61,619 nt of DNA from Thermoplasmata archaeon. GTDB taxonomy: Archaea > Thermoplasmatota > Thermoplasmata > Thermoplasmatales > Thermoplasmataceae. The stretch covers positions 1 through 61,619 of the forward strand of contig JAJYRA010000086.1 in NCBI GenBank assembly GCA_021794355.1. Reading direction: 5' to 3'. Every line of letters begins with the position of its first letter. The stretch's first letter is position 1. The position numbers and the translations under genes were made by a program. Below, piece after piece: positions 1-61,619 of this stretch. Under the pieces are notes generated by a model, which was given only the letters and a program-made list of their open reading frames with translations, was not told where the DNA came from and made no database searches.

Positions 1-28
1 GGATATTGCCTCAGTATTTTCAATGATG

Positions 29-110
29 GATAAAGCCAATGCTTTGCGAAATTCCATTGTCATGTGATGGTATGTATCAATAAAATCTACCGGACAATTT
101 CCGCCATAGG
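29..110 (+). repeat. Degenerate fragment of a ~300-bp dispersed repeat
   Basis: This stretch is related by eye to the 3' third of three longer copies at 15521-15824, 16297-16575 and 34071-34378. Shared blocks are GATAAAGCC near the start and ATTTCCGCCATAGG at the end, with spaced matches between them. The first 14 bases of the window (GGATATTGCCTCAG) also recur near 41813, so the region upstream of the ribosomal genes is probably mobile-element debris. No intact gene is seen here. Confidence 0.5.
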
Positions 111-166
111 TTCTTAAGAAAAAGTTATTAACAGTTTTTATATGCACATTGACTGAGTGATATTTA

Positions 167-619
167 ATGGTAAACGTAAAAGAGGTTCCAGCTGACCTTT
201 TGATTGAAAAGCTTACTGAGGATTTCAGCAAAAATAAAAAAATTAAGGTTCCAGAATGGACTGAGTTCCTTAAGTCTGGTGTTCACAGAGAAAAAAGTTG
301 GGTACAGGAGGACTGGTATTACAGAAGACTTGCATCAACATTAAGGAAAGTATATGTCAGAGGAAATATTGGAATTCAGAGACTTAGCGAAGAATATGGC
401 GGAAGAAAGGACGATGGTTCCAAACCTTACCATCCAGCTTCTGGAAGCAGGAGCATAGTGAGACACATTCTTAACGAGCTTCAGTCTCTTGGTCTGGTTG
501 TTAAGAAAGAAACTGGGAGATCCATATCCCCGAGCGGTGAGGCAATGCTGCAGAAAGCGTCAAAAACCGTTATGGAACAACTTTCAGAGAAACAGCCGGA
601 ACTGAAAAAATATCTTTAG
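167..619 (+). CDS. rps19e: Small ribosomal subunit protein eS19
   Basis: A 150-residue protein of the eS19 family, a small-subunit component found in archaea and eukaryotes but not bacteria. The N-terminal half carries the family block with DWYYRRLAS and the basic RKVYVRGNIGI stretch; the GSRSIVRHIL and LGLVVKK segments form the winged-helix-like RNA-binding half. The length is normal for archaea. A TTTATAT box about 25-30 nt upstream of the ATG, with no ribosome binding site, suggests a leaderless transcript that starts the cluster eS19-PDCD5-eL39-eL31-aIF6. The next gene follows after 15 nt. Confidence 0.96.
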   Translation: MVNVKEVPADLLIEKLTEDFSKNKKIKVPEWTEFLKSGVHREKSWVQEDWYYRRLASTLRKVYVRGNIGIQRLSEEYGGRKDDGSKPYHPASGSRSIVRHILNELQSLGLVVKKETGRSISPSGEAMLQKASKTVMEQLSEKQPELKKYL

Positions 620-634
620 GGAGGTGAACTGCCA

Positions 635-976
635 GTGGACTCGGACAGAGAGCTTGAGGAATTGAGACGAAAAAGAATGGAAGAGATGCAGAGAGCTCAG
701 TCTCAGGAACATGGGGAAGAAGAGCAGAAAAGTGCTCAGGAAGCAGAAAGGGCAAGAAAACAACAGATATTGAGGCAGATACTGGATGTTGGGGCCAGAG
801 AGAGACTTGCCAATGTAAGACTGGTGAGACCAGACATTGCTGAAAATGTGGAAAATCAGTTAATACAACTTTACAGCATGGGGAGAATAAACAGGATAAT
901 TTCAGATGAAGAAATAAAACAGATTCTCGGACGGATGACTGAAACCAGAAGGGAAACACATATTGAGAGGAGATGA
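635..976 (+). CDS. PDCD5-like DNA-binding protein
   Basis: A 113-residue protein of the archaeal PDCD5/TFAR19 family (DUF122), small basic helical proteins conserved beside eS19 in archaea and described as DNA-binding. The highly charged N-terminal helix ([13 protein letters not shown]) is followed by the core three-helix bundle with [12 protein letters not shown] and the C-terminal [15 protein letters not shown]. The GTG start is chosen because a strong ribosome binding site (GGGAGGTGA) lies just upstream, and because this start gives the usual family length. Its position between eS19 and eL39 is the canonical archaeal order. Confidence 0.93.
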
Positions 977-978
977 AA

Positions 979-1134
979 ATGAGCAGAAATAAAGAAACGG
1001 CTAGAAAAATAAGATTGATGAGAAAAATCAACCAGAATAGAAGGGTTCCTGGATGGGTCATAATGAGGACGGACAGGAAGGTTACCCAGAATCCTTACAG
1101 AAGGAACTGGAGAAGAAATAACCTAAAACTCTGA
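979..1134 (+). CDS. rpl39e: Large ribosomal subunit protein eL39
   Basis: A short gene of 51 codons. The product starts [13 protein letters not shown], contains the [10 protein letters not shown] core and ends in the arginine-rich [13 protein letters not shown], the classic eL39 pattern. This protein lines the peptide exit tunnel in archaea and eukaryotes. The start lies 2 nt after the stop of the PDCD5-like gene, and GAGGAGA overlapping that gene's end serves as ribosome binding site, implying translational coupling. The length (51 aa) is exactly that of the family. Confidence 0.96.
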
Positions 1135-1143
1135 GGGATTAAA

Positions 1144-1413
1144 ATGGCAGATGACAGCGTAAATGATGAAATATTGATGAACATTCCACTTAGGAAGGCC
1201 TTTAACAGTTCCAAGAGAAGGAGAGCAGATACAGCCATAAAAATAATTAGGGAGAGTGTGGCGAGATACACCAAATCAGAACTGGACAATGTATGGATAG
1301 ATAGCAAAATAAACGAAGAGATATGGAAGAGAGGAAAATTCAAGATTCCCACAAGTATCCAGGTAAAAGTTCTTAAATTACAGAATGATGAAATTGAAGT
1401 TTTGATACCATAG
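1144..1413 (+). CDS. rpl31e: Large ribosomal subunit protein eL31
   Basis: An 89-residue eL31 family protein. The diagnostic features are MNIPLRKAF near the N-terminus, followed by RADTAIKIIRESVARYTKS and DNVWIDSKINEEIWKRG, the helix that contacts 23S rRNA. It follows eL39 after 9 nt and its stop directly abuts the aIF6 start, so the two are likely translated together. The gene is intact and of usual length. Confidence 0.96.
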   Translation: MADDSVNDEILMNIPLRKAFNSSKRRRADTAIKIIRESVARYTKSELDNVWIDSKINEEIWKRGKFKIPTSIQVKVLKLQNDEIEVLIP

Positions 1414-2067
1414 ATGATTAAAAAATTATCCCTTTTTGAGAGTAACTATATTGGACTATATTTAAGAGCATGGGACGACATGGCGATTGGCCCAAGCAAG
1501 CTGGATAAAGTTCAGGTGGAAGCCATTGAAGAATGCCTGAAAGTAGATCTGAAGAAGAGCAGAATGGATGATTCTGGTATGTATGGAATCTTTTCTGTAA
1601 TGAATTCAAATGGCATGATCCTGAGCGGGTTATATAGAAAAAAGGATCTGGATTTTGATACGGGGCAGAGAAATGTTCTCTTCTTAAAGGATATGATAAA
1701 TGCGGTTGGAAATGATATTGTTGCCAACGACCATGGTGCAATGGTTCACGAGGATTTTTCCAAGAAAAGTGTGCAGGCCATTGAACAAACGCTTGGAGTT
1801 GAAACGGTTCAGGGTACGATCGGAGGTTTTCCCACCGTTGGATCTGGAACGGTTCTGACAAGCAAGGGCATGATTGTAAATCCTGAAACTACTGACGATG
1901 AAATGGAAATCCTGAAGGATTTCTTCAAGGTTCCCGTGAGACTTGGAACTGCAAATTTTGGAAGCCCCATGGTTGGTTCAAGCATTGTTGCAAACATGAA
2001 CGGGATAATGGTTGGCTCAGATACTACATCCATTGAACTGAATGCCATTGATGATGTTCTTTCGTGA
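1414..2067 (+). CDS. eif6: Translation initiation factor aIF6 (ribosome anti-association factor)
   Basis: A 217-residue protein of the eIF6/aIF6 family, a pentein-fold protein that binds the large subunit and prevents premature joining with the small subunit. It shows the repeated pentein motifs (GLYLRAWDDMAIGP, GSGTVLTSKGMIVNPETTDDE, GSSIVANMNGIMVGSDTT). Its ATG immediately follows the TAG of eL31, the usual archaeal arrangement. It is the last gene of the rightward translation cluster and converges with pyrE after about 58 nt. Length is normal. Confidence 0.95.
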   Translation: MIKKLSLFESNYIGLYLRAWDDMAIGPSKLDKVQVEAIEECLKVDLKKSRMDDSGMYGIFSVMNSNGMILSGLYRKKDLDFDTGQRNVLFLKDMINAVGNDIVANDHGAMVHEDFSKKSVQAIEQTLGVETVQGTIGGFPTVGSGTVLTSKGMIVNPETTDDEMEILKDFFKVPVRLGTANFGSPMVGSSIVANMNGIMVGSDTTSIELNAIDDVLS

Positions 2068-2125
2068 GTGAAATAACAGTTGGAAGTTTCATAAATTCTT
2101 TCAACCCTCCTTCGACCGGTGAATT

Positions 2126-2629
2126 TCAGTTCTTGAATATCTCCTTGAGCCTTACCAATGGAATGAGTTCAACACCATTTTCTTTCAAGAGTTCATATCC
2201 TCCTTCTTCCCTGTCAACGACCGTTATGGCTCTTGTGACCACGCAACCATTCTCCCTTAGGAGTTTTACAGCTTTCAAAACAGAATTTCCAGTAGTCACC
2301 ACATCTTCTATTATGTTGACTTCCATGCCCGGTTCCACATTTCCTATGAGAAGCTTCTTCATTCCATGCCTTGCCTCTTTCCTGATTATGAGGTAGGGTA
2401 TTTTCATCTCATAGGCCACTCCAACAAGTATTGGAACAGCCCCCAATTCAACGCCGGCAACATTTCTGGCATTAAGTTTCTTCGTGATCTCAAAAACAAT
2501 TTCCTTCAGGATTTGCGGCCTCGCACATGCATCCTTTATATCAACGTAATAATTTGATGTTTTTCCGGATGTCAGGACAAAATTCCCCTGTTTTACAGCT
2601 TTTTCCTCCATCAAAAGATCTTTTAGCAT
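2126..2629 (-). CDS. pyrE: Orotate phosphoribosyltransferase
   Basis: Transfers phosphoribose from PRPP to orotate, giving OMP in de novo pyrimidine synthesis. The PRPP-binding motif IIEDVVTTGNSVLKA is intact, as are the catalytic loop IRKEARHGMKK and the N-terminal LTSGKTSNYYVD. The start at 2629 (MLKDLLMEEKAV, 167 aa) is preferred over an in-frame upstream ATG at 2674. A TATATA element sits about 26 nt before it, the geometry of a leaderless archaeal promoter, and the extra 15 residues are not family-like. It lies in opposite orientation to pyrF (4475), so the two pyrimidine genes are neighbours but not an operon. Confidence 0.93.
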   Translation of the reverse strand: MLKDLLMEEKAVKQGNFVLTSGKTSNYYVDIKDACARPQILKEIVFEITKKLNARNVAGVELGAVPILVGVAYEMKIPYLIIRKEARHGMKKLLIGNVEPGMEVNIIEDVVTTGNSVLKAVKLLRENGCVVTRAITVVDREEGGYELLKENGVELIPLVRLKEIFKN

Positions 2630-3383
2630 ATCTGGGTAAAATTCAAATCTATATAGAATTATCCTATTCCGCACCTTGAGTGATGTCTGATCCCGTGAAA
2701 GGAGAGAATAAATTTTCTATGCAATCCTGAAATTTCTCCTATTTTAAAGCGTGAAGAAAGATAACACAGTCATTCCTCGAAATTCCCTGGAAGATCATCC
2801 CCTCTTTTGTTAGTGAACAATTTCATTGCCGATCAATAGGATAGAATAATTAATAACAGTTTTGCATTTTCAGGTTTCAATAAAATTCCAGGGCGGTGTA
2901 TTTACGCTGTCTGCGAGATACAGACCTAATTTTTCATAACGATGGCCTGAAAGCATCCTGATCTACGCTCTTTAGAATTTTATTCATTATAGCGAATTGC
3001 AAAAGTATTGCAATTAAATCCAATCGAATAATGGAGCCGTAGATTATTTACCAGTTGTTCCAGAAAATCTATGATTTAGACTCCGTGAGGATGTGAGGAC
3101 ATATCATTCATCCAGCAATCTCAATTGAAGGTGTTCGGAGAATTCAAAAATTTAAATCTTTGATAAAATAGATACTATGAGAGGGAGGATCCTGTTTTGA
3201 TTTCCTTGAGCGTGTTAATGTTAAAATGTCGGAAGAGATGGTCCATTCCTTAGAGCAAAGAAATGTCAGTGTTGATTGATTTGGTGCTTCCTGTGGGTAT
3301 TTCTTTGTCTTGAGGATGTATGTCTGACATTCGTTTGTCATTTTTTAAAAAAGTTTATATATTTGTCTGTCAATTGTCATTCT
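2630..3383. other. Long intergenic region between pyrE and ftsZ
   Basis: About 750 nt without a convincing gene. Several short open frames exist on both strands, but none has family-like content. Near 3141-3180 an A/T-rich TATA-like block is followed by a seven-codon reading frame that ends at once. The right end holds the ftsZ promoter, with TTTATATAT at about 3353-3361. No tRNA or recognisable structured RNA was found by eye. Confidence 0.5.
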
Positions 3384-4427
3384 ATGATGGAATACGATCC
3401 CGAAATGGAAAAGATGTTGAAATCTGCCAGAGTTAGAATCAAGGTTATCGGATGTGGTGGAGCTGGATGTAATTCAGTAACAAATTTAAAAAAGTTTGGG
3501 TTGGGAGGAGCAAAACTCATTGCCCTAAACACAGATGCTGCTCATCTCAAGGACAAAACTGATTCAGATGTGCTTATGCTCATAGGGGAGAGACTAACCA
3601 ATGGTCATGGTGCGAAGGCAGACCCGAATGTGGGAAGAGATGCAGCACTGGAAAGCAGGGAGACCATAATGAAGGCTACATCCAACGCTGAACTTGTTTT
3701 TATCATAGCAGGAATGGGAGGAGGAACCGGGACTGGGAGTGCACCCATAGTGGCTCAGGCTGCAAAAACCAATGGAGCCCAGGTAATTTCCTTTGTCACG
3801 CTTCCAACAAGGAGTGAGGGTGAGATAAGAAAACAGAATGCAAAAATAGGTCTTGAGAACCTTTCAAAGGTTTCACATACAGTAATAGTAATTTCCAATG
3901 AAAAATTAAAACAGATCAATAACAAGAAAAACGAGGAAGAGAGCTATGCTATGGCTGACAAGTTCATTGTAGATCAGATTTCTGGTCTTATTCAGACGAT
4001 AACTGACACGAGTCTGATCAACGTGGAATTTTCGGATCTGATGAGAGTTCTTTCACACTCCAGGGCCGCCTATGTGGGAGTGGGTGAATCTTCTGGAGGA
4101 GAGAGGAGAATGGATTTTGCTCTCAACGATGCACTCAGTAATCAGCTGATAGATGTGGATATTTCCAAGGCCAAGGGTTGCCTGATGAGAATTATTGGTG
4201 GTAATTTTACCATAGATGAATTTGATGATATATCCAAAAGAATGCTTGGGAAGATGAATGAAGATTGCGAGTTTATTGTCGGAGCAGACATGAGGGAAGA
4301 ATTGGGGGATGCCGTAAGGATATTTCTTGTTATCACAGGTGTGAATTCAAATTTCATAATAGGAAATGGGGAAGATATAGATCCACATCTTTTTGGTGAT
4401 GAAGATAACGATAACAGAATAGCCTGA
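3384..4427 (+). CDS. ftsZ: Cell division GTPase FtsZ
   Basis: Tubulin-like GTPase that polymerises into the division ring. The 347-residue product has the N-terminal nucleotide-binding segment VIGCGGAGCNS, the tubulin signature GMGGGTGTGSAP, and the T7/H8 region with NVEFSDLMRVLS and GVGESSGGERR. The ATG at 3384 (MMEYDPEMEK) is chosen because a TTTATATAT box lies about 25-30 nt upstream. An upstream in-frame extension of 36 codons is hydrophobic and lies across the promoter, so it is not coding. The C-terminal tail is short and acidic (FGDEDNDN). FtsZ is used for division in this lineage of Euryarchaeota. Confidence 0.96.
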   Translation: MMEYDPEMEKMLKSARVRIKVIGCGGAGCNSVTNLKKFGLGGAKLIALNTDAAHLKDKTDSDVLMLIGERLTNGHGAKADPNVGRDAALESRETIMKATSNAELVFIIAGMGGGTGTGSAPIVAQAAKTNGAQVISFVTLPTRSEGEIRKQNAKIGLENLSKVSHTVIVISNEKLKQINNKKNEEESYAMADKFIVDQISGLIQTITDTSLINVEFSDLMRVLSHSRAAYVGVGESSGGERRMDFALNDALSNQLIDVDISKAKGCLMRIIGGNFTIDEFDDISKRMLGKMNEDCEFIVGADMREELGDAVRIFLVITGVNSNFIIGNGEDIDPHLFGDEDNDNRIA

Positions 4428-4474
4428 TTTTTTCAATTGAGTAATTTTATTTATTATATTATCATTTCTCCGCG

Positions 4475-5098
4475 ATGGAGAGTAAAATTATAGCTTCTCT
4501 GGATCTGACAGACGAATCTAAACTCGTGAGGATGGCTGAGGAAATAGGGCAGAGCGTATTTGCCATAAAGATTAACTGGCCCACTATCCTGAGCTTGGGC
4601 AAGGGAATTATAAAAAGACTTTCAGAAACATCCAATATCATCTGTGATTTAAAGATAGCAGATATCCCAAATACAAACAGACTCATTATGGAGCAAATTG
4701 CTACACAACATCCATGGGGGGTAATAGCCCATCTTTTTACGGGAAAAGACTCCATGGAATCCATTGTAAAGGCAGCAGGGGATGCAAAGGTCATTGGAGT
4801 GGTCGCCATGAGTAATCCAGGGGCTTCGGAGTATCTAAATGGAAATTACGGAAACCTTGTTGAAGATGCAAAATCTCTGGGTTGCTACGGCATTGTGGCT
4901 CCGGGAAATGATTATAATCTCCTTGAAAGGATTTCAAAAATGAAGGGAAATTTGAAAATTTTCAGCCCTGGAGTTGGAGCTCAGGGAGGTGGATATAATA
5001 AGGCTCTATTGTCTGGAGCCGATTATGTCATCATAGGAAGAAGCCTTTATGAGAACCCTGATCCCATAGGTTACATTAAAAGTCTGGAGAGGAAATGA
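4475..5098 (+). CDS. pyrF: Orotidine 5'-phosphate decarboxylase
   Basis: Converts OMP to UMP, the last step of de novo pyrimidine synthesis. The catalytic signature DLKIADIPNTNR (the D-x-K-x-x-D-I-x-N-T pattern) is intact; the phosphate-binding loop is seen in FSPGVGAQGG and DYVIIGRSLYENPDP. At 207 residues it matches archaeal enzymes. It lies 47 nt after ftsZ with its own A/T-rich TATA-like region (TTTATTATAT about 25 nt upstream), so it may have a separate leaderless promoter. Confidence 0.95.
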   Translation: MESKIIASLDLTDESKLVRMAEEIGQSVFAIKINWPTILSLGKGIIKRLSETSNIICDLKIADIPNTNRLIMEQIATQHPWGVIAHLFTGKDSMESIVKAAGDAKVIGVVAMSNPGASEYLNGNYGNLVEDAKSLGCYGIVAPGNDYNLLERISKMKGNLKIFSPGVGAQGGGYNKALLSGADYVIIGRSLYENPDPIGYIKSLERK

Positions 5099-5275
5099 TA
5101 TAATTTTTGCATATTTCTCCCAATGATAGTGATGAAATTAAAGGAGGGGTCTGGAACACCCTCTGAGGAATTCAAATGATTTATTGATTTTTAGCACTTT
5201 TTTAAGTGGAATAACTACGAAAGTTATATATTGTAATCAAAAATACAGGGTATATCACTACAAAGACTGATCATT

Positions 5276-6163
5276 ATGAGTGACGTCCTTCCTGAACTAG
5301 AACAGAAAAGAGAGATTTTAAGAAATCTGGTCGAAGACCACATCAAGAGGCGAGATGAGCTTTCGCAAGAGGCTCATTATTACGCTGAAGAGAGAGATAA
5401 GCTTAACCAGAAATCTAAATCTATGCGCGAAGTTGTTATGAAAAAGATTGACGATAAGGGACAGCTTATCGAAAAAATTCAGAAAATGAGAAATGAGAAA
5501 GAAGATCATTTTAAGGAACTTTCTGAATTGAGAAGGGAGTTAAGAAAATACCGTGACTCATTCAAATCGCAGGGATCAGATCCTTCTGAGTTGAGAAGGA
5601 AGGAAAAAGAACTTCAGAGACTGGAGAAGACCCAGCAGACCACTCAGCTCAAGAAAGAAGAGGAAAAGAGGATTGTTCTGGAGATCAGGAAACTTAGTAA
5701 TGACATAAGAAAAACCAGGGAAGTTGTTGAAAAGGAACTGAAAGAAAATGATATTGTAAAGGAACTTTCAACCAAAATATCAGAAAAGAGAAAGATTGTG
5801 GATCAGTTCAAGAAAGAAATTGACGAAACCTCGAGAATGATTAACTCCATAGGAGATGAGATTAGCAAGGGTCTTCAGGAGCTGGATGAAACCAGGAAAA
5901 AAGCAGATGAGTTTCACGAAACGTTCATAAAGTTCAACAAGGAATCGGAAAAGGAACATGAAGGCTTCATAAAAGCAAAGACGGAACTGAGGGATCTTGA
6001 GAAGATACTTGGTGGCATGGTAGCCAAAAACAAAGCCACAAGAAAGAAGGAAAGGGAAGGAGAACTCCAGAGCAAGGCAAATGTCCTCTTTGATAAATTC
6101 AAGAATGGAGAGCAGCTTACCACTGAAGATTTATTAATTTTACAGAAAGCTGGATTTCTTTAA
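5276..6163 (+). CDS. Conserved archaeal coiled-coil protein
   Basis: A 295-residue, highly charged protein that is almost entirely predicted coiled coil: continuous E/K/R-rich heptads run from about residue 5 to 245 (for example LRRELRKYRDSFKSQ, KEKELQRLEKTQ). A short C-terminal domain reads VLFDKFKNGEQLTTEDLLILQKAGFL. This architecture matches the widespread archaeal COG1340-type coiled-coil proteins, whose role is unknown. TATA-like stretches lie at 5223-5231 and near 5250. It converges with the nucleotidyltransferase gene and the ends overlap by 4 nt. Function is not inferred. Confidence 0.85.
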   Translation: MSDVLPELEQKREILRNLVEDHIKRRDELSQEAHYYAEERDKLNQKSKSMREVVMKKIDDKGQLIEKIQKMRNEKEDHFKELSELRRELRKYRDSFKSQGSDPSELRRKEKELQRLEKTQQTTQLKKEEEKRIVLEIRKLSNDIRKTREVVEKELKENDIVKELSTKISEKRKIVDQFKKEIDETSRMINSIGDEISKGLQELDETRKKADEFHETFIKFNKESEKEHEGFIKAKTELRDLEKILGGMVAKNKATRKKEREGELQSKANVLFDKFKNGEQLTTEDLLILQKAGFL

Positions 6164-7248
6164 TCCAGGTTGTTATTACTTTCTGATGAAAGGAAAACGT
6201 TGTAGATTCTTGACCCGTCCTGTATATTTATATTGGAGGATAAAGCGCTTTCCACAACCTCGCAATTTTTTCCTATGGATGTGCTTTTCATTATAACTGA
6301 TTTGGTAACCTTTGATTTTTTTCCGATGATGCAATTCTCGAATATGATTGAGTCCATAACCCTGCAATCATCTGAAATGGATGAATTATCATATATGGTT
6401 GAGTTTTCTATAACTGCATTCTCCCCAATTCTGACTCCTTCTCCTATGTAGCAATTTCCCGTAACCGAAAATTTAGATCCTGTTGGTATCTCCTTTACTA
6501 TCATTTTCCCCTTGAAGTTGGCCTCGTTTATCTCTGTTCCATACTTAGCGGACATCAACCTGTTTGCTGCTATGAGCTCCTTTGGTCTTCCTGTATCCAA
6601 CCATGCACCCTTTCCATGGTATGTATTTATCTCAACCCCCTCCCTCAAAAGTTTTGGGAAAAGTTCCTTTGCGAAATCATAGCTCTGGTTTTCGGGGATG
6701 TATTTCAGAATTTCTGGTTCGAGTATATATATTCCGGCATTAACCGTGTTGGTAAAAACTTCGGCAGCGGTCGGTTTCTCCAAAAATCTTTTCACCAGAT
6801 TGTTTTCATCCTCCACTATTCCAAACTGCGTTGGGTCGTCCACCTCAGTCAGCAGTATGGTCGCCATCTTCCCACTTTTCCTGTGTGATTCTATGGCTTC
6901 ATCCAGAGGAAAATCAGCCAGAACATCACCACTTGCCACCACGAAGGTATCATTGAGAAACCCCTCAACCATCTTCACTGAACCTGCCGTACCTGCCGGT
7001 TCCTTTTCAACGGAGAAGAGTATGCTCTGGGTGAGATGCTTCAGTTTAATGAGACCGGATATGAGAGATTCAAATTTATATCCAGTTGTAACAATAATGT
7101 CATCTATACCGGCCTGGGCAAATGACCTTATGGGGTATTCCATACACGGTATTCCGGCTATGGGAACGAGTGGTTTTGGAATTGCGTATGATATGGGTCT
7201 CAATCTTGTACCCCTCCCTCCAGCCATTAAAACTCCCTTTAGAGCCAT
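6160..7248 (-). CDS. NDP-sugar nucleotidyltransferase with left-handed beta-helix tail
   Basis: An intact 362-residue GlmU/RmlA-like enzyme expected to make NDP-sugars for surface glycans or glycolipids. The N-terminal Rossmann-like domain begins MALKGVLMAGGRGTRLRPI (NTP-binding G-x-G-T-R-L-R-P), with KPLVPIAG and the metal-binding ASGDVLADF segment. From about residue 250 hexapeptide repeats (YIGEGVRIGENAVIENS, NCIIGKKSKVTKS) form a left-handed beta-helix, as in bifunctional uridylyl/acetyltransferases. The second ATG (7248) is chosen because it places the dinucleotide motif at the usual position. The exact sugar cannot be told. Confidence 0.88.
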   Translation of the reverse strand: MALKGVLMAGGRGTRLRPISYAIPKPLVPIAGIPCMEYPIRSFAQAGIDDIIVTTGYKFESLISGLIKLKHLTQSILFSVEKEPAGTAGSVKMVEGFLNDTFVVASGDVLADFPLDEAIESHRKSGKMATILLTEVDDPTQFGIVEDENNLVKRFLEKPTAAEVFTNTVNAGIYILEPEILKYIPENQSYDFAKELFPKLLREGVEINTYHGKGAWLDTGRPKELIAANRLMSAKYGTEINEANFKGKMIVKEIPTGSKFSVTGNCYIGEGVRIGENAVIENSTIYDNSSISDDCRVMDSIIFENCIIGKKSKVTKSVIMKSTSIGKNCEVVESALSSNINIQDGSRIYNVFLSSESNNNLD

Positions 7249-7434
7249 GAGTCCATATACCAATGACTATTAAAAATCTTGGGTCATCCGGCAATTATAT
7301 GCTTGAATTTCTCATTGGTATCTGTTAAATACCCTCCTTTTTGCGGTTTGTGTAAAAATATGGGATTAGAACCCACCTTTGGGAAACTCATAACTGGTTC
7401 TCTTAAGACCTGGCATTTGAAAGTAGGGAGTTTT

Positions 7435-9117
7435 CTATTGGTCCTCTTCGGGTCTCCTGCCATAATAGGGTATTTTAAACTTCACGCCTTTCCTCAAAAG
7501 TTCTCTTGATGCTTCATACCCTGCATCGGCGTGTCTTATTACACCAATGCCGGGGTCCCCGTTAAGAACTCTCTTAATTTTTTCTTCTGCTTCCCTTGTT
7601 CCATCGGCCACAAGAACGAATCCTGAATGAATTGCATTTCCAATTCCCGTACCACCTCCATGATGCACCGATACCCATGTTGCTCCTGAAGCTGTGTTCA
7701 GTAAGGCGTTAAGTATTGGCCAGTCTGCTATTGCATCAGATCCATCCTTCATGTTTTCTGTTTCCCTGTAGGGAGAAGCAACGGAGCCCGTATCGTGGTG
7801 GTCTCTTCCAATTGCTATGGGGGCGGATAGATCCCCATCCTTTACCATATCGTTCATTATGAGCCCAATCTTCTCCCTTTCCCCATAGGCGGCGTAGCAT
7901 ATTCTTGCGGGGAGCCCCTGAAACTTTACCTTCTCCCTTGCAAGTTTTAACCACTGCACAAGGTGATCATTATATCCAAGGTGGTAAGTGATTGCTTCGT
8001 CAAGCTTGAAGATGTCTTCCGGGTCCCCCGAAAGCGCGACCCAGCGGAACGGTCCGGAACCCACTGCAAAAAGATCTCTTATGTAAGCAGGTACATATCC
8101 CTGAATTTCAAAGGCTCTCTGTTCTCCCCCTTCCTTTGCCCTGGTTCTTAAATTGTTTCCATAATCGAAAACCTTTGAGCCGTATTCCTTTAATTTCAAT
8201 ATGGCCTGCACCTCTTTCACAATGGATTCGTAAACCTTCTTCCTGTAAGACTGGAAATCCCTGTCCCTGAACTCAGCAGCGCTTTCTACGGTGTATCCTT
8301 CCGGTATATATCCGAGATTGAGATCATGGGCTGCAGTTTGGTCCGTGACCACATCTGGAATTATTTTCTTCCTTGCAAGCTCATCGTATATGGTGGCAGC
8401 GTTTCCCAGTAGACCTATGGAAATGGGTTTCTTTCTGGATATATATTCATCCTTTATCCTCAGGGCATCTTCCAGATCCTTTGCCTGGACGTCCAGATAC
8501 TTTCCCTTAAGCCTCCTATCTATTTTTTCCTGATCCACATCTACCACTATACCCACACCATTATTCATGGTGATAGCCAGCGGCTGGGCACCCCCCATTT
8601 CTCCAAGACCTGCAGTCAGGACCCATTTTCCTGCGAGATCCTTCTGGCCAAAATCCTTCTTTGCCATTGCGTACAGGGTTTCATATGTACCCTGCAATAC
8701 ACCCTGACTTCCTATGTAAATCCATGACCCTGCGGTCATCTGGCCAAACATGGTCAGTCCCCTTTTCTCCAGATCCCAGAAAATATCATCCGTAGCCCAT
8801 TTTGGGACAATTTGCGCATTCACGATGAGAACCCTGGGAGCTTCTCTGGTCGTCTTGAAAGCTCCAACCGGTTTTCCAGACTGTATCAATAGTGTTTCGT
8901 CATTGTAAAGTTCAGTCAACATGGCAACAATTTCATGAAAATCTTTCCACGTCCTGGCCGCCTTTCCCTTTCCCCCATAAACAATGAGATTTCTTGGATC
9001 CTTGGCAACCTCGGGATCGAGGTTATTCATTAAAAGCCTTAAGGCCGCTTCCTGCTGCCATCCCCGAGCATTTAATTTTTTACCCCTTGGGGCTCTGATT
9101 TCTTTATACTCCTCCAT
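7435..9117 (-). CDS. hutU: Urocanate hydratase (urocanase)
   Basis: Converts urocanate to imidazolonepropionate in histidine degradation, using tightly bound NAD+ as electrophile. At 560 residues it has the family's normal length. Recognisable blocks are [18 protein letters not shown] at the N-terminus, [11 protein letters not shown], the [12 protein letters not shown] and [11 protein letters not shown] segments, [11 protein letters not shown], and [18 protein letters not shown] near the C-terminus. No other hut gene lies nearby, so the pathway genes are scattered. It fits a peptide- and amino-acid-scavenging life style. Confidence 0.96.
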
Positions 9118-9250
9118 GATCTGTGTAAGGAAAAATGGTTTAATAACTCTTCTTCGCTATAAGACCCTAATTATCCTGAACTTTCCCATTTAAGGCCAAT
9201 ATCTCCGGCCCATGACTTTTTCTGTTCTGACCTGAGGGAAAATTGGAAGC

Positions 9251-9832
9251 TTAATCCCTGTTAGAATAGAGACTTCCTCCAAAGGCCATAGCCCATATGA
9301 GATTTGGTATCAGGATTAACCTTTCAATTCCTCCAACACCCAGTCCTAGATCATAGCTAGTGGAGACCTTTATGGTCAGGGTAAACAGGATCAGGGCTAC
9401 AAGACTGAATGCTCCCAGTATTGCCCATACGATAGCCATCAGATCCCTTTTCTTTGAAAGCACAAAGAATGAGGTTATGGCGGCAAAGAGGAAGGCAAAA
9501 AGAGCAAAGGTAAGATGGATAAATCCGAAGTGCTCATCAAAGATTCCAACTCCTGCAGCCCCAATTCCGGAAAGTATGAGGGAAATAGTTACCCCGAGGG
9601 AATAACCTCTGAGGAATAACCCTGAAACTATTTCCAGTATACCCAGAACTATTATGGTGGCATCAAAAATGTATGCGGTGCTATCAATTCCAAGATGACT
9701 GATGGTATTGTTCGATATGCTGTAACCCTTGTCCACGAAGGCTGCTATATTCAGGAACAGTAAAAATTGCCCTATTCCCAGGAAAAGCAATAACCCTCCA
9801 ATTCTATTGTTTCTGCTGACACTACCTGACAT
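9251..9832 (-). CDS. DUF998-type integral membrane protein
   Basis: A 193-residue protein with six apparent transmembrane helices (for example GLLLFLGIGQFLLFLNIAAF and the LTFALFAFLFAAITSFFVL region). It carries the family-like loops SNNTISHLGIDSTA and LGVGGIERLILIPNLIW. This pattern matches DUF998 membrane proteins, whose role is unknown. It stands alone between hutU and the peptidase gene, in the same orientation. Intact. Confidence 0.8.
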   Translation of the reverse strand: MSGSVSRNNRIGGLLLFLGIGQFLLFLNIAAFVDKGYSISNNTISHLGIDSTAYIFDATIIVLGILEIVSGLFLRGYSLGVTISLILSGIGAAGVGIFDEHFGFIHLTFALFAFLFAAITSFFVLSKKRDLMAIVWAILGAFSLVALILFTLTIKVSTSYDLGLGVGGIERLILIPNLIWAMAFGGSLYSNRD

Positions 9833-9916
9833 AGCACGTTATTAATACTGCAATATAAATGTATTTGCCTCTATTTATAATGGGATGTGTTAACCCTGAA
9901 CCATTTCTTGAATTGC

Positions 9917-11755
9917 TCAGTTTAGATTTTCTTCAAGTATTTTTAAGGTTTCCTCCATTGACTTCCTTATGTGATCCCTTTCTGAAAAACCATGTCCTTC
10001 CCTTGGAAATAGAAGCAACTTAACATCCTTTCCCTGTTCCTTCAATGCCCTGTAAAACTGGTAGGATTGATTGGGTGGAACACATGGATCGGCTTCTCCA
10101 TGCATGATGATCAATTTTGCTTCAATATTTTTCACGTATCTTATGGGAGAAAAATATACGAATTTATTGAACTTATAGGGAGATTCCCCGTACTGCATTT
10201 CGTCCCATTCTGGAATATTTGTCGTTCCATGGAAACTGACCCAATCGGAGATTCCGAACAATGCTATGGCACATCTGAATAGTTTTGATTGGGTAACTGC
10301 CCACTGGGTCATAAAACCACCATAGGATCCTCCCGTGATTGCAATCCTGTTCCTGTCCACTTTCCCTGTTTGTATTAAATTCTCTACCCCGTAAAGAATA
10401 TCCTTTAAGTCCATACCTCCCATGTCCCCATCATTCAACCTGGCAAACTTTCTTCCTCTGCCCGTACTTCCACGGAAGTTGGGCATGAATATGCTATAAC
10501 CCCTGGGAAGCAGGTAAGAATATCTATCCATATATGTTTCCTTTACTGAACCGGTTGGTCCACCATGTACAACCACGAGCAGGGGTCTGTTATTACCCGG
10601 GTTTCTAAGAAAACCCTCAACCTCCATTCCATCCTCCGAATTCCACTTTATGCTTTCCCACCTATACTTCACAAAATCTTTCGCTGTTTCATTGACTGAA
10701 GTTACGGTATTTTCCTCCGAAGAGTTCAGGTCAATGGAGAGAATTTCCTGGGGTAAATCGGCATTTGATAAATCCAGGTATATTTTGTTTCTACCGTATT
10801 TCATTTCCGGGGCCATTCCAGGTCCGATACTTCCTCTTTTCCTCCATATTACCTCACCCTGCATGTTACTGTACTTCCTAATAACAAAAACATCCCTCTC
10901 CTGACACAATCCCAAAAGAACATTTTCCTCCAACCAGATGGATGAACTGTAACTGGCCTCTTCACCCTTACTCAAATTTGAAACCCTGGAATTGCTTCTT
11001 TCAAGTACCATCAGGTCCCCACTGGTAACACCCCGATCACTCCACATTGATTCTATGAAACTTATGGATTTGCCGTCGGGAGATATTACTGGTAGGGCTA
11101 CCTGAGCTTTCTCCGGAGTGTATATCTTTTCAAATTTCCCCTCTTCGCTTATACCCAGAAGATAACTTGAAAACCAGCTCCCTTCCCTTGGGGAGTCGGA
11201 GGCCACCGCAACAATAGTGTTCCCGTCATAATCAAATTCCCAAATTTGTGGTAAACCCTTAATTTCCCTGAATCCATTTTCAAAATCCAGTATTAAGAGT
11301 GAATTTTTCTTTTCCTCATCCTCAAAAAAATATCCGTCATCTGCTTTTTCTGATGCTGATGGATCCTGAGTTGGTGGGGATACCAGCATTGCAATTTTTT
11401 GGGCCTTTCCCCATCTATAACTTACTACAGGACCGGGACATTTTATGGCCATCTGGGTTTGAGCCCTAAGATTCCTTATGGTTATATGAAAATTGTTCTC
11501 TCTGCTCGATATATAGGAAAGATATTCACCGTCCCCTGAAAAATCCGGTTGTGAAAATGATGTCTTTGGTTCACTTATGGTCTCCTCTGATTTTGTCTCA
11601 AGATTCATGAGCCTGATTGTCGTTTCCTGTTCCCTTTTAAATTCCTTGAATCCTTTTCCCAGAACGAAAGCAAGAAACTTCCCATCCCTGCTTGCACTTT
11701 TCCCTGAGATTGTGTTCAGTTCAAATATGGAATTAATGTCTGGTTCTCTTGCCAT
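9917..11755 (-). CDS. S9-family acylaminoacyl-peptidase / prolyl oligopeptidase-like
   Basis: A 612-residue serine peptidase that would degrade oligopeptides in the cytoplasm (no signal peptide seen). The N-terminal ~350 residues form a beta-propeller-like region with repeated SPDGKSISF-type blades. The C-terminal alpha/beta-hydrolase domain has the nucleophile motif GGSYGGFMTQ (Ser477), an Asp in HGEADPCVPP (Asp556) and a His in PREGHGF (His588), so the catalytic triad is complete. VVHGGPTGS supplies the oxyanion region. Complements the urocanase and the secreted S53 protease in a protein-scavenging metabolism. Confidence 0.92.
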   Translation of the reverse strand: MAREPDINSIFELNTISGKSASRDGKFLAFVLGKGFKEFKREQETTIRLMNLETKSEETISEPKTSFSQPDFSGDGEYLSYISSRENNFHITIRNLRAQTQMAIKCPGPVVSYRWGKAQKIAMLVSPPTQDPSASEKADDGYFFEDEEKKNSLLILDFENGFREIKGLPQIWEFDYDGNTIVAVASDSPREGSWFSSYLLGISEEGKFEKIYTPEKAQVALPVISPDGKSISFIESMWSDRGVTSGDLMVLERSNSRVSNLSKGEEASYSSSIWLEENVLLGLCQERDVFVIRKYSNMQGEVIWRKRGSIGPGMAPEMKYGRNKIYLDLSNADLPQEILSIDLNSSEENTVTSVNETAKDFVKYRWESIKWNSEDGMEVEGFLRNPGNNRPLLVVVHGGPTGSVKETYMDRYSYLLPRGYSIFMPNFRGSTGRGRKFARLNDGDMGGMDLKDILYGVENLIQTGKVDRNRIAITGGSYGGFMTQWAVTQSKLFRCAIALFGISDWVSFHGTTNIPEWDEMQYGESPYKFNKFVYFSPIRYVKNIEAKLIIMHGEADPCVPPNQSYQFYRALKEQGKDVKLLLFPREGHGFSERDHIRKSMEETLKILEENLN

Positions 11756-11850
11756 GTAACTTGAATCATGTTAGGATACATCTAGTTTTAGGAGGATTTT
11801 CACATTTCAATTTGTTCCTTTTGAGATCTCCCGATTATTAGGATAGTTTT

Positions 11851-12984
11851 TCACTCCAGTATTATGAGCGGGACCATCATTTCATCTGGATGCAGTCCTC
11901 CATGCCTTCCCTTGAAATATGTTGTATTTCCCTCATCCATAGACCCTGGAAAAAAGTATGAGTCACAATTAACGGGGATTCCTATGTAATCAAAGCTTGA
12001 AGTTTTATGCCCCTCATAGGAACCCAGGAGCTTCTTGAGATTTTGCCGACTGTTATCGAATATTTGCAATCCTGGAAACTGGCTGTTCAGGGCTTCCAGT
12101 AAAGAACTTGATCCGGATAGAAATATGGATCTGGTTGAACCAAAGGGTGGGATTGAAAAGGTTGAAGTTACCTGATCATTGTCTCCCAACTGAATGGCCT
12201 GTCCGGCTTCCACATGACCATGGTCGGCTGTAATTACAACCCTAAATTTGTTCAGATATTTTGATGAAACTTTCTTCACCGCATTCACTATGTCCCTTAA
12301 TGCCTCAAGATTTGGTTGAGAGTATGGACCATAAACATGGGAAAGCTTGTCAGCAAAGGGTATGTAAAGGTATACAAAATCAAAATCCCCATCAAGGGCC
12401 CTGTCATAAAGATCCATTGCGTCCCATATGCTGTGAAAATGATAATGAACCCCGGCTGTGCTGTTGGTGACTGTTGTCAACTCAGAATTCTTTACGAAAT
12501 CCGGTGATATTATGGCACACTTCTTCCCAAGTTTTTCCGCTTTTTCTATGGTATTCTCCACCTGATAGACCTGTTTCATGGGCATCATATCCCTGAGAGA
12601 ATCCTTATTTTTCGAGTAAATTGGAGAATATTTAAAGTTGTCAATAATTGTACCAAAGCGTTTTACGAATGTTGTTCCACCCAGTATGGAGTGTTCTCCT
12701 GGAGTTTGGCCCGACATCAATGTTACCAGGGCAGTGGTAGTTATGGATGGGAAAACGCTTGTTATATAGGGATCATCCTGAGATAGAATCCCTGCCCTTA
12801 TGCCGGCCATGTATCCAAAACCGTCAATCAGGACAATGCTCATTTTCTTTCCATCATCCGGGATATCCTTAATTACTGGATGTCTTGTCTGTATGCCCAG
12901 ACTTATCATTATACTGTGTGAAAGATTATACAGGCTTCCTCCCTCATAATCGGGATAAATTAATTTTGTGCCTTCCATTATCAC
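11851..12984 (-). CDS. Alkaline-phosphatase-superfamily hydrolase (phosphodiesterase/nucleotide pyrophosphatase-like)
   Basis: A 377-residue metal-dependent hydrolase related to type I phosphodiesterases/nucleotide pyrophosphatases. Metal and nucleophile motifs are visible: DGFGYM near residue 50, the nucleophile region SITTTALVTLMSG, YIPFADKLSHVYGP, TADHGHVEAG, and HGGLHPDEMMVPLIIL at the C-terminus. It lacks a signal peptide, so it is probably cytosolic. A start at the third residue (MEGTKLIYP) is equally possible. The substrate is unknown. Confidence 0.85.
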   Translation of the reverse strand: MIMEGTKLIYPDYEGGSLYNLSHSIMISLGIQTRHPVIKDIPDDGKKMSIVLIDGFGYMAGIRAGILSQDDPYITSVFPSITTTALVTLMSGQTPGEHSILGGTTFVKRFGTIIDNFKYSPIYSKNKDSLRDMMPMKQVYQVENTIEKAEKLGKKCAIISPDFVKNSELTTVTNSTAGVHYHFHSIWDAMDLYDRALDGDFDFVYLYIPFADKLSHVYGPYSQPNLEALRDIVNAVKKVSSKYLNKFRVVITADHGHVEAGQAIQLGDNDQVTSTFSIPPFGSTRSIFLSGSSSLLEALNSQFPGLQIFDNSRQNLKKLLGSYEGHKTSSFDYIGIPVNCDSYFFPGSMDEGNTTYFKGRHGGLHPDEMMVPLIILE

Positions 12985-13326
12985 TATTATTCCTAAATTA
13001 GCTTTAATCTATCTTATTTAGAATATATTCATATACAAAACATATAAAGAATATAGAGATAAATACGTATTATCTCTCTCAATATCTCCAATTGACCCTG
13101 CATTTTTCGCCTCTGCAAATCTGAATTGTGCAGGGAAGATTTTTATAAACCTCAGTTTTGTGCAAATCTCAAAATTTGTTTAACTTTGAGAAATCGGTAA
13201 TATGGCTGATCTTCAATCATGTGAACGGCCATCACAAATAGATTTTCATGGGTTTTTAGAAATTGTCCAGGGTCGTTTTAATTTTACAGCAGTTTTAATA
13301 GACTATCAATTCCCAACATAATTAAT
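12985..13326. other. Intergenic region with a near-perfect palindrome
   Basis: About 340 nt with no gene seen. It holds the palindromic element listed separately at 13056-13076, A/T-rich stretches that could be promoter for the leftward hydrolase gene, and nothing else that can be recognised. Confidence 0.4.
13056..13076. promoter_or_regulatory. Near-palindromic element upstream of the hydrolase gene
   Basis: GAGATAA and TTATCTC are 7-bp inverted repeats separated by seven bases that are themselves nearly palindromic (ATACGTA). It lies about 75-90 nt upstream of the leftward start at 12984 in an otherwise A/T-rich spacer. It could be an operator for a dimeric regulator; a terminator role is less likely since no T-run follows directly. 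Confidence 0.3.
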
Positions 13327-13767
13327 TTATGGTATCTTATATTTGGTCTTAAGCACAGTTATCAATGCTGTGAAACTAACATAAGCTTTTCGAAGCGCGT
13401 TATTATCTATTGTAACAGAAGGTGGTTGTATAGAATTGCTTTTAAACATGATATTTTTGGCAGGATTCTCAAGTCTATGGTCACACGCGTTTCTTAAAGT
13501 TGAAAGAGTCATGATTTCTCTGATGACTTTCTCTTTTAACATGGCAGCGTCAAATTGTATTTCTTGAAAATCATCAGGTTCATTAGATCTGCCATTGCCG
13601 ACGTGACCATTGTAATAAAATTCAATAGCGCTCCAAAAGTTAAAAACAGCCATGTACATGGCGCTGATCTGCCTCTTTATCAAGATCTCATTGTTTGTGC
13701 TCAACTCTATTTTGTTAAGCAAAACCGATGGATCAAAATCTATTACTCGACCATGCCCCGTATACAA
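13327..13767 (-). CDS. HEPN-like protein of a three-gene unknown unit
   Basis: An up to 146-residue, helix-rich protein. Residues 92-97 read R-N-A-C-D-H within LRNACDHRLE, which fits the R-[N/D/H]-x3-H motif of HEPN-fold ribonucleases found in toxins and defence systems. The preceding helix contains FNFWSAIEFYYNG. The most upstream start is a TTG at 13767 that overlaps the end of the previous gene by 25 nt; an ATG at 13659 (MYMAVFNFW) would remove the first helix, so the start is uncertain. It is the last gene of the unit 14836-13327. The family is not otherwise recognised, and HEPN membership is an inference from motif and size. Confidence 0.6.
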   Translation of the reverse strand: MYTGHGRVIDFDPSVLLNKIELSTNNEILIKRQISAMYMAVFNFWSAIEFYYNGHVGNGRSNEPDDFQEIQFDAAMLKEKVIREIMTLSTLRNACDHRLENPAKNIMFKSNSIQPPSVTIDNNALRKAYVSFTALITVLKTKYKIP

Positions 13768-14144
13768 GTCACTGCCACCATTCCTTTAGTACTGATTTGA
13801 TAAGCATTAAATTCTAACTCCAATTCTTTCCATTCCTCCCAATTGCAGTTTTCAAAGACCAAATTTACAAAAGCGATTTCATCAGAATCCTCAAAATATA
13901 CTGGTTGAATGAACGGTTTTCCATATCCTTGATGATTTACCATGGTAGATAGTAACAAAGTCATGAGTTCTTTGACCTGTTCTTGGTCAAAGTATCTCAT
14001 CAATTCTATTGCAACTTGTACTCCACAAAAGAAATGTGATAGCGCCTCAAAAGGATTGTTAACTGTTATGAGTACCTGCTCGCTTGTAAAGTTATCTTGT
14101 TCTATATATGTACTTGAAGCCGTCATTTCAAACATATCAATCAC
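13743..14144 (-). CDS. Unrecognised acidic protein, middle gene of HEPN-like unit
   Basis: A 133-residue acidic protein, not recognised. It includes EALSHFFCGVQVAIELMRYF and an acidic/aromatic segment ENCNWEEWKELELEFNAY. The GTG start overlaps the stop of the upstream gene as GTGA, so the two are translationally coupled; an ATG nine bases further in (MFEMTASS) is possible. Given its place beside a HEPN-like protein it could be an antitoxin or sensor partner, but the sequence itself shows no known domain. Confidence 0.65.
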   Translation of the reverse strand: MIDMFEMTASSTYIEQDNFTSEQVLITVNNPFEALSHFFCGVQVAIELMRYFDQEQVKELMTLLLSTMVNHQGYGKPFIQPVYFEDSDEIAFVNLVFENCNWEEWKELELEFNAYQISTKGMVAVTCIRGMVE

Positions 14145-14836
14145 CTAACCAAGCTTAAAACCTTATCAAGATCAGCGAATATCTTTTGAGGCTTATTTGG
14201 ATCAAAGCTCTTGAATCTGTGCACAGTTGAAACTTGAGATTTCATTGGCTGTGGCAGCGCTTCAACCCTTATTTCGCTGATAAATTCTTCCCTTAAGTCT
14301 TTTTCGCCTTTGTACCCATCCAATAATCTCAGCGATGCAAAATTTGGCGATTCCATAGTTTGTAATCCATCTATTTCCTTAAAAGCGGGATATCTTCTAC
14401 TATTCACAATGAATCGTAAACCAATCTCGTAAGCGTAAACATCATCGTACCCAAGTCTCTGAACCAAGTCGTGCAACTCCTCATAAAGATTTTGGGAAAG
14501 GGCTGTTCCCTTAGTATTTTGAACTTCGATCTGGAATCCTCCTCTTTTAGCATCGCTGTGAACTATATTGAACACCAAGAGATCGTTGCCAGAAACAACC
14601 TTGGGAAATCTAAGGCTAGGAATTCCTGAAGAAATCATTAAACCTCCAGTTAATTGAGTGTCTATTCGGATTATAGGTGGTTCAATTCTGAATTCTTCTA
14701 AGGATGCATTACGGGCTCTCTCAAATAAATCAGATAGTTCAACAGATTGATTAACAATAACCAGAAGGGTTAAATTATAATTTTCCTCCATATCATATGG
14801 ACAATTTCTTACAACTATTAAATTTTCACTTATCAC
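14141..14836 (-). CDS. Unrecognised protein, first gene of HEPN-like unit
   Basis: A 231-residue soluble protein with a GTG start, not recognised. It alternates beta-like segments (RIDTQLTGGLMISSG, GGFQIEVQNTKGTALS, AYEIGLRFIVNSRRYPAF) with helices, and its last 70 residues are charged. It is the first gene of a tight three-gene leftward unit (overlaps of 4 and 25 nt). The three genes are flanked on the right by MITE and repeat debris, which suggests a horizontally acquired island. Confidence 0.65.
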   Translation of the reverse strand: MISENLIVVRNCPYDMEENYNLTLLVIVNQSVELSDLFERARNASLEEFRIEPPIIRIDTQLTGGLMISSGIPSLRFPKVVSGNDLLVFNIVHSDAKRGGFQIEVQNTKGTALSQNLYEELHDLVQRLGYDDVYAYEIGLRFIVNSRRYPAFKEIDGLQTMESPNFASLRLLDGYKGEKDLREEFISEIRVEALPQPMKSQVSTVHRFKSFDPNKPQKIFADLDKVLSLVR

Positions 14837-15141
14837 TTACCCTTTTGGAATATGGTATCAGAATAGCCTTAGAATTTCCACTACATTTCTAATGAGCATA
14901 TCTCAATGAATCCCGTAATTCTCGTGGTTTTTCATTGATTGAATAACTGATCGATATCTTAATGCCATAGTGGAACACATTTTTCTTTTTCCACTACAAG
15001 AAAAAAAGGTATATACGATGAAAAAGAGCCTTATACACCTCTTAGGCGTAATATGTACCTTGGAAAAAACCTAAGCATGTTTTGATGCCATATCTTTTGG
15101 AGGATTTTCGATATGTTCCTGTTTAGATCCGATAGGAAGTG

Positions 15142-15244
15142 ACTTCTTCTCTTTGCCGATTGCAGTAACCCTATGAAAATCTGTTTGGATTAGTGAATAG
15201 TTAGGTTTCGCTCAAAGTAATTGTTCCAGAGTGTTTTCAATTGG
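15142..15244 (-). mobile_element. Truncated copy of the 154-bp MITE
   Basis: This segment aligns by eye, in reverse orientation, to the inner two thirds of the MITE seen complete at 33747-33900. Shared blocks are GTAACCCTATGAAAATC, CTCAAAGTAATTGTTCCAGA and GTGTTTTCAATT. Both terminal inverted repeats are missing, so it is a dead remnant. Confidence 0.6.
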
Positions 15245-15520
15245 AGCTATGGGTGATGCAGAGTGCTATATCGACTTTATTAACCAATCACGTATTACCG
15301 GAAAATGGAAGGTATCGAATCCATCGATTCTTACACATATTTTACTTGTACAGAAAAGAGATAACAGATACCTTGGCTTGCTGGATTTCCGCTATAGCCC
15401 AGCAATTAACTATCATATATACTTGAGGTATTTCCATGAACCTTAGGTCTCTATGAAAAAAGCGATCTGTTCCGCAATCCTACATTCCGCAAAAGGCTCT
15501 TTTGCAGTTATACCTATGGC

Positions 15521-15824
15521 GGGTATATACAGTTGACGCTATAATTATATTTTGTATCATTTTTTACGAAAAATACCGGATTCATAAGCAATCAAAACGT
15601 ATTACTTAATTACCAGTTATGCTAACAACTGTAGGAAAACGTACGATCAAAAGTGGGAAAGATCGTTTTGAATTCGGTTGATAAAGCAATAGAAACAAAG
15701 ATCAGTAATTCATCGGCTGAGAATGCATACAATAATGAAATGAACGATAAAGCCTATCTATTGCATAATTTGAGTAATGTGATTAGAAGGTTGTAGTAAA
15801 ATTAACCATCTATTCCCTCCATAA
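15521..15824 (+). repeat. ~300-bp dispersed repeat, copy 1
   Basis: One of three long copies (others at 16297-16575 and 34071-34378). They share blocks such as ATACAGTTG followed by CTATAATTATATTTTGT, then GTTGATAAAGC, ATAGAAACAAAG and TTGAGTAATG. Each copy keeps a short open frame beginning near VDKAIETKISN and continuing NAYNNEMNDKAYLLHNLSN. Here it stops after about 48 codons (NVIRRL). No terminal inverted repeats were identified. Confidence 0.65.
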
Positions 15825-15880
15825 AGTTATGCGTTATAGTTATCAGTGAGATTTCTTTATTGGTTCTCAGAAATTAGATT

Positions 15881-16336
15881 TTATTGAATAGGAACCACAA
15901 TGCAGACTGTTTTGCCAGCTGTTTTACCAACTTGTTTCATCTCACATTCAACCGGTTTTTTCATAGTGTTTATAATAGTTTGGAGAGACCGTGCACTCGC
16001 GACAGACTTAATGGCACCAGAATTTATCGTGCCGTATTTTCCTGTTACAAGTTGAGCTACTTCTGTTACCCCCCCTTTTTTCTCGTTTTGCTTAAAGAAC
16101 CGAGGGCAAACGAAATGGACTTCATCCACGTAAAATGTTCCCTTCCCCAAGATGTCACAGAAAGTGTAATCATAATCCGTGTGAATGCATCTATTCTTAC
16201 CATGAATTTTGCAAAAAGTACCTTCTTCACATGTCATATTTGCATCAAATAAGTTGATCGTGTCTAGGTTAAAACGATTTTGGTAAAGACTGTGGTAGTT
16301 ATATACAGTTGGCCCTATAATTATATTTTGTATCAT
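15881..16336 (-). CDS. Doubtful cysteine-rich ORF between two repeat copies
   Basis: An open frame of 151 codons on the minus strand that begins inside repeat copy 2 (MIQNIIIGPTVYNYH) and runs to the end of the spacer between repeat copies 1 and 2. It has Cys and His residues (MTCEEGTFCKIHGKNRC, CDILGKG, VCPRFFK) that could bind zinc, followed by a small-residue-rich C-terminal half. The equivalent start regions of the other two copies are closed by stops within about 20-30 codons, so this could be a passenger gene or a chance frame. No family is recognised. Confidence 0.3.
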   Translation of the reverse strand: MIQNIIIGPTVYNYHSLYQNRFNLDTINLFDANMTCEEGTFCKIHGKNRCIHTDYDYTFCDILGKGTFYVDEVHFVCPRFFKQNEKKGGVTEVAQLVTGKYGTINSGAIKSVASARSLQTIINTMKKPVECEMKQVGKTAGKTVCIVVPIQ

Positions 16337-16575
16337 TTCTTATGGAAAATATCGGATTTAGAAGCGATCAAGATGTATTACGTAATTACCAGTCATGTTA
16401 ACAACAGCAAGAAAACTTAAGAGCAAAAGTGAGAAAGAATATTTTGAATCCAGTAGATAAAGTAATAGAAACAAAGATCAGTAATTCATTGTCTGATAAA
16501 GCATATGCATTGCGAAATTTGAGTAATGCGAGTAGAACGTTGTAGCAAAATCAACCATCAATTTCCGCCATAGAG
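16297..16575 (+). repeat. ~300-bp dispersed repeat, copy 2
   Basis: The second copy lies in the same orientation as copy 1, so the doubtful ORF between them sits within direct repeats. It is shorter than copies 1 and 3 because the NAYNNEM portion is deleted. It ends with TTTCCGCCATAG a few bases before a degenerate MITE (16582-16734), so the two elements are adjacent here. Confidence 0.65.
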
Positions 16576-16581
16576 TAGAGA

Positions 16582-16734
16582 GATATTGTCACATTTGCGT
16601 TGATAATTTGAAAATGGAAAATACTCTAAAACAGTTACTTTGGAAAAAACTGCAATATTCGCCAGTTCAAACGAATTCTCATAGGGTTACCGGAATCCGC
16701 AGGGGTTAAAAATCAACTATAACTAGACACTGCC
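16582..16734 (+). mobile_element. Degenerate full-length MITE copy
   Basis: About 153 bp. It begins GATATTGTCACATTTGCG and carries the internal block TTGATAATTTGAAAATGG, then GGTTACCGGAATCCGCA and AAAAATCAACTAT. The right terminus has drifted (GACACTGCC in place of GACAATGTC). The flanking 8-mers do not match, so this is an old insertion or a rearranged one. Confidence 0.65.
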
Positions 16735-16769
16735 GTGTCAAATGGAGCTTGAACCCACTGAATGCACGT

Positions 16770-17030
16770 CTATAGCTCATCATAGACGTTCTCCCGTTTT
16801 CCCACATCTACAACAACAATTACTAGATTGTTTCGTTCTATACTCAATAATATTCTATAGATGCCAACTCGCAAGCTAAACAAAGGTGCTGCCTTTAGAC
16901 GTTTTACATATCTGAATGGATTCGAACTAATCCCATTCACTTTATTAAAAATTCGTTGTGCTAGATCCTTGTCAATCTTTTCAAGCGATTGAATCGCAGT
17001 TTCAGTCCACTTGATTTGATAATCATTCAA
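16770..17030 (-). CDS. RelE/ParE-type toxin
   Basis: An 86-residue toxin of the RelE/ParE superfamily, expected to inhibit growth by mRNA cleavage or gyrase inhibition unless bound by its antitoxin. Family features are IKWTETAIQSLEKIDKDLAQRI at the N-terminus, NPFRYVKRLKAAPLFSLRVG in the core (the KRL-x-LRVGxYR region), and YRILLSIERNNLVIVVVDVGKRENVY. It overlaps the upstream antitoxin by 8 nt. Both genes look intact. Confidence 0.88.
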   Translation of the reverse strand: MNDYQIKWTETAIQSLEKIDKDLAQRIFNKVNGISSNPFRYVKRLKAAPLFSLRVGIYRILLSIERNNLVIVVVDVGKRENVYDEL

Positions 17031-17253
17031 TTTTAAGCCTCTTCTTGACTTCCTCCGTTGTATAGATTCTACCTTCTTTAATGTCCTTTAAGGATGCCTC
17101 TATCCTCTCAATTGCTTCCCGTGACAGAGGACTCTCATCTTCTGCAAGTTCAGAAAGTCGCCTAATGACGGAATCGTAGGATTCGTTGGGATACAAACGC
17201 AGAGAATTCAACCTTTCCTTTAAATCCTTCTTGATCTGTATAGTGGTTTCCAT
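17023..17253 (-). CDS. Antitoxin with ribbon-helix-helix N-terminus
   Basis: A 76-residue protein. The N-terminus METTIQIKKDLKERLNSLRL, followed by SYDSVIRRLSELAED, fits an RHH-type DNA-binding antitoxin; the C-terminal helix (IKEGRIYTTEEVKKRLKIE) would wrap the toxin. It precedes the RelE/ParE toxin gene and overlaps it, the usual antitoxin-first order, and probably autoregulates the pair. Confidence 0.85.
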   Translation of the reverse strand: METTIQIKKDLKERLNSLRLYPNESYDSVIRRLSELAEDESPLSREAIERIEASLKDIKEGRIYTTEEVKKRLKIE

Positions 17254-17316
17254 GTTACTGTAATGCCATGTTTGTAGTTAAAGATTGTTATAGTAAGCCA
17301 TTGCTCAGATCATCAT

Positions 17317-17342
17317 GTATCCACTTAATTATTTAACCGAAT
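17317..17342 (+). repeat. 26-bp repeated sequence, copy 1
   Basis: Begins GTATCCACTTAATTATTTAA and continues C-C-G-A-A-T. The same 26 bases, with a single C/T difference, recur at 19584-19609 in the same orientation. Between them lie hicBA, the acetyltransferase and a small two-gene unit, so the pair may mark the ends of an inserted segment. Confidence 0.55.
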
Positions 17343-17402
17343 ACCATCCTGATATTTTTCGTGTTACAGGGGAAGCTATTGTTTGCCATTTGCCATTAAG
17401 AC

Positions 17403-17611
17403 ATGATGAAGTTTACCGTTATCCTCGAAGAAGGAGAGGATGGCTATATTATCGCTCATGTTCCGGCCCTCAAAGGATGCCATATCCAGAGAAAGACCAG
17501 AGATGAAGCCCTTGCAAATGAAAAGAAGCCATAGAAGCTTATATCGGATCGTTAAGAAAACACAACGAGCCTATACCTGAAGATGTTAACGCAGTGATAA
17601 TGGATGCCTAA
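17403..17611 (+). pseudogene. hicB: HicB-type antitoxin, frameshifted
   Basis: The first 27 codons read MMKFTVILEEGEDGYIIAHV then PALKGCH, the HicB N-terminus, and continue to QRKTRDEALA. A one-base deletion near 17520 then closes the frame. In the shifted frame the sequence continues in HicB style: KEAIEAYIGSLRKHNEPIPE, then DVNAVIMDA. The total of 209 nt is one short of a whole number of codons. It overlaps the ATG of hicA by 8 nt. It is either a true antitoxin loss or a sequencing error. Confidence 0.8.
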
Positions 17612-17822
17612 GCTTCCTGTGATATCAGGGAAGAAAGCTATCAAAGCTCTTTCAAAGATTGACTATGGGTTTGATCACCAAATTGGGAGCCATATCATAT
17701 TGAGAAATAAACAAGGGCACAGGATAACAGTACCAAATAATATGGAACTCAATAGGGGTTCTTTGAAATCCATCCTTAATGACGCTGGACTTACCCCTGA
17801 GGAATTTCTAAACTTGCTTTAG
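17604..17822 (+). CDS. hicA: HicA-type mRNA interferase toxin
   Basis: A 72-residue toxin with the double-stranded-RNA-binding-like HicA fold. It has VISGKKAIKALSKIDYGF, the catalytic-histidine loop QIGSHIILRN, the HRITVPNN segment and RGSLKSILNDAGLTPEEFL. It is complete and overlaps the end of the disrupted hicB. The gene order antitoxin-then-toxin is one of the two known arrangements. An intact toxin beside a broken antitoxin is odd (see findings). Confidence 0.9.
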   Translation: MPKLPVISGKKAIKALSKIDYGFDHQIGSHIILRNKQGHRITVPNNMELNRGSLKSILNDAGLTPEEFLNLL

Positions 17823-18206
17823 TTTTATCGACGAAAAACACTGGATGAGATAACGTAGGAGTTCGGTGAGATATGATATCATCTGCTCATAATTGTGAGC
17901 TCATTTTTCATCCCTGAATCTAAGGCCCAAAAGTTGTGCCGCCGTGGTTCTTGTGTGTGAAGAAATGCTCAATCTAAGAATTAAGATCCTTCTGTGCGTG
18001 TGAAATGGCATACTCGAACATGGGAATCTCTCTCCTTTTCCGATGCCACAATTTTGTTAGAGGTTCTTGAACTTTAAATAATTGTTGAAGACGAAGTCAC
18101 ATTAGAGAGCAACTGAAAGAACTTTCTCTTAAATTCTCGTAATGTGATCGACATCCCCGCTTAGCGATAAATTTTTTAACTTCAACTGGCTCCAAAATGG
18201 GTTTGT
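17823..18206. other. Intergenic stretch without recognised features
   Basis: About 380 nt between hicA and the acetyltransferase. No open frame with family-like content, RNA gene or known repeat was seen. Confidence 0.4.
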
Positions 18207-18719
18207 ATGATAAGGGAACTTCGGTGGGAGGACATGAATGACCTCATAGGGAATTACTATTCGTATTATGAGGAAGTCGAGGAGAATCCAGAGTTTGGTA
18301 TAATCTTATTCAACTCAAGACCGTCATTTGAAAGTGAAGTGGGATGGTTCACAAACCTCTACAGAGCTGTATTAAGTGGGGACGCATTCGTGAGGGTTGC
18401 TGAGGAAGATGGCCATGTTGTGGGTATCTGTGATGTGAGGAGGCTCAGGCCTGGAACAGAGCTGTCGCATACAGGGGATCTGGGAATAGTAATCAAGGAA
18501 AAATATCGAGACAGGGGAATAGGAAGAGAACTAATGCAAAGTGTAATAGAGGCATCTAAGGGAAAGTTAGAGATCCTTATCCTGAGCGTCTTCACAAATA
18601 ACAAGAGGGCATATACCTTATACAGAAAGCTTGGCTTTGTTGAATACGGAAGAAGGCCGTTAGCCATTAAGCGTGGAGAAAGGTATTTCGACGAGACACT
18701 GATGTATCTAAGGCTCTAG
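18207..18719 (+). CDS. GNAT-family N-acetyltransferase
   Basis: A 170-residue acetyl-CoA-dependent acetyltransferase; the acceptor is unknown. The conserved motif A is intact (GDLGIVIKEKYRDRGIGREL, with R-x-x-G-x-G for the pyrophosphate of acetyl-CoA). Motif B follows in LILSVFTNNKRAYTLYRKLGF, and VGICDVRRL is the preceding strand. The gene stands alone with no obvious operon. Confidence 0.9.
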   Translation: MIRELRWEDMNDLIGNYYSYYEEVEENPEFGIILFNSRPSFESEVGWFTNLYRAVLSGDAFVRVAEEDGHVVGICDVRRLRPGTELSHTGDLGIVIKEKYRDRGIGRELMQSVIEASKGKLEILILSVFTNNKRAYTLYRKLGFVEYGRRPLAIKRGERYFDETLMYLRL

Positions 18720-18905
18720 TGCCTGTGATATATTATATCTAAATTGGAAAGCTCCTGGTTGTTTCAAGAATTGCCATAATTTACTTTGTTTCGTTTAAGA
18801 TTCATAGGTTAAATAAGCAATGTGTGGGGATAGTTATTTATCTGTTAAGAAGTGAGATTTGCTTGCTTTTTTAACCTTAACTCACTAAAATTTTAGTAGA
18901 CAATT

Positions 18906-19037
18906 TTTAAAAACCTCGGTTTCTTAGGGAATTTTAACCTGATAGTTTCCCGCCAAACACAAGCAGATACGTCCTTTTCAATCAAGAGTCTATGAATTGA
19001 AAGAAGCCATTTTCGCGGTTATTAGGAGTCCTCAGTA
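18906..19037 (+). repeat. ~130-bp dispersed repeat, copy 1
   Basis: Matches 32514-32648 by eye with roughly three quarters of bases shared. Common blocks include TAAAAACCTCGGTTTC, CAGATACG, and CATT/CTTGCGGT near the end. Neither copy keeps a gene. The pair probably represents decayed mobile-element sequence. It lies in a 410-nt gap without genes (18720-19130). Confidence 0.55.
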
Positions 19038-19130
19038 ATATTTCTAATTTGAGATTTAAAGGAATAGTATCATATAAAGTTATTAAGTTACTTGTAGGTA
19101 ACTTTATAATACCCATTTATATTTCATATT

Positions 19131-19349
19131 ATGGAAGGTAATAACAAGGAAAGTGCAGTTATTAAAATACGAAAAAGCACCTTGAAAGAGATAGAAAATG
19201 CGAAAACAAAAGCAATAGAACTTGCGAAAAAGTCCGGGAACAAGGAACTGGGGCAGGCATTGAATTCAATGGGAACTGGTGCCTTTGCTTCGTATCTCTT
19301 ATTTAAAGGAATTGAAAGGCTTGAGGAACTGATTAATCTTGCCAACTGA
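19131..19349 (+). CDS. Small unrecognised protein
   Basis: A 72-residue, lysine-rich protein. The N-terminal half (SAVIKIRKSTLKEIENAKTK, then AIELAKKSG) resembles the strand-helix start of a ribbon-helix-helix protein; the rest is helical (GAFASYLLFKGIERLEELI). A TATA-like TTTATATTTC lies just upstream. Its TGA overlaps the ATG of the next reading frame (TGATG), so a coupled second gene existed downstream; that gene is now broken. Antitoxin or plasmid-type regulator are possible roles. Confidence 0.5.
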   Translation: MEGNNKESAVIKIRKSTLKEIENAKTKAIELAKKSGNKELGQALNSMGTGAFASYLLFKGIERLEELINLAN

Positions 19350-19539
19350 TGATTTTGAAACCATATAGACCGGTCCCGGAACAAGGAAACTCTCGAATGA
19401 CTTCAAGAAGAAGGAACGGGCCAAAGCAATAAGTGAGAGGAATATAGAACTGGCCATTGCGCTCGAATGCATGGATGTGGATAACCATGCAGGGTATCCT
19501 ATCAAAATCCAGCTTAGAATAGTAGATTTTCTCCCTTAA
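19349..19539 (+). pseudogene. Frameshifted second gene of the small unit
   Basis: An ATG overlapping the previous stop opens MILKPYRPVPEQGNS. After a frameshift near 19390 the sequence continues NDFKKKERAKAISERNIELA and then IALECMDVDNHAGYP, ending RIVDFLP before a TAA. The two halves together look like one small protein of about 63 residues. The family is not recognised; its coupling to the preceding gene suggests a two-component module such as toxin-antitoxin, now inactivated. Confidence 0.45.
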
Positions 19540-19583
19540 ATTTTAGAATGAATTCAATGTAATGTGAAACTCCTATGATAAGG

Positions 19584-19609
19584 GTATCCACTTAATTATT
19601 TAACTGAAT
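19584..19609 (+). repeat. 26-bp repeated sequence, copy 2
   Basis: Same 26-bp sequence as at 17317-17342 with one C/T change, in direct orientation, 2.27 kb apart. It lies just upstream of the iteron region of the wHTH operon. Confidence 0.55.
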
Positions 19610-19656
19610 TCCCTATCTATCCTTTATAACCCTTCAGCTTTCTGGATAAAATAATT

Positions 19657-19694
19657 AAGTTAATGATAATGAAGTTAATTATAGTTAAGTTAAT
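19657..19694 (+). promoter_or_regulatory. Three AAGTTAAT iterons with 15-bp spacing
   Basis: AAGTTAAT occurs at 19657, 19672 and 19687, exactly 15 bp apart, in the same orientation, ending 23 bp before the wHTH start at 19718. Copies 1 and 3 share the longer TTAAGTTAAT. Such regular direct repeats beside a small DNA-binding protein gene suggest binding sites for that protein (autoregulation), covering or adjoining the promoter. Confidence 0.6.
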
Positions 19695-19717
19695 ATTGAC
19701 TTTAGTATTTTAGTTAT

Positions 19718-19984
19718 ATGGAAAACAATGAAATTACAATTCTTGGCGAGGCAATAAAGAATGAAAAGAGATTATTTATGCTCAGGGAACTTATGCTTAA
19801 AAGAGATCTGACCTGGACGGAGATTGTAAAAATAACCGATGAACATTTTGGTATTAGATTAAATCCAAATACGATTAGTTTTCATTTGAAATATCTAATG
19901 GATAGGGATATCATTAAGAAAGTTGGTAATCACTATATTTTTAACGATAAGATGGGATCACTCCTTTCAACACTGGTGAGATGA
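19718..19984 (+). CDS. ArsR-like winged-helix transcriptional regulator
   Basis: An 88-residue protein with a single winged helix-turn-helix. IKNEKRLFMLRELMLKRDLTW forms the first helices, NPNTISFHLKYLMDRDIIKKV the recognition helix, and GNHYIFND the wing. It lacks a metal- or ligand-binding extension. It is the first gene of a tight three-gene unit, its stop abutting the next ATG, and it probably binds the iterons upstream. Rich in A/T like its neighbours. Confidence 0.8.
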   Translation: MENNEITILGEAIKNEKRLFMLRELMLKRDLTWTEIVKITDEHFGIRLNPNTISFHLKYLMDRDIIKKVGNHYIFNDKMGSLLSTLVR

Positions 19985-20248
19985 ATGCCAATTGCCTCAA
20001 GCGATATCTGGAAACTCAAAACCATAATTGCCAGTACCATCAGTTCAGCAATCAATGAGCCCATATTTTCAAATAGCGTCACAGTAGATTTTCTTGATGA
20101 GGTAAATACCGGCTACAGTGTAATTGGTGAATATGAAACCGTGAAACCTTTTGGCCAAGATAAAAAAGGAAAGTATGAGGCAACACTAACCCAAGATGGG
20201 AAAATAATCTCCTTAAAAATTGGAGACAAACTTGTAAAGAGTGCGTGA
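19985..20248 (+). CDS. Unrecognised small protein in wHTH unit
   Basis: An 87-residue protein of unknown family. The N-terminal half is a helix with small residues (SDIWKLKTIIASTISSAINE); the C-terminal half looks like antiparallel strands (YSVIGEYETVKPFGQ, KYEATLTQDGKIISLKIGD). Its ATG directly follows the stop of the regulator and it overlaps the third gene by 8 nt, so the three are surely co-translated. Confidence 0.65.
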   Translation: MPIASSDIWKLKTIIASTISSAINEPIFSNSVTVDFLDEVNTGYSVIGEYETVKPFGQDKKGKYEATLTQDGKIISLKIGDKLVKSA

Positions 20249-20900
20249 ATCTTTAATGTTCATCCTTCTGCTCGGTAGTTATGACGATGAGACTAAGAAA
20301 GCTCTCTACACTATGCAGGAAAGCATTGCTAATTCCTTTTCAGATAAGGGCTATTATTCACTTTTAATGGAAGAACTTGGCCTTTATACAGTGTCAGACG
20401 GCCATATATTATTGCTTGAAAACAGAGGTGATCGCAGTACAACTATTTACTTATTCAGACCGATTGAAGATGTTGGCCCTATTGAACTTCAGACCATCGA
20501 TACAATTTCTCATACAGAAGACATAGAAGACACAGTCTACAGGTATCTTACTGAAAGAGAATTTTGCAATCTGGACATAGCAATTGAAAGAATGCCAATC
20601 ATATCACCCGACGGGCTGTTCCCTTTTTTGGTCTCCATATCTTCAGTTTTCTTGATTGTTCGTTTAAAGGAAGAAACACGTGGTGGCGAGTTCATAGAGC
20701 TATGTTATATCTCCAGGTCCCCCAATTTGATCTCTCTCAAAGGGTCACCCGGCATATTTATGCTCAAGAAACAAGATGTTACCTTGACATCAATGCTTGA
20801 GTTGATTCTCATTGAAAGGGAAATACGGGTTCTAGAGTTCAGTGATACATCTGATTTGCTAGATAAAACAACTAATATTGTAAGAAATTTTAGAGTGTGA
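20241..20900 (+). CDS. Unrecognised 219-residue protein of wHTH unit, possible DRHyd-like N-terminus
   Basis: The N-terminus MFILLLGSYDDETKKALYTM is followed by ESIANSFSDKGYYSLLMEEL. This resembles the Rossmann-like start of nucleoside 2-deoxyribosyltransferase-like (DRHyd) domains, where a hydrophobic strand ends in a small-residue loop followed by a long helix. The rest (GLFPFLVSISSVFLIVRLKEE, VTLTSMLELILIEREIRVLE) alternates strands and helices without a clear motif. The relation is weak and based on pattern only. It closes the three-gene unit; a stress or defence role is plausible but unproven. Confidence 0.55.
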   Translation: MRESLMFILLLGSYDDETKKALYTMQESIANSFSDKGYYSLLMEELGLYTVSDGHILLLENRGDRSTTIYLFRPIEDVGPIELQTIDTISHTEDIEDTVYRYLTEREFCNLDIAIERMPIISPDGLFPFLVSISSVFLIVRLKEETRGGEFIELCYISRSPNLISLKGSPGIFMLKKQDVTLTSMLELILIEREIRVLEFSDTSDLLDKTTNIVRNFRV

Positions 20901-21096
20901 AACTGAAAGAAGTAATTTAAGGCTGCTAATTGATATCTTTTCCCATTAACCAAGGGTTATTTTTCGGAGATAGTAATTGATTTCGTTTGATTGCCTCAGT
21001 TGTTTAACTGGATAACCCTCTGTCTAAAATGAAAAGTGGTTTACTTAACGTTTAAAATGACACGTTTGTTTGTTTCATGGTTGCGGCAACTGATAC

Positions 21097-21642
21097 TCAG
21101 TTCTTCACGCTATGCATCTTGGCTGCTTTACGAAGGATGTAAATTTCGTAAAGCGATCCAAGTATCACCATTATTCCACCGAGATAGCTTGTACCTGAAA
21201 TCTCACCACGAGCTGCATAGTATGCAACATGGAATGGACTAGTGGATATGCTGATTGGAATTATGTAAAGGTGGAGATTCTGTATGTATGGTGTGCCATA
21301 AAAATGCGAATAAAGGAAGGTCGTTACAATTCCAAGCAAAAGCATTACATACATTATGTTCCTGGAAATTGTTCCTGATAGTTGCTTGGCCGTGGATAGT
21401 TTCCTGACATTGAAATCAATGATCCCCCCTGCAATTAGGATTATTGCAAAAACAGAATTAACTACTATGACCAGGTCGTTGAAAGCACTTCCGGGGGTGG
21501 ACATTGCTATGGGAGCACTGATGAGCAGCAGAATTCCAACGAAAATATAAACCAGAGAAATGGCTTTCAGTGGAAACGCCTGCTGCGCCTTGACCTTATT
21601 CATATCACCAGTATTGCCTTGTTTACTGATACCTTCATTCAT
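21097..21642 (-). CDS. Unrecognised membrane protein
   Basis: A 181-residue protein with a charged N-terminal 25 residues and four apparent transmembrane helices (AISLVYIFVGILLLISAPIA, LVIVVNSVFAIILIAGGII, IMYVMLLLGIVTTFLYSHF, and GGIMVILGSLYEIYIL). No family is recognised. It is an isolated gene; downstream on the left lies the wHTH unit in the opposite orientation. Confidence 0.65.
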   Translation of the reverse strand: MNEGISKQGNTGDMNKVKAQQAFPLKAISLVYIFVGILLLISAPIAMSTPGSAFNDLVIVVNSVFAIILIAGGIIDFNVRKLSTAKQLSGTISRNIMYVMLLLGIVTTFLYSHFYGTPYIQNLHLYIIPISISTSPFHVAYYAARGEISGTSYLGGIMVILGSLYEIYILRKAAKMHSVKN

Positions 21643-22443
21643 GCTGCAATTATAATCGATCGCCTAATAGATATTTTCTTAATAAAGAAAATATGTGTTC
21701 ATATCTGTATAGTTAATATATAGCACGGGGGGCTGGTCAAAATCTCAAGTAATTCCCATGAAGTTCATCAACAATACACGTCTGAAGAAGGCGAATCTGC
21801 GACTTGGATTCAATCGTTATAATTGTTTTACTAAACCATCTCAAAACAAAAAAAAGAGTCGTCAAGCTTTCATGTGGGTAAATTTTACCGATCTTCACAG
21901 GGTGTTCACACTTCTCCAGATATTTGCGTTAATGCTTCTATTAGATGATGAAACTCCCGAAAAAATCGATGTTATCCAGACAATATTGGGATCATTCGAA
22001 TTTCACCTCGCTTCAATTACCCACATGAAAGGGATGAAAACCCTCATTTTATTTTACATTGACTAAAATCTTGTGGAAGAAGAGTTTCAGCCTGATTGTA
22101 TCGCTCAATTTTTCTGCATCATGAACTGACTCGCCGAGATTCCCATCTCATTTCCCTGTCTTCATATGGCGATTTCCTTCATGTATTTTCCAGTGGATTT
22201 CCAGTGCTCTCTCCACTCATATATTTCCCGGAATACTCTTTCTAGATACTCAAAATCCCAGGTGAAAACGGTGAAATGCCTTAAACAAATGTGTGAAGTA
22301 ATATTCTCCAGTATGTCCCCGTGATTATTATGGAGTTATGATGTGTTGTTGTCATAGTTCATTGTATTTCACTGAACAATGAGGTAAATTTATAATCTGC
22401 CTATTTGAGAGTGAGAAATATCAAAAAAAATTAGAGGGGTTTA
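21643..22443. other. Gene-poor stretch before the ECF transporter operon
   Basis: About 800 nt with no convincing gene. A plus-strand open frame of 102 codons at 21758-22066 has an ATG and basic N-terminus, but its composition is unlike its neighbours and no family is recognised; it is left uncalled. The rest is closed in all frames at short intervals. Confidence 0.4.
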
Positions 22444-23406
22444 TCAGGATATGTATGGAATTGCTCTTCCAAATCCAAGAGCAAGCATGATTCCTGCCAC
22501 TCCTATTCCCGCCAAAAAAAGCCCAACCATATAGTAATCGGTTCTGGTCATTGGGATATCAACGAAATAAGTTCTGCGGTTGTATGCCCTGAACCCTCTC
22601 GTATCCGCCGAGATTGCTATATCCTTTGCTCCACGCATCAGGTGAACAATCGTTGGAACTATGGCAGATAACCCAGCTATCAGCATGAATATGGGTTTCA
22701 AGTATTTACTGCGATCAGAGCCCAATCCACGCAACATCTGTAATTTTACGGAAGTATCTAGGGACTCAAATACCATCGGAACAGATTTCATCGCAACCAT
22801 CAATGAAAATACAATTGGGTCTGGTATCCTCAACTTATGAAGTGCTTTAAGTATCTGCGATGGAGTGGTTGTCATCACAAGTATAAGGGCGGCTATGGTG
22901 ACTGCAGCGAATCTGAAAGATATCTGTACCCCATAGATCAGACCTTGAAGGGTAAGATAGGGTTGGTAACCCATAATTGCAAAATACGAAGGCCATTTCC
23001 AGAGGTCAAGAAACGTTGTTTGGTGCGGAAAAGCAATGGAAAGTATGGCCGGCGGAGTGAGTGGAGCATAACTCCATGTTGTTCCTATAATCACGGATAA
23101 GAGGAACATGGAGCCTATAAATGCCTTCCTGCGTCCGTTTCTCAGGCTGGTATAGGATAACAGAATAACGATCGCCAGAAGGGCGCTGATCCACCATATC
23201 ACCATGGATGCAATGATCATGACAACAACGGAAAACAATATTTTTATGGCCGGGTTCAATTTGTAATAGAAACTGTTGTATACCTCGTATTTGGTGATTT
23301 CCCTGAAGCCACCAATCCCGATAACACCCAAGATCAGGTAAAATGGAGCTGCAACTCCAAACAGGAAGATCAACCAGCTGATTATAGCATCAATAATATA
23401 ATTCAT
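22444..23406 (-). CDS. ecfT: ECF transporter transmembrane component EcfT
   Basis: The energy-coupling membrane subunit of an ECF-type ABC importer, 320 residues. It has several transmembrane segments in the first two thirds (from NYIIDAIISWLIFLFGVAAP). The EcfT coupling motifs that contact the ATPases are present: TPSQILKALHKLRIPDPIVF region and AISADTRGFRAYNRRTYF, the A-R-G-rich loop. The ATG at 23406 follows the ecfA stop by one base. A longer upstream reading frame overlapping ecfA is not family-like and is rejected. Confidence 0.9.
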   Translation of the reverse strand: MNYIIDAIISWLIFLFGVAAPFYLILGVIGIGGFREITKYEVYNSFYYKLNPAIKILFSVVVMIIASMVIWWISALLAIVILLSYTSLRNGRRKAFIGSMFLLSVIIGTTWSYAPLTPPAILSIAFPHQTTFLDLWKWPSYFAIMGYQPYLTLQGLIYGVQISFRFAAVTIAALILVMTTTPSQILKALHKLRIPDPIVFSLMVAMKSVPMVFESLDTSVKLQMLRGLGSDRSKYLKPIFMLIAGLSAIVPTIVHLMRGAKDIAISADTRGFRAYNRRTYFVDIPMTRTDYYMVGLFLAGIGVAGIMLALGFGRAIPYIS

Positions 23407-23407
23407 A

Positions 23408-25006
23408 TTACTCAACCTCCAGATTTTTCTCATGGCGTCTGAGGAGGTGATCCGAAGGTGGCAGTATTCCGTACTGCTCAGATATTTCGAATCCTTCCTC
23501 AGGGATGCCATGAAAAACGATCCTTCCCTCATGCATTATGGCCAGCTCATCTGCATATCTGTACACAAACCTCCCATCGTGCGTGACGACTATAACTGTA
23601 TATCCCATATCAGTGATTTTCCTCAACTCCTTTCCCATGAGATCTTTGTGATAGAAATCCTGACCGGATGTGGGCTCATCCATAAGCACGATACGAACCT
23701 CGGACGCAAGGATAGCTGCCATTGATACCCTCCTCCTTTGCCCCATGCTGAGTCTGAGAGGATCCGCAGCCCTGATCTCATAGAGCTCGAATATCTCAAA
23801 AATGGTCTGCAGAAGTTCATCGTTCCTGATTCCTCGCTTTCGCATTGAATATTTGACTTCACGCTCAACTGTCCTGTTTATAAGCATGAGATCGAAACTC
23901 TGGGGAAGATATGAAATGTATGCACCCCTCCTGGAAATATCTGATTCAGATAAATCGACCTTATCGATCTTGATGCTTGAAGAAGAGGTAAACTGGTTTT
24001 TGTTGATAAGTCCGAGCATTGCCTTTAATAATGTGCTTTTTCCAGCACCGTTTTTGCCCATTATGGCAACTACCGTACCTTTCCTTGCTTTCAGCTCTGC
24101 GTCCACAATGATCCTTTCTGGAACCTCCACCTTTGACTGGGCCTCCAGAACCAAATCGCCTCCTCTTCTTCTTGCATGTGAATGTAAGGTAATTCCCTCA
24201 CGCTGTATCTCTTCCCTGACAGTTTCTATGTCTGCACTTTTCAGGCCCATTTTCGAGGCATACAGGAATTCTTCGGGAATCTCTATTCCTTTTTCCAGAA
24301 GGGTGTGCACCATCTCAAGCATATTTTCCTTAGGTATGTCCAGCACGATTCTCCCATTGTCAATTACTATTATCCTATCCACAAATCGAAGGGCTCGCTC
24401 CACCTTGTGCTCAACCACGATAAGAGTTTTAACACCTTTCTGTTGGTGAAGAAACTGAAAGATTTTCTCGGTACCCTCCGGATCTATGTTGGAGGTGGGC
24501 TCGTCAAGAACCAGAATCTCAGGTTCCATCGCCATGACAGAGGTAAGTGCAACTCTTTGCATTTCGCCCCCTGAGAGGGTGTCCGTATCTCTTTCCATTA
24601 GATCCTCTATTCCTGTCCTTTCCGTGGCAGCCTGTATTCTTTTCTCTATTTCGTCGTGAGTGCAGTTAAGATTTTCAGGTCCGAAGGCGATCTCTTCTAC
24701 GACCTTATAATTGAGAACCTGTCTTTCAGGATCCTGCAGAAGGGTTCCCACAATTGTGGAGATTTTTGCCACAGTCATTTCAGATACGTCTTCCCCTTTT
24801 AATCTGACATTGCCTGTGAGTTTTCCTGCGGTGACATGTGGTATGATTCCGTTTATGCATTGTATTAGAGTGGATTTCCCCGAGCCGGATTTCCCGGTAA
24901 TCAGCACGGATTCGCCCTCTGAAATGGATAGATGTTCAATTTCAAGGGCAGTTTCAGTCTGTCCCAGATAGCTGAATTTCAGGTTATCGATCTCTATAAT
25001 TGTCAT
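23408..25006 (-). CDS. ecfA: Fused ECF transporter ATPase (EcfA1-EcfA2 in one chain)
   Basis: Two ABC ATPase domains in a single 532-residue chain. Domain 1 has Walker A GKSGSGKST (about residues 38-46), signature LSGGEMQRVAL and Walker B ILVLDEPTS. Domain 2 has Walker A GKNGAGKST (about residue 317), signature LSMGQRRRVSM and Walker B IVLMDEPTS, then VTHDGRFVYRYAD. Many ECF systems use two separate ATPase genes; here they are joined by a linker of about 60 residues. It overlaps the EcfS gene start-to-stop by 4 nt and abuts ecfT, so S-A-T form one leftward operon. Confidence 0.93.
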   Translation of the reverse strand: MTIIEIDNLKFSYLGQTETALEIEHLSISEGESVLITGKSGSGKSTLIQCINGIIPHVTAGKLTGNVRLKGEDVSEMTVAKISTIVGTLLQDPERQVLNYKVVEEIAFGPENLNCTHDEIEKRIQAATERTGIEDLMERDTDTLSGGEMQRVALTSVMAMEPEILVLDEPTSNIDPEGTEKIFQFLHQQKGVKTLIVVEHKVERALRFVDRIIVIDNGRIVLDIPKENMLEMVHTLLEKGIEIPEEFLYASKMGLKSADIETVREEIQREGITLHSHARRRGGDLVLEAQSKVEVPERIIVDAELKARKGTVVAIMGKNGAGKSTLLKAMLGLINKNQFTSSSSIKIDKVDLSESDISRRGAYISYLPQSFDLMLINRTVEREVKYSMRKRGIRNDELLQTIFEIFELYEIRAADPLRLSMGQRRRVSMAAILASEVRIVLMDEPTSGQDFYHKDLMGKELRKITDMGYTVIVVTHDGRFVYRYADELAIMHEGRIVFHGIPEEGFEISEQYGILPPSDHLLRRHEKNLEVE

Positions 25007-25797
25007 TGCCCAAGGATCCTCGCAACTCTCATGGCTACTATGGCAGCTATTGCACCCAATATAATGTCACCAGGAATGAATGATACCGTTGAAAAAAGAA
25101 TGCTTGCCCAGTTCACGAAGCCTCCATAGAGGAACGGAGAAAAGAACCCGCTGTACATGACACCAGGCAGGGACCACGACAGCCCAAGCACCCCTCCGGT
25201 AAACATTCCTACGAGCGTCCCCCTATCATGCAGACCTGAAGAAATACGATCCCATATACTGGGGTCAGCAAGATTTTTTGAAGCGTTTGCGCTTTTGGAA
25301 ACAACCTTGTCACTGGATGATACTCCAACCCCAAAGAGATTTCCGTGTGTTAATGCAATTGCAATGTCCACCAGAAGCCCATAGGTAAGGGTTTCGTATA
25401 TTGTGAATATTGGCTCTCCAGAGAACCCGTAATGGAAAATATCTCCCAGGAGGTTAAAGATGAACATACTCAGCATCCCGGACCCAACCTTCCTGACAAG
25501 TCCTGCAATCAGGAATATTATGAATATTCTGCCAAAGAATCCAAATCCTATGTAAGCTGTAGCCGCCGTTGGGAGAAACCTGTCCAGAACAGGTCCTATG
25601 AAGAATTCCCAGACCACGGTGAAAGCTGCCCCAATTCCTATATATACATAATCCACAGTCTTGAAAGAATTTAAACCGCCTCTTTTCTTGCCATACCAAA
25701 ACACGAATGAAAGTGCAAATGCAAAATATAGCACCATAAACTCCCATGGAACTTGTCCAGTCTCGTTCACATATCCACCAATTCCGTTAAAACTCAT
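25003..25797 (-). CDS. ECF transporter substrate-binding membrane component EcfS
   Basis: A 264-residue membrane protein that would bind the vitamin or cofactor substrate. It has six to seven helices, including FMVLYFAFALSFVFWYGKK, YVYIGIGAAFTVVWEFFIGP and IFIIFLIAGLVRKVGSGML. It has EcfS-like loops with small residues and ends FIPGDIILGAIAAIVAMRVA. The ATG at 25797 (MSFNGIGGY) is chosen; a longer reading frame upstream would add A/T-rich, promoter-like sequence. First gene of the operon S-A-T. The substrate cannot be told; no recognisable riboswitch was found upstream. Confidence 0.8.
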   Translation of the reverse strand: MSFNGIGGYVNETGQVPWEFMVLYFAFALSFVFWYGKKRGGLNSFKTVDYVYIGIGAAFTVVWEFFIGPVLDRFLPTAATAYIGFGFFGRIFIIFLIAGLVRKVGSGMLSMFIFNLLGDIFHYGFSGEPIFTIYETLTYGLLVDIAIALTHGNLFGVGVSSSDKVVSKSANASKNLADPSIWDRISSGLHDRGTLVGMFTGGVLGLSWSLPGVMYSGFFSPFLYGGFVNWASILFSTVSFIPGDIILGAIAAIVAMRVARILGQ

Positions 25798-26589
25798 GTT
25801 ATCATCAAGAAATGAGCAGGGAATTATAAAGAGATTATCAACATATAATATGAGTCGATATAGTTGTATGTTGTGGACAATATATTGATATGTATATATC
25901 AATAATCCATGGTATATATTATTGGCTTTTGTTTATTATTCAACTTTGTATTGATAATGATGATTAACCAGAAAACCTTCATGGAACACATGGGAAACCT
26001 ATGGAACTTGACACAAACGCTTATGAAGAGTCTTGGGGTGCGGAGAGATTCCTGGATTTTAGGTGATAATTAAACAAATTCAAAATTTTTAAACTGCCTC
26101 TCTTGGATGTCTATACTGCATTTCTAGGATGGCAACGCTAGGTGATGCATCTTCTCTTTCTTTCCCTGATGCTGATGATTCTTTCAGTTTTTATCGTTGG
26201 TTTATCCCGATATGTGGTCTTACAGCTTTTTCTGGGAATCTGTTTCCTTCTATGGTCTCTCATTACCCCTCGGACCATATCCTTCTTCGGGAAGTTCTGT
26301 TGAATCTTAGATGCAAGTTAATGTAGACCTATATATTTTAAGTAAGGTAAATTTAAGGCAATCAGATTTATTGCATCCATGATAGGATTATGGAATTTAA
26401 GCAGGAGATAATTCTTGTTTTTAGAAACAGAGTAACTGATAAGAATATGAAAGTACGGAATGCTTGCTTCAAGAATCTTGATGGAGACATTGGTGCAACA
26501 ATGAATAATGGTAAACCAGAAATACCCGGGGATCCATTACGCGTTGCTGATATGGCACTCAGTCTCATTGATGTAACTAAAGAAGAGGT
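25798..26589. other. Gap between ECF operon and phosphoesterase, with degenerate repeat
   Basis: About 790 nt. The left part holds A/T-rich promoter sequence for the leftward ECF operon. From about 26322 to 26420 it carries a stretch (CTATATATTTTAAGTAAGG and following) repeated at about 28458-28562 on the other side of the phosphoesterase gene. A plus-strand frame of 67 codons at 26390-26593 ends one base into the phosphoesterase start region (LSLIDVTKEEV then stop), and could be a small coupled gene or a remnant; it is not recognised. Confidence 0.4.
26322..26420 (+). repeat. ~95-bp direct repeat, left copy
   Basis: Shares TGTAGA-C-TATATATT-TAAGTA-GGTAAATTTAA-GC pattern and ATTCT-GTTTTTA with 28458-28562, in the same orientation. 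The two copies flank the secreted phosphoesterase gene. Identity is about 70 percent by eye. Confidence 0.5.
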
Positions 26590-28104
26590 GTGATTGTGAA
26601 AAAGTCTTCCAGGTACATTCTGAAGACCATCTCCATGTTAATCATTGCACTTCTCGTTGTGCTTCTTATGTTACCATCCGCTGTCTTTGCGACTGATAGA
26701 GGGGTAGCATCCGTTGCATCTGCGGCTGACGGGGTGTCTGGTCCTGCTCACACAACAAGAACACCAATAAAACATATTATTACAATTATGATGGAAAACC
26801 ACAGTTTTGACAATATATTCGGAAAATATCCATATTCGTCCAACGTAAGCTCAAGGATAATGAATCTCAGCGTTCCAAACGATCTTCTAAATCTCAGTCA
26901 TTTTCCTTCCGGACTCTCACCGGTAGCATCAGGAACCTTTGAAACGAAAGATCCGAACGAAGGTTATGGAGAATATCATACAGACTGGAACAACGGACTG
27001 ATGAATAACTTTGTAAATGGATCTGGGCAACAGTCCATGTCTTATTTTACTGCTGCCCAGATGGGCCCAGAATGGGACATAGCCCAGCAATTTGCCATTG
27101 GGGACAATTACTTCTCCAGCGAACTAAGCGAAACTCTTCCCAACAGGCTGTACAGTCTTGCAGGGTTCACGCCGGTAAAACAAGACTCTGGACCACCCCC
27201 ATACGTTCCAGCAAGTCAGACAATATTCAACGAACTCTCAAGTTATAACGTCTCATGGGCCTATTATTTCCTCCATCCTTCTTACACGTCATATCCACTC
27301 AATTCAATCCATGGCATGAGCAAATACAGCGCAAACATGCAGAGCTGGGCCAATTTTACATCTCAGGTGCATTCTGGAACACTTCCGTCGGTTACATGGC
27401 TTTCAGATCTTGGCGGAGGAGCATCAGGCTTCAGCCAGCATCCATCCGATAACGTTCTCACCGGGGAGATCTGGCTGCTTTCCGTCATAAACACGCTGAT
27501 GCAAAGTCCATTGTGGAACTCTTCGGCTATTTTCATAACATATGATGAGGGTGGTGGCTATTATGATCATGTTCCACCGCCACACGTCGCCGGACACCAA
27601 TTGGGTTTCAGGGTTCCCTTCATCGTGGTTTCTCCCTTTGCAAAGGAGGATTACGTTTCTGGAACACTGCTCAACCACGCATCCATGCTTGCTTTTATGG
27701 ACTATAACTGGAATATGCCAGCATTGAATCGGTTTGTCCTAGACTCGAATGTTCCCCTTGACTTCTTTTATTTTAACCAGACTAGAACTCCTGAACCATT
27801 CAATTTCGGTGCCGGTTTACAGATACCGGAATTAACTTCAATTACAGCATCGGCAGGAAACGGATATTCAAACGTGTCTTCATTGTACCCTGTTCTTCCA
27901 CAGATAAGTTATCACTCTCTTCCTTACAGAAGATATGGGAACTCCTCGTTCAACCTATCCCAGATTAACTCAGATGTTTTCGTGAAGAGCAATTCCAGTT
28001 ACAACGGACCGGTAGCCCTTTATCTTTCTATTGTCCTTGGAATCACTGCAATCTTCATATTAGCGGTAGTGGTTATTGTAAAAACGAGATATTCATCGAA
28101 ATAG
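26590..28104 (+). CDS. Secreted/membrane-anchored phosphoesterase (phospholipase C / acid phosphatase AcpA family)
   Basis: A 504-residue extracytoplasmic hydrolase. An N-terminal hydrophobic signal (TISMLIIALLVVLLMLPSAV, cleavage after FA is likely) is followed by the catalytic domain. The nucleophile motif is MMENHSFDNIFG; metal and phosphate ligands are in TYDEGGGYYDHVPPP and RVPFIVVSPFAKEDYVSGTL, with the LNHASML segment. A C-terminal helix (ALYLSIVLGITAIFILAVVV) with KTRYSSK after it anchors it outside. GTG at 26590 or 26596 starts it, with GAGGTG as ribosome binding site. Probably scavenges phosphate or degrades lipids at low pH. Confidence 0.87.
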   Translation: MIVKKSSRYILKTISMLIIALLVVLLMLPSAVFATDRGVASVASAADGVSGPAHTTRTPIKHIITIMMENHSFDNIFGKYPYSSNVSSRIMNLSVPNDLLNLSHFPSGLSPVASGTFETKDPNEGYGEYHTDWNNGLMNNFVNGSGQQSMSYFTAAQMGPEWDIAQQFAIGDNYFSSELSETLPNRLYSLAGFTPVKQDSGPPPYVPASQTIFNELSSYNVSWAYYFLHPSYTSYPLNSIHGMSKYSANMQSWANFTSQVHSGTLPSVTWLSDLGGGASGFSQHPSDNVLTGEIWLLSVINTLMQSPLWNSSAIFITYDEGGGYYDHVPPPHVAGHQLGFRVPFIVVSPFAKEDYVSGTLLNHASMLAFMDYNWNMPALNRFVLDSNVPLDFFYFNQTRTPEPFNFGAGLQIPELTSITASAGNGYSNVSSLYPVLPQISYHSLPYRRYGNSSFNLSQINSDVFVKSNSSYNGPVALYLSIVLGITAIFILAVVVIVKTRYSSK

Positions 28105-28457
28105 GTGCAGGGGGTATACCATGCAAAGATCCGTAAAGCCAAATTTCTCTTTTATCATTGTTCCCTCTGACTTACATCACTAACGGTTTGCATCGACTTC
28201 CCGCCGTGATATTATTATACTCTGAAATCAACTTTCATTGCAAGGCTTACTGCGCGATCGCATGTCCATTTAACTGGGCGTGGGAAGATGAAGAACAATG
28301 GTGAGCTCTTCCCCTCAAGTTCGATTCCAACTGCAGAACTATTCATTCTTTCATTACACTTTTCCTGTTTATTCTTTTTAATCCTCTAATACCAATCTTA
28401 TGTGCGGACAAGTCCCATTCGAGGACTTCCATCCACAAGAATTCAGTATTCAATCAC

Positions 28458-28562
28458 TTGTTGTAGATCTATATATTCTAAGTACGGTAAATTTAAAGCG
28501 ATTGGATTTATTAAGACGTTGGATCGAATTGCGGGACCCATGGAAGGGGTAATTCTCGTTTT
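28458..28562 (+). repeat. ~95-bp direct repeat, right copy
   Basis: Right-hand partner of 26322-26420 (see there). This copy grades into the decayed membrane-protein frame, so the repeat may derive from duplicated coding sequence of that protein. Confidence 0.5.
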
Positions 28563-28736
28563 TATCACGCTGGGTGCTCTGTCCTTAATGATAGGACTTT
28601 TCTCTCGCAAATCATGTACGGATTCGTTTATGCGAGTCCGTTGTTTCCACTCGGCGTAATCCTGATGTTTTTCTTTTGAATTATTGCAGGCCTGATCCAC
28701 ATTACTGGGCAGGGGAACTTTCAGTCAAGGAAATGA
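28480..28736 (+). pseudogene. Decayed small membrane protein
   Basis: The first part reads GFIKTLDRIAGPMEG and VILVFITLGALSLMIGLFSR. After a frameshift near 28610 it continues MYGFVYASPLFPLGVILMFF, then an in-frame stop, then IIAGLIHITGQGNFQSRK and a final TGA. Together these form a plausible two- to three-helix membrane protein of about 80 residues with at least two inactivating changes. The family is not recognised. Confidence 0.45.
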
Positions 28737-29165
28737 ATTGAGGAGATTTTAGCCTGTTTCAGCAACCTGTAAAAACTGGATTGCAGGAGTTAGGAAAAAT
28801 GAAAATAGTGGACAAACTTAACTTTATATGGATTGCATTTTCACTGTGCATCTCGTCCCCTGGAGAAACCGTCCAACACAATATATGCAAACAGACTGAT
28901 GAATTAAGTGAAGTCCCGTGATTTGCTTAAAATTTCAATGTAATCGCCCACTGACAATGCACCATGCAGAACGTCATGGGATATGCCTATAATTTCAAAG
29001 TACAATATTTTTTGAAAACAATTTGGATGTGGATGGAATATATGCATATGTTAGACCCATAGAATCTATAGAAAAAATATATGACAGAGATGGAATTCCT
29101 AATAATATCCTTTCATTGTGGGAAACTGGAAAATTCACTGATGGATAGGATAAGGAGAGAGTGTG

Positions 29166-29915
29166 ATGAGTGAAATGTTAAAAACTATCTTACTTGATTT
29201 TGACAATACGATATATGATGATATAGGGTCTATAAGGAGAGTTTTTATACAGTTACGAAAGGAATATAGATTCTTCACGTCCGTACCCTTGGATGAATTG
29301 ATATCTAGATTTTATTATACAGATTATAAAATGCAGGATATGATAAGAGAGAAAAACGCCAACCCACAGGAAATAAATCTTCGACGAACTGATATGTTTC
29401 TTCAGAATGTTGGCTTACCACTAAAATCGGACAAGGTAGATGAGATACACAGAAGGATAAGAGAACTTCATATAAATTATGGTAAACCCATACCTGGGGC
29501 AGGAAAACTTCTCAGAAAGCTAAGAGAAAAATACAGGGTGGTGGTTGTTACAAATCATATGGGAGACTATCAGAGGGATAAAATAGCGAAGTCCAATTTT
29601 GGAGATTATATAGATTTCCTTGTTCCCGCATATGATTATGGTGTTTTCAAGCCTGAGCCCGAGATTTACCAGATAGCCCTTAAACTGGCAGATAGTTTAC
29701 CAGAGGAAGCTGTTATGATTGGGGACAACTGGAAAGCAGATGTAAAAGGTTCACTTCAGTCAGGAATTGTTCCCATTTGGGTGAACTTCAGGAATCAACC
29801 CTGCCCCGAGGAGGATTTCCCCAATGTAATAAGATTTCTTTCCCCTGCAGATGAGGTTGCAAAAAAGATTGAATACTATTATTCGCAGGGATTCCCTTTG
29901 ATAAAAATGGAATAG
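29166..29915 (+). CDS. HAD-superfamily (subfamily IA) hydrolase
   Basis: A 249-residue phosphatase of the haloacid dehalogenase superfamily. Motif I is LLDFDNTIYDD (nucleophile Asp and acid/base Asp two residues on), motif II VVVTNHMGD, motif III Lys in the VFKPEPEIYQ segment, and motif IV MIGDNWKADVKGS. The helical cap lies between motifs I and II (residues about 20-100). An ATG at 29166 is preferred over the adjacent GTG because AAGGAGAGAG lies just upstream. The substrate is unknown. Confidence 0.9.
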   Translation: MSEMLKTILLDFDNTIYDDIGSIRRVFIQLRKEYRFFTSVPLDELISRFYYTDYKMQDMIREKNANPQEINLRRTDMFLQNVGLPLKSDKVDEIHRRIRELHINYGKPIPGAGKLLRKLREKYRVVVVTNHMGDYQRDKIAKSNFGDYIDFLVPAYDYGVFKPEPEIYQIALKLADSLPEEAVMIGDNWKADVKGSLQSGIVPIWVNFRNQPCPEEDFPNVIRFLSPADEVAKKIEYYYSQGFPLIKME

Positions 29916-30143
29916 ATAGTCGACGTGGTTTCCATTATTTTTCAATTTTATGGATCATCTGATCAATTATTTTCTGCTTTCATCCATTTAGATGTGGAGC
30001 CTGAATGAAAAAGTAATAATTCATCGATTTCAATATATCTCATTGAAATTTATCTAATATTCTGTCTATTACTAAAGATAAGATCAAAACCCTGCAGAAT
30101 TATTTCTTAAAGTATTTCTAATAAGAAAGATTACCAGTTTATT

Positions 30144-30216
30144 GCCACTGTGGCTTAGTAGGTAGAGCAGCTGATTTGTAATCAGCAGGTCGGGGGTTCA
30201 AATCCCTCCAGTGGCT
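30144..30216 (+). tRNA. tRNA-Thr (anticodon TGT)
   Basis: A 73-nt cloverleaf. The acceptor strands GCCACTG and CAGTGGC pair perfectly; the D-arm contains TTAGTAGGTAGAGC. The anticodon stem GCTGA/TCAGC closes the seven-base loop TTTGTAA with anticodon TGT (Thr). The T-arm is GGGGGTTCAAATCCC. The discriminator base is T, as in archaeal tRNA-Thr, and CCA is not encoded. No intron is present. Confidence 0.97.
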
Positions 30217-30453
30217 TCCATAAAACAGACCAAAGCCTTCATTCATTTTTTTAATGAATTCTGGTTCTTCAGAGAATATAAGAGGCTAGAGAATATTGCA
30301 CCAAAAACAGTAATATAATTCCAAACGCCACTGATTTCTTGAAATTGACGTTGTCAACAAGGCTATTATCACTCCACTTTACCGTGCGTTCTAACTTGAC
30401 TTTCGCAGCTGATTCTTTATTTTATGTTGTATTATAGCGGATAAATCGTTGAT

Positions 30454-32131
30454 CTGAAATAGTGCATATTGATGCACTATGCTTTTATACCAGTTTGTGA
30501 TCGTATATTATGTTCCTGAGATTCGTCAAAAGAAGATCTGGTTCAAGGATTGCAGAATATGCACAGATAGCGGAAAAGAACTATGTGGATGGAAAACAGA
30601 AAACGAGGGTGATAAAGCATCTCGGTCCGGTGAATGATCCATCGGATCGGGAGAGGTATAAGGCATTATTCAAGCAGTATATGGACAGGGAGAAGGCGAA
30701 GGAATCTGACATCTCAATGATGAAACTTGGAGATCCGAAGGAGTTTGGCATAATATACGCATCCAGGGAGATATTCATGAAGACAGGAATATTTGGAACT
30801 CTTGGAATCCTTGGCAGGTATCAGGAACTGGCATTCTTCATGATAGCGGGCAGACTGATCGATCCCGGATCCGATATATCCCTTGTGGAACTTGCCTCAA
30901 GGACTTATTACCCATGGTCCGAACTGAAGATACTCAAGGATGATCCGTACAGGTGCCTTGACAGTATGCTGAAGGCAAAGGGGCGGATCGAGATTGGCAT
31001 ATTCAGGAAACTCCAACCCGATACCTCAAGGGTCTATTATGATCTGACAAGCACATATTTCGAAGGAGAGGAGGAGAATGATCTCGTCATGTTCGGATAT
31101 TCAAGGGGCAAGAAACGCGGTAAGGAGCAGATAGTAATCGGATTAGTTATGGCAGATGGATTGCCGATACACCATGAGGTTTGGTCCGGTAATACCGTCG
31201 ATCCAAAAACGCTTGAACCGACCATCAAATACATGGAGGACAAGTTCCACGTGAAGGATGTAATATACGTGGAAGATCGTGCATTCGGAAGGAAGAAATC
31301 GCTCTCAATCCTTGATTCGAGGAAATACATCACCGCTGCATATCGATGGGATCAGCCCTACCGCTCGGTTATCATGGAGACAGAATTCCAGGATTCTGAT
31401 CTTTATGGAGATCTGTACATTAAGGAGGTTCCGGTGAAGATCGACACGGAACAGATGACAGAGGGTGAGAAAGAAAAGGCAGAAAAGCGCAGGCACATCC
31501 TCGTCCGTAACCCTGAAAGGGAGAAATCCGATATTCTCGAATATTCAAAAAAGGTCAGAGAAGCACTGTCAATAATGCGAATTCATGGAATGAAGGAGGG
31601 CATGAAGAGGCTCAGGAAACTCAAATCTTTCCTTGTATTCTCGGGCGACACATACCATGTGAACATGAAGAAGCTTCGAATCCTCAGGAAGATCGCAGGA
31701 AGATTCCTTCTCATAACAAACACCTCACTTCCACAGAAGGATATTGTGGAGAAATACAAGGATCTCTGGCGAATCGAAAGGTCATTTCGGACCATGAAGT
31801 CATTCCTGGAGATAAGGCCGGTAGGACATTCCCGATCGGATCGAATAAGATCACATGTGTTTGTGTGCGTGCTTTCCCTGCTTCTGTCAAGACTTATGGA
31901 GAAGCGACTCGTATCAGGGATGACTGCTGAGAGCGCCTGCAGATCTCTTTCGGAAATGAAAGCTGTCCATGTGGCACTTCCCGGTATGTCCCTGACGTTC
32001 AGGAGTGAGGGCGCTAACGCGATAAGAGTGTTGAATGAGATGGGAATCGAATCTCCTGATCGACTTCTGAATGGTGCACTACCTGTAATAAGTTAGAGTT
32101 TATTCCATAAGCGGTAAAATGCACCGTACAG
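30454..32131 (+). mobile_element. IS1634-type insertion sequence, probable extent
   Basis: Putative ends are deduced from imperfect inverted repeats: the left end begins CTGAAATAGTGCATATT and the right end, read inward on the other strand, CTGTACGGTGCATTTT. They enclose the 528-codon transposase gene. The size (about 1.68 kb) fits the IS1634 group. No clear target duplication was found, so the ends are tentative. Confidence 0.5.
30510..32096 (+). CDS. IS1634-family (IS4-like) transposase
   Basis: A 528-residue DDE transposase. After the typical N-terminus (SRIAEYAQIAEKNYVDGK, then RVIKHLGPV) come the first acidic motif VYYDLTSTYFEG, the second in VIYVEDRAFGRKKSL, and the C-terminal YKDLWRIERSFRTMKSFLEI with the Y-R-E signature and catalytic Glu. 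RIRSHVFVCVLSLLLSRLM is the usual helix afterwards. It appears intact, so the element could still be active. A TTTTATAC box about 27 nt upstream suggests leaderless expression. Codon use is visibly more G/C-rich than its surroundings, consistent with transfer. Confidence 0.92.
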   Translation: MFLRFVKRRSGSRIAEYAQIAEKNYVDGKQKTRVIKHLGPVNDPSDRERYKALFKQYMDREKAKESDISMMKLGDPKEFGIIYASREIFMKTGIFGTLGILGRYQELAFFMIAGRLIDPGSDISLVELASRTYYPWSELKILKDDPYRCLDSMLKAKGRIEIGIFRKLQPDTSRVYYDLTSTYFEGEEENDLVMFGYSRGKKRGKEQIVIGLVMADGLPIHHEVWSGNTVDPKTLEPTIKYMEDKFHVKDVIYVEDRAFGRKKSLSILDSRKYITAAYRWDQPYRSVIMETEFQDSDLYGDLYIKEVPVKIDTEQMTEGEKEKAEKRRHILVRNPEREKSDILEYSKKVREALSIMRIHGMKEGMKRLRKLKSFLVFSGDTYHVNMKKLRILRKIAGRFLLITNTSLPQKDIVEKYKDLWRIERSFRTMKSFLEIRPVGHSRSDRIRSHVFVCVLSLLLSRLMEKRLVSGMTAESACRSLSEMKAVHVALPGMSLTFRSEGANAIRVLNEMGIESPDRLLNGALPVIS

Positions 32132-32206
32132 GATGAATTTACTCACAAATTTTTTGCGAAACTTCCGTTCTAAGATCACTAATGCGAGGATAGACTGCCG
32201 TATATG

Positions 32207-32360
32207 GATATTGTCTATTTTTAGTTGATTTTTGCTCCTTGCGGATCCCACTAACTTTATGAGCATTTGTATTAACTAGGGAATGGTGCGGTTTATGCTC
32301 AAGGTAATTGTTTTAGAGTGCTTTCAGTTTTCAAATTATCAACGAAGCTTTGAAAATGCC
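32207..32360 (-). mobile_element. MITE copy with perfect 8-bp target duplication
   Basis: A 154-bp non-coding element in reverse orientation relative to the copy at 33747. It is flanked by CGTATATG at 32199-32206 and again at 32361-32368, an exact 8-bp target-site duplication. The left end reads GATATTGTC, followed by TTTTTAGTTGATTTTTGC; the right end ATTATCAACGAAGCTTTG. This is one of three copies with recognisable 8-bp duplications. Confidence 0.8.
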
Positions 32361-32513
32361 CGTATATGGAAAAATGTAAAATAGCTCATTTTCTTGTTAT
32401 TAACCTGAAACCTCAATGGAACAACACCCCAAGGAATCTCGTCGTAATTTGGAAGTTTTCCCAATCTGACAATTTAACGGCCAGAAAGGTGAAACTATTG
32501 GACCACTTAGGAC

Positions 32514-32648
32514 GGTTTCTAAAAACCTCGGTTTCCTGGAGAACCCTAACTTGATAGGCTTCTCCCAACACTGACAGATACGCCTTTTCCATCTAGAGTC
32601 AATGAAGCGAAAGATTCCATTCTTGCGGTCATTAGAAATCCCCTTAGG
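32514..32648 (+). repeat. ~130-bp dispersed repeat, copy 2
   Basis: Partner of 18906-19037. Shared blocks are CTAAAAACCTCGGTTTC near the start and TTCTTGCGGT-CATTAG near the end. It sits between the MITE copy and CRISPR array A in a 350-nt stretch with no gene. Confidence 0.5.
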
Positions 32649-33157
32649 AAAATTCCCTCTGTACTCCGAGCACCATTACATTTATTATGCCAAAAGTATG
32701 TTTGAATCCGTTTTTTCATGTATCAATCCCTTATAGGGTATATTTCTGACGTTCTACACGTCCGTTCCTCGTGTTGACGTATCCTTGTATCAATCCCTTA
32801 TAGGGTATATTTCTGACAGTACTGTCTTATCAGGATCCGCGGAGTCATACTCTCGTATCAATCCCTTATAGGGTATATTTCTGACGTCAGGCAGATCCGT
32901 ATCCATGGTTTCCATGATCAGTATCAATCCCTTATAGGGTATATTTCTGACGGCATACATTTGCAGTAAAGGCCATAATGGATAACGTGCCCTTGAATGT
33001 ATTGCAGCAATGGTTAGGGCACTCAAGTGTTTTCACCACATCTATATACACACAGATAACGGGAATGGATACCTCAGAATTCATGGGAAGGGTGAAATGA
33101 TCATAAGTTAGGCATGAGACCCTAGACCTCTGGGAAGGAAAAAGTTTAGTGGCTGAC

Positions 33158-33268
33158 TTAAATTAAACCGCTGAGACCATAGATTAGCATTACCGTTCCG
33201 ATTATGAAACCTGTAATAAAAAATGCTCCTACATAGGGATTCCTTTTCTCCTCATACTTTTCGCTCAT
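33158..33268 (-). CDS. 36-residue single-helix membrane protein inside array A
   Basis: A short gene: MSEKYEEKRNPYVGAFFITG followed by FIIGTVMLIYGLSGLI. A charged N-terminus and one clear transmembrane helix make it look like a small accessory subunit of a membrane complex, though which one is not clear. A TTTAAATA promoter-like box lies about 20 nt upstream. It follows the 3' end of another membrane gene by 24 nt, so the pair was probably cut out of an operon elsewhere. Confidence 0.55.
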   Translation of the reverse strand: MSEKYEEKRNPYVGAFFITGFIIGTVMLIYGLSGLI

Positions 33269-33292
33269 AAGAATACATATTTAAATTGTTTA

Positions 33293-33445
33293 TTAATATT
33301 TTCCTTTCGAAAACCAATCTGTTGCCCCAAGGAATGTTCCAAACATGATAGCAATGGCAGCGAGTACCCACCAGATGCCGGCAGCACTTTGTCCTGTATA
33401 ATTAAACTGTTCGGTAATTGCTGTTCCCAGAGGAGTAATTAAGGC
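33293..33445 (-). pseudogene. C-terminal fragment of a membrane protein, cut by a CRISPR repeat
   Basis: The last 50 codons of a gene whose 5' part is missing: ALITPLGTAITEQFNYTGQS followed by AAGIWWVLAAIAIMFGTFLG and ATDWFSKGKY. The frame opens exactly at the junction with the repeat and is closed by a stop within the repeat upstream, so it cannot be translated in full. One transmembrane helix remains. The parent family is not recognised; a respiratory-chain or transport subunit would fit. Confidence 0.55.
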
Positions 33446-33746
33446 ATATCAATCCCTTATAGGGTATATTTCTGACAAGAGGGAGAGAGGGAACTGCTCG
33501 ACATCGAAAGAAGTATCAATCCCTTATAGGGTATATTTCTGACCCTGGTCCATCATCATGCAATCACCTCATCATCTACTGTATCAATCCCTTATAGGGT
33601 ATATTTCTGACAGTGGGACAGAGCACCACAAGTTCCTGACCATGTCGGGTATCAATCCCTTATAGGGTATATTTCTGACTTGCAAACGACATAATCCTCC
33701 GGGAAATTGCATCCAGTATCAATCCCTTATAGGGTATATTTCTGAT

Positions 33747-33900
33747 GACATTGTCAAATTTTCGTTGATAATTTGAAAATTGAAAACACTCTGGAAAAAT
33801 TACTTTAAGCAAAAACAGCACTATTCCCTGGTTTAAACAAATCTTCATTAGGTTACCGGAATCCGTAAGGAGTAAAAATCAACTAAGATTTGACAATGTC
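33747..33900 (+). mobile_element. MITE inserted in a CRISPR repeat
   Basis: A 154-bp element with ends GACATTGTCAAA and, on the other strand, GACATTGTCAAA-like (TTTGACAATGTC at the right end). It is flanked by TTTCTGAT (33739-33746) and TTTCTGAC (33901-33908), an 8-bp duplication of the last eight bases of the 31-nt repeat, with one later C-to-T change. After the right duplication a normal 36-nt spacer follows and then the next repeat, proving the insertion point is inside the repeat. It has no coding capacity, so it must have been moved by a transposase in trans. Confidence 0.9.
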
Positions 33901-34070
33901 TTTCTGACTAAATGGTTATATACTCAAAAAAGATAAGAAATCACGTATCAATCCCTTATAGGGTATATTTCTGACAAGACTTTGGTTGGTTCGATTAAAG
34001 GGTTGTTTACCTAAAATAACCATATCAACTAAATTCTTTTTGTAATATTAAAGTTTCCTTATCCATTATA

Positions 34071-34378
34071 GCGGTTATATACAGTTGACACTATAATTAT
34101 ATTTTGTCTCATTTCTTACGGAAGATACTGGATTCAGCGGCAATCAAAATGTATTACATAATTCCCAGTTACGCTAACAACTGCAAGAAAACATTAGAAC
34201 AGAATTGGGAAAGAATACTCTGAATCTGGTTGATAAAGCTATAGAAACAAAGTTCAGTAATCCATTGGCTGATAATGCATACAATAACGAAATGAGGGAT
34301 AAAGCCTATTTATTGCATAATTTGAGTAATGTGATTAGAAGGTTTGGGCAAAAATCAACCATCTATTTCCGCCATAGG
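34071..34378 (+). repeat. ~300-bp dispersed repeat, copy 3
   Basis: The best preserved copy. It carries an open frame starting GTG/ATG-like near 34205 with NLVDKAIETKFSNPLADNAY and NNEMRDKAYLLHNLSNVIRR, which extends past the repeat as a chance frame. It begins about 95 nt beyond the last repeat of array A, and may therefore have cut the array's leader. Same orientation as copies 1 and 2. Confidence 0.65.
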
Positions 34379-34504
34379 TTATCCAGACCAAGGAATTGTA
34401 GGTTTTTGAGAAGTTTTATGAAGTTAAGGGTAACCAAGTCTTCATTTTACTATACAGAAATAATCATCATAAGGTATACATATGAATCCAATTTATAGAA
34501 ACAT

Positions 34505-35305
34505 ATGAAAAAAATTAAGGTGTGTATTGCAGGTGTTACCGGTTGGATTGGAAGAGCTTTGGTTGCTTCAGTCCTGAAATCGTCCGATCTCGCTCTGGTG
34601 GGTGCAGTGTCTAGAAAGAATTCTGGAAAAACTCTAGGTGAAGTTTTTGGAATGAATGATTTTCCCTTGAGAATATCAGAAAGTGTGGATAAGGCTTTGG
34701 ATTCGAAGACAGATGTGTTAGTTGATTATACCTCTCCATACATTGTAAAAAATAATATTTACTCTGCAATAAAAAAGGGCGTTAATGTAGTTGTGGGCAC
34801 ATCCGGACTCTCAGATCAGGATTATGACGAAATTGACAAGTTAGCAAAAAAAGAAAATGTAGGAGTTTTTGCGGCTGGAAACTTTGCCATTTCAGCTGCA
34901 CTCCTGAACCATTTTGCCATCGTAGCTGCTAAATATATGAAATCATGGGAAGTAATAGACTATGCATCCGATGCAAAGATTGATGCTCCAAGTGGTACAG
35001 CCTATGAAATTGCACACCTTCTATCCACAGTGGGTAACCCAGCAGTAAAGGTGAAAGATGATAAAGTTAAGGGACAGAGGGAAAGCAGAGGATTCAACCT
35101 CAACGGTACTCACGTACATTCCGTGAGGCTTCCGGGTTATGTGATCGGGGTAGACGTAATATTTGGTGGAAAGGATGAAAAATTAACACTGAAGTTTGAA
35201 GCTGGAAATACACCGGATACCTACGTGGAGGGTACTCTCCTTGCCATCAGAAAAGTGATTGGGATGGTTGGACTAACCAGGGGACTGGACAGATTATTAT
35301 TTTAA
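34505..35305 (+). CDS. dapB: DapB-like dehydrodipicolinate reductase family protein with altered active site
   Basis: A 266-residue protein with the NAD(P)H-binding start CIAGVTGWIGRALV, VDYTSPYIVKNN, GTSGLSDQDYDEI and the signature KIDAPSGTA (residues 158-166). In true DapB that signature is preceded by the catalytic His-His pair (H-H-x-x-K); here the equivalent residues are Ala154-Ser155 (DYASDAKIDAPSGTA). Lys158 is kept. The C-terminal domain (GTHVHSVRLPGYVIGVDVIF) is normal. Either the reaction has changed or another residue serves as acid. It stands next to purH, with which it shares no obvious pathway. Confidence 0.8.
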   Translation: MKKIKVCIAGVTGWIGRALVASVLKSSDLALVGAVSRKNSGKTLGEVFGMNDFPLRISESVDKALDSKTDVLVDYTSPYIVKNNIYSAIKKGVNVVVGTSGLSDQDYDEIDKLAKKENVGVFAAGNFAISAALLNHFAIVAAKYMKSWEVIDYASDAKIDAPSGTAYEIAHLLSTVGNPAVKVKDDKVKGQRESRGFNLNGTHVHSVRLPGYVIGVDVIFGGKDEKLTLKFEAGNTPDTYVEGTLLAIRKVIGMVGLTRGLDRLLF

Positions 35306-35475
35306 TTTTCCATGCCCCCTTCAATTAAAAAGTCCATAATAATAAGGGCTAATTTTTTATCACATACTTGAAAGTCGGGTTTCTACCCCAATATATCCAG
35401 ATGATGTTTAATGTGTTCAAACTTCAAGTGGTTTGACAACATCAAAACATATTAAAAATGAAGTGTTCAGTGATC

Positions 35476-36945
35476 ATGATCATTTTAGCTTCCTTAACCG
35501 ACAAGAGTGGTTCAGTAGACTTTTTGAAGTCCATTTCAACAGAGGTGGAAAAGATTTACGCTTCGGAGGGTACAAGAAGGCATTTGGAGGAAAATGGGAT
35601 AAGGGCAAATTCCATATCAGAGTTAACCGGTTTTGAAGATCTCCTTGGTGGAAGGGTAAAAACACTTCATCCAGCAATTTTTTCTGGTATTCTATCCAGG
35701 AATAATGAAGCGGATAGAAAGCAGCTCGAAGAAAAGGGCTATTTTCCCTTTGACATTGTAATGTGTAACCTCTATGATTTCAACACTTACAGGAATGGTA
35801 CAGAGGAAGAAAAGATTGAACACATAGACATTGGAGGTGTTTCACTCATAAGAGCAGCTTCAAAGAATTGGAAGAGGGTTGCAATTGCCAAAAATGCTCA
35901 GGATTATGAAAAACTCACGAGGGATATTAAGGAGAAGGGTAAAATTTTAGAGGAAACCAGAAGAGAGTTGGCCATTGATGCGTTTAAAATGACATATGAA
36001 TATGATCTGTCCATATACAATTCAATCAGGGATGGAACAACAGATAGGGTGATCTTACTTCAAAATGGAAGAAAACTTCGCTATGGAGAGAACCCTGATC
36101 AGGAGGGTTATATCTACGAGATTCCTGAATACGGGAAAATGGAAGTTTTCCACGGAAAGGAAATGTCGTATAACAATTATGTGGATGCATCATCAGCCAT
36201 AGAGACCGCCGTGGAATTCTCTGAACCCTTTGCAGTTGTGATAAAACATAACACACCCTGTGGTGCTGCCATTGGAAAAACCCACGGAGATGCCCTGGAA
36301 AAGGCAATAAATGCGGATAGGGAATCCGCCTACGGATCTGTTATTTGTATAAATGGTAAAGCTGACAGGAATGTGGCAGAAGCTTTAAAAGATCTTTTTG
36401 TAGAGATAATAATTGCAAAAGATTTCGATGAAGAGTCGGTAAAAATCATTGGGAAGAAGAAGAACATAAGGATGATAAAATATTCCGGAAATGGACCGGA
36501 AAGAAACTTCAAGACCCTTTTCAATGGAATACTGGAGCAAACAAGGATGAATACGGAATTGGATCAGGTAAAAAGAATAGTGGATAATGGAAGTGAATAT
36601 TCGGAGAAAGAACTGGACTTTGCCTGGAAAATAGCGGCCCACTGCAGGAGCAATGCCATTGTCCTTGCCAGAGACTGCGTTACCACTGGCATTGGAGCCG
36701 GACAAACCTCTCGGGTAGAGGCTGCAAAGATAGCATGCGAAAGGGCAGGAGAAAGATCAAAGGGATCGGTTATGGCCTCTGACGCCTATCTTCCCTTCTC
36801 AGATAATGTGGATGTGGCTGAGCGGCATGGAATACGTGCAATTATTGAGCCGGGAGGATCAATCAGGGATCAGGATGTGATTGATGCATGTAAAAAATAT
36901 GGTATTTCGTTATATTTTACTGGAAGAAGAGTCTTCCTCCACTAG
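35476..36945 (+). CDS. purH: Bifunctional AICAR transformylase / IMP cyclohydrolase
   Basis: Catalyses the last two steps of purine synthesis to IMP. The IMP cyclohydrolase domain (residues about 1-190) has ILASLTDKSGSVDFLKSI, the GGRVKTLHPAIFSGIL block and DIGGVSLIRAASKNW. The formyltransferase domain has LRYGENPDQEG, FAVVIKHNTPCGAAIG, SNAIVLARD and GIGAGQTSRVEA. The ATG at 35476 (489 aa) is preferred over 35458 because a CATATTAAAA box lies about 25 nt upstream and it fits the family N-terminus. It is the only purine gene in the window. Confidence 0.94.
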   Translation: MIILASLTDKSGSVDFLKSISTEVEKIYASEGTRRHLEENGIRANSISELTGFEDLLGGRVKTLHPAIFSGILSRNNEADRKQLEEKGYFPFDIVMCNLYDFNTYRNGTEEEKIEHIDIGGVSLIRAASKNWKRVAIAKNAQDYEKLTRDIKEKGKILEETRRELAIDAFKMTYEYDLSIYNSIRDGTTDRVILLQNGRKLRYGENPDQEGYIYEIPEYGKMEVFHGKEMSYNNYVDASSAIETAVEFSEPFAVVIKHNTPCGAAIGKTHGDALEKAINADRESAYGSVICINGKADRNVAEALKDLFVEIIIAKDFDEESVKIIGKKKNIRMIKYSGNGPERNFKTLFNGILEQTRMNTELDQVKRIVDNGSEYSEKELDFAWKIAAHCRSNAIVLARDCVTTGIGAGQTSRVEAAKIACERAGERSKGSVMASDAYLPFSDNVDVAERHGIRAIIEPGGSIRDQDVIDACKKYGISLYFTGRRVFLH

Positions 36946-36950
36946 TTTTT

Positions 36951-39900
36951 TTATCTTTTATATTTTAAGTAAATTACAGCAGCCAGAATTATTATGATCA
37001 GAAAAGCCAAAAGAGTGATATAAAGGTAAATATAATTCACTGAAGGAGCTTTTTTAAGGTTGATGTTCAAAGGGTATGACTGATTGTGACCAACGGCAAG
37101 ATTGAAATTTTGTGGTGAGTAACCGTTTAAGGATGCCGTTATGGTATAATTTCCTGCTGTCACTGTTATATTGAATTTCCCACCGGATAGAATTCTTACG
37201 TCTTTTCCATTAATCGCAATGTGGGCTCCTGATGGGTTTATGGTACCATATATGTAGGAATAATGAATGAATTCTATATTTTCTGTGATGTTATGGCCAT
37301 TTACTGTTACTGCAATCAAGTAGTGATTGTCATAATAATCCGTTGTGTTTGAAATATGGAAAATGTAGGATCCATTTATCAGCTTCAAGGTCAGGTTGCT
37401 ATCACCGGATGAGTATGTTTTATGTGATAGAGATATATTCCATGTGGTTCCTGCAGGTAATCCTGACTCCTTGAATTCCACCTTGAACGTTACTTCCGTG
37501 AAATTTATCTCCGGAACACTGTATGATTTTCCATTCACCACAAAAGAACCGGAAGCTATTGATGCCCTGAATGAAGAGGACTTGTCTGTCCCAATTGTAT
37601 AACTGTAGGAACCGTTTGGAAGTAAAATGCTATAGCTTTTACCGAATATTGGACCGGAATCATTAAGGGATATATTTACGTACCATGGGTAGGCTGAGGG
37701 TAGCCCAGATTCCGTAAAGTTAACCCTATATTCCACGGGGACGACGTATGAAATAATTCCCTGCTCCATGCTTCCATTCTTAATGGTGATATTGTATTCT
37801 CCTTGCTTTTCCATGGTGTAATTGAGATTTGATGCCACCTCCCCAGTTTGATCGTTGGAGAGCCCAAAGATTCTGGTTCGTGGTTTAATCCATGGACCTG
37901 ATTCTGTCCTCACCAGTGTTTTCAAGCTGCCTGTCGTTGGAAACATAAAGTGCCCATCCTCACCTGAGGGGCCTCCGACCAGTCCAAATTGGGGATCAAG
38001 ACCTCCAGGAACATTATTGTCAGGATATGGTCCGCCATAATTGACCTGATCTCCAGCGATATAGGAATAGTTCAATTTTCCAATTATATAGGCCGCACCC
38101 GTAACATTCATGTTAATCACGTGCCTGTTTACCATAAAGGTTACATAGCTGTCCATAGGATTCCCATTATAATTCAACACTGTGGACATATTGAAATAGT
38201 GCGGCATTCCTATGGTTTTTCCCATGGGAAAGGTGTACCTGTAAACGGTTTGGGATGGATATAGACCGTAAAACGGATAGACAACCCATCCTGTGTAATT
38301 TACCTCAAAGCCGGTCTGGGCGCTTCCATTCAGATAGATCACGTTCTGTATCCAGTACAGGGGCTGGCCCATTTCATTGGATAGGAATAGATTTTGCTGT
38401 ATGGATGCATTGTAAATGTTGTATACATGCCCTGTGGAATTGAAAGACGTGACCCTCAAATCCTTCATGGATAGATTGTCATCCACTCCAGTTAGGGCAT
38501 ATTTATTGCTACTGAAACTTTTACTCAGCAGGTAGTCGGTAAGGTTATATGCATTTATGGACCCCCAACCATCCAGAAGACTGTATCCATATCTTGCCTT
38601 ATACAGCTGATTATGACCGGAATCTACAGGATAGAATGGAAGGGCTGGAAGAGTTGAATTGTACTTGCCAGTATCATAAAAGCCACTTATGGCCGTCTGT
38701 TTTTGAGATCTATATTCCTGTGTTCCCATTTTATACAATGTGGGATCTACAAAACCCATTTTGCTCTCATTGTTTTTATGCAACACACAGTCAATTTCTG
38801 CAAGTATTCCTCCGGTTAGTGGGGATGATATGCTTGTGCCGAATGAATATTCAAACCCCCCACCGTAAGTTGCGTTACTTGCATAGTATGTATGCCCAGA
38901 GAGTGAAATCGTAATCAGTGTGTTGTTGGCTATGGCGGAAATATCCGGTACTCCTCTGCCCCTACCTTGAATTAAGGAATTGGCCAGGGAATTTATCTGC
39001 CAGACTGGCTCCTTTATGACTTGGCTGATACCAGAACTTGTTCCGTATGTGCCACTGGAGCTTGATCCCCCTGGAATGAACCAGTTCGTCTCGTTTACAA
39101 GGTTAAGTGTATTCAGGTTCAGTTTTACTGATGTTCCTCCTACGGCAATAACGCCAAAATCATTGTATGCCATGTTGGACAGGGCCTCCACATCAGAACC
39201 TGTCCATTTTGTACTGCTTAAATTATCTGCAGCATCTCCACTGGATGCAAGCACTGTTATACCTCTGGCCTGTGCCTCTTTGAGGTAGTTGTACACACCT
39301 GTAAAATTATTATCGCAAGCCCCCCATGAGTTTGAGATTACGGATACATTGTCAAGCTTTGAATAGGTTGAGTTTGGATTTAAGATGAAATTGAAGGAAT
39401 CCAGAATATTTACGCAGCAAGAGTTATTCCCGTAAACGTTGTAAATACTTGAACCGGGGGCAGTGCTTCCCATCATCTCAAGGTCAAGGGTATTTTCAAA
39501 GTTTGCGCTTGTATTATCATACTGGGCCAGTGGACCTGGAGCAACCGCTCCATTCAGAGGTACACCATATACCATGCTATGTGGCTCTCCAGCCGGAATT
39601 GTCTCATTGTAATAATCGTAGATATTGGATGGAACAAAGGACCCCACTCTCTGATCTGTGTTAAGCACTCCGTATGGTGTCGTAATGGTTTTGCCTGTGT
39701 ATTTCCCACCCCACAGAATTGTTGCTTCAACCGAATTTACCGGATATCCATACTCCTTAAACAGTGGTTGCTCTCCGTATGCCACCTGAAGATCAGGACC
39801 ATATATGTATTGTGACCCGGCACTGCAAACAGGGGCAAGATAACCACTTGTTTTGCTATTAGTTACCGGATTTTTTGTCTTTCCCTCAAACAATTTCAGG

Positions 39901-40565
39901 GAACTCGCTCCTATGGAATATTGGGAATAGTTCGAGAGGCCGGTAATGGATGAGACAAGGGGTACGAAGTATGAGGGTAATTCTGGTTTTGAAGTAGTGG
40001 CATGGTACAGCTGGGAACCATTGAGGTAATTTTCGGTGCTCGTTTTGAATAGGGAGTCTATTTTTTGAACCGATGCAGTGAATGTTAACAGCATTCTCCC
40101 GGAATGGGCATGAATTCTGGTTATATTTCTGCTTTGCAGGTATTCCATGAGGGAATTGTAAATGGATGCTGAAGGCTCAAAATTTCTATCAAACTGCTTT
40201 CTTGTGAGATAGTGCATATAACCTGGAGAACCTCTGTTGGATAGGTTTTCAAGAAAACCGTTCAACCTTGTTTGGTTTGCAAAATTGAGTGTTATACCAA
40301 CGGTATCTGTTATGTGCCCAGAGGTTGCGTTAACCGATTGAGGATTTGAAATGTGATACCTTTCCCCTGTCATGACATAGCTATTTAGGGGTACCAGGTT
40401 TGAAAAAATGTCCGTTGAATAAATTTTGTTTACACTTTTCAGATCACCATTGAATTGATTGCTTGAATGAGCGTGATCCTGATTGACAACTAATCCTGTA
40501 GCTGAGAGGATAAATACGAAAGACATGAATAGGGCCAGGATTAATTTTCTTCTTTTCTCTCTCAT
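36951..40565 (-). CDS. Secreted S53-family (kumamolisin/sedolisin-type) protease with long C-terminal extension
   Basis: A 1204-residue acid serine protease. A signal/anchor helix (LILALFMSFVFILSATGLVV) precedes a pro-kumamolisin domain (residues about 80-220). The catalytic domain has the E-x-x-x-D pair (Glu357 and Asp361 in FENTLDLEM) and the nucleophile GTSISSP (Ser578), spaced as in sedolisins. From about residue 700 come beta-rich modules repeating FTESGLPSAYPWYVNIS-like and FKESGLPAGTTWNISL units, then a PEGA-like module (GAHIAINGKDVRILSGG). A C-terminal helix (IYLYITLLAFLIIIILAAVI) plus KYKR holds it on the cell surface. Suited to an acidic habitat. Confidence 0.92.
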   Translation of the reverse strand: MREKRRKLILALFMSFVFILSATGLVVNQDHAHSSNQFNGDLKSVNKIYSTDIFSNLVPLNSYVMTGERYHISNPQSVNATSGHITDTVGITLNFANQTRLNGFLENLSNRGSPGYMHYLTRKQFDRNFEPSASIYNSLMEYLQSRNITRIHAHSGRMLLTFTASVQKIDSLFKTSTENYLNGSQLYHATTSKPELPSYFVPLVSSITGLSNYSQYSIGASSLKLFEGKTKNPVTNSKTSGYLAPVCSAGSQYIYGPDLQVAYGEQPLFKEYGYPVNSVEATILWGGKYTGKTITTPYGVLNTDQRVGSFVPSNIYDYYNETIPAGEPHSMVYGVPLNGAVAPGPLAQYDNTSANFENTLDLEMMGSTAPGSSIYNVYGNNSCCVNILDSFNFILNPNSTYSKLDNVSVISNSWGACDNNFTGVYNYLKEAQARGITVLASSGDAADNLSSTKWTGSDVEALSNMAYNDFGVIAVGGTSVKLNLNTLNLVNETNWFIPGGSSSSGTYGTSSGISQVIKEPVWQINSLANSLIQGRGRGVPDISAIANNTLITISLSGHTYYASNATYGGGFEYSFGTSISSPLTGGILAEIDCVLHKNNESKMGFVDPTLYKMGTQEYRSQKQTAISGFYDTGKYNSTLPALPFYPVDSGHNQLYKARYGYSLLDGWGSINAYNLTDYLLSKSFSSNKYALTGVDDNLSMKDLRVTSFNSTGHVYNIYNASIQQNLFLSNEMGQPLYWIQNVIYLNGSAQTGFEVNYTGWVVYPFYGLYPSQTVYRYTFPMGKTIGMPHYFNMSTVLNYNGNPMDSYVTFMVNRHVINMNVTGAAYIIGKLNYSYIAGDQVNYGGPYPDNNVPGGLDPQFGLVGGPSGEDGHFMFPTTGSLKTLVRTESGPWIKPRTRIFGLSNDQTGEVASNLNYTMEKQGEYNITIKNGSMEQGIISYVVPVEYRVNFTESGLPSAYPWYVNISLNDSGPIFGKSYSILLPNGSYSYTIGTDKSSSFRASIASGSFVVNGKSYSVPEINFTEVTFKVEFKESGLPAGTTWNISLSHKTYSSGDSNLTLKLINGSYIFHISNTTDYYDNHYLIAVTVNGHNITENIEFIHYSYIYGTINPSGAHIAINGKDVRILSGGKFNITVTAGNYTITASLNGYSPQNFNLAVGHNQSYPLNINLKKAPSVNYIYLYITLLAFLIIIILAAVIYLKYKR

Positions 40566-40605
40566 TGATTTGCATGTATACGATATATTAAATTTTTTCG
40601 TGACT

Positions 40606-40679
40606 GAATAATGTCGATTTTTAGTTGATTTCTCCTCCTTGAGGATTTCATTAACCTTATGAACATTCGTTTGAACTTG
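40606..40679 (-). mobile_element. Truncated MITE at the 3' end of the MazF-type gene
   Basis: About 74 bp matching one end of the MITE: AATAATGTCGATTTTTAG, TTGATTTCTCCTCC and CATTAACCTTATGAACATTC. The rest is missing; the match ends at the stop codon of the toxin gene at 40680. It shows that this family has shaped several loci of the genome. Confidence 0.55.
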
Positions 40680-41021
40680 TCAGTAGATCCCGAAAACCGC
40701 TTTAACAGCTTCTATGATTTTAGAAAGTTCCTCCTCAGTTATTTTACCTATTCCTCTTATCAATCTTTCCTCTGAAACTGACCTCAATTGGAATAAATCT
40801 ACCACAGATTTTTTAATCAAATTGTTCACACCGTCTGGACGCAATTCCACCATCCACGGTACTGAGTCATAGTGTGTTTTATAATCAGTGATCGGCGCAA
40901 TGTCCTTTAATGGCAAAACCCCAATTTCATTGCTATTTACGATCACGCATGGTCTGGTTTTTGTAATCTCAGCGCCAACAGTTGGAGACAGATTTACCAG
41001 CCAGATCTCTCCCTGTTTCAT
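40680..41021 (-). CDS. MazF/PemK-type toxin
   Basis: A 113-residue endoribonuclease toxin of the MazF/PemK/CcdB fold. Motifs: KQGEIWLVNLSPTVGAEITK at the N-terminus, the core RPCVIVNSNEIG, the PLKDIAPIT segment and SVVDLFQLRSVSEERLI. It would cleave mRNA unless blocked. A ribbon-helix-helix antitoxin gene lies upstream in the same orientation, but 164 nt away rather than overlapping. Confidence 0.9.
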   Translation of the reverse strand: MKQGEIWLVNLSPTVGAEITKTRPCVIVNSNEIGVLPLKDIAPITDYKTHYDSVPWMVELRPDGVNNLIKKSVVDLFQLRSVSEERLIRGIGKITEEELSKIIEAVKAVFGIY

Positions 41022-41185
41022 ATCAATACTTTTGCAATTCGTTATAATGAATAAAATTCTCCAACCCGTAGATTAGGGTGTCTACAGGCTGTCACAATGA
41101 AAAATTAGAGAAATAGCTCCCAGACAGTGTAAATATGCATCCATAGAATTTTATTAGAAATTAAAATGCAAAACTCTTGTCATAT

Positions 41186-41416
41186 TTATTCTCGCTCCAG
41201 GAAGTCCTGTGAATCCAGTGATGCTAAAGAATTAAGGTCATCTTCAGTTTCGTAGTATGCCCTCAGCTTATTCGCTTTCTCAGCAATTTCCTTTTTCCTG
41301 TCATTTATGGCTTTCTCTATTACTGCTTCTGATAGAAATCCAGACTTGTTTTTCTTAGTTTTCAGAATTTCTATTACATTATCAGGTAAGGTTACGTTGA
41401 GTCTCTGAGTTGACAC
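41186..41416 (-). CDS. RHH-type antitoxin for the MazF-like toxin
   Basis: A 76-residue protein. The N-terminus (QRLNVTLPDNVIEILKTKK) is a typical ribbon-helix-helix strand and helix, then KSGFLSEAVIEKAINDRKKE; the C-terminal part (ETEDDLNSLASLDSQDFL) is acidic, fit to wrap a basic toxin. It precedes the toxin gene as antitoxins do. The 164-nt gap is unusual and holds no other gene, so the two may have separate translation or an intervening deletion/insertion. Confidence 0.75.
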   Translation of the reverse strand: MSTQRLNVTLPDNVIEILKTKKNKSGFLSEAVIEKAINDRKKEIAEKANKLRAYYETEDDLNSLASLDSQDFLERE

Positions 41417-41576
41417 ACATAATAATGTGCATCAAATATACATACATTTTGGTGTTTTTAATCAGTGACTTCACATTTCCATGTTTGAATATACATGAGA
41501 TAACAGTTTTTTCACCAAAATAGGTGCTTTGCTGTGATTGAAATGGCAAAGCGAGTAACAAATTCATAAGAAAGAA

Positions 41577-41850
41577 CCAGATTGCCTTCGGGGATAAGGG
41601 CATACAGCATCCTTGATCACCATGAAATGGCTCTCAAATTTGACAATTACCTGATAGTTGGTGATTCAGCATGTGGAATTAATTGCAGACTGAGATTTTA
41701 TCCCAATTACATAAGTCCAAACCCGAGGATGAAAGGCGCCTGCAACCTCGGAAGTGTTGATCCCTATGGTTAAAAAACTGAGGCAAAAGAACTTCTCTCA
41801 GGTCACATGGAGGATATTGCCTCAGGTTTGAATGAAATGATATAAGAATT
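41577..41850 (+). other. Mobile-element-like coding remnant
   Basis: An interrupted frame reads PSGIRAYSILDHHEMALKFD and NYLIVGDSACGINCRLRFYP, then after a stop KTEAKELLSGHMEDIASGLN. The VGDSACG segment recalls the second acidic motif of DDE transposases, but the match is short. The GGATATTGCCTCAG near its end recurs at the first bases of the window. Nothing here is intact; family uncertain. The rest of the gap 41417-41969 shows no gene. Confidence 0.3.
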
Positions 41851-41984
41851 CCCAAATCCGGGATGTATTGGCATGCGCAGAGTGGAGTTGAACCTGTTAA
41901 ATGTTCGAAAATAATCTCTAAGGCTGTTGTCCTTGATTTTCCGATCTTAAAAAATGTATAAATCTATGTGGTTCATGCGACATT

Positions 41985-43377
41985 TCAGTGGATCTCCGGA
42001 TAAAGCTCCAGATTACCGCAGTGGAAGTATATTGCTGTCTTGAAATGTTCCTTGTTACGGTATCCATAAGCCATCTTTTGAATTGTTGTTATCTTTGAGT
42101 TCATGCCTTCTGCTATTGCATTGGTTATTCTGTGGGTGAAATATGCCATTACACCGGAGAGATGTTTCTTGATCATTTTCGCCTTCTTTATTATGGGATC
42201 AAGTCTTGAGTGAGTGGCCCAGAAATACCATCTCTTCCAGAACTCCATTGCCTCTTCCACTGTGGTACAGTTCCAGAGGTTTCTCAGGTTCTCCTTTATG
42301 GAATATGCCCTTGCAGTCTTGAGATCGGAATTCTTCAGTTCATTGAATATCTTCCTGTATTTTTTGGGAAGATTCTTCTCGGCATAAAGCCATATATATT
42401 TCGTTCCTGTAAGAGTACCATTTCCACTCTTTCTTAATATGGTATTCTCATGCTTCCTCACATCGTCAAGTGCCTGGTTCATGTGTTTGCTTATGTGAAA
42501 GCGATCAAAAACAATCTTTGAATCAGCATCTTTCACATATCTTTTCGTCGACATGATATAGGGTTTCCACATATCCATGCTTACAGATCTTATCTTCTTT
42601 CTGTTGACAATGTCAAATCCTCGTTGATAATTTGAAAATTGATAACACTCAGTAACAGTTACTTTGAGCAAAAACCACACTATTCTCCAGTTCAACCGAA
42701 TCCTCATAAAGTTAGTGAGATCCGCAAGGAGAAAAAAATCAACTAAAAGTTGACAATGTCTTTCTGTTCTCCCTGTCCAGTGTTTTGTAATATCCATTGA
42801 TGGAGGATTTCTTCCTGCCAAAGGATACATATTCCACTCCGGGTTTTATGAGATTGTAGATGATTGTGACATAATTATGGTGTTTACCGTATGATTTCTC
42901 GTCTATGCCTATGATCTCAGGATTGGAAGTTTTTCTTGCAAGTCCCCTGTTAACAGCCTTATCCATGATGTGCCATGCCTCATCCCTTGTTATTCTGAGT
43001 ATTTTAGAGGCCTTCGTTACATCTGTTGCCTGAAGAACGTCTATTGCATGGGTTTCAAACCTTGTCGTGAACCTGGAACTCTTTTCAGACCATGGTACAT
43101 TGGCCAGCATAATACCATGTTTCTTACATCTTATCCTGGGAGGTTTTGCATGTATGTAAGTCTCAAAGTCAATACTGTCCTTGTCCCTCCATATCCTTTC
43201 CCTCTGATGATCGTATACTATGGATTCTGTACTACATTCAGGGCATGGGAATTTAACCCCTTTTGGGTGATCCACATATATGTCCAGGGTGTGTTTACCC
43301 TCATTCATAATGACATTCTGGACAATCCATGGGGGTTTCAGATTAAGAAGCTTTTTACAGAATTCTTTTTCATCCAC
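41985..43377 (-). pseudogene. ISL3-family transposase interrupted by a MITE
   Basis: The N-terminal half (43377 down to about 42761) has the zinc-binding CPECSTESIVYDHQ and CKKHGIM segments, the helix-turn-helix region and the first acidic motif IIGIDEKSYGKHHNY. The C-terminal half (about 42605 to 41985) resumes KKIRSVSMDMWKPYI, then SKIVFDRFHISKHMNQAL and the catalytic Glu in RITNAIAEGMNSKI. Removing 42606-42760 plus one copy of the 8-bp duplication restores a single frame (LDRENRK joined to KIRSVSM). So the gene was intact until the MITE entered. Confidence 0.92.
42606..42760 (+). mobile_element. MITE inserted in the ISL3 transposase gene
   Basis: A 155-bp copy, flanked by TTTCTGTT at 42598-42605 and 42761-42768 (exact 8-bp duplication). 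Ends are GACAATGTCAAA and TTGACAATGTC. It is closely similar throughout to the copy in the CRISPR repeat at 33747, including TTGATAATTTGAAAATTG and ATCAACTAA-A near the right end. Both insertion sites begin TTTCTG, hinting at target preference. Confidence 0.9.
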
Positions 43378-43469
43378 AGAATTATATGTGATAGCTATGA
43401 ATAAATATATCCATTAAAAGTCTGGAGAACCAAATTTTTTTGTGACTGAATGCTGTGTTGAATAAATAC

Positions 43470-43590
43470 TTAAGCAACATGTAGTCCGAGTTGCTTCATT
43501 TCTTCCTCTTCCGGAATCACTTCCCATTTCATGTAATCGGCCCTGTATTTTTTGATAAAGGATACAACGATATCCAGATCGAGTCTGTAT
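43470..43590 (-). other. Coding-like C-terminal remnant beside csa3
   Basis: On the minus strand a short frame reads YRLDLDIVVSFIKKYRADYM and KWEVIPEEEEMKQLGLHVA before a TAA. It is in-frame only from the end of the csa3 gene region and lacks a start, so it looks like the tail of a gene lost when the cas island or the ISL3 element was inserted. Family not recognised. Confidence 0.35.
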
Positions 43591-44301
43591 TTAAATCACG
43601 TTTTTTATATCATCGCTGAGGTCTATTATATTTTGCCTACCTCTATAAACACTCAAAATTCCAAATTCATTTAAACGGTTAATTCTATTTTCAATAGTTC
43701 TTAAGCTGAGATTGCCATCGTTTTGGTTCTTAAGGTAAATTCTTATTGCAGTTGAAGTCTTTGCACCCTCTTTGAGGAATTCAATTATCCTCTTATCTAT
43801 TCTATCAGTAAAGAATATTGACTTAAAATAGGGAATCACATCTATTCTGCGGAAAACAACTGTTTTTCCTGTGAGCGGATTATTTGATTCTACACTATGC
43901 TCTACAAAATGATTATTTTCTATAGCCCAAATAATAGCAGCAATTGAAAACACGGACGGTCCAGCAGTAATGTTTACCGAGGCTCTCTTTGATTTTATTT
44001 CATTAAATTTTGCATGATATTCTTTGAGATTCCAAATATTACCTAATAAAAAACTATCGATATTAATATCAGGAATCTCTTTATTAATGCTTTTTATGAC
44101 CTTCTGTAATAGCAAATTGGTAGTAACCAGAACATCGGAGTCCATTTTAGTTGCCGCGCTTGAAAAGAGTACTATTCTTTTTAAACCATGATCCTTTATA
44201 TTTATGTATGGTTTTAAAAATTCCATGACTAGTTTTTCTGTGAATCCAACAAATGTTACTATTGTATCAATATTGTAAGACGAAATATCTTCTTCGTTCA
44301 T
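43591..44301 (-). CDS. csa3: Csa3-like CARF-wHTH regulator of the cas operon
   Basis: A 236-residue protein. The N-terminal ~140 residues form a Rossmann-like CARF domain (TIVTFVGFTEKLVMEFLKPY at the first strand and helix; the ligand-loop segment VNITAGPSVFSIAAIIWAIE). The C-terminal ~75 residues are a winged helix (SLRTIENRINRLNEFGILSV). This is the Csa3 architecture; CARF domains of such regulators bind cyclic oligoadenylate or similar ligands. It diverges from cas6 across a 40-nt gap, so it probably controls both directions of that promoter. No type III effector is present in the window. Confidence 0.85.
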   Translation of the reverse strand: MNEEDISSYNIDTIVTFVGFTEKLVMEFLKPYINIKDHGLKRIVLFSSAATKMDSDVLVTTNLLLQKVIKSINKEIPDINIDSFLLGNIWNLKEYHAKFNEIKSKRASVNITAGPSVFSIAAIIWAIENNHFVEHSVESNNPLTGKTVVFRRIDVIPYFKSIFFTDRIDKRIIEFLKEGAKTSTAIRIYLKNQNDGNLSLRTIENRINRLNEFGILSVYRGRQNIIDLSDDIKNVI

Positions 44302-44341
44302 ATGTTAGAAATGTTTTAATACTATTTAATTATTATATTTC
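44302..44341. promoter_or_regulatory. Divergent csa3/cas6 promoter region
   Basis: Only 40 nt separate the csa3 and cas6 start codons, and the sequence is almost purely A/T (TACTATTTAATTATTATATT). There is no ribosome binding site for either gene, so both transcripts are probably leaderless and their TATA elements must overlap each other or the opposite gene's first codons. A regulator bound here would affect both genes at once. Confidence 0.6.
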
Positions 44342-45055
44342 ATGGAGAGTACCTTAGTTAACATAAAACGATCAAAGGGAGTCATTATTCCGTATGAATA
44401 TAACTATTATTTGTCTATTAGTCTTTATTCAAAACTGAGGTTATATCAAGAGAATATTAAAAAGTTGCATACTAAAACTCAACCAGGAATGCACACTTTC
44501 AGCAACATAATATCTAAAGCATCCAAGGGTGGAGTTAATGGTTTAGATATTAATGAAGGCTTTTTTATATTCAGGTCGGTTGATCCTTCGTTGAATATGT
44601 ATCTTCGGTTAGGACTCTCAATAGATCCGATTATTAGGATTGGAGATGTAAGCTATTTAGTGAGCAGTGCTAAAAGCATTTCGGATAAGTTGCTAGACCA
44701 GGAGGAAGTAAATTTTAAATCTTTATCCCCAGTATTGGTGAGAAACTTTAAAGAGAGGAACATTTTTCTTAATTTCCCAGATGATCTAGAAACAAACTTA
44801 AATTTGGTGAGCAAATGGGTTCTAAAGGAAACCTATAATTTTTCCGAAAATGATCTGGATAGTTTAAGGATCATTATTACTTCAGCAAAGAGAAGGACGG
44901 TAAAGATCTCCAACTCAAAAAATAAAGAATCAATAACAACGGCATTTCAACTGAAGGGAAGTATAAGAGGAACACCGGAAGCACTGAAAGTTCTTTATTA
45001 TAAAGGTATAGGCTCTAAAACTTCTCTGGGACTAGGCTGTTGGGAGGTTGACTAG
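44342..45055 (+). CDS. cas6: Cas6 pre-crRNA endoribonuclease
   Basis: A 237-residue RAMP protein that cuts precursor CRISPR RNA within repeats. The two ferredoxin-like halves are seen in beta-alpha segments (VIIPYEYNYYLSISLYSK; FQLKGSIRGTPEALKVLYYK). The diagnostic glycine-rich loop is at the C-terminus, GIGSKTSLGLGCWEV. A candidate catalytic His lies in the first third (KLHTKTQPGMHTFSN). It is the first gene of the rightward cas operon, ending directly at the GTG of cas10d. Confidence 0.9.
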   Translation: MESTLVNIKRSKGVIIPYEYNYYLSISLYSKLRLYQENIKKLHTKTQPGMHTFSNIISKASKGGVNGLDINEGFFIFRSVDPSLNMYLRLGLSIDPIIRIGDVSYLVSSAKSISDKLLDQEEVNFKSLSPVLVRNFKERNIFLNFPDDLETNLNLVSKWVLKETYNFSENDLDSLRIIITSAKRRTVKISNSKNKESITTAFQLKGSIRGTPEALKVLYYKGIGSKTSLGLGCWEVD

Positions 45056-47782
45056 GTGACTAACCAAGAATTTAGGCTTGAAAATAATTATATAATTTTC
45101 AAAAATGAATCTTTTAACGAAGCCATGAATTGGGCTGTAGAAGAAATTTTTCAGAAAATATGGTTGGATGAAACGTGGTCCAAGTGCGCAAAGGGAGGAA
45201 ACCATCCAGAAAACAAGAGCTTTGAAAAACATAGGGATATGGGTTATCAGGTACACATTTTTTCTGGAACCGCAATGGCCATGAGAGTTTTGGATTTTTC
45301 ATATACATCCAATACTTTGCACCTTCCGGAAAACGAATTATTAGTAAAACTTAAACGCTCAATTCTGGGATATCTTTTCCATGATTTTAACAAATTAACT
45401 GGATCGGATTATCACATGCAAGATAAATCGGCATTAAACGACCTAATAGATACAAGTTTTGGTGACTTAACAAAGGAAATAGGTTTGAATAACGACAACA
45501 TTTATCAGATTGCAATATGCACTGAAAAAGGTACATCTTTTAATATATTACGTAACGACGTATCTACTTCTCCTCTTGAGTTTGAAATGAACTTTTCTAG
45601 ACTAGCAGATGTCCTTTCTGGAAGTTTCAACGACTTAAATGATGAACCGTTAAGGGATATTTCTTTTGGTCCTAAGGTTATAATTTCTGGACGGGATATA
45701 GGTAAGATAAAAATCTCCAACACAAATTTAGTTGCTATAACAGATCTACTTAAGAAATCATGTATTAAAATGATAAACGAAGACTTTAAAGGAACGTATT
45801 TGTGGAGTGATTATGATACAATTTATTATGTATTCGGACCATCCAAACTATCTAAAAATGAGATAAATGCAAAAATATTAGAAAAATTCTCAAATTATGT
45901 TTCTCTCGTGATGCGCCCTGAAAGACTGTTAACATTGAATGATCGTAGGGTAGATAACGCAGCCTCTGGTTTTATTGATCATTCTGAAGATTCAATGATA
46001 AAGTTTCTGTCTGAGGAAAAAAATATCCGGATGTGCATTCACTTAGAAGACATAAAGCTAGATTCACCCTATAAGCAAAGGTTTGCAGAAGAGTATGGCG
46101 ATTATTTATTGGATACCTATCCATGTGCGTCTTTTTCAATCAATTTTAGATTTACGAAAGAGAAGGAAGGAGGGCATTCCATAAGGGACAGTCTCAAGGT
46201 GAATGATTATGACGAACGTCAAGATAATGAACGTTTGAACATATTTTTAATAAGATATGTGCAGCTTGTAAGTGAACTACAAAGTAAGAGTGCACAAGAA
46301 TTAAGAGAACTCATAGACCATACAATATCTGAAAATAAAGGAAAACTATCTCATATTCTTGGAAAAGAACCAAAGAAATCTGTTCTTATATTCCCAATAC
46401 TTTTGAAGAGCAACTCCATTGATTGGAAACAATTATTGATTGACGTACTACAAAATCTTAATAAAAACTCTAAGTCGGTTGACTACACGAATGTAGTACC
46501 CAGAATTCTTTCGTCTCTCTTTACTGATATATCACTTCCCAACGTACCAAACAAGTTTTCAATGTCAATGGTAAACGGATATCCTGCAAAAGAGGATGCT
46601 AAAGGGGATAAACTATATGGTTTAAACACCAATGGTTTTAATAATCGCTTACCAACATCTAGAATAAGCTTCGGCAAGATTGATGATATCTCGATGCTAG
46701 AATACAACATAAGAAGAAATATAATTCCTGAGAGATTAGGAAATGGAACTCTAATTTATTTAAGATTTCCTGGAGCAATACCACATTTAGACGTAGCTGG
46801 ATTCATTCATAAGATTTCACGTTCAAAGCAAAGTGAAAGAGTAGTAATTAACTGGTTGGATCTTTCTATTGATCAGTTTGGAGAGGAGCCAAATACAGTT
46901 AGGGTTGATGATTCATTTTTCTTCACCACACCAGAAATCAAAAAGGAAGAAGACATTCTAAGGCAATTATATGATGCTTTAACCATTGCTCAAAGGACAA
47001 AAATGACAATTCGCGTTTCATATTCGAATGCTCCGGTTTTTGAAGATCAATTCGAATCAGTAAGAGTTGATCTTTCCAGTAATTTATTGGCATTCTTTTC
47101 ATGGGATCGAATTAGATGTAACCAGATATCCAATATCATAAGGACCATACAAACATTTAATGTAGTTTCTAATGGTTCTATAGAAAAGATTAATTTTACA
47201 GACACATACGAAGTAATTTCTAGTTATATGCAAAACCCTATGTCCATTTTTTACTACGTGCATAGAAGGGTTTTTGCGAAGGAAGGTAAAAGTGAGTCGC
47301 GAGGTTTTGGAAAACAGTTTTCCCAACGGATAGAAGATATAAAAAAACTGGGGTATGGAGAAGAAAAAAAAGGTGATAGAAAAATGAAAAACATAGAAGA
47401 ATTGGCTAAAACAGCATCTAAAATAGCATATGCGAACTGGAAGATGAGTGGGAACGATAGAACTTGGATGCTAAGAGACCCACTGGAAGCAATAGAAGTA
47501 GCAAGGGCGAAGATAGTGTCCGGTGAAAAAAGGGACTTAGACGAGTATAAAGACATAGTGGGAGGCGTTCTTAATACTAAACTGAGAAGGGAAAAAAGCG
47601 ATGGAAATAGTAACTGGATACCAATTGGGGAAATTGAAAAATTTTCAGAAATACTTATTCGAATGTTAAAGGAAGATTTTAAGGGACAAGTGCCTTCGGG
47701 TGCAATGAAGTCTTATCTGATTAACGCTTTTGAATTTGAGTATATGTTAACAATAGGAAAAAAAGGTGATATAAATGAATAA
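45056..47782 (+). CDS. cas10d: Cas10d (Csc3), large subunit with HD nuclease domain, subtype I-D
   Basis: A 908-residue large subunit of the I-D Cascade. An N-terminal HD domain carries H109-D110 in LGYLFHDFNKLTG (H-D-x-x-K) with an earlier His in GYQVHIFSGTAM. The central Palm-like region (TYLWSDYDTIYYVFGPSKL) lacks a GGDD motif, so no cyclase activity is expected. The last ~130 residues are helical and correspond to the small subunit (see Cas11d). In I-D the DNA-cleaving HD nuclease sits here rather than in Cas3. The GTG start has GGGAGGTTGA upstream; it overlaps csc2 by 8 nt. Confidence 0.9.
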   Translation: MTNQEFRLENNYIIFKNESFNEAMNWAVEEIFQKIWLDETWSKCAKGGNHPENKSFEKHRDMGYQVHIFSGTAMAMRVLDFSYTSNTLHLPENELLVKLKRSILGYLFHDFNKLTGSDYHMQDKSALNDLIDTSFGDLTKEIGLNNDNIYQIAICTEKGTSFNILRNDVSTSPLEFEMNFSRLADVLSGSFNDLNDEPLRDISFGPKVIISGRDIGKIKISNTNLVAITDLLKKSCIKMINEDFKGTYLWSDYDTIYYVFGPSKLSKNEINAKILEKFSNYVSLVMRPERLLTLNDRRVDNAASGFIDHSEDSMIKFLSEEKNIRMCIHLEDIKLDSPYKQRFAEEYGDYLLDTYPCASFSINFRFTKEKEGGHSIRDSLKVNDYDERQDNERLNIFLIRYVQLVSELQSKSAQELRELIDHTISENKGKLSHILGKEPKKSVLIFPILLKSNSIDWKQLLIDVLQNLNKNSKSVDYTNVVPRILSSLFTDISLPNVPNKFSMSMVNGYPAKEDAKGDKLYGLNTNGFNNRLPTSRISFGKIDDISMLEYNIRRNIIPERLGNGTLIYLRFPGAIPHLDVAGFIHKISRSKQSERVVINWLDLSIDQFGEEPNTVRVDDSFFFTTPEIKKEEDILRQLYDALTIAQRTKMTIRVSYSNAPVFEDQFESVRVDLSSNLLAFFSWDRIRCNQISNIIRTIQTFNVVSNGSIEKINFTDTYEVISSYMQNPMSIFYYVHRRVFAKEGKSESRGFGKQFSQRIEDIKKLGYGEEKKGDRKMKNIEELAKTASKIAYANWKMSGNDRTWMLRDPLEAIEVARAKIVSGEKRDLDEYKDIVGGVLNTKLRREKSDGNSNWIPIGEIEKFSEILIRMLKEDFKGQVPSGAMKSYLINAFEFEYMLTIGKKGDINE
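47371..47377 (+). promoter_or_regulatory. Internal ribosome binding site inside cas10d
   Basis: AGGTGAT, a seven-base match to the archaeal anti-Shine-Dalgarno sequence, sits six bases upstream of an in-frame ATG (47384). The same AGGTGAT sits four bases upstream of the csc2 ATG at 47775 in the same operon, so the cell clearly uses this signal here. Confidence 0.75.
47384..47782 (+). CDS. cas11d: Cas11d small subunit, internal translation product of cas10d
   Basis: An in-frame start within cas10d (its codon 777) would give a 132-residue protein beginning MKNIEELAKTASKIAYANWK. The product is largely helical, with WMLRDPLEAIEVARAKIV and GEIEKFSEILIRMLKEDF. In other subtype I-D systems Cas11d is known to be made by internal translation from the 3' part of cas10d and to line the crRNA-DNA hybrid in several copies. 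The strong internal ribosome binding site supports the same here. Not a separate gene; it shares its stop with cas10d. Confidence 0.75.
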   Translation: MKNIEELAKTASKIAYANWKMSGNDRTWMLRDPLEAIEVARAKIVSGEKRDLDEYKDIVGGVLNTKLRREKSDGNSNWIPIGEIEKFSEILIRMLKEDFKGQVPSGAMKSYLINAFEFEYMLTIGKKGDINE

Positions 47783-48776
47783 AAATTTAGAAAAAATAGG
47801 AAAAGAGTTGAACTTGCCAGACATTAGTGACTTAGATCTAAGAAAAAATCATGGTATATTCATAAAGATTGGCATTCTTTCTGAAACCAGCGGCTTTTTC
47901 ATTAATAGAAATAATGAATCAACTGAAATCACGAGTGAAAATTTCTTTGATAAGGATAGGGTGGTAGTGCCCGCATCCAAATGGAGGGGGGCAGAAAGAA
48001 GCTATTTGTTATCAGAAATGAGAAAGGCATCAGGAGTAATACCACAGGAATACAGCAGAAATATGGTAACTAGGAAAAATTTATTGAAGAATCCATCAAG
48101 TTTAATATATGGGGACTCAAGCACCGGTTCTGGTAATGAAGCCGCAGGAATAGCATCTAGAGTGTTTTACGATTGGGCTTATAGCTTCGAATCGCTCCCG
48201 GATATTTCGGTACGATTAACTCATAACTCACTATCTGAAGAGGGAACAATTCTCCACGAGGAAAATGGGAAAGTAAAACCAAATGCAATTTTCAACACCC
48301 CTTATATCAAACCCGGTGTTAAATTCATTAGATACGTTACAGTAGAGAATTCTTCTATTGAAATGCTAGCATTAGTACTTATGGCAATAAACGGGACAAC
48401 TAGGTATGGTGCAAGGACAGCTATCTTAGGGGATAACATGAAAAACAAGATAATCGGAATAGGGTTCTCAAAAAGAGAAACATCAATAAGTTCTTTTACA
48501 ACCGTAAGAAAATGTTGGACTCAAGAGAAATATAATCCCGAAGAAGAAATTCTTGCTGATATGAAGGACACATATGGTTCAAATTTGATACATGGCGATA
48601 GACTGAGAGAGCTATTAATTGCCACTTTAGAAGTAAAAAATGATATTTCTGTGCTTAAAGAGATGTGTGATTTAATAAACACAAAAATGAGTCGAGACTG
48701 GGAGGAGTTTTGGGGAAATAAGGGAAGGAAAGACAAAAATACTAAGCAGACTAAAAATGAAGACGAGGAAGAGTGA
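47775..48776 (+). CDS. csc2: Csc2 (Cas7d), crRNA-binding backbone protein
   Basis: A 333-residue Cas7-type RAMP that polymerises along crRNA. The Csc2 signature region is visible in SSLIYGDSSTGSGNEAAGIA and SRVFYDWAYSFESLP. Flanking blocks are FDKDRVVVPASKWRGAERSY and TVENSSIEMLALVLMAINGT, then RYGARTAILGDN. The ATG lies within the end of cas10d with AGGTGAT before it. The C-terminus is charged (DKNTKQTKNEDEEE). Confidence 0.88.
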   Translation: MNKNLEKIGKELNLPDISDLDLRKNHGIFIKIGILSETSGFFINRNNESTEITSENFFDKDRVVVPASKWRGAERSYLLSEMRKASGVIPQEYSRNMVTRKNLLKNPSSLIYGDSSTGSGNEAAGIASRVFYDWAYSFESLPDISVRLTHNSLSEEGTILHEENGKVKPNAIFNTPYIKPGVKFIRYVTVENSSIEMLALVLMAINGTTRYGARTAILGDNMKNKIIGIGFSKRETSISSFTTVRKCWTQEKYNPEEEILADMKDTYGSNLIHGDRLRELLIATLEVKNDISVLKEMCDLINTKMSRDWEEFWGNKGRKDKNTKQTKNEDEEE

Positions 48777-48781
48777 TATGA

Positions 48782-49453
48782 ATGGAGATAACTCCAATAA
48801 AAATTGAGACACTTTCTCCCGTAAACTATTATTATGTTGCAGCTGCTGGGGGGATGAGAACATCCTCATTTATTGGAGACATTGCACTTAAATATGCCAC
48901 TCTTAGACAGTTGGGGTATCTTGATTATCCCGAACCAACAAAATTCCAACCTACCTATGATGATTTAAATAGGTTTGATTTCTGGTTTACTGTTGCAATC
49001 AGCGAAAAATTGGCTTTTGGCGAAGGATCTCCAACACTTTATATGAAGAATATGATTAGAAATACAATGCATGGGATAGATTACAACGGATCTAATAAAT
49101 ATCCCAATGCGAGAGAAGGTAGCACGATGTATAAAAATTTTTATTTCCAGCAGCCAATTAGACCTGGGAATTTTTTTTATTGTTATCTTATAAGCAAGTC
49201 AAAGATAGATCTACCTATGACAATAAGGGTTGGAAACGGTAAAACGGGAATATTGAATCTTACAAAACAACTTACAGGAAAATTTAATGGGATACTTAAC
49301 CTCTACACATTGCAGAATATACTAAAAACCAAATTAGGTGATATTGAGTATACCTTTACTGAACATTTGATTTTACAATACTATCTGATTGGGATGTTTT
49401 CCAAAGAAAAGATTGGTGAGATTTACAATGAATGGGATAATAGGAACTTATAA
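48782..49453 (+). CDS. csc1: Csc1 (Cas5d), 5'-handle-binding subunit
   Basis: A 223-residue RAMP protein of the Csc1 group. The typical start (LSPVNYYYVAAAGGMRTSSF, then IGDIALKYATLRQLGYLDYP) is seen. The remainder alternates strands with RPGNFFYCYLISKSKIDLPM and the KFNGILNLYTLQNIL stretch. It should cap the crRNA 5' end in the effector complex and help read the PAM. It begins 5 nt after csc2 and its end overlaps the cas3' start by 26 nt. Confidence 0.85.
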   Translation: MEITPIKIETLSPVNYYYVAAAGGMRTSSFIGDIALKYATLRQLGYLDYPEPTKFQPTYDDLNRFDFWFTVAISEKLAFGEGSPTLYMKNMIRNTMHGIDYNGSNKYPNAREGSTMYKNFYFQQPIRPGNFFYCYLISKSKIDLPMTIRVGNGKTGILNLTKQLTGKFNGILNLYTLQNILKTKLGDIEYTFTEHLILQYYLIGMFSKEKIGEIYNEWDNRNL

Positions 49454-51272
49454 CCTGAAACCCTCATATATTGAAAGAGAGGAATCTGGAGAAATGCGAA
49501 AATTTCAAAAGGATGTATTAGAGTTCGTGGAAGAAAATAGTAAGAGAGTGGCAATATTAGACGCCCCTACAGGTTCTGGTAAGACATACATGTTTAAGAA
49601 AATCGCTTCCAATGAAAAAAAGGCGATAATAGTGTTACCAAACAATCTGCTTGCAGAAGAGGTTTATCGTGATTTAGGTGATAATGCTTGCGTTCTTAAT
49701 AAGGAATCTATAAATAGAACTCTAAACGAAAGGAAAAAAAGAGATAATCCTCTATACAATACTAAATCGGATGCTATTGAAGAAATGATATCATCTAAGG
49801 CTTATATAGTTACCAATCCAACCGTTTTTTATTACCTATTGATCAATCACTATACTAAAAGTCATAGAGACGATATGATAAGCATACTTGTAAAGGGTAA
49901 TATTAAAACTGTAATATTTGATGAGTTTCATATCTATTCAAGAGACCAAATTTCTATGATATTTGCTTCTGCTTTGGCCCTACCTTACAGGATAAAAATT
50001 ATGTTTAGTAGTGCAACCCCTCAAAAATTCTTTAGCGATCTGTGTAAAGATGTTTTTGGGACAGAAAACTTGGAAGAAATCCATGTCTCCCGTTCATATA
50101 TCAAGAGTGAAAATAGTGACATATTGCAAGGACCGATTTCCGTTGATATATTCAATGAAGAAGCTTCCATATTTGTAGATAAGAATTTGAAATTATTTAA
50201 CACAGGAAAATGGGTAATAATCTTGGACTCATTGAAAAATATTGATAAGGTTATCAATTTATTAGTTTCGAAATATGGCAAAGAAGAAATCGGTCTCGTA
50301 TCTGCATATTATGACCCCCTCCACAAGACTTATCAAAGCACAAAGCAGCATGATAACAAGTTTAGAATAATAGTTAGTTCAAATATCATTGAACAGGGTA
50401 TAAACTTAAGCAGAGAATATATAAATTTTCTCATTGAAGCAGGCTCCTCTGCTAACAGTTTAGTCCAAAGAATCGGAAGAGTGGGGAGAGGAGTAGAGAC
50501 CGAAAGCAAAGTTATTTTATGCTTTGGGGGTGGAATGCAGACAACACAAAAGAACATTGAAACCATGGATGATTTGATTGCTTTTATATATAAATTAAAT
50601 TACGGAAAAGATTCGTATAGCCCAACGTCGTTTGGAATAGGTGTATATGTAAGCCTTTTCATAGATAAATTAACGACAAAGGCAGGAGAAGCAATTCTCA
50701 GCAATATCATAGAATACGACAATAAAAAAATAAACGCTGGAATCTATAGCTGTAAAAATGTGAATGATACATTAACCAACAGAGAAGGTCTGAAAATTAT
50801 TAAGCGAAACTGCCTCAGAGAAATATTTAAAGTATCCACTTGGTGGGAAAAATATAAGGATTCGTTCTACAATTTTATACCAAGTCAAGCAGGGAAGGTC
50901 AGTGTAGTAGATGAGGATTATATTTTTGAGGGAAACTTTCTTAAAACCAAATATGATGAAATATGGATTAATAAAAATAAGGAAATTTTAGAAAGAACCG
51001 GTGAACAATTTGTTGTTGGGAAATTTAACAGAAAGCCAAATTATGATTTTGAGGTCATAGTTGAAAATACTCCACTGGGTTCAAAAAAAATGAAATATAA
51101 AGATATTGCGTTTAGTGCGAGGAAAGACATTTTAGAAGATATTAAGGGGCAGCTTGAAAATTTACTTTGTCTGAGCAACGATAAGATTCAAACACTGATT
51201 AATAACATTATTTCATGCACAAAAGAAACAGCAGGACTTGAGAGGTTGGCGTTGGAGATAAGTTATGCTTAG
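49428..51272 (+). CDS. cas3': Cas3' helicase of subtype I-D (no HD domain)
   Basis: A 614-residue superfamily 2 helicase. Walker A is DAPTGSGKTYMF, the DEAH-type motif II is IFDEFHIYS, motif III FSSATP, motif V SSNIIEQGINLS and motif VI QRIGRVGRGVE. There is no N-terminal HD nuclease domain; that domain is in Cas10d, as expected for I-D. The ATG at 49428 (MNGIIGTYNLKPS) is chosen; a longer frame overlapping csc1 further is basic and unlike the family. It overlaps cas4 by 8 nt. Confidence 0.9.
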   Translation: MNGIIGTYNLKPSYIEREESGEMRKFQKDVLEFVEENSKRVAILDAPTGSGKTYMFKKIASNEKKAIIVLPNNLLAEEVYRDLGDNACVLNKESINRTLNERKKRDNPLYNTKSDAIEEMISSKAYIVTNPTVFYYLLINHYTKSHRDDMISILVKGNIKTVIFDEFHIYSRDQISMIFASALALPYRIKIMFSSATPQKFFSDLCKDVFGTENLEEIHVSRSYIKSENSDILQGPISVDIFNEEASIFVDKNLKLFNTGKWVIILDSLKNIDKVINLLVSKYGKEEIGLVSAYYDPLHKTYQSTKQHDNKFRIIVSSNIIEQGINLSREYINFLIEAGSSANSLVQRIGRVGRGVETESKVILCFGGGMQTTQKNIETMDDLIAFIYKLNYGKDSYSPTSFGIGVYVSLFIDKLTTKAGEAILSNIIEYDNKKINAGIYSCKNVNDTLTNREGLKIIKRNCLREIFKVSTWWEKYKDSFYNFIPSQAGKVSVVDEDYIFEGNFLKTKYDEIWINKNKEILERTGEQFVVGKFNRKPNYDFEVIVENTPLGSKKMKYKDIAFSARKDILEDIKGQLENLLCLSNDKIQTLINNIISCTKETAGLERLALEISYA

Positions 51273-51783
51273 TGATGAAATGTATCGTGGTACAGATGTA
51301 AGTTATGTTTGCATTTGTTTGCGGAGGGCTTGGCTTTCAACTCATGAGATATATATTACTGATGGAACAGAGTTTGTCAAAATGGGTTCATATACTAATG
51401 ATGTGGAGAGGAACTATGGGTACTCTCAAGTTTCCATAGGACGAAATAAGATAGATTATTTGCAACTATTACCGGATAAGAAATGTATAATACATGAATT
51501 CAAAAGGGGAAGAAAAGTTATTGATGCGGATTTATTCCAGATCAGTCACTACATGAATATAGCCTCGTCCTCGGGATATGATATAGATCACGGTGAAATT
51601 CATTTTCTTGGGTCTAAAAAAATAAAGAAGGTAAACTTTCCACTGGAAAATGAAAACTCTCTAAAAGAAAAATATAGAATGATTGATAAATTGAAGCAAT
51701 CCACTATACCAAAGATGGAGAGAAATTATTTCTGTTCCCATGGCTGTAGTTATGTTGAATTTTGTTGGGGTTCAAATGAGTGA
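51265..51783 (+). CDS. cas4: Cas4 nuclease of the adaptation module
   Basis: A 172-residue PD-(D/E)XK nuclease with a probable iron-sulfur cluster. The catalytic motif is in CIIHEFKRGRKV, followed by the QISHYMNIASSSGY helix. Cysteines for the cluster are in YVCICLRRAW and the C-terminal CSHGCSYVEFCWG. In adaptation it trims prespacers and sets PAM and orientation. A second ATG 15 nt in (MYRGTDVSYV) is possible. It overlaps cas1 by 8 nt. Confidence 0.9.
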   Translation: MLSDEMYRGTDVSYVCICLRRAWLSTHEIYITDGTEFVKMGSYTNDVERNYGYSQVSIGRNKIDYLQLLPDKKCIIHEFKRGRKVIDADLFQISHYMNIASSSGYDIDHGEIHFLGSKKIKKVNFPLENENSLKEKYRMIDKLKQSTIPKMERNYFCSHGCSYVEFCWGSNE

Positions 51784-52735
51784 CATATATTATTTAATTA
51801 AATCGGGTACTCTGTCTAAGTCTTCAGGCTCAATAGTTTTAAAAAATGAAGTCGAAACTGTAGAAATACCTACTGAAAATGTTGACATGATTGCAATTTT
51901 TGGCAACGTCACATTCACAACTCCTGCCTTATCCCTTCTTGCAGATTCTAAGATTCCGGTCATAATTTTTACTGAAAGAGGGTGGTATATCTCCAGTATT
52001 TTCCCAGACAATTATCTCCAGAGTGGCTATGTATTAAAAAGGCAGGTTGAATTCTCCATAGACCAGTCCAGACGACTGGAAATAGCGAAATTATTTGTTC
52101 TAGGTGCATCAAAAAACATGAGGCGTGTTGTAGCTAGACTTGGTGCAGGCAATCTCCCAACAAACCAAGCCAAAATAAATTCGGCTAGAACCATACAGGA
52201 ACTAATGGGAGTTGAAGGAAATATACACATCAACTATCTGGAACGACTGGATACAAAGCTACCCTCAAATTTTAAAATAAATGGAAGAAGCAGACAACCA
52301 CCGGGTAATCCTGTGAACGCTATGATGAGTTATCTTTATTCCGTACTTTATGGAACAATAACGTCAGAAATACTCAGAACTCATCTATCTCCATCCATAA
52401 GTTTTCTACATGAATCAACCGAACGCAGATCAAGTTTAGCGTTAGATGTAAATGAGATATTTAGGCCAATTATCTGTGATAGGATTATACTGAAGCTTAT
52501 TAATCTTAAAATGATGAATGATGGGGATTTCATATCAGACAGTGGAATATATTTAAGCGCCATTGGGAAAAGAAAAGTGCTTGAATCTTTCGACGAAAAG
52601 ATGAGAGAGACTGTTTTTGTTCGTGGACTGGGAAGAAACGTATCTTTGCGGAGATTGATTAGGCTTGAATTGTATAAACTAGAAAAACATGTATTAGACG
52701 ATGTCCCATATAAACCGTATGTTACGAGGATATAA
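51776..52735 (+). CDS. cas1: Cas1 integrase
   Basis: A 319-residue spacer integrase. The N-terminal beta domain starts SDIYYLIKSGTLSKSSGSIV. The catalytic helical domain carries PVNAMMSYLYSVLYGTI, FLHESTERRSSLALDVNEIF and RPIICDRI with the usual acidic and His residues. The ATG at 51776 (MSDIYYL) overlaps the cas4 stop; the longer frame upstream is a cas4 shadow. It acts with Cas2 and Cas4 to add spacers. Confidence 0.95.
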   Translation: MSDIYYLIKSGTLSKSSGSIVLKNEVETVEIPTENVDMIAIFGNVTFTTPALSLLADSKIPVIIFTERGWYISSIFPDNYLQSGYVLKRQVEFSIDQSRRLEIAKLFVLGASKNMRRVVARLGAGNLPTNQAKINSARTIQELMGVEGNIHINYLERLDTKLPSNFKINGRSRQPPGNPVNAMMSYLYSVLYGTITSEILRTHLSPSISFLHESTERRSSLALDVNEIFRPIICDRIILKLINLKMMNDGDFISDSGIYLSAIGKRKVLESFDEKMRETVFVRGLGRNVSLRRLIRLELYKLEKHVLDDVPYKPYVTRI

Positions 52736-52737
52736 CT

Positions 52738-52998
52738 ATGTGGGTAATTCTAGCATATGATATAAATAAAAAAAGAGTGAATGAAATAAGAAAAATATGT
52801 TTACCCTATTTAAGAAGGATACAAAACTCAGTTTTCGTAGGAGACATTACACGCGGCAATTTAACCATTTTAGTATCAAAATTAAATCGAAAAATCGAAA
52901 AATCTGAGGATTCTGTTGAAATATTTGTGTTAAGAGACCAAAAGTTGGCCAAACGACTATCTATTGGCATTAGCAAAGAATTTAGTAATATAATTTGA
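52738..52998 (+). CDS. cas2: Cas2, adaptation partner of Cas1
   Basis: An 86-residue ferredoxin-fold protein. It begins MWVILAYDINKKRVNEIRKI with the conserved acidic residue after the first strand, then LRRIQNSVFVGDITRGNL and EIFVLRDQKLAKRL. It starts 2 nt after cas1 and ends the cas operon. The Cas1-Cas2 pair is complete, so adaptation may be active. Confidence 0.93.
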   Translation: MWVILAYDINKKRVNEIRKICLPYLRRIQNSVFVGDITRGNLTILVSKLNRKIEKSEDSVEIFVLRDQKLAKRLSIGISKEFSNII

Positions 52999-53091
52999 AT
53001 CAACCTTAGACTTTTCCTAAAACTCAAGTTTACAACGGTTTAGAATGCAGAATTTCACATAATCCGTCATTTGCGCATTTTCCATAAGATT

Positions 53092-53550
53092 TTATTTTAA
53101 TTTTTTTGTATTACCTACCATTTTATCGAAGAACGGTTTCAGTTTGAGTATGTTCATTAACTGTTCCGCATCCTGATCCATCTCGCTGAGATTCCATTCC
53201 ATCTTCCTTTTTTCATATAATGATCCGACTGCCTGTACATTCCGGAGGGTCTCTAACGCCCTTTCTCCACTCATGTCCATCCCGGAATCCTTTAATTTCT
53301 GTCTCAGGATACGCAATGCGAGCAATGCAATGACACATACAAACATGTGCAGGGATATCTGCTGATCTGTCCATGTGAACATGGGCGTTACAGATACGTT
53401 ATCGTCATAGTTCATCTTCCTGAATCCATCCTCTATGATCCACCGATCCTTGTAATGCTCAATGATGGATGATGTTTCCATGTCAAGCCTGTCCGTGAAG
53501 AGGATATTCTTTCCGAACGTGAAATCAACCAGATCGAGACTGTGGAAGAT
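53092..53550 (-). pseudogene. C-terminal fragment of an IS1634-family transposase
   Basis: About 150 codons remain: FGKNILFTDRLDMETSSIIE followed by HYKDRWIIEDGFRKMNYD (the C-terminal Y-R-E region) and WTDQQISLHMFVCVIALLAL. The N-terminal two thirds are missing; the break at about 53550 joins another IS fragment in the opposite orientation. It differs from the intact transposase at 30510, so it came from a different element. Confidence 0.85.
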
Positions 53551-53881
53551 TGAACTGCAGAAGTTTGCAGATGAATCTCATCTCGATATAACAGTATGTC
53601 ACTTTCCTCCAGGCATGAGCAAGTGGAATAAGATTGAGCATCGCATGTTCTCATACATCACCATAAACTGGCGTGGAAAACCCCTGAGATCCTATGAAAC
53701 CATAATAGAACTCATAGGCAACACACGAACAAAGAACGGGTTAAAGATATCCACAGATATTGATACCGGGATATACGAAACGGGAAAAAAGATATCAGAT
53801 GAGGATCTGGAAAAGATAAAACTGATCAGGGATGAATTTCACGGTAACTGGAATTACACAATTGGTTCAAGAACCAGATAA
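53551..53881 (+). pseudogene. C-terminal fragment of an ISAzo13-family transposase
   Basis: The last ~110 codons of an ISAzo13 transposase: LWKIELQKFADESHLDITV, then CHFPPGMSKWNKIEHRMFSY, INWRGKPLRSYETIIELIG and the C-terminal EFHGNWNYTI. The 5' part is gone. Its stop is followed within about 30 nt by a truncated CRISPR repeat, so the element or a deletion it caused ended in that mini-array. Confidence 0.88.
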
Positions 53882-53908
53882 AAATGAAATGTTATTCATT
53901 TCCAAGTC

Positions 53909-54052
53909 CTAAGTGTGATGGCGCCTATTACTTGTTGAGTATGAACAAGTACAGTGGTATGCGGGGGACTTAAACTAAGTGTGATGTTTATACCGCATAT
54001 AACTTTACCAAACGACATTAGAGTATGCGGGGGACTTAAACTAAGTGTGATG
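53909..54052 (+). CRISPR. Relic mini-array: two and a half 30-nt repeats
   Basis: Full repeats (start GTATGCGGGGGACTTAAA, end CTAAGTGTGATG) lie at 53957-53986 and 54023-54052. A truncated first repeat keeps only the last 12 bases (53909-53920). The two intervening segments are exactly 36 nt each. The repeat is unlike those of arrays A and C and has no leader or cas genes of its own; it is evidently the remains of a separate array beheaded by the IS debris to its left. Transcription direction is unknown. Confidence 0.8.
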
Positions 54053-54063
54053 GAGCCTATTAC

Positions 54064-54288
54064 CCTTGCACTCTACTATGTAGTAGTAATCCTTCAATGC
54101 TGACTATCCCGTGCTGTGTTATCATATCCCCTTGCACTCTACTATGTAGTAGTAATCCAAAATCATCGCAGCAATATACTGTATAACTATTATACCTTGC
54201 ACTCTACTATGTAGTAGTAATCCAAGGATGGGTCCACCCGTTCAGCCAGCCTTATGGATCCTTGCACTCTACTATGTAGTAGTAATCC
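54064..54288 (+). CRISPR. CRISPR array B: four 29-nt repeats
   Basis: The repeat starts CCTTGCACTCTACTA and ends TGTAGTAGTAATCC. Copies are at 54064, 54130, 54195 and 54260, all identical, with spacers of 37, 36 and 36 nt. It contains a 6-bp palindrome CTACTA/TAGTAG able to form a small hairpin. It begins only 11 nt after the relic mini-array, yet its repeat is different. No dedicated cas genes are visible. Confidence 0.93.
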
Positions 54289-54577
54289 TGGTTTCCTTTC
54301 CTCTTACGGATTATGAATGCCACGTATAAATATATAGAGTAATACAAAATAGATAATACGGCAAAACTAGTGAAAATCGGACTGCGTGGAAAGATAATTG
54401 TGAAAAAAATTGAGATGGTTGTAAACTTCAGTTAAAGACGTTAATCTGAAAGGGAATTGTTAAACAGAGCAAAGAATGATCAAACCTTTAAATACTCTAA
54501 TATAAATGGATGCTTTGTCACTTTTTCTCAAAAATTAAAGAATGTTTTAATAGTAAAATTCCATGTTTTAGGAGCGG
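54289..54577 (+). promoter_or_regulatory. Leader of CRISPR array C
   Basis: About 290 nt, A/T-rich, without genes, between array B and array C. CCTTTAAATACTC near 54484 looks like a BRE-TATA promoter; transcription would start near 54510, about 65 nt before the first repeat. Polarity fits the repeat, whose 3' end (ATTGAAAG) is the usual crRNA 5' handle. New spacers are expected at this end. Confidence 0.7.
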
Positions 54578-57500
54578 GTAAAAATTGAACCTTGATAGGA
54601 TTGAAAGAAATCAAAAAAAGCAAGGCCGGACTGCATGCCTCGTAAAAATTGAACCTTGATAGGATTGAAAGTTGTTGACAGTCAGTCTGAAATTCCCATT
54701 TCCATACAGTAAAAATTGAACCTTGATAGGATTGAAAGATGGTACTCGCTGACAATGGGATAGCAGCAATAGATGTAAAAATTGAACCTTGATAGGATTG
54801 AAAGCTGTATCTGGATGGGATCATCGCATCCGCAATAATGTAAAAATTGAACCTTGATAGGATTGAAAGACCAGATGGTTGCGTATGGCCCCATTTAATA
54901 CGTCGTAAAAATTGAACCTTGATAGGATTGAAAGATGATCGCTTCCCAGGCAAAGAAGCATGTATTTTTGTAAAAATTGAACCTTGATAGGATTGAAAGC
55001 TGTGTTTGATTTTTCAAAGGCAGGGACATATACCGTGTAAAAATTGAACCTTGATAGGATTGAAAGGCTGACCGAAATTGGATTTATTATCCTATCCTTG
55101 TTGTAAAAATTGAACCTTGATAGGATTGAAAGTAATATCATTAGGGGCAATCTAAAAACATCACTAGTAAAAATTGAACCTTGATAGGATTGAAAGGGGC
55201 AAACAGGTACAATAAAAACCTGTAGTAACCCTGTAAAAATTGAACCTTGATAGGATTGAAAGTCTGTACTGGCAGTGTTAGAAGAGAATATTACCACGTA
55301 AAAATTGAACCTTGATAGGATTGAAAGGATTTAATGTTTTTGCGCTGTATGATTTCATCTATAGGTAAAAATTGAACCTTGATAGGATTGAAAGTTTTAC
55401 TATGTTTTAAAGAGGCAATTCCCTAAACTTGTAAAAATTGAACCTTGATAGGATTGAAAGCTGAAATTATTGCCGTTATCCCTGTCCCTAGGAGGAGTAA
55501 AAATTGAACCTTGATAGGATTGAAAGCCAGTAGGAGCTGAGCTAGGGACAGTGGCTGCAAGTGGTAAAAATTGAACCTTGATAGGATTGAAAGTTTTCTG
55601 GAGCCGCATAGGTCCTATGGATTGGACTTGGTAAAAATTGAACCTTGATAGGATTGAAAGATGAAATAATAATTAAAAGCATTAGTTGAATTTAACGTAA
55701 AAATTGAACCTTGATAGGATTGAAAGAGGGGCAGTTGGCACTCCAGAGCAATCCTCCATTATTGGTAAAAATTGAACCTTGATAGGATTGAAAGTTGTTA
55801 CTACAGTAACAGTTTTTTTACTCTTTTCGTAAAAATTGAACCTTGATAGGATTGAAAGTTGGACCTGGCCCGTGCATATTTCGATATTTTCGAGGAGTAA
55901 AAATTGAACCTTGATAGGATTGAAAGGGAATATAGATATATGCATAAAGTTGTATATACATAGTAAAAATTGAACCTTGATAGGATTGAAAGATGAAGTG
56001 CTTACCAAAATAGGCACCTATACCCGCCGTAAAAATTGAACCTTGATAGGATTGAAAGAATTTTCATTCTTACTATAATGGTAACCTTATCATAGTAAAA
56101 ATTGAACCTTGATAGGATTGAAAGTCAGAGATTTTCAGGATTTTTGATTTTTCGTAGGTTGTAAAAATTGAACCTTGATAGGATTGAAAGCTCCACAATT
56201 CCAATTAAGATTAGGATTAATCCTCCAGTAAAAATTGAACCTTGATAGGATTGAAAGTTGTGAATGGATTACAGCCGTATGGTCTATTTCCTGTAAAAAT
56301 TGAACCTTGATAGGATTGAAAGTGTTTTTGTTCCGCCGGGCTAATAACATCCATAAGCGTAAAAATTGAACCTTGATAGGATTGAAAGCTTATTTGCTTC
56401 GTCAACACCGATCCTGCAAAACGCGGTAAAAATTGAACCTTGATAGGATTGAAAGTATTGACTCTTTTAATTATTTCAAAACATCGCTCAAGTAAAAATT
56501 GAACCTTGATAGGATTGAAAGTGCTAAAGTCAATTGACCTATAGGATTCAAATTGTAAAAATTGAACCTTGATAGGATTGAAAGGTAATTCCAGATGCAG
56601 ATAAAGCAGTTCCACCTTCTAGTAAAAATTGAACCTTGATAGGATTGAAAGATTTTTTATTACATTATTATGTATCGGCTCATTACTGTAAAAATTGAAC
56701 CTTGATAGGATTGAAAGATAAAAACGCAATATAAAACTTTTATTTTATTTATGGTAAAAATTGAACCTTGATAGGATTGAAAGACCAACCTCTTGTAAAA
56801 GGTCGCTCAGGGCGTCTTCGTAAAAATTGAACCTTGATAGGATTGAAAGTTTGTGGACTGGACAACATCACTTATGGCCTCTCCGAGTAAAAATTGAACC
56901 TTGATAGGATTGAAAGCTCTTACGATGAGGACATTGAATTTCGACTCCCAGGGTAAAAATTGAACCTTGATAGGATTGAAAGTTGTTGGGGAATGCCGAA
57001 GCTGGAATAACATATTCCAGTAAAAATTGAACCTTGATAGGATTGAAAGTATACGGTGGAAGACGCCCTGAGCGACCTTTTACAAGTAAAAATTGAACCT
57101 TGATAGGATTGAAAGTAAAAGGAGGTATGAAGATGAATGATTGGATGAACAGTAAAAATTGAACCTTGATAGGATTGAAAGCCGAACAGCGCCACTTTTA
57201 GCATGGCAATGGACAGGTAAAAATTGAACCTTGATAGGATTGAAAGGATTTAGTCCCCCCGATCCTTTTATGTCTATCTCAAGTAAAAATTGAACCTTGA
57301 TAGGATTGAAAGATAAATAATCTTGATGGTGAGGATGCGAGTTCTACTGTAAAAATTGAACCTTGATAGGATTGAAAGTTTTATTTTTCTTTCTTGTTAT
57401 TTTTTTCTTATTTAGTAAAAATTGAACCTTGATAGGATTGAAAGTGTTGTTTTGATTCTTGTAGCCATTTTCTACTTTTGTAAAAATTGAACCTTGATAG

Positions 57501-60500
57501 GATTGAAAGCAGATGCTGGCAAATCTCTTAATGCAGAATCAACAAGTAAAAATTGAACCTTGATAGGATTGAAAGCCTACCGGTACTCTGGTGAACCTGA
57601 ATGCTACTATGTAAAAATTGAACCTTGATAGGATTGAAAGATATTATCTCATTTTTTCTTTTTTCTTTTTATATCTTGTAAAAATTGAACCTTGATAGGA
57701 TTGAAAGCCTTTCATGTTCAAGTCTTGTCTCATACGCTTTTTGTAAAAATTGAACCTTGATAGGATTGAAAGTTAGGTTTCCTTGAAATTCTTACAGCAT
57801 AGACCTGTAAAAATTGAACCTTGATAGGATTGAAAGAGAAGGTATTCGCAATTAAAATGGTCGTCCCCACACTCGTAAAAATTGAACCTTGATAGGATTG
57901 AAAGTTAGTATTACTGAATTTTCGAACGAAAAGATTAGACGTAAAAATTGAACCTTGATAGGATTGAAAGTCTCTTATAGGTCTTTTTGCAGTGTTCACA
58001 TTCTGTAAAAATTGAACCTTGATAGGATTGAAAGATAGGAATAAAATATCTTATACCTTCTTGAATAAATGGTAAAAATTGAACCTTGATAGGATTGAAA
58101 GGGAGGGGCAGAAGATTGTTGTGATGAAAATACCAGGGTAAAAATTGAACCTTGATAGGATTGAAAGAGGTAAAAAAAATGGATAAAAACGATGTAGAAA
58201 AATGTAAAAATTGAACCTTGATAGGATTGAAAGTGTTTTTTGAATGCCGGTGGTCCACGAATAGACCTTGTAAAAATTGAACCTTGATAGGATTGAAAGA
58301 TGAATCGTTCCTGCAATAAGGTTGTCCACGAATGTGTAAAAATTGAACCTTGATAGGATTGAAAGTTCCATCAGCTTATTTATCTTTTCCTGCGATTTTG
58401 TAAAAATTGAACCTTGATAGGATTGAAAGTCTTCCTCTTTTCTGCCTGTTTAGAAGAGTTAATACAGTAAAAATTGAACCTTGATAGGATTGAAAGAATA
58501 TAGGGCCAATAAGCGTGTATTCCACGTAGGCGTAAAAATTGAACCTTGATAGGATTGAAAGTAAAATGCTTAAAATTAGTGCGTCCCTTGGGATAACAGT
58601 AAAAATTGAACCTTGATAGGATTGAAAGTCCTTTATATACGATTTTTTAGAAAAATCCATAGCGGTAAAAATTGAACCTTGATAGGATTGAAAGGGATCC
58701 GGATCCGTATATAGGAGGAGTCTGGGATGTGTAAAAATTGAACCTTGATAGGATTGAAAGGGTACAGGAGTTCGATTTGAGATAAGATGTATCTTTGTAA
58801 AAATTGAACCTTGATAGGATTGAAAGGCCATTGTTAGTTATGTAGCGGGGCTACTACCGCAGTAAAAATTGAACCTTGATAGGATTGAAAGAAGCATACA
58901 AAAAATATTGTAAGCATAAAAGATATAAGTAAAAATTGAACCTTGATAGGATTGAAAGATGTATGTGGAGAATGGAGGGTCGACCGTAATGGAGAGTAAA
59001 AATTGAACCTTGATAGGATTGAAAGCTTAATTATTCGATATATTCAACAAATAATACTAATGTAAAAATTGAACCTTGATAGGATTGAAAGTATATTTCA
59101 GAGATGAAGAGTATTATCTGAGAGCCCGTAAAAATTGAACCTTGATAGGATTGAAAGGTTGTTAGCCGGCACTGAAGATTGTCAAAGCTTTGAGTAAAAA
59201 TTGAACCTTGATAGGATTGAAAGAGCGAATTTCCTTACAAATAGCGATGCTTTGTCTTGTAAAAATTGAACCTTGATAGGATTGAAAGTTCAGATCAATC
59301 AAAGTGCCTGTGGGGACATATTTAGTAAAAATTGAACCTTGATAGGATTGAAAGTATATATCGAAATTAATCTAAGAGTAGGCTACAGCGTAAAAATTGA
59401 ACCTTGATAGGATTGAAAGCTTAACCTTAAATTAGGATATGTGCTTAATGTCGAGTAAAAATTGAACCTTGATAGGATTGAAAGTCCATGTGTAGCTACA
59501 TTTGTTGCAATTCACCTTTGTAAAAATTGAACCTTGATAGGATTGAAAGGATTTCTCCACCAACATACAGTTAGCATTTTATGAGTAAAAATTGAACCTT
59601 GATAGGATTGAAAGTAAAATTAGATACGTGGTATATAGGGACGTTTGAAGTAAAAATTGAACCTTGATAGGATTGAAAGAATACATACAGATCATGTAGT
59701 TTGCGAGAAATAATGGGTAAAAATTGAACCTTGATAGGATTGAAAGTGCATGTTTCCCCATTGCGATGGGGTCCATACATAGTAAAAATTGAACCTTGAT
59801 AGGATTGAAAGAATGATGTCCTGGAAGAAATATTTGAGGACCTTGAACGTAAAAATTGAACCTTGATAGGATTGAAAGTTGAGTGGTCATTTTATCCTCC
59901 TCTTCCTCACTATTGTAAAAATTGAACCTTGATAGGATTGAAAGTTTTCACGGACATCTTTGTTATCCGGGCATTCGCAGTAAAAATTGAACCTTGATAG
60001 GATTGAAAGCTTTCATACAATCATCTCACATTCTGTTGAAAACATGTAAAAATTGAACCTTGATAGGATTGAAAGAAAATCCCTTAAGGCCAGTTTCGCC
60101 CCCTCTTCATTGTAAAAATTGAACCTTGATAGGATTGAAAGTTGGCTTGAGAGGGGTTGTTTTTGTTCCAGGAGAAGTAAAAATTGAACCTTGATAGGAT
60201 TGAAAGTGTTAGTAGGTCTATTTCTCGTGGTTTACTTCCGGTAAAAATTGAACCTTGATAGGATTGAAAGGGGAATAGGGCAAAACGATCCAATCTCCTG
60301 GACGGTAAAAATTGAACCTTGATAGGATTGAAAGAGGGTGAGGAAACATCGATCGTGATCAGTCTTACCGGTAAAAATTGAACCTTGATAGGATTGAAAG
60401 AAAGTTGCTATGGCTCTTATATTGGCTTTAGTAGTGGTAAAAATTGAACCTTGATAGGATTGAAAGAAGAGAAAAACTATTGCAATCATGATCGTTATTG

Positions 60501-61457
60501 AGGTAAAAATTGAACCTTGATAGGATTGAAAGTAAATATAATAAGGCAAAATGTATTGTATTGTGCATGTAAAAATTGAACCTTGATAGGATTGAAAGGG
60601 TAGAGTTTTGTTGGACGTTCCGTTGTTATACTCGTAAAAATTGAACCTTGATAGGATTGAAAGAGTTCATATTTCGTTGAGGGTGCGTTGGGCAGGAACA
60701 GTAAAAATTGAACCTTGATAGGATTGAAAGGGGATTTTACTTAAAAATATGAGTAGAGACATTGTAGGTAAAAATTGAACCTTGATAGGATTGAAAGAAC
60801 ATAGCGGATTTTTCGTTGTCGTCTATTTCTTCAGTAAAAATTGAACCTTGATAGGATTGAAAGTTATATCGGCTCTATAACCATCAATCTCTAATTTATG
60901 TAAAAATTGAACCTTGATAGGATTGAAAGTTCCAATAAGTCTAAATGTTGTAATTCATACTCAGTGTAAAAATTGAACCTTGATAGGATTGAAAGTCTAA
61001 CGGTTCTTCTTGTTTGTCTACCTTAATATCGTAAAAATTGAACCTTGATAGGATTGAAAGGTGAGCAAATATATCTATTTTTTTATATTTATCTAAGTAA
61101 AAATTGAACCTTGATAGGATTGAAAGAGTGGAACTAAATACAATGGAGATATAAATACCACTGTAAAAATTGAACCTTGATAGGATTGAAAGTTATCCAT
61201 TTTTTCTCACATTCACAGGTCATACCTGTGTAAAAATTGAACCTTGATAGGATTGAAAGAAATTGTATTTCGTCTAGAAGTAATAAACGCGATATAGTAA
61301 AAATTGAACCTTGATAGGATTGAAAGTGTTATTTTCAGGCTGACGACTTTGTCTCCATATTTGTAAAAATTGAACCTTGATAGGATTGAAAGACATCTTT
61401 CTCAGCATCGATCACATCGAATAGGAGGTAAAAATTGAACCTTGATAGGATTGAAAG
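54578..61457 (+). CRISPR. CRISPR array C: 105 identical 30-nt repeats, 104 spacers
   Basis: The repeat starts GTAAAAATTGAACC and ends TTGATAGGATTGAAAG. By direct counting there are 105 copies (first 54578-54607, last 61428-61457), with unit spacing of 64-68 nt and spacers of 34-38 nt. No variant repeat was noticed, not even the last one. The ATTGAAAG end gives the polarity (left to right) and the 5' handle. It lies downstream of the I-D cas operon and is its most likely partner. Spacers 34 (56784-56819) and 38 (57050-57085) are partly complementary; spacers 43 and 47 are T-rich low-complexity sequence. Open frames read through the array are artefacts. Confidence 0.98.
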
Positions 61458-61524
61458 GATGATAACCTATAATATTTGTTGTTACCTTGAGGGTAACTGG
61501 TCAGTCTTGAGTGCATGACACTTA

Positions 61525-61619
61525 TTATCCTGGTTTTGGATTCTTGCCCTTTCTCACTATGACCTTTGGTGTATCCTTTATGAAACTGTTTTTCCTGAGC
61601 TTTGATGTGTAATATATGG
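61525..61619 (-). CDS. Partial gene at the right edge (C-terminus only)
   Basis: A minus-strand frame enters from outside the window and ends IYYTSKLRKNSFIKDTPKVI then VRKGKNPKPG before a TAA. The lysine-rich tail looks coding, but with only 31 codons no family can be named. It faces array C, so the gene is convergent with it. Confidence 0.4.
   Translation of the reverse strand, partial: IYYTSKLRKNSFIKDTPKVIVRKGKNPKPG

Follow-up and report, generated by a model that had tools for sequence, protein, structure and literature searches.

A review (PMC4390879) describes archaeal CRISPR loci as seldom containing mobile elements and cites one ISH4 element and one 132-bp MITE from euryarchaeal CRISPR loci (Lillestol et al. 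2006, cited in PMC4390879). As far as the brief mention in the review goes, the 132-bp MITE is like the element described here, a short non-autonomous element within an archaeal CRISPR locus. In Sulfolobus solfataricus, the element ISC1359 likewise transposed into an archaeal array (PMC4390879), but that was a full IS, inserted into a targeting spacer and recovered under selection against the spacer, whereas the present element is a MITE at the edge of a repeat and shows no sign of selection. Insertions of ISs and MITEs into cas genes have also been catalogued (PMC10359306) and are likewise natural transpositions into CRISPR-Cas loci. Those cases break cas genes, whereas the cas operon of the locus analysed here is free of insertions and only an array is touched. 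The Sulfolobus MITEs SMN1 and SM3A are likewise short, bounded by terminal inverted repeats (TIRs), and thought to be moved in trans by resident ISs (PMC3718332). Their partners are ISC1733 and ISC1058 (PMC3718332), whereas the candidate partner here is a 1269-bp IS, the transposase of which scores below every family cut-off. Going by the case cited in the review, a MITE in a euryarchaeal CRISPR locus is already on record, and the insertion described here is a further, well-supported example.

The insertion is located in array A of a 61,619-nucleotide stretch of DNA from an uncultured Thermoplasmata archaeon (the window). Array A is a CRISPR array of ten 31-nt repeats, eight of which are exact, separated by unique spacers of 35-37 nt, except for one gap of 494 bp and the gap that contains the MITE. 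The number of such repeats expected in dinucleotide-shuffled sequence is 0, so the array is not a product of chance, and its repeat was found nowhere else in the genome. The array and its insertion comprise the following features, in which the minus strand is the likely crRNA strand discussed below:

32720-32951, minus strand: leader-distal block of array A, four exact repeats.
32952-33445, unstranded: 494-bp stretch that replaces one spacer and contains incomplete genes: a tyrosine-recombinase-like gene, represented by its 3' end, and two small membrane-protein-like genes, represented in part.
33446-33715, minus strand: middle block, in which four repeats alternate with four spacers up to the interrupted repeat; one terminal base is substituted in the repeat at 33446-33476.
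33716-33746, minus strand: interrupted repeat, second from the putative leader, complete save for G to A at the first base of the crRNA strand.
33739-33746, unstranded: left copy of the target duplication, TTTCTGAT, coinciding with the end of the complete repeat 33716-33746.
33747-33900, unstranded: MITE, 154 bp, termini GACATTGTCAAATTTTCGTTGAT and GACATTGTCAAATCTTAGTTGAT, 21/23 alike.
33901-33908, unstranded: right copy of the target duplication, TTTCTGAC.
33909-33944, minus strand: spacer 1 (putatively leader-proximal), 36 nt; its downstream repeat is now 8 nt followed by the MITE.
33945-33975, minus strand: putative leader-proximal repeat, exact.

The 494-bp stretch starts exactly at a repeat edge with the recombinase-like gene end, which is 92% identical to positions 79940-80089 of contig C79. 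At its other end, a truncated homologue of a small gene reaches the next repeat, the first base of which is changed. The motif GGCATA is present at both of its borders. It resembles the 'pseudo-spacer' SiL-E1 of Sulfolobus (PMC3718332) and possibly originated from misjoining or illegitimate recombination.

The sequence of the 154-bp element was read directly at the edge of the CRISPR repeat. Its ends form 23-bp TIRs, inverted copies of each other with 91% complementarity (21/23). The element has no coding capacity; the open reading frames that cross it are short and extend into the flank. The first-pass annotation had described a repeat that is complete except for C to T at its last base, followed by the 154-bp element, an 8-mer, a 36-nt spacer, and the next repeat, and the sequence confirms this order in full. 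The flanking octamers TTTCTGAT and TTTCTGAC form an 8-bp target duplication with 7/8 matching bases. Its sole mismatch, at the base adjoining the element, may have arisen by later mutation or through faulty repair. The MITE parts the outermost repeat-spacer unit from the rest of array A, as had been noted. No empty-site allele of array A was found.

A homologue search of the organism's own genome (2.05 Mb, 89 contigs) identified about 33 matches to the MITE, about 30 of them full or near-full copies and the others fragments. The copy in array A is 72-83% identical to the other genomic copies and 87% identical to the family consensus, whereas several pairs elsewhere in the genome are 94-97% alike when the copies are oriented first. 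Duplication lengths of 4 to 12 bp, bounded by the element, were tested on 30 copies. Perfect target duplications flank 13 of the 30, all of them 8 bp long, with no other length represented. Seventeen of the 30, including the array A copy, match in at least seven of eight bases, for which the chance probability is 0.0008 per pair. Three further copies in the window are as follows:

16582-16732, unstranded: fourth MITE copy, flanks degraded.
32207-32358 (element to 32360), unstranded: third MITE copy, flanked by the duplication CGTATATG and located 0.36 kb outside array A.
42606-42760, unstranded: second MITE copy, flanked by the duplication TTTCTGTT; it splits an ISL3-family transposase gene (41985-43377).

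Altogether, six full or partial MITE copies were counted in the window, where the genome-wide average predicts about one (post hoc P about 5e-4); the window also contains transposase genes or remnants of the IS1634, ISL3, and ISAzo13-like types.

The genome is a draft assembly of many contigs, and array A also holds the repeat-bounded 494-bp stretch, so that the insertion might be a misjoining artefact of a repeat-rich contig. However, the array A copy does not exceed 83% identity with any of the others and is therefore not a collapsed repeat, and both of its junctions obey the 8-bp duplication rule of the family. We consider such an artefact highly improbable.

When the genome was searched for the TIR pattern, one pair with IS-like spacing was found, 1269 bp in length (G000:C29:3858-5126; L031:559-1827). 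This IS has the same 23-bp TIR pattern as the MITE (TIR GACATTGTC...), a perfect 8-bp duplication, TAAACTAT, and an intact, uninterrupted reading frame of 400 amino acids. The IS and the MITE are evidently alike in their TIRs only. Three complete relatives of the IS are flanked by the perfect 8-bp duplications CTTATTTT, TAAAAATC, and CTTTTTAC. Other possible IS ends from a wider list of TIRs, at C26 and C37, were discarded, as no transposase-like frame was seen there by eye.

The 400-residue protein has matches in 25 of the 61 genomes searched, the organism's own genome counted, and in other named Thermoplasmata assemblies. In an alignment of seven homologues, residues D172, D231, C255/H258, and E365 are invariant, and we take this D/D/E signature with its C-x2-H motif to be that of a DDE transposase. 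Pfam profiles gave no significant match to the protein, and a PDB sequence search returned nothing meaningful. Its AlphaFold model has a mean pLDDT of 39. Among the NCBIfam profiles, ISH6 matched all seven homologues, with the match confined to the N-terminal zinc/helix region; the score was 39 bits, where the curated cut-off is 240. The similarity to ISH6 is weak but consistent, and with the cut-off missed by so much the IS was not assigned to that family. With no significant Pfam family and a weak NCBIfam match, it possibly represents an undescribed Thermoplasmata IS group.

Judged from its sequence, the 1269-bp IS is the likely source of transposase for the MITE, which would have been mobilised in trans by the DDE-type enzyme of this element with the same TIRs. 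The first-pass identification of the 154-bp element as a MITE is supported by its TIRs, its roughly 33 dispersed copies, their 8-bp duplications, the lack of coding capacity, and the ends that it has in common with an autonomous element.

The orientation of array A was assessed by comparison with a genome of the same genus, which contains 21 repeats that differ from the array A repeat at two paired stem positions (CCCTATAAGGG versus CTCTATAAGAG). The difference, paired C-G to T-A, is compensatory. The array of the relative starts 154 bp downstream of a divergent type I-D operon, cas10d-csc2-csc1-cas3-cas4-cas1-cas2, in which cas2 was assigned from its position and length. A crRNA handle is usually 8 nt long, and the ATTGATAC end of the array A repeat resembles such a handle. 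Comparison of the leaders of the two arrays revealed no convincing similarity, and the strand call therefore rests on the handle-like ATTGATAC end and on the cas operon that adjoins the same-genus array. Together they indicate that the crRNA strand of array A is likely the minus strand, with the leader from 33976 onward. On the minus strand, the duplicated 8-mer would be the first eight bases of the transcribed repeat, and the second repeat would be the one with the MITE. The earlier reading of the flanking octamers as a target duplication holds, with 7/8 matching bases, whereas their assignment to the 3' end of the repeat probably does not, since on the likely crRNA strand they correspond to its 5' end (GTCAGAAA). 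Matches of the array spacers to fetched loci were essentially at chance level among those inspected.

Array A is located 10 kb from a type I-D cas operon, the adjoining array of which is a different one:

44342-52998, plus strand: type I-D cas operon with cas6, cas10d, cas7d/csc2, cas5d/csc1, cas3', cas4, cas1, and a cas2-like gene.
54578-61457, plus strand: array B, 105 exact copies of GTAAAAATTGAACCTTGATAGGATTGAAAG, a repeat that does not resemble that of array A.

The genome encodes one Cas6 and one Cas1, both of which belong to the I-D system with array B (at least 105 repeats). The single Cas1 is about 30% identical to the Cas1 adjoining the array A-type repeats of the same-genus genome. 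The Cas10d of that relative had no match in this genome in a search run without an in-genome positive control on an assembly that is 97% complete. Because the only Cas1 and Cas6 belong to the other I-D system and the relative's Cas10d is unmatched, array A is probably an orphan, the own I-D operon of which was lost or never present.

Fragments of IS1634 and ISAzo13-type transposases are located between cas2 and array B (53092-53881). Two sets of short repeats with periods of 65-66 nt, GTATGCGGGGGACTTAAACTAAGTGTGATG (two copies) and CCTTGCACTCTACTATGTAGTAGTAATCC (four copies), are positioned between the cas operon and array B (53957-54290) and resemble a further pair of mini CRISPR arrays.

The MITE appears to have entered array A at the border of a CRISPR repeat, 8 bp of which were duplicated. 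Because these 8 bp end exactly where repeat and spacer meet, one complete repeat would thereby have been rebuilt: a full 31-nt repeat is left on the leader-distal side. The interrupted repeat keeps 30 of its 31 bases, including the hairpin stem and the 8-nt handle, so that Cas6 cutting at the regenerated repeat should be possible. If the array is transcribed from the minus strand, Cas6 should still cut every downstream repeat. Spacer 1 is the only unit with a displaced downstream repeat, by 162 nt, and only its crRNA would be abnormal, with a 3' tail of GTCAGAAA plus MITE RNA. The acquisition of spacers at the intact leader-proximal repeat would not be obstructed by the MITE.

The first-pass annotation had presented the locus as a clear example of CRISPR array inactivation. 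Under such a reading, transcription or processing would be blocked and the spacers beyond the MITE silent. The 154-nt MITE transcript is predicted to form a long and strong hairpin (-35.6 kcal/mol, z -3.2), which would separate eight of the nine spacer positions from the putative leader, and IS insertions that disable CRISPR-Cas systems or single spacers have been documented (PMC10359306, PMC4390879). However, a scan of the MITE with models of bacterial-type terminators found no such site, and since a repeat with stem and handle survives and the leader-proximal repeat is intact, a general inactivation of array A is not supported. The repeat geometry argues against a general loss of crRNA production or interference. 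Moreover, as array A seems to be without its own cas operon, there may be little left to inactivate. We therefore regard inactivation as unlikely. With its own I-D cas operon apparently missing, array A looks orphaned, and the most likely role of the MITE is that of a neutral passenger with little functional effect.

The repeats of arrays A and B occupy 0.17% of the genome, and among 33 random insertions, 0.06 would be expected to land in a repeat. It had been proposed that the likeness of the repeats offers the MITE many targets, and the element could be attracted either to the repeat sequence or to nicks of the Cas1 type at the repeat borders. Cas1 normally attacks at the repeat boundary, with which the array A duplication is flush, and the target TTTCTGTT of another MITE copy is similar. 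Nevertheless, the other 16 clear duplications are unrelated and have no common motif beyond AT-richness. No other repeat carries an insertion, including all 105 exact repeats of array B, and the array A repeat does not occur elsewhere in the genome. Given the random expectation, one event is unusual, not extraordinary. The proposal of many targets is thus not supported, and an attraction to CRISPR repeats is very unlikely.

Within a repeat-spacer unit of about 67 positions, only about 2 are registers that leave a whole repeat, and the flush register is thus somewhat improbable by chance. It could reflect chance, selection, or a preference for the repeat border, between which one event cannot separate. 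We give scant credence to the variant in which the MITE used a boundary opened by Cas1-Cas2 and the array stays processable with the hairpin-forming element inside it.

The array A MITE differs from its family consensus by 13%, whereas the repeat and duplication have one change in 39 bases (P about 0.03 under equal divergence). Because the repeat and duplication changed far less than the MITE, the divergence of the element may be older than the insertion, or the repeat may be constrained.

Taken together, we consider it probable that a MITE mobilised in trans inserted at a repeat edge of the orphan array A, regenerated one repeat, and persists most likely as a neutral passenger. The case is documented with its target duplication, a family of copies, and a candidate source of transposase. 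An insertion 'in a repeat' need not break the repeat, since a duplication flush with the repeat edge rebuilds it. Interrupted repeats should be called inactivated only after a search for a regenerated copy and for cognate cas genes.
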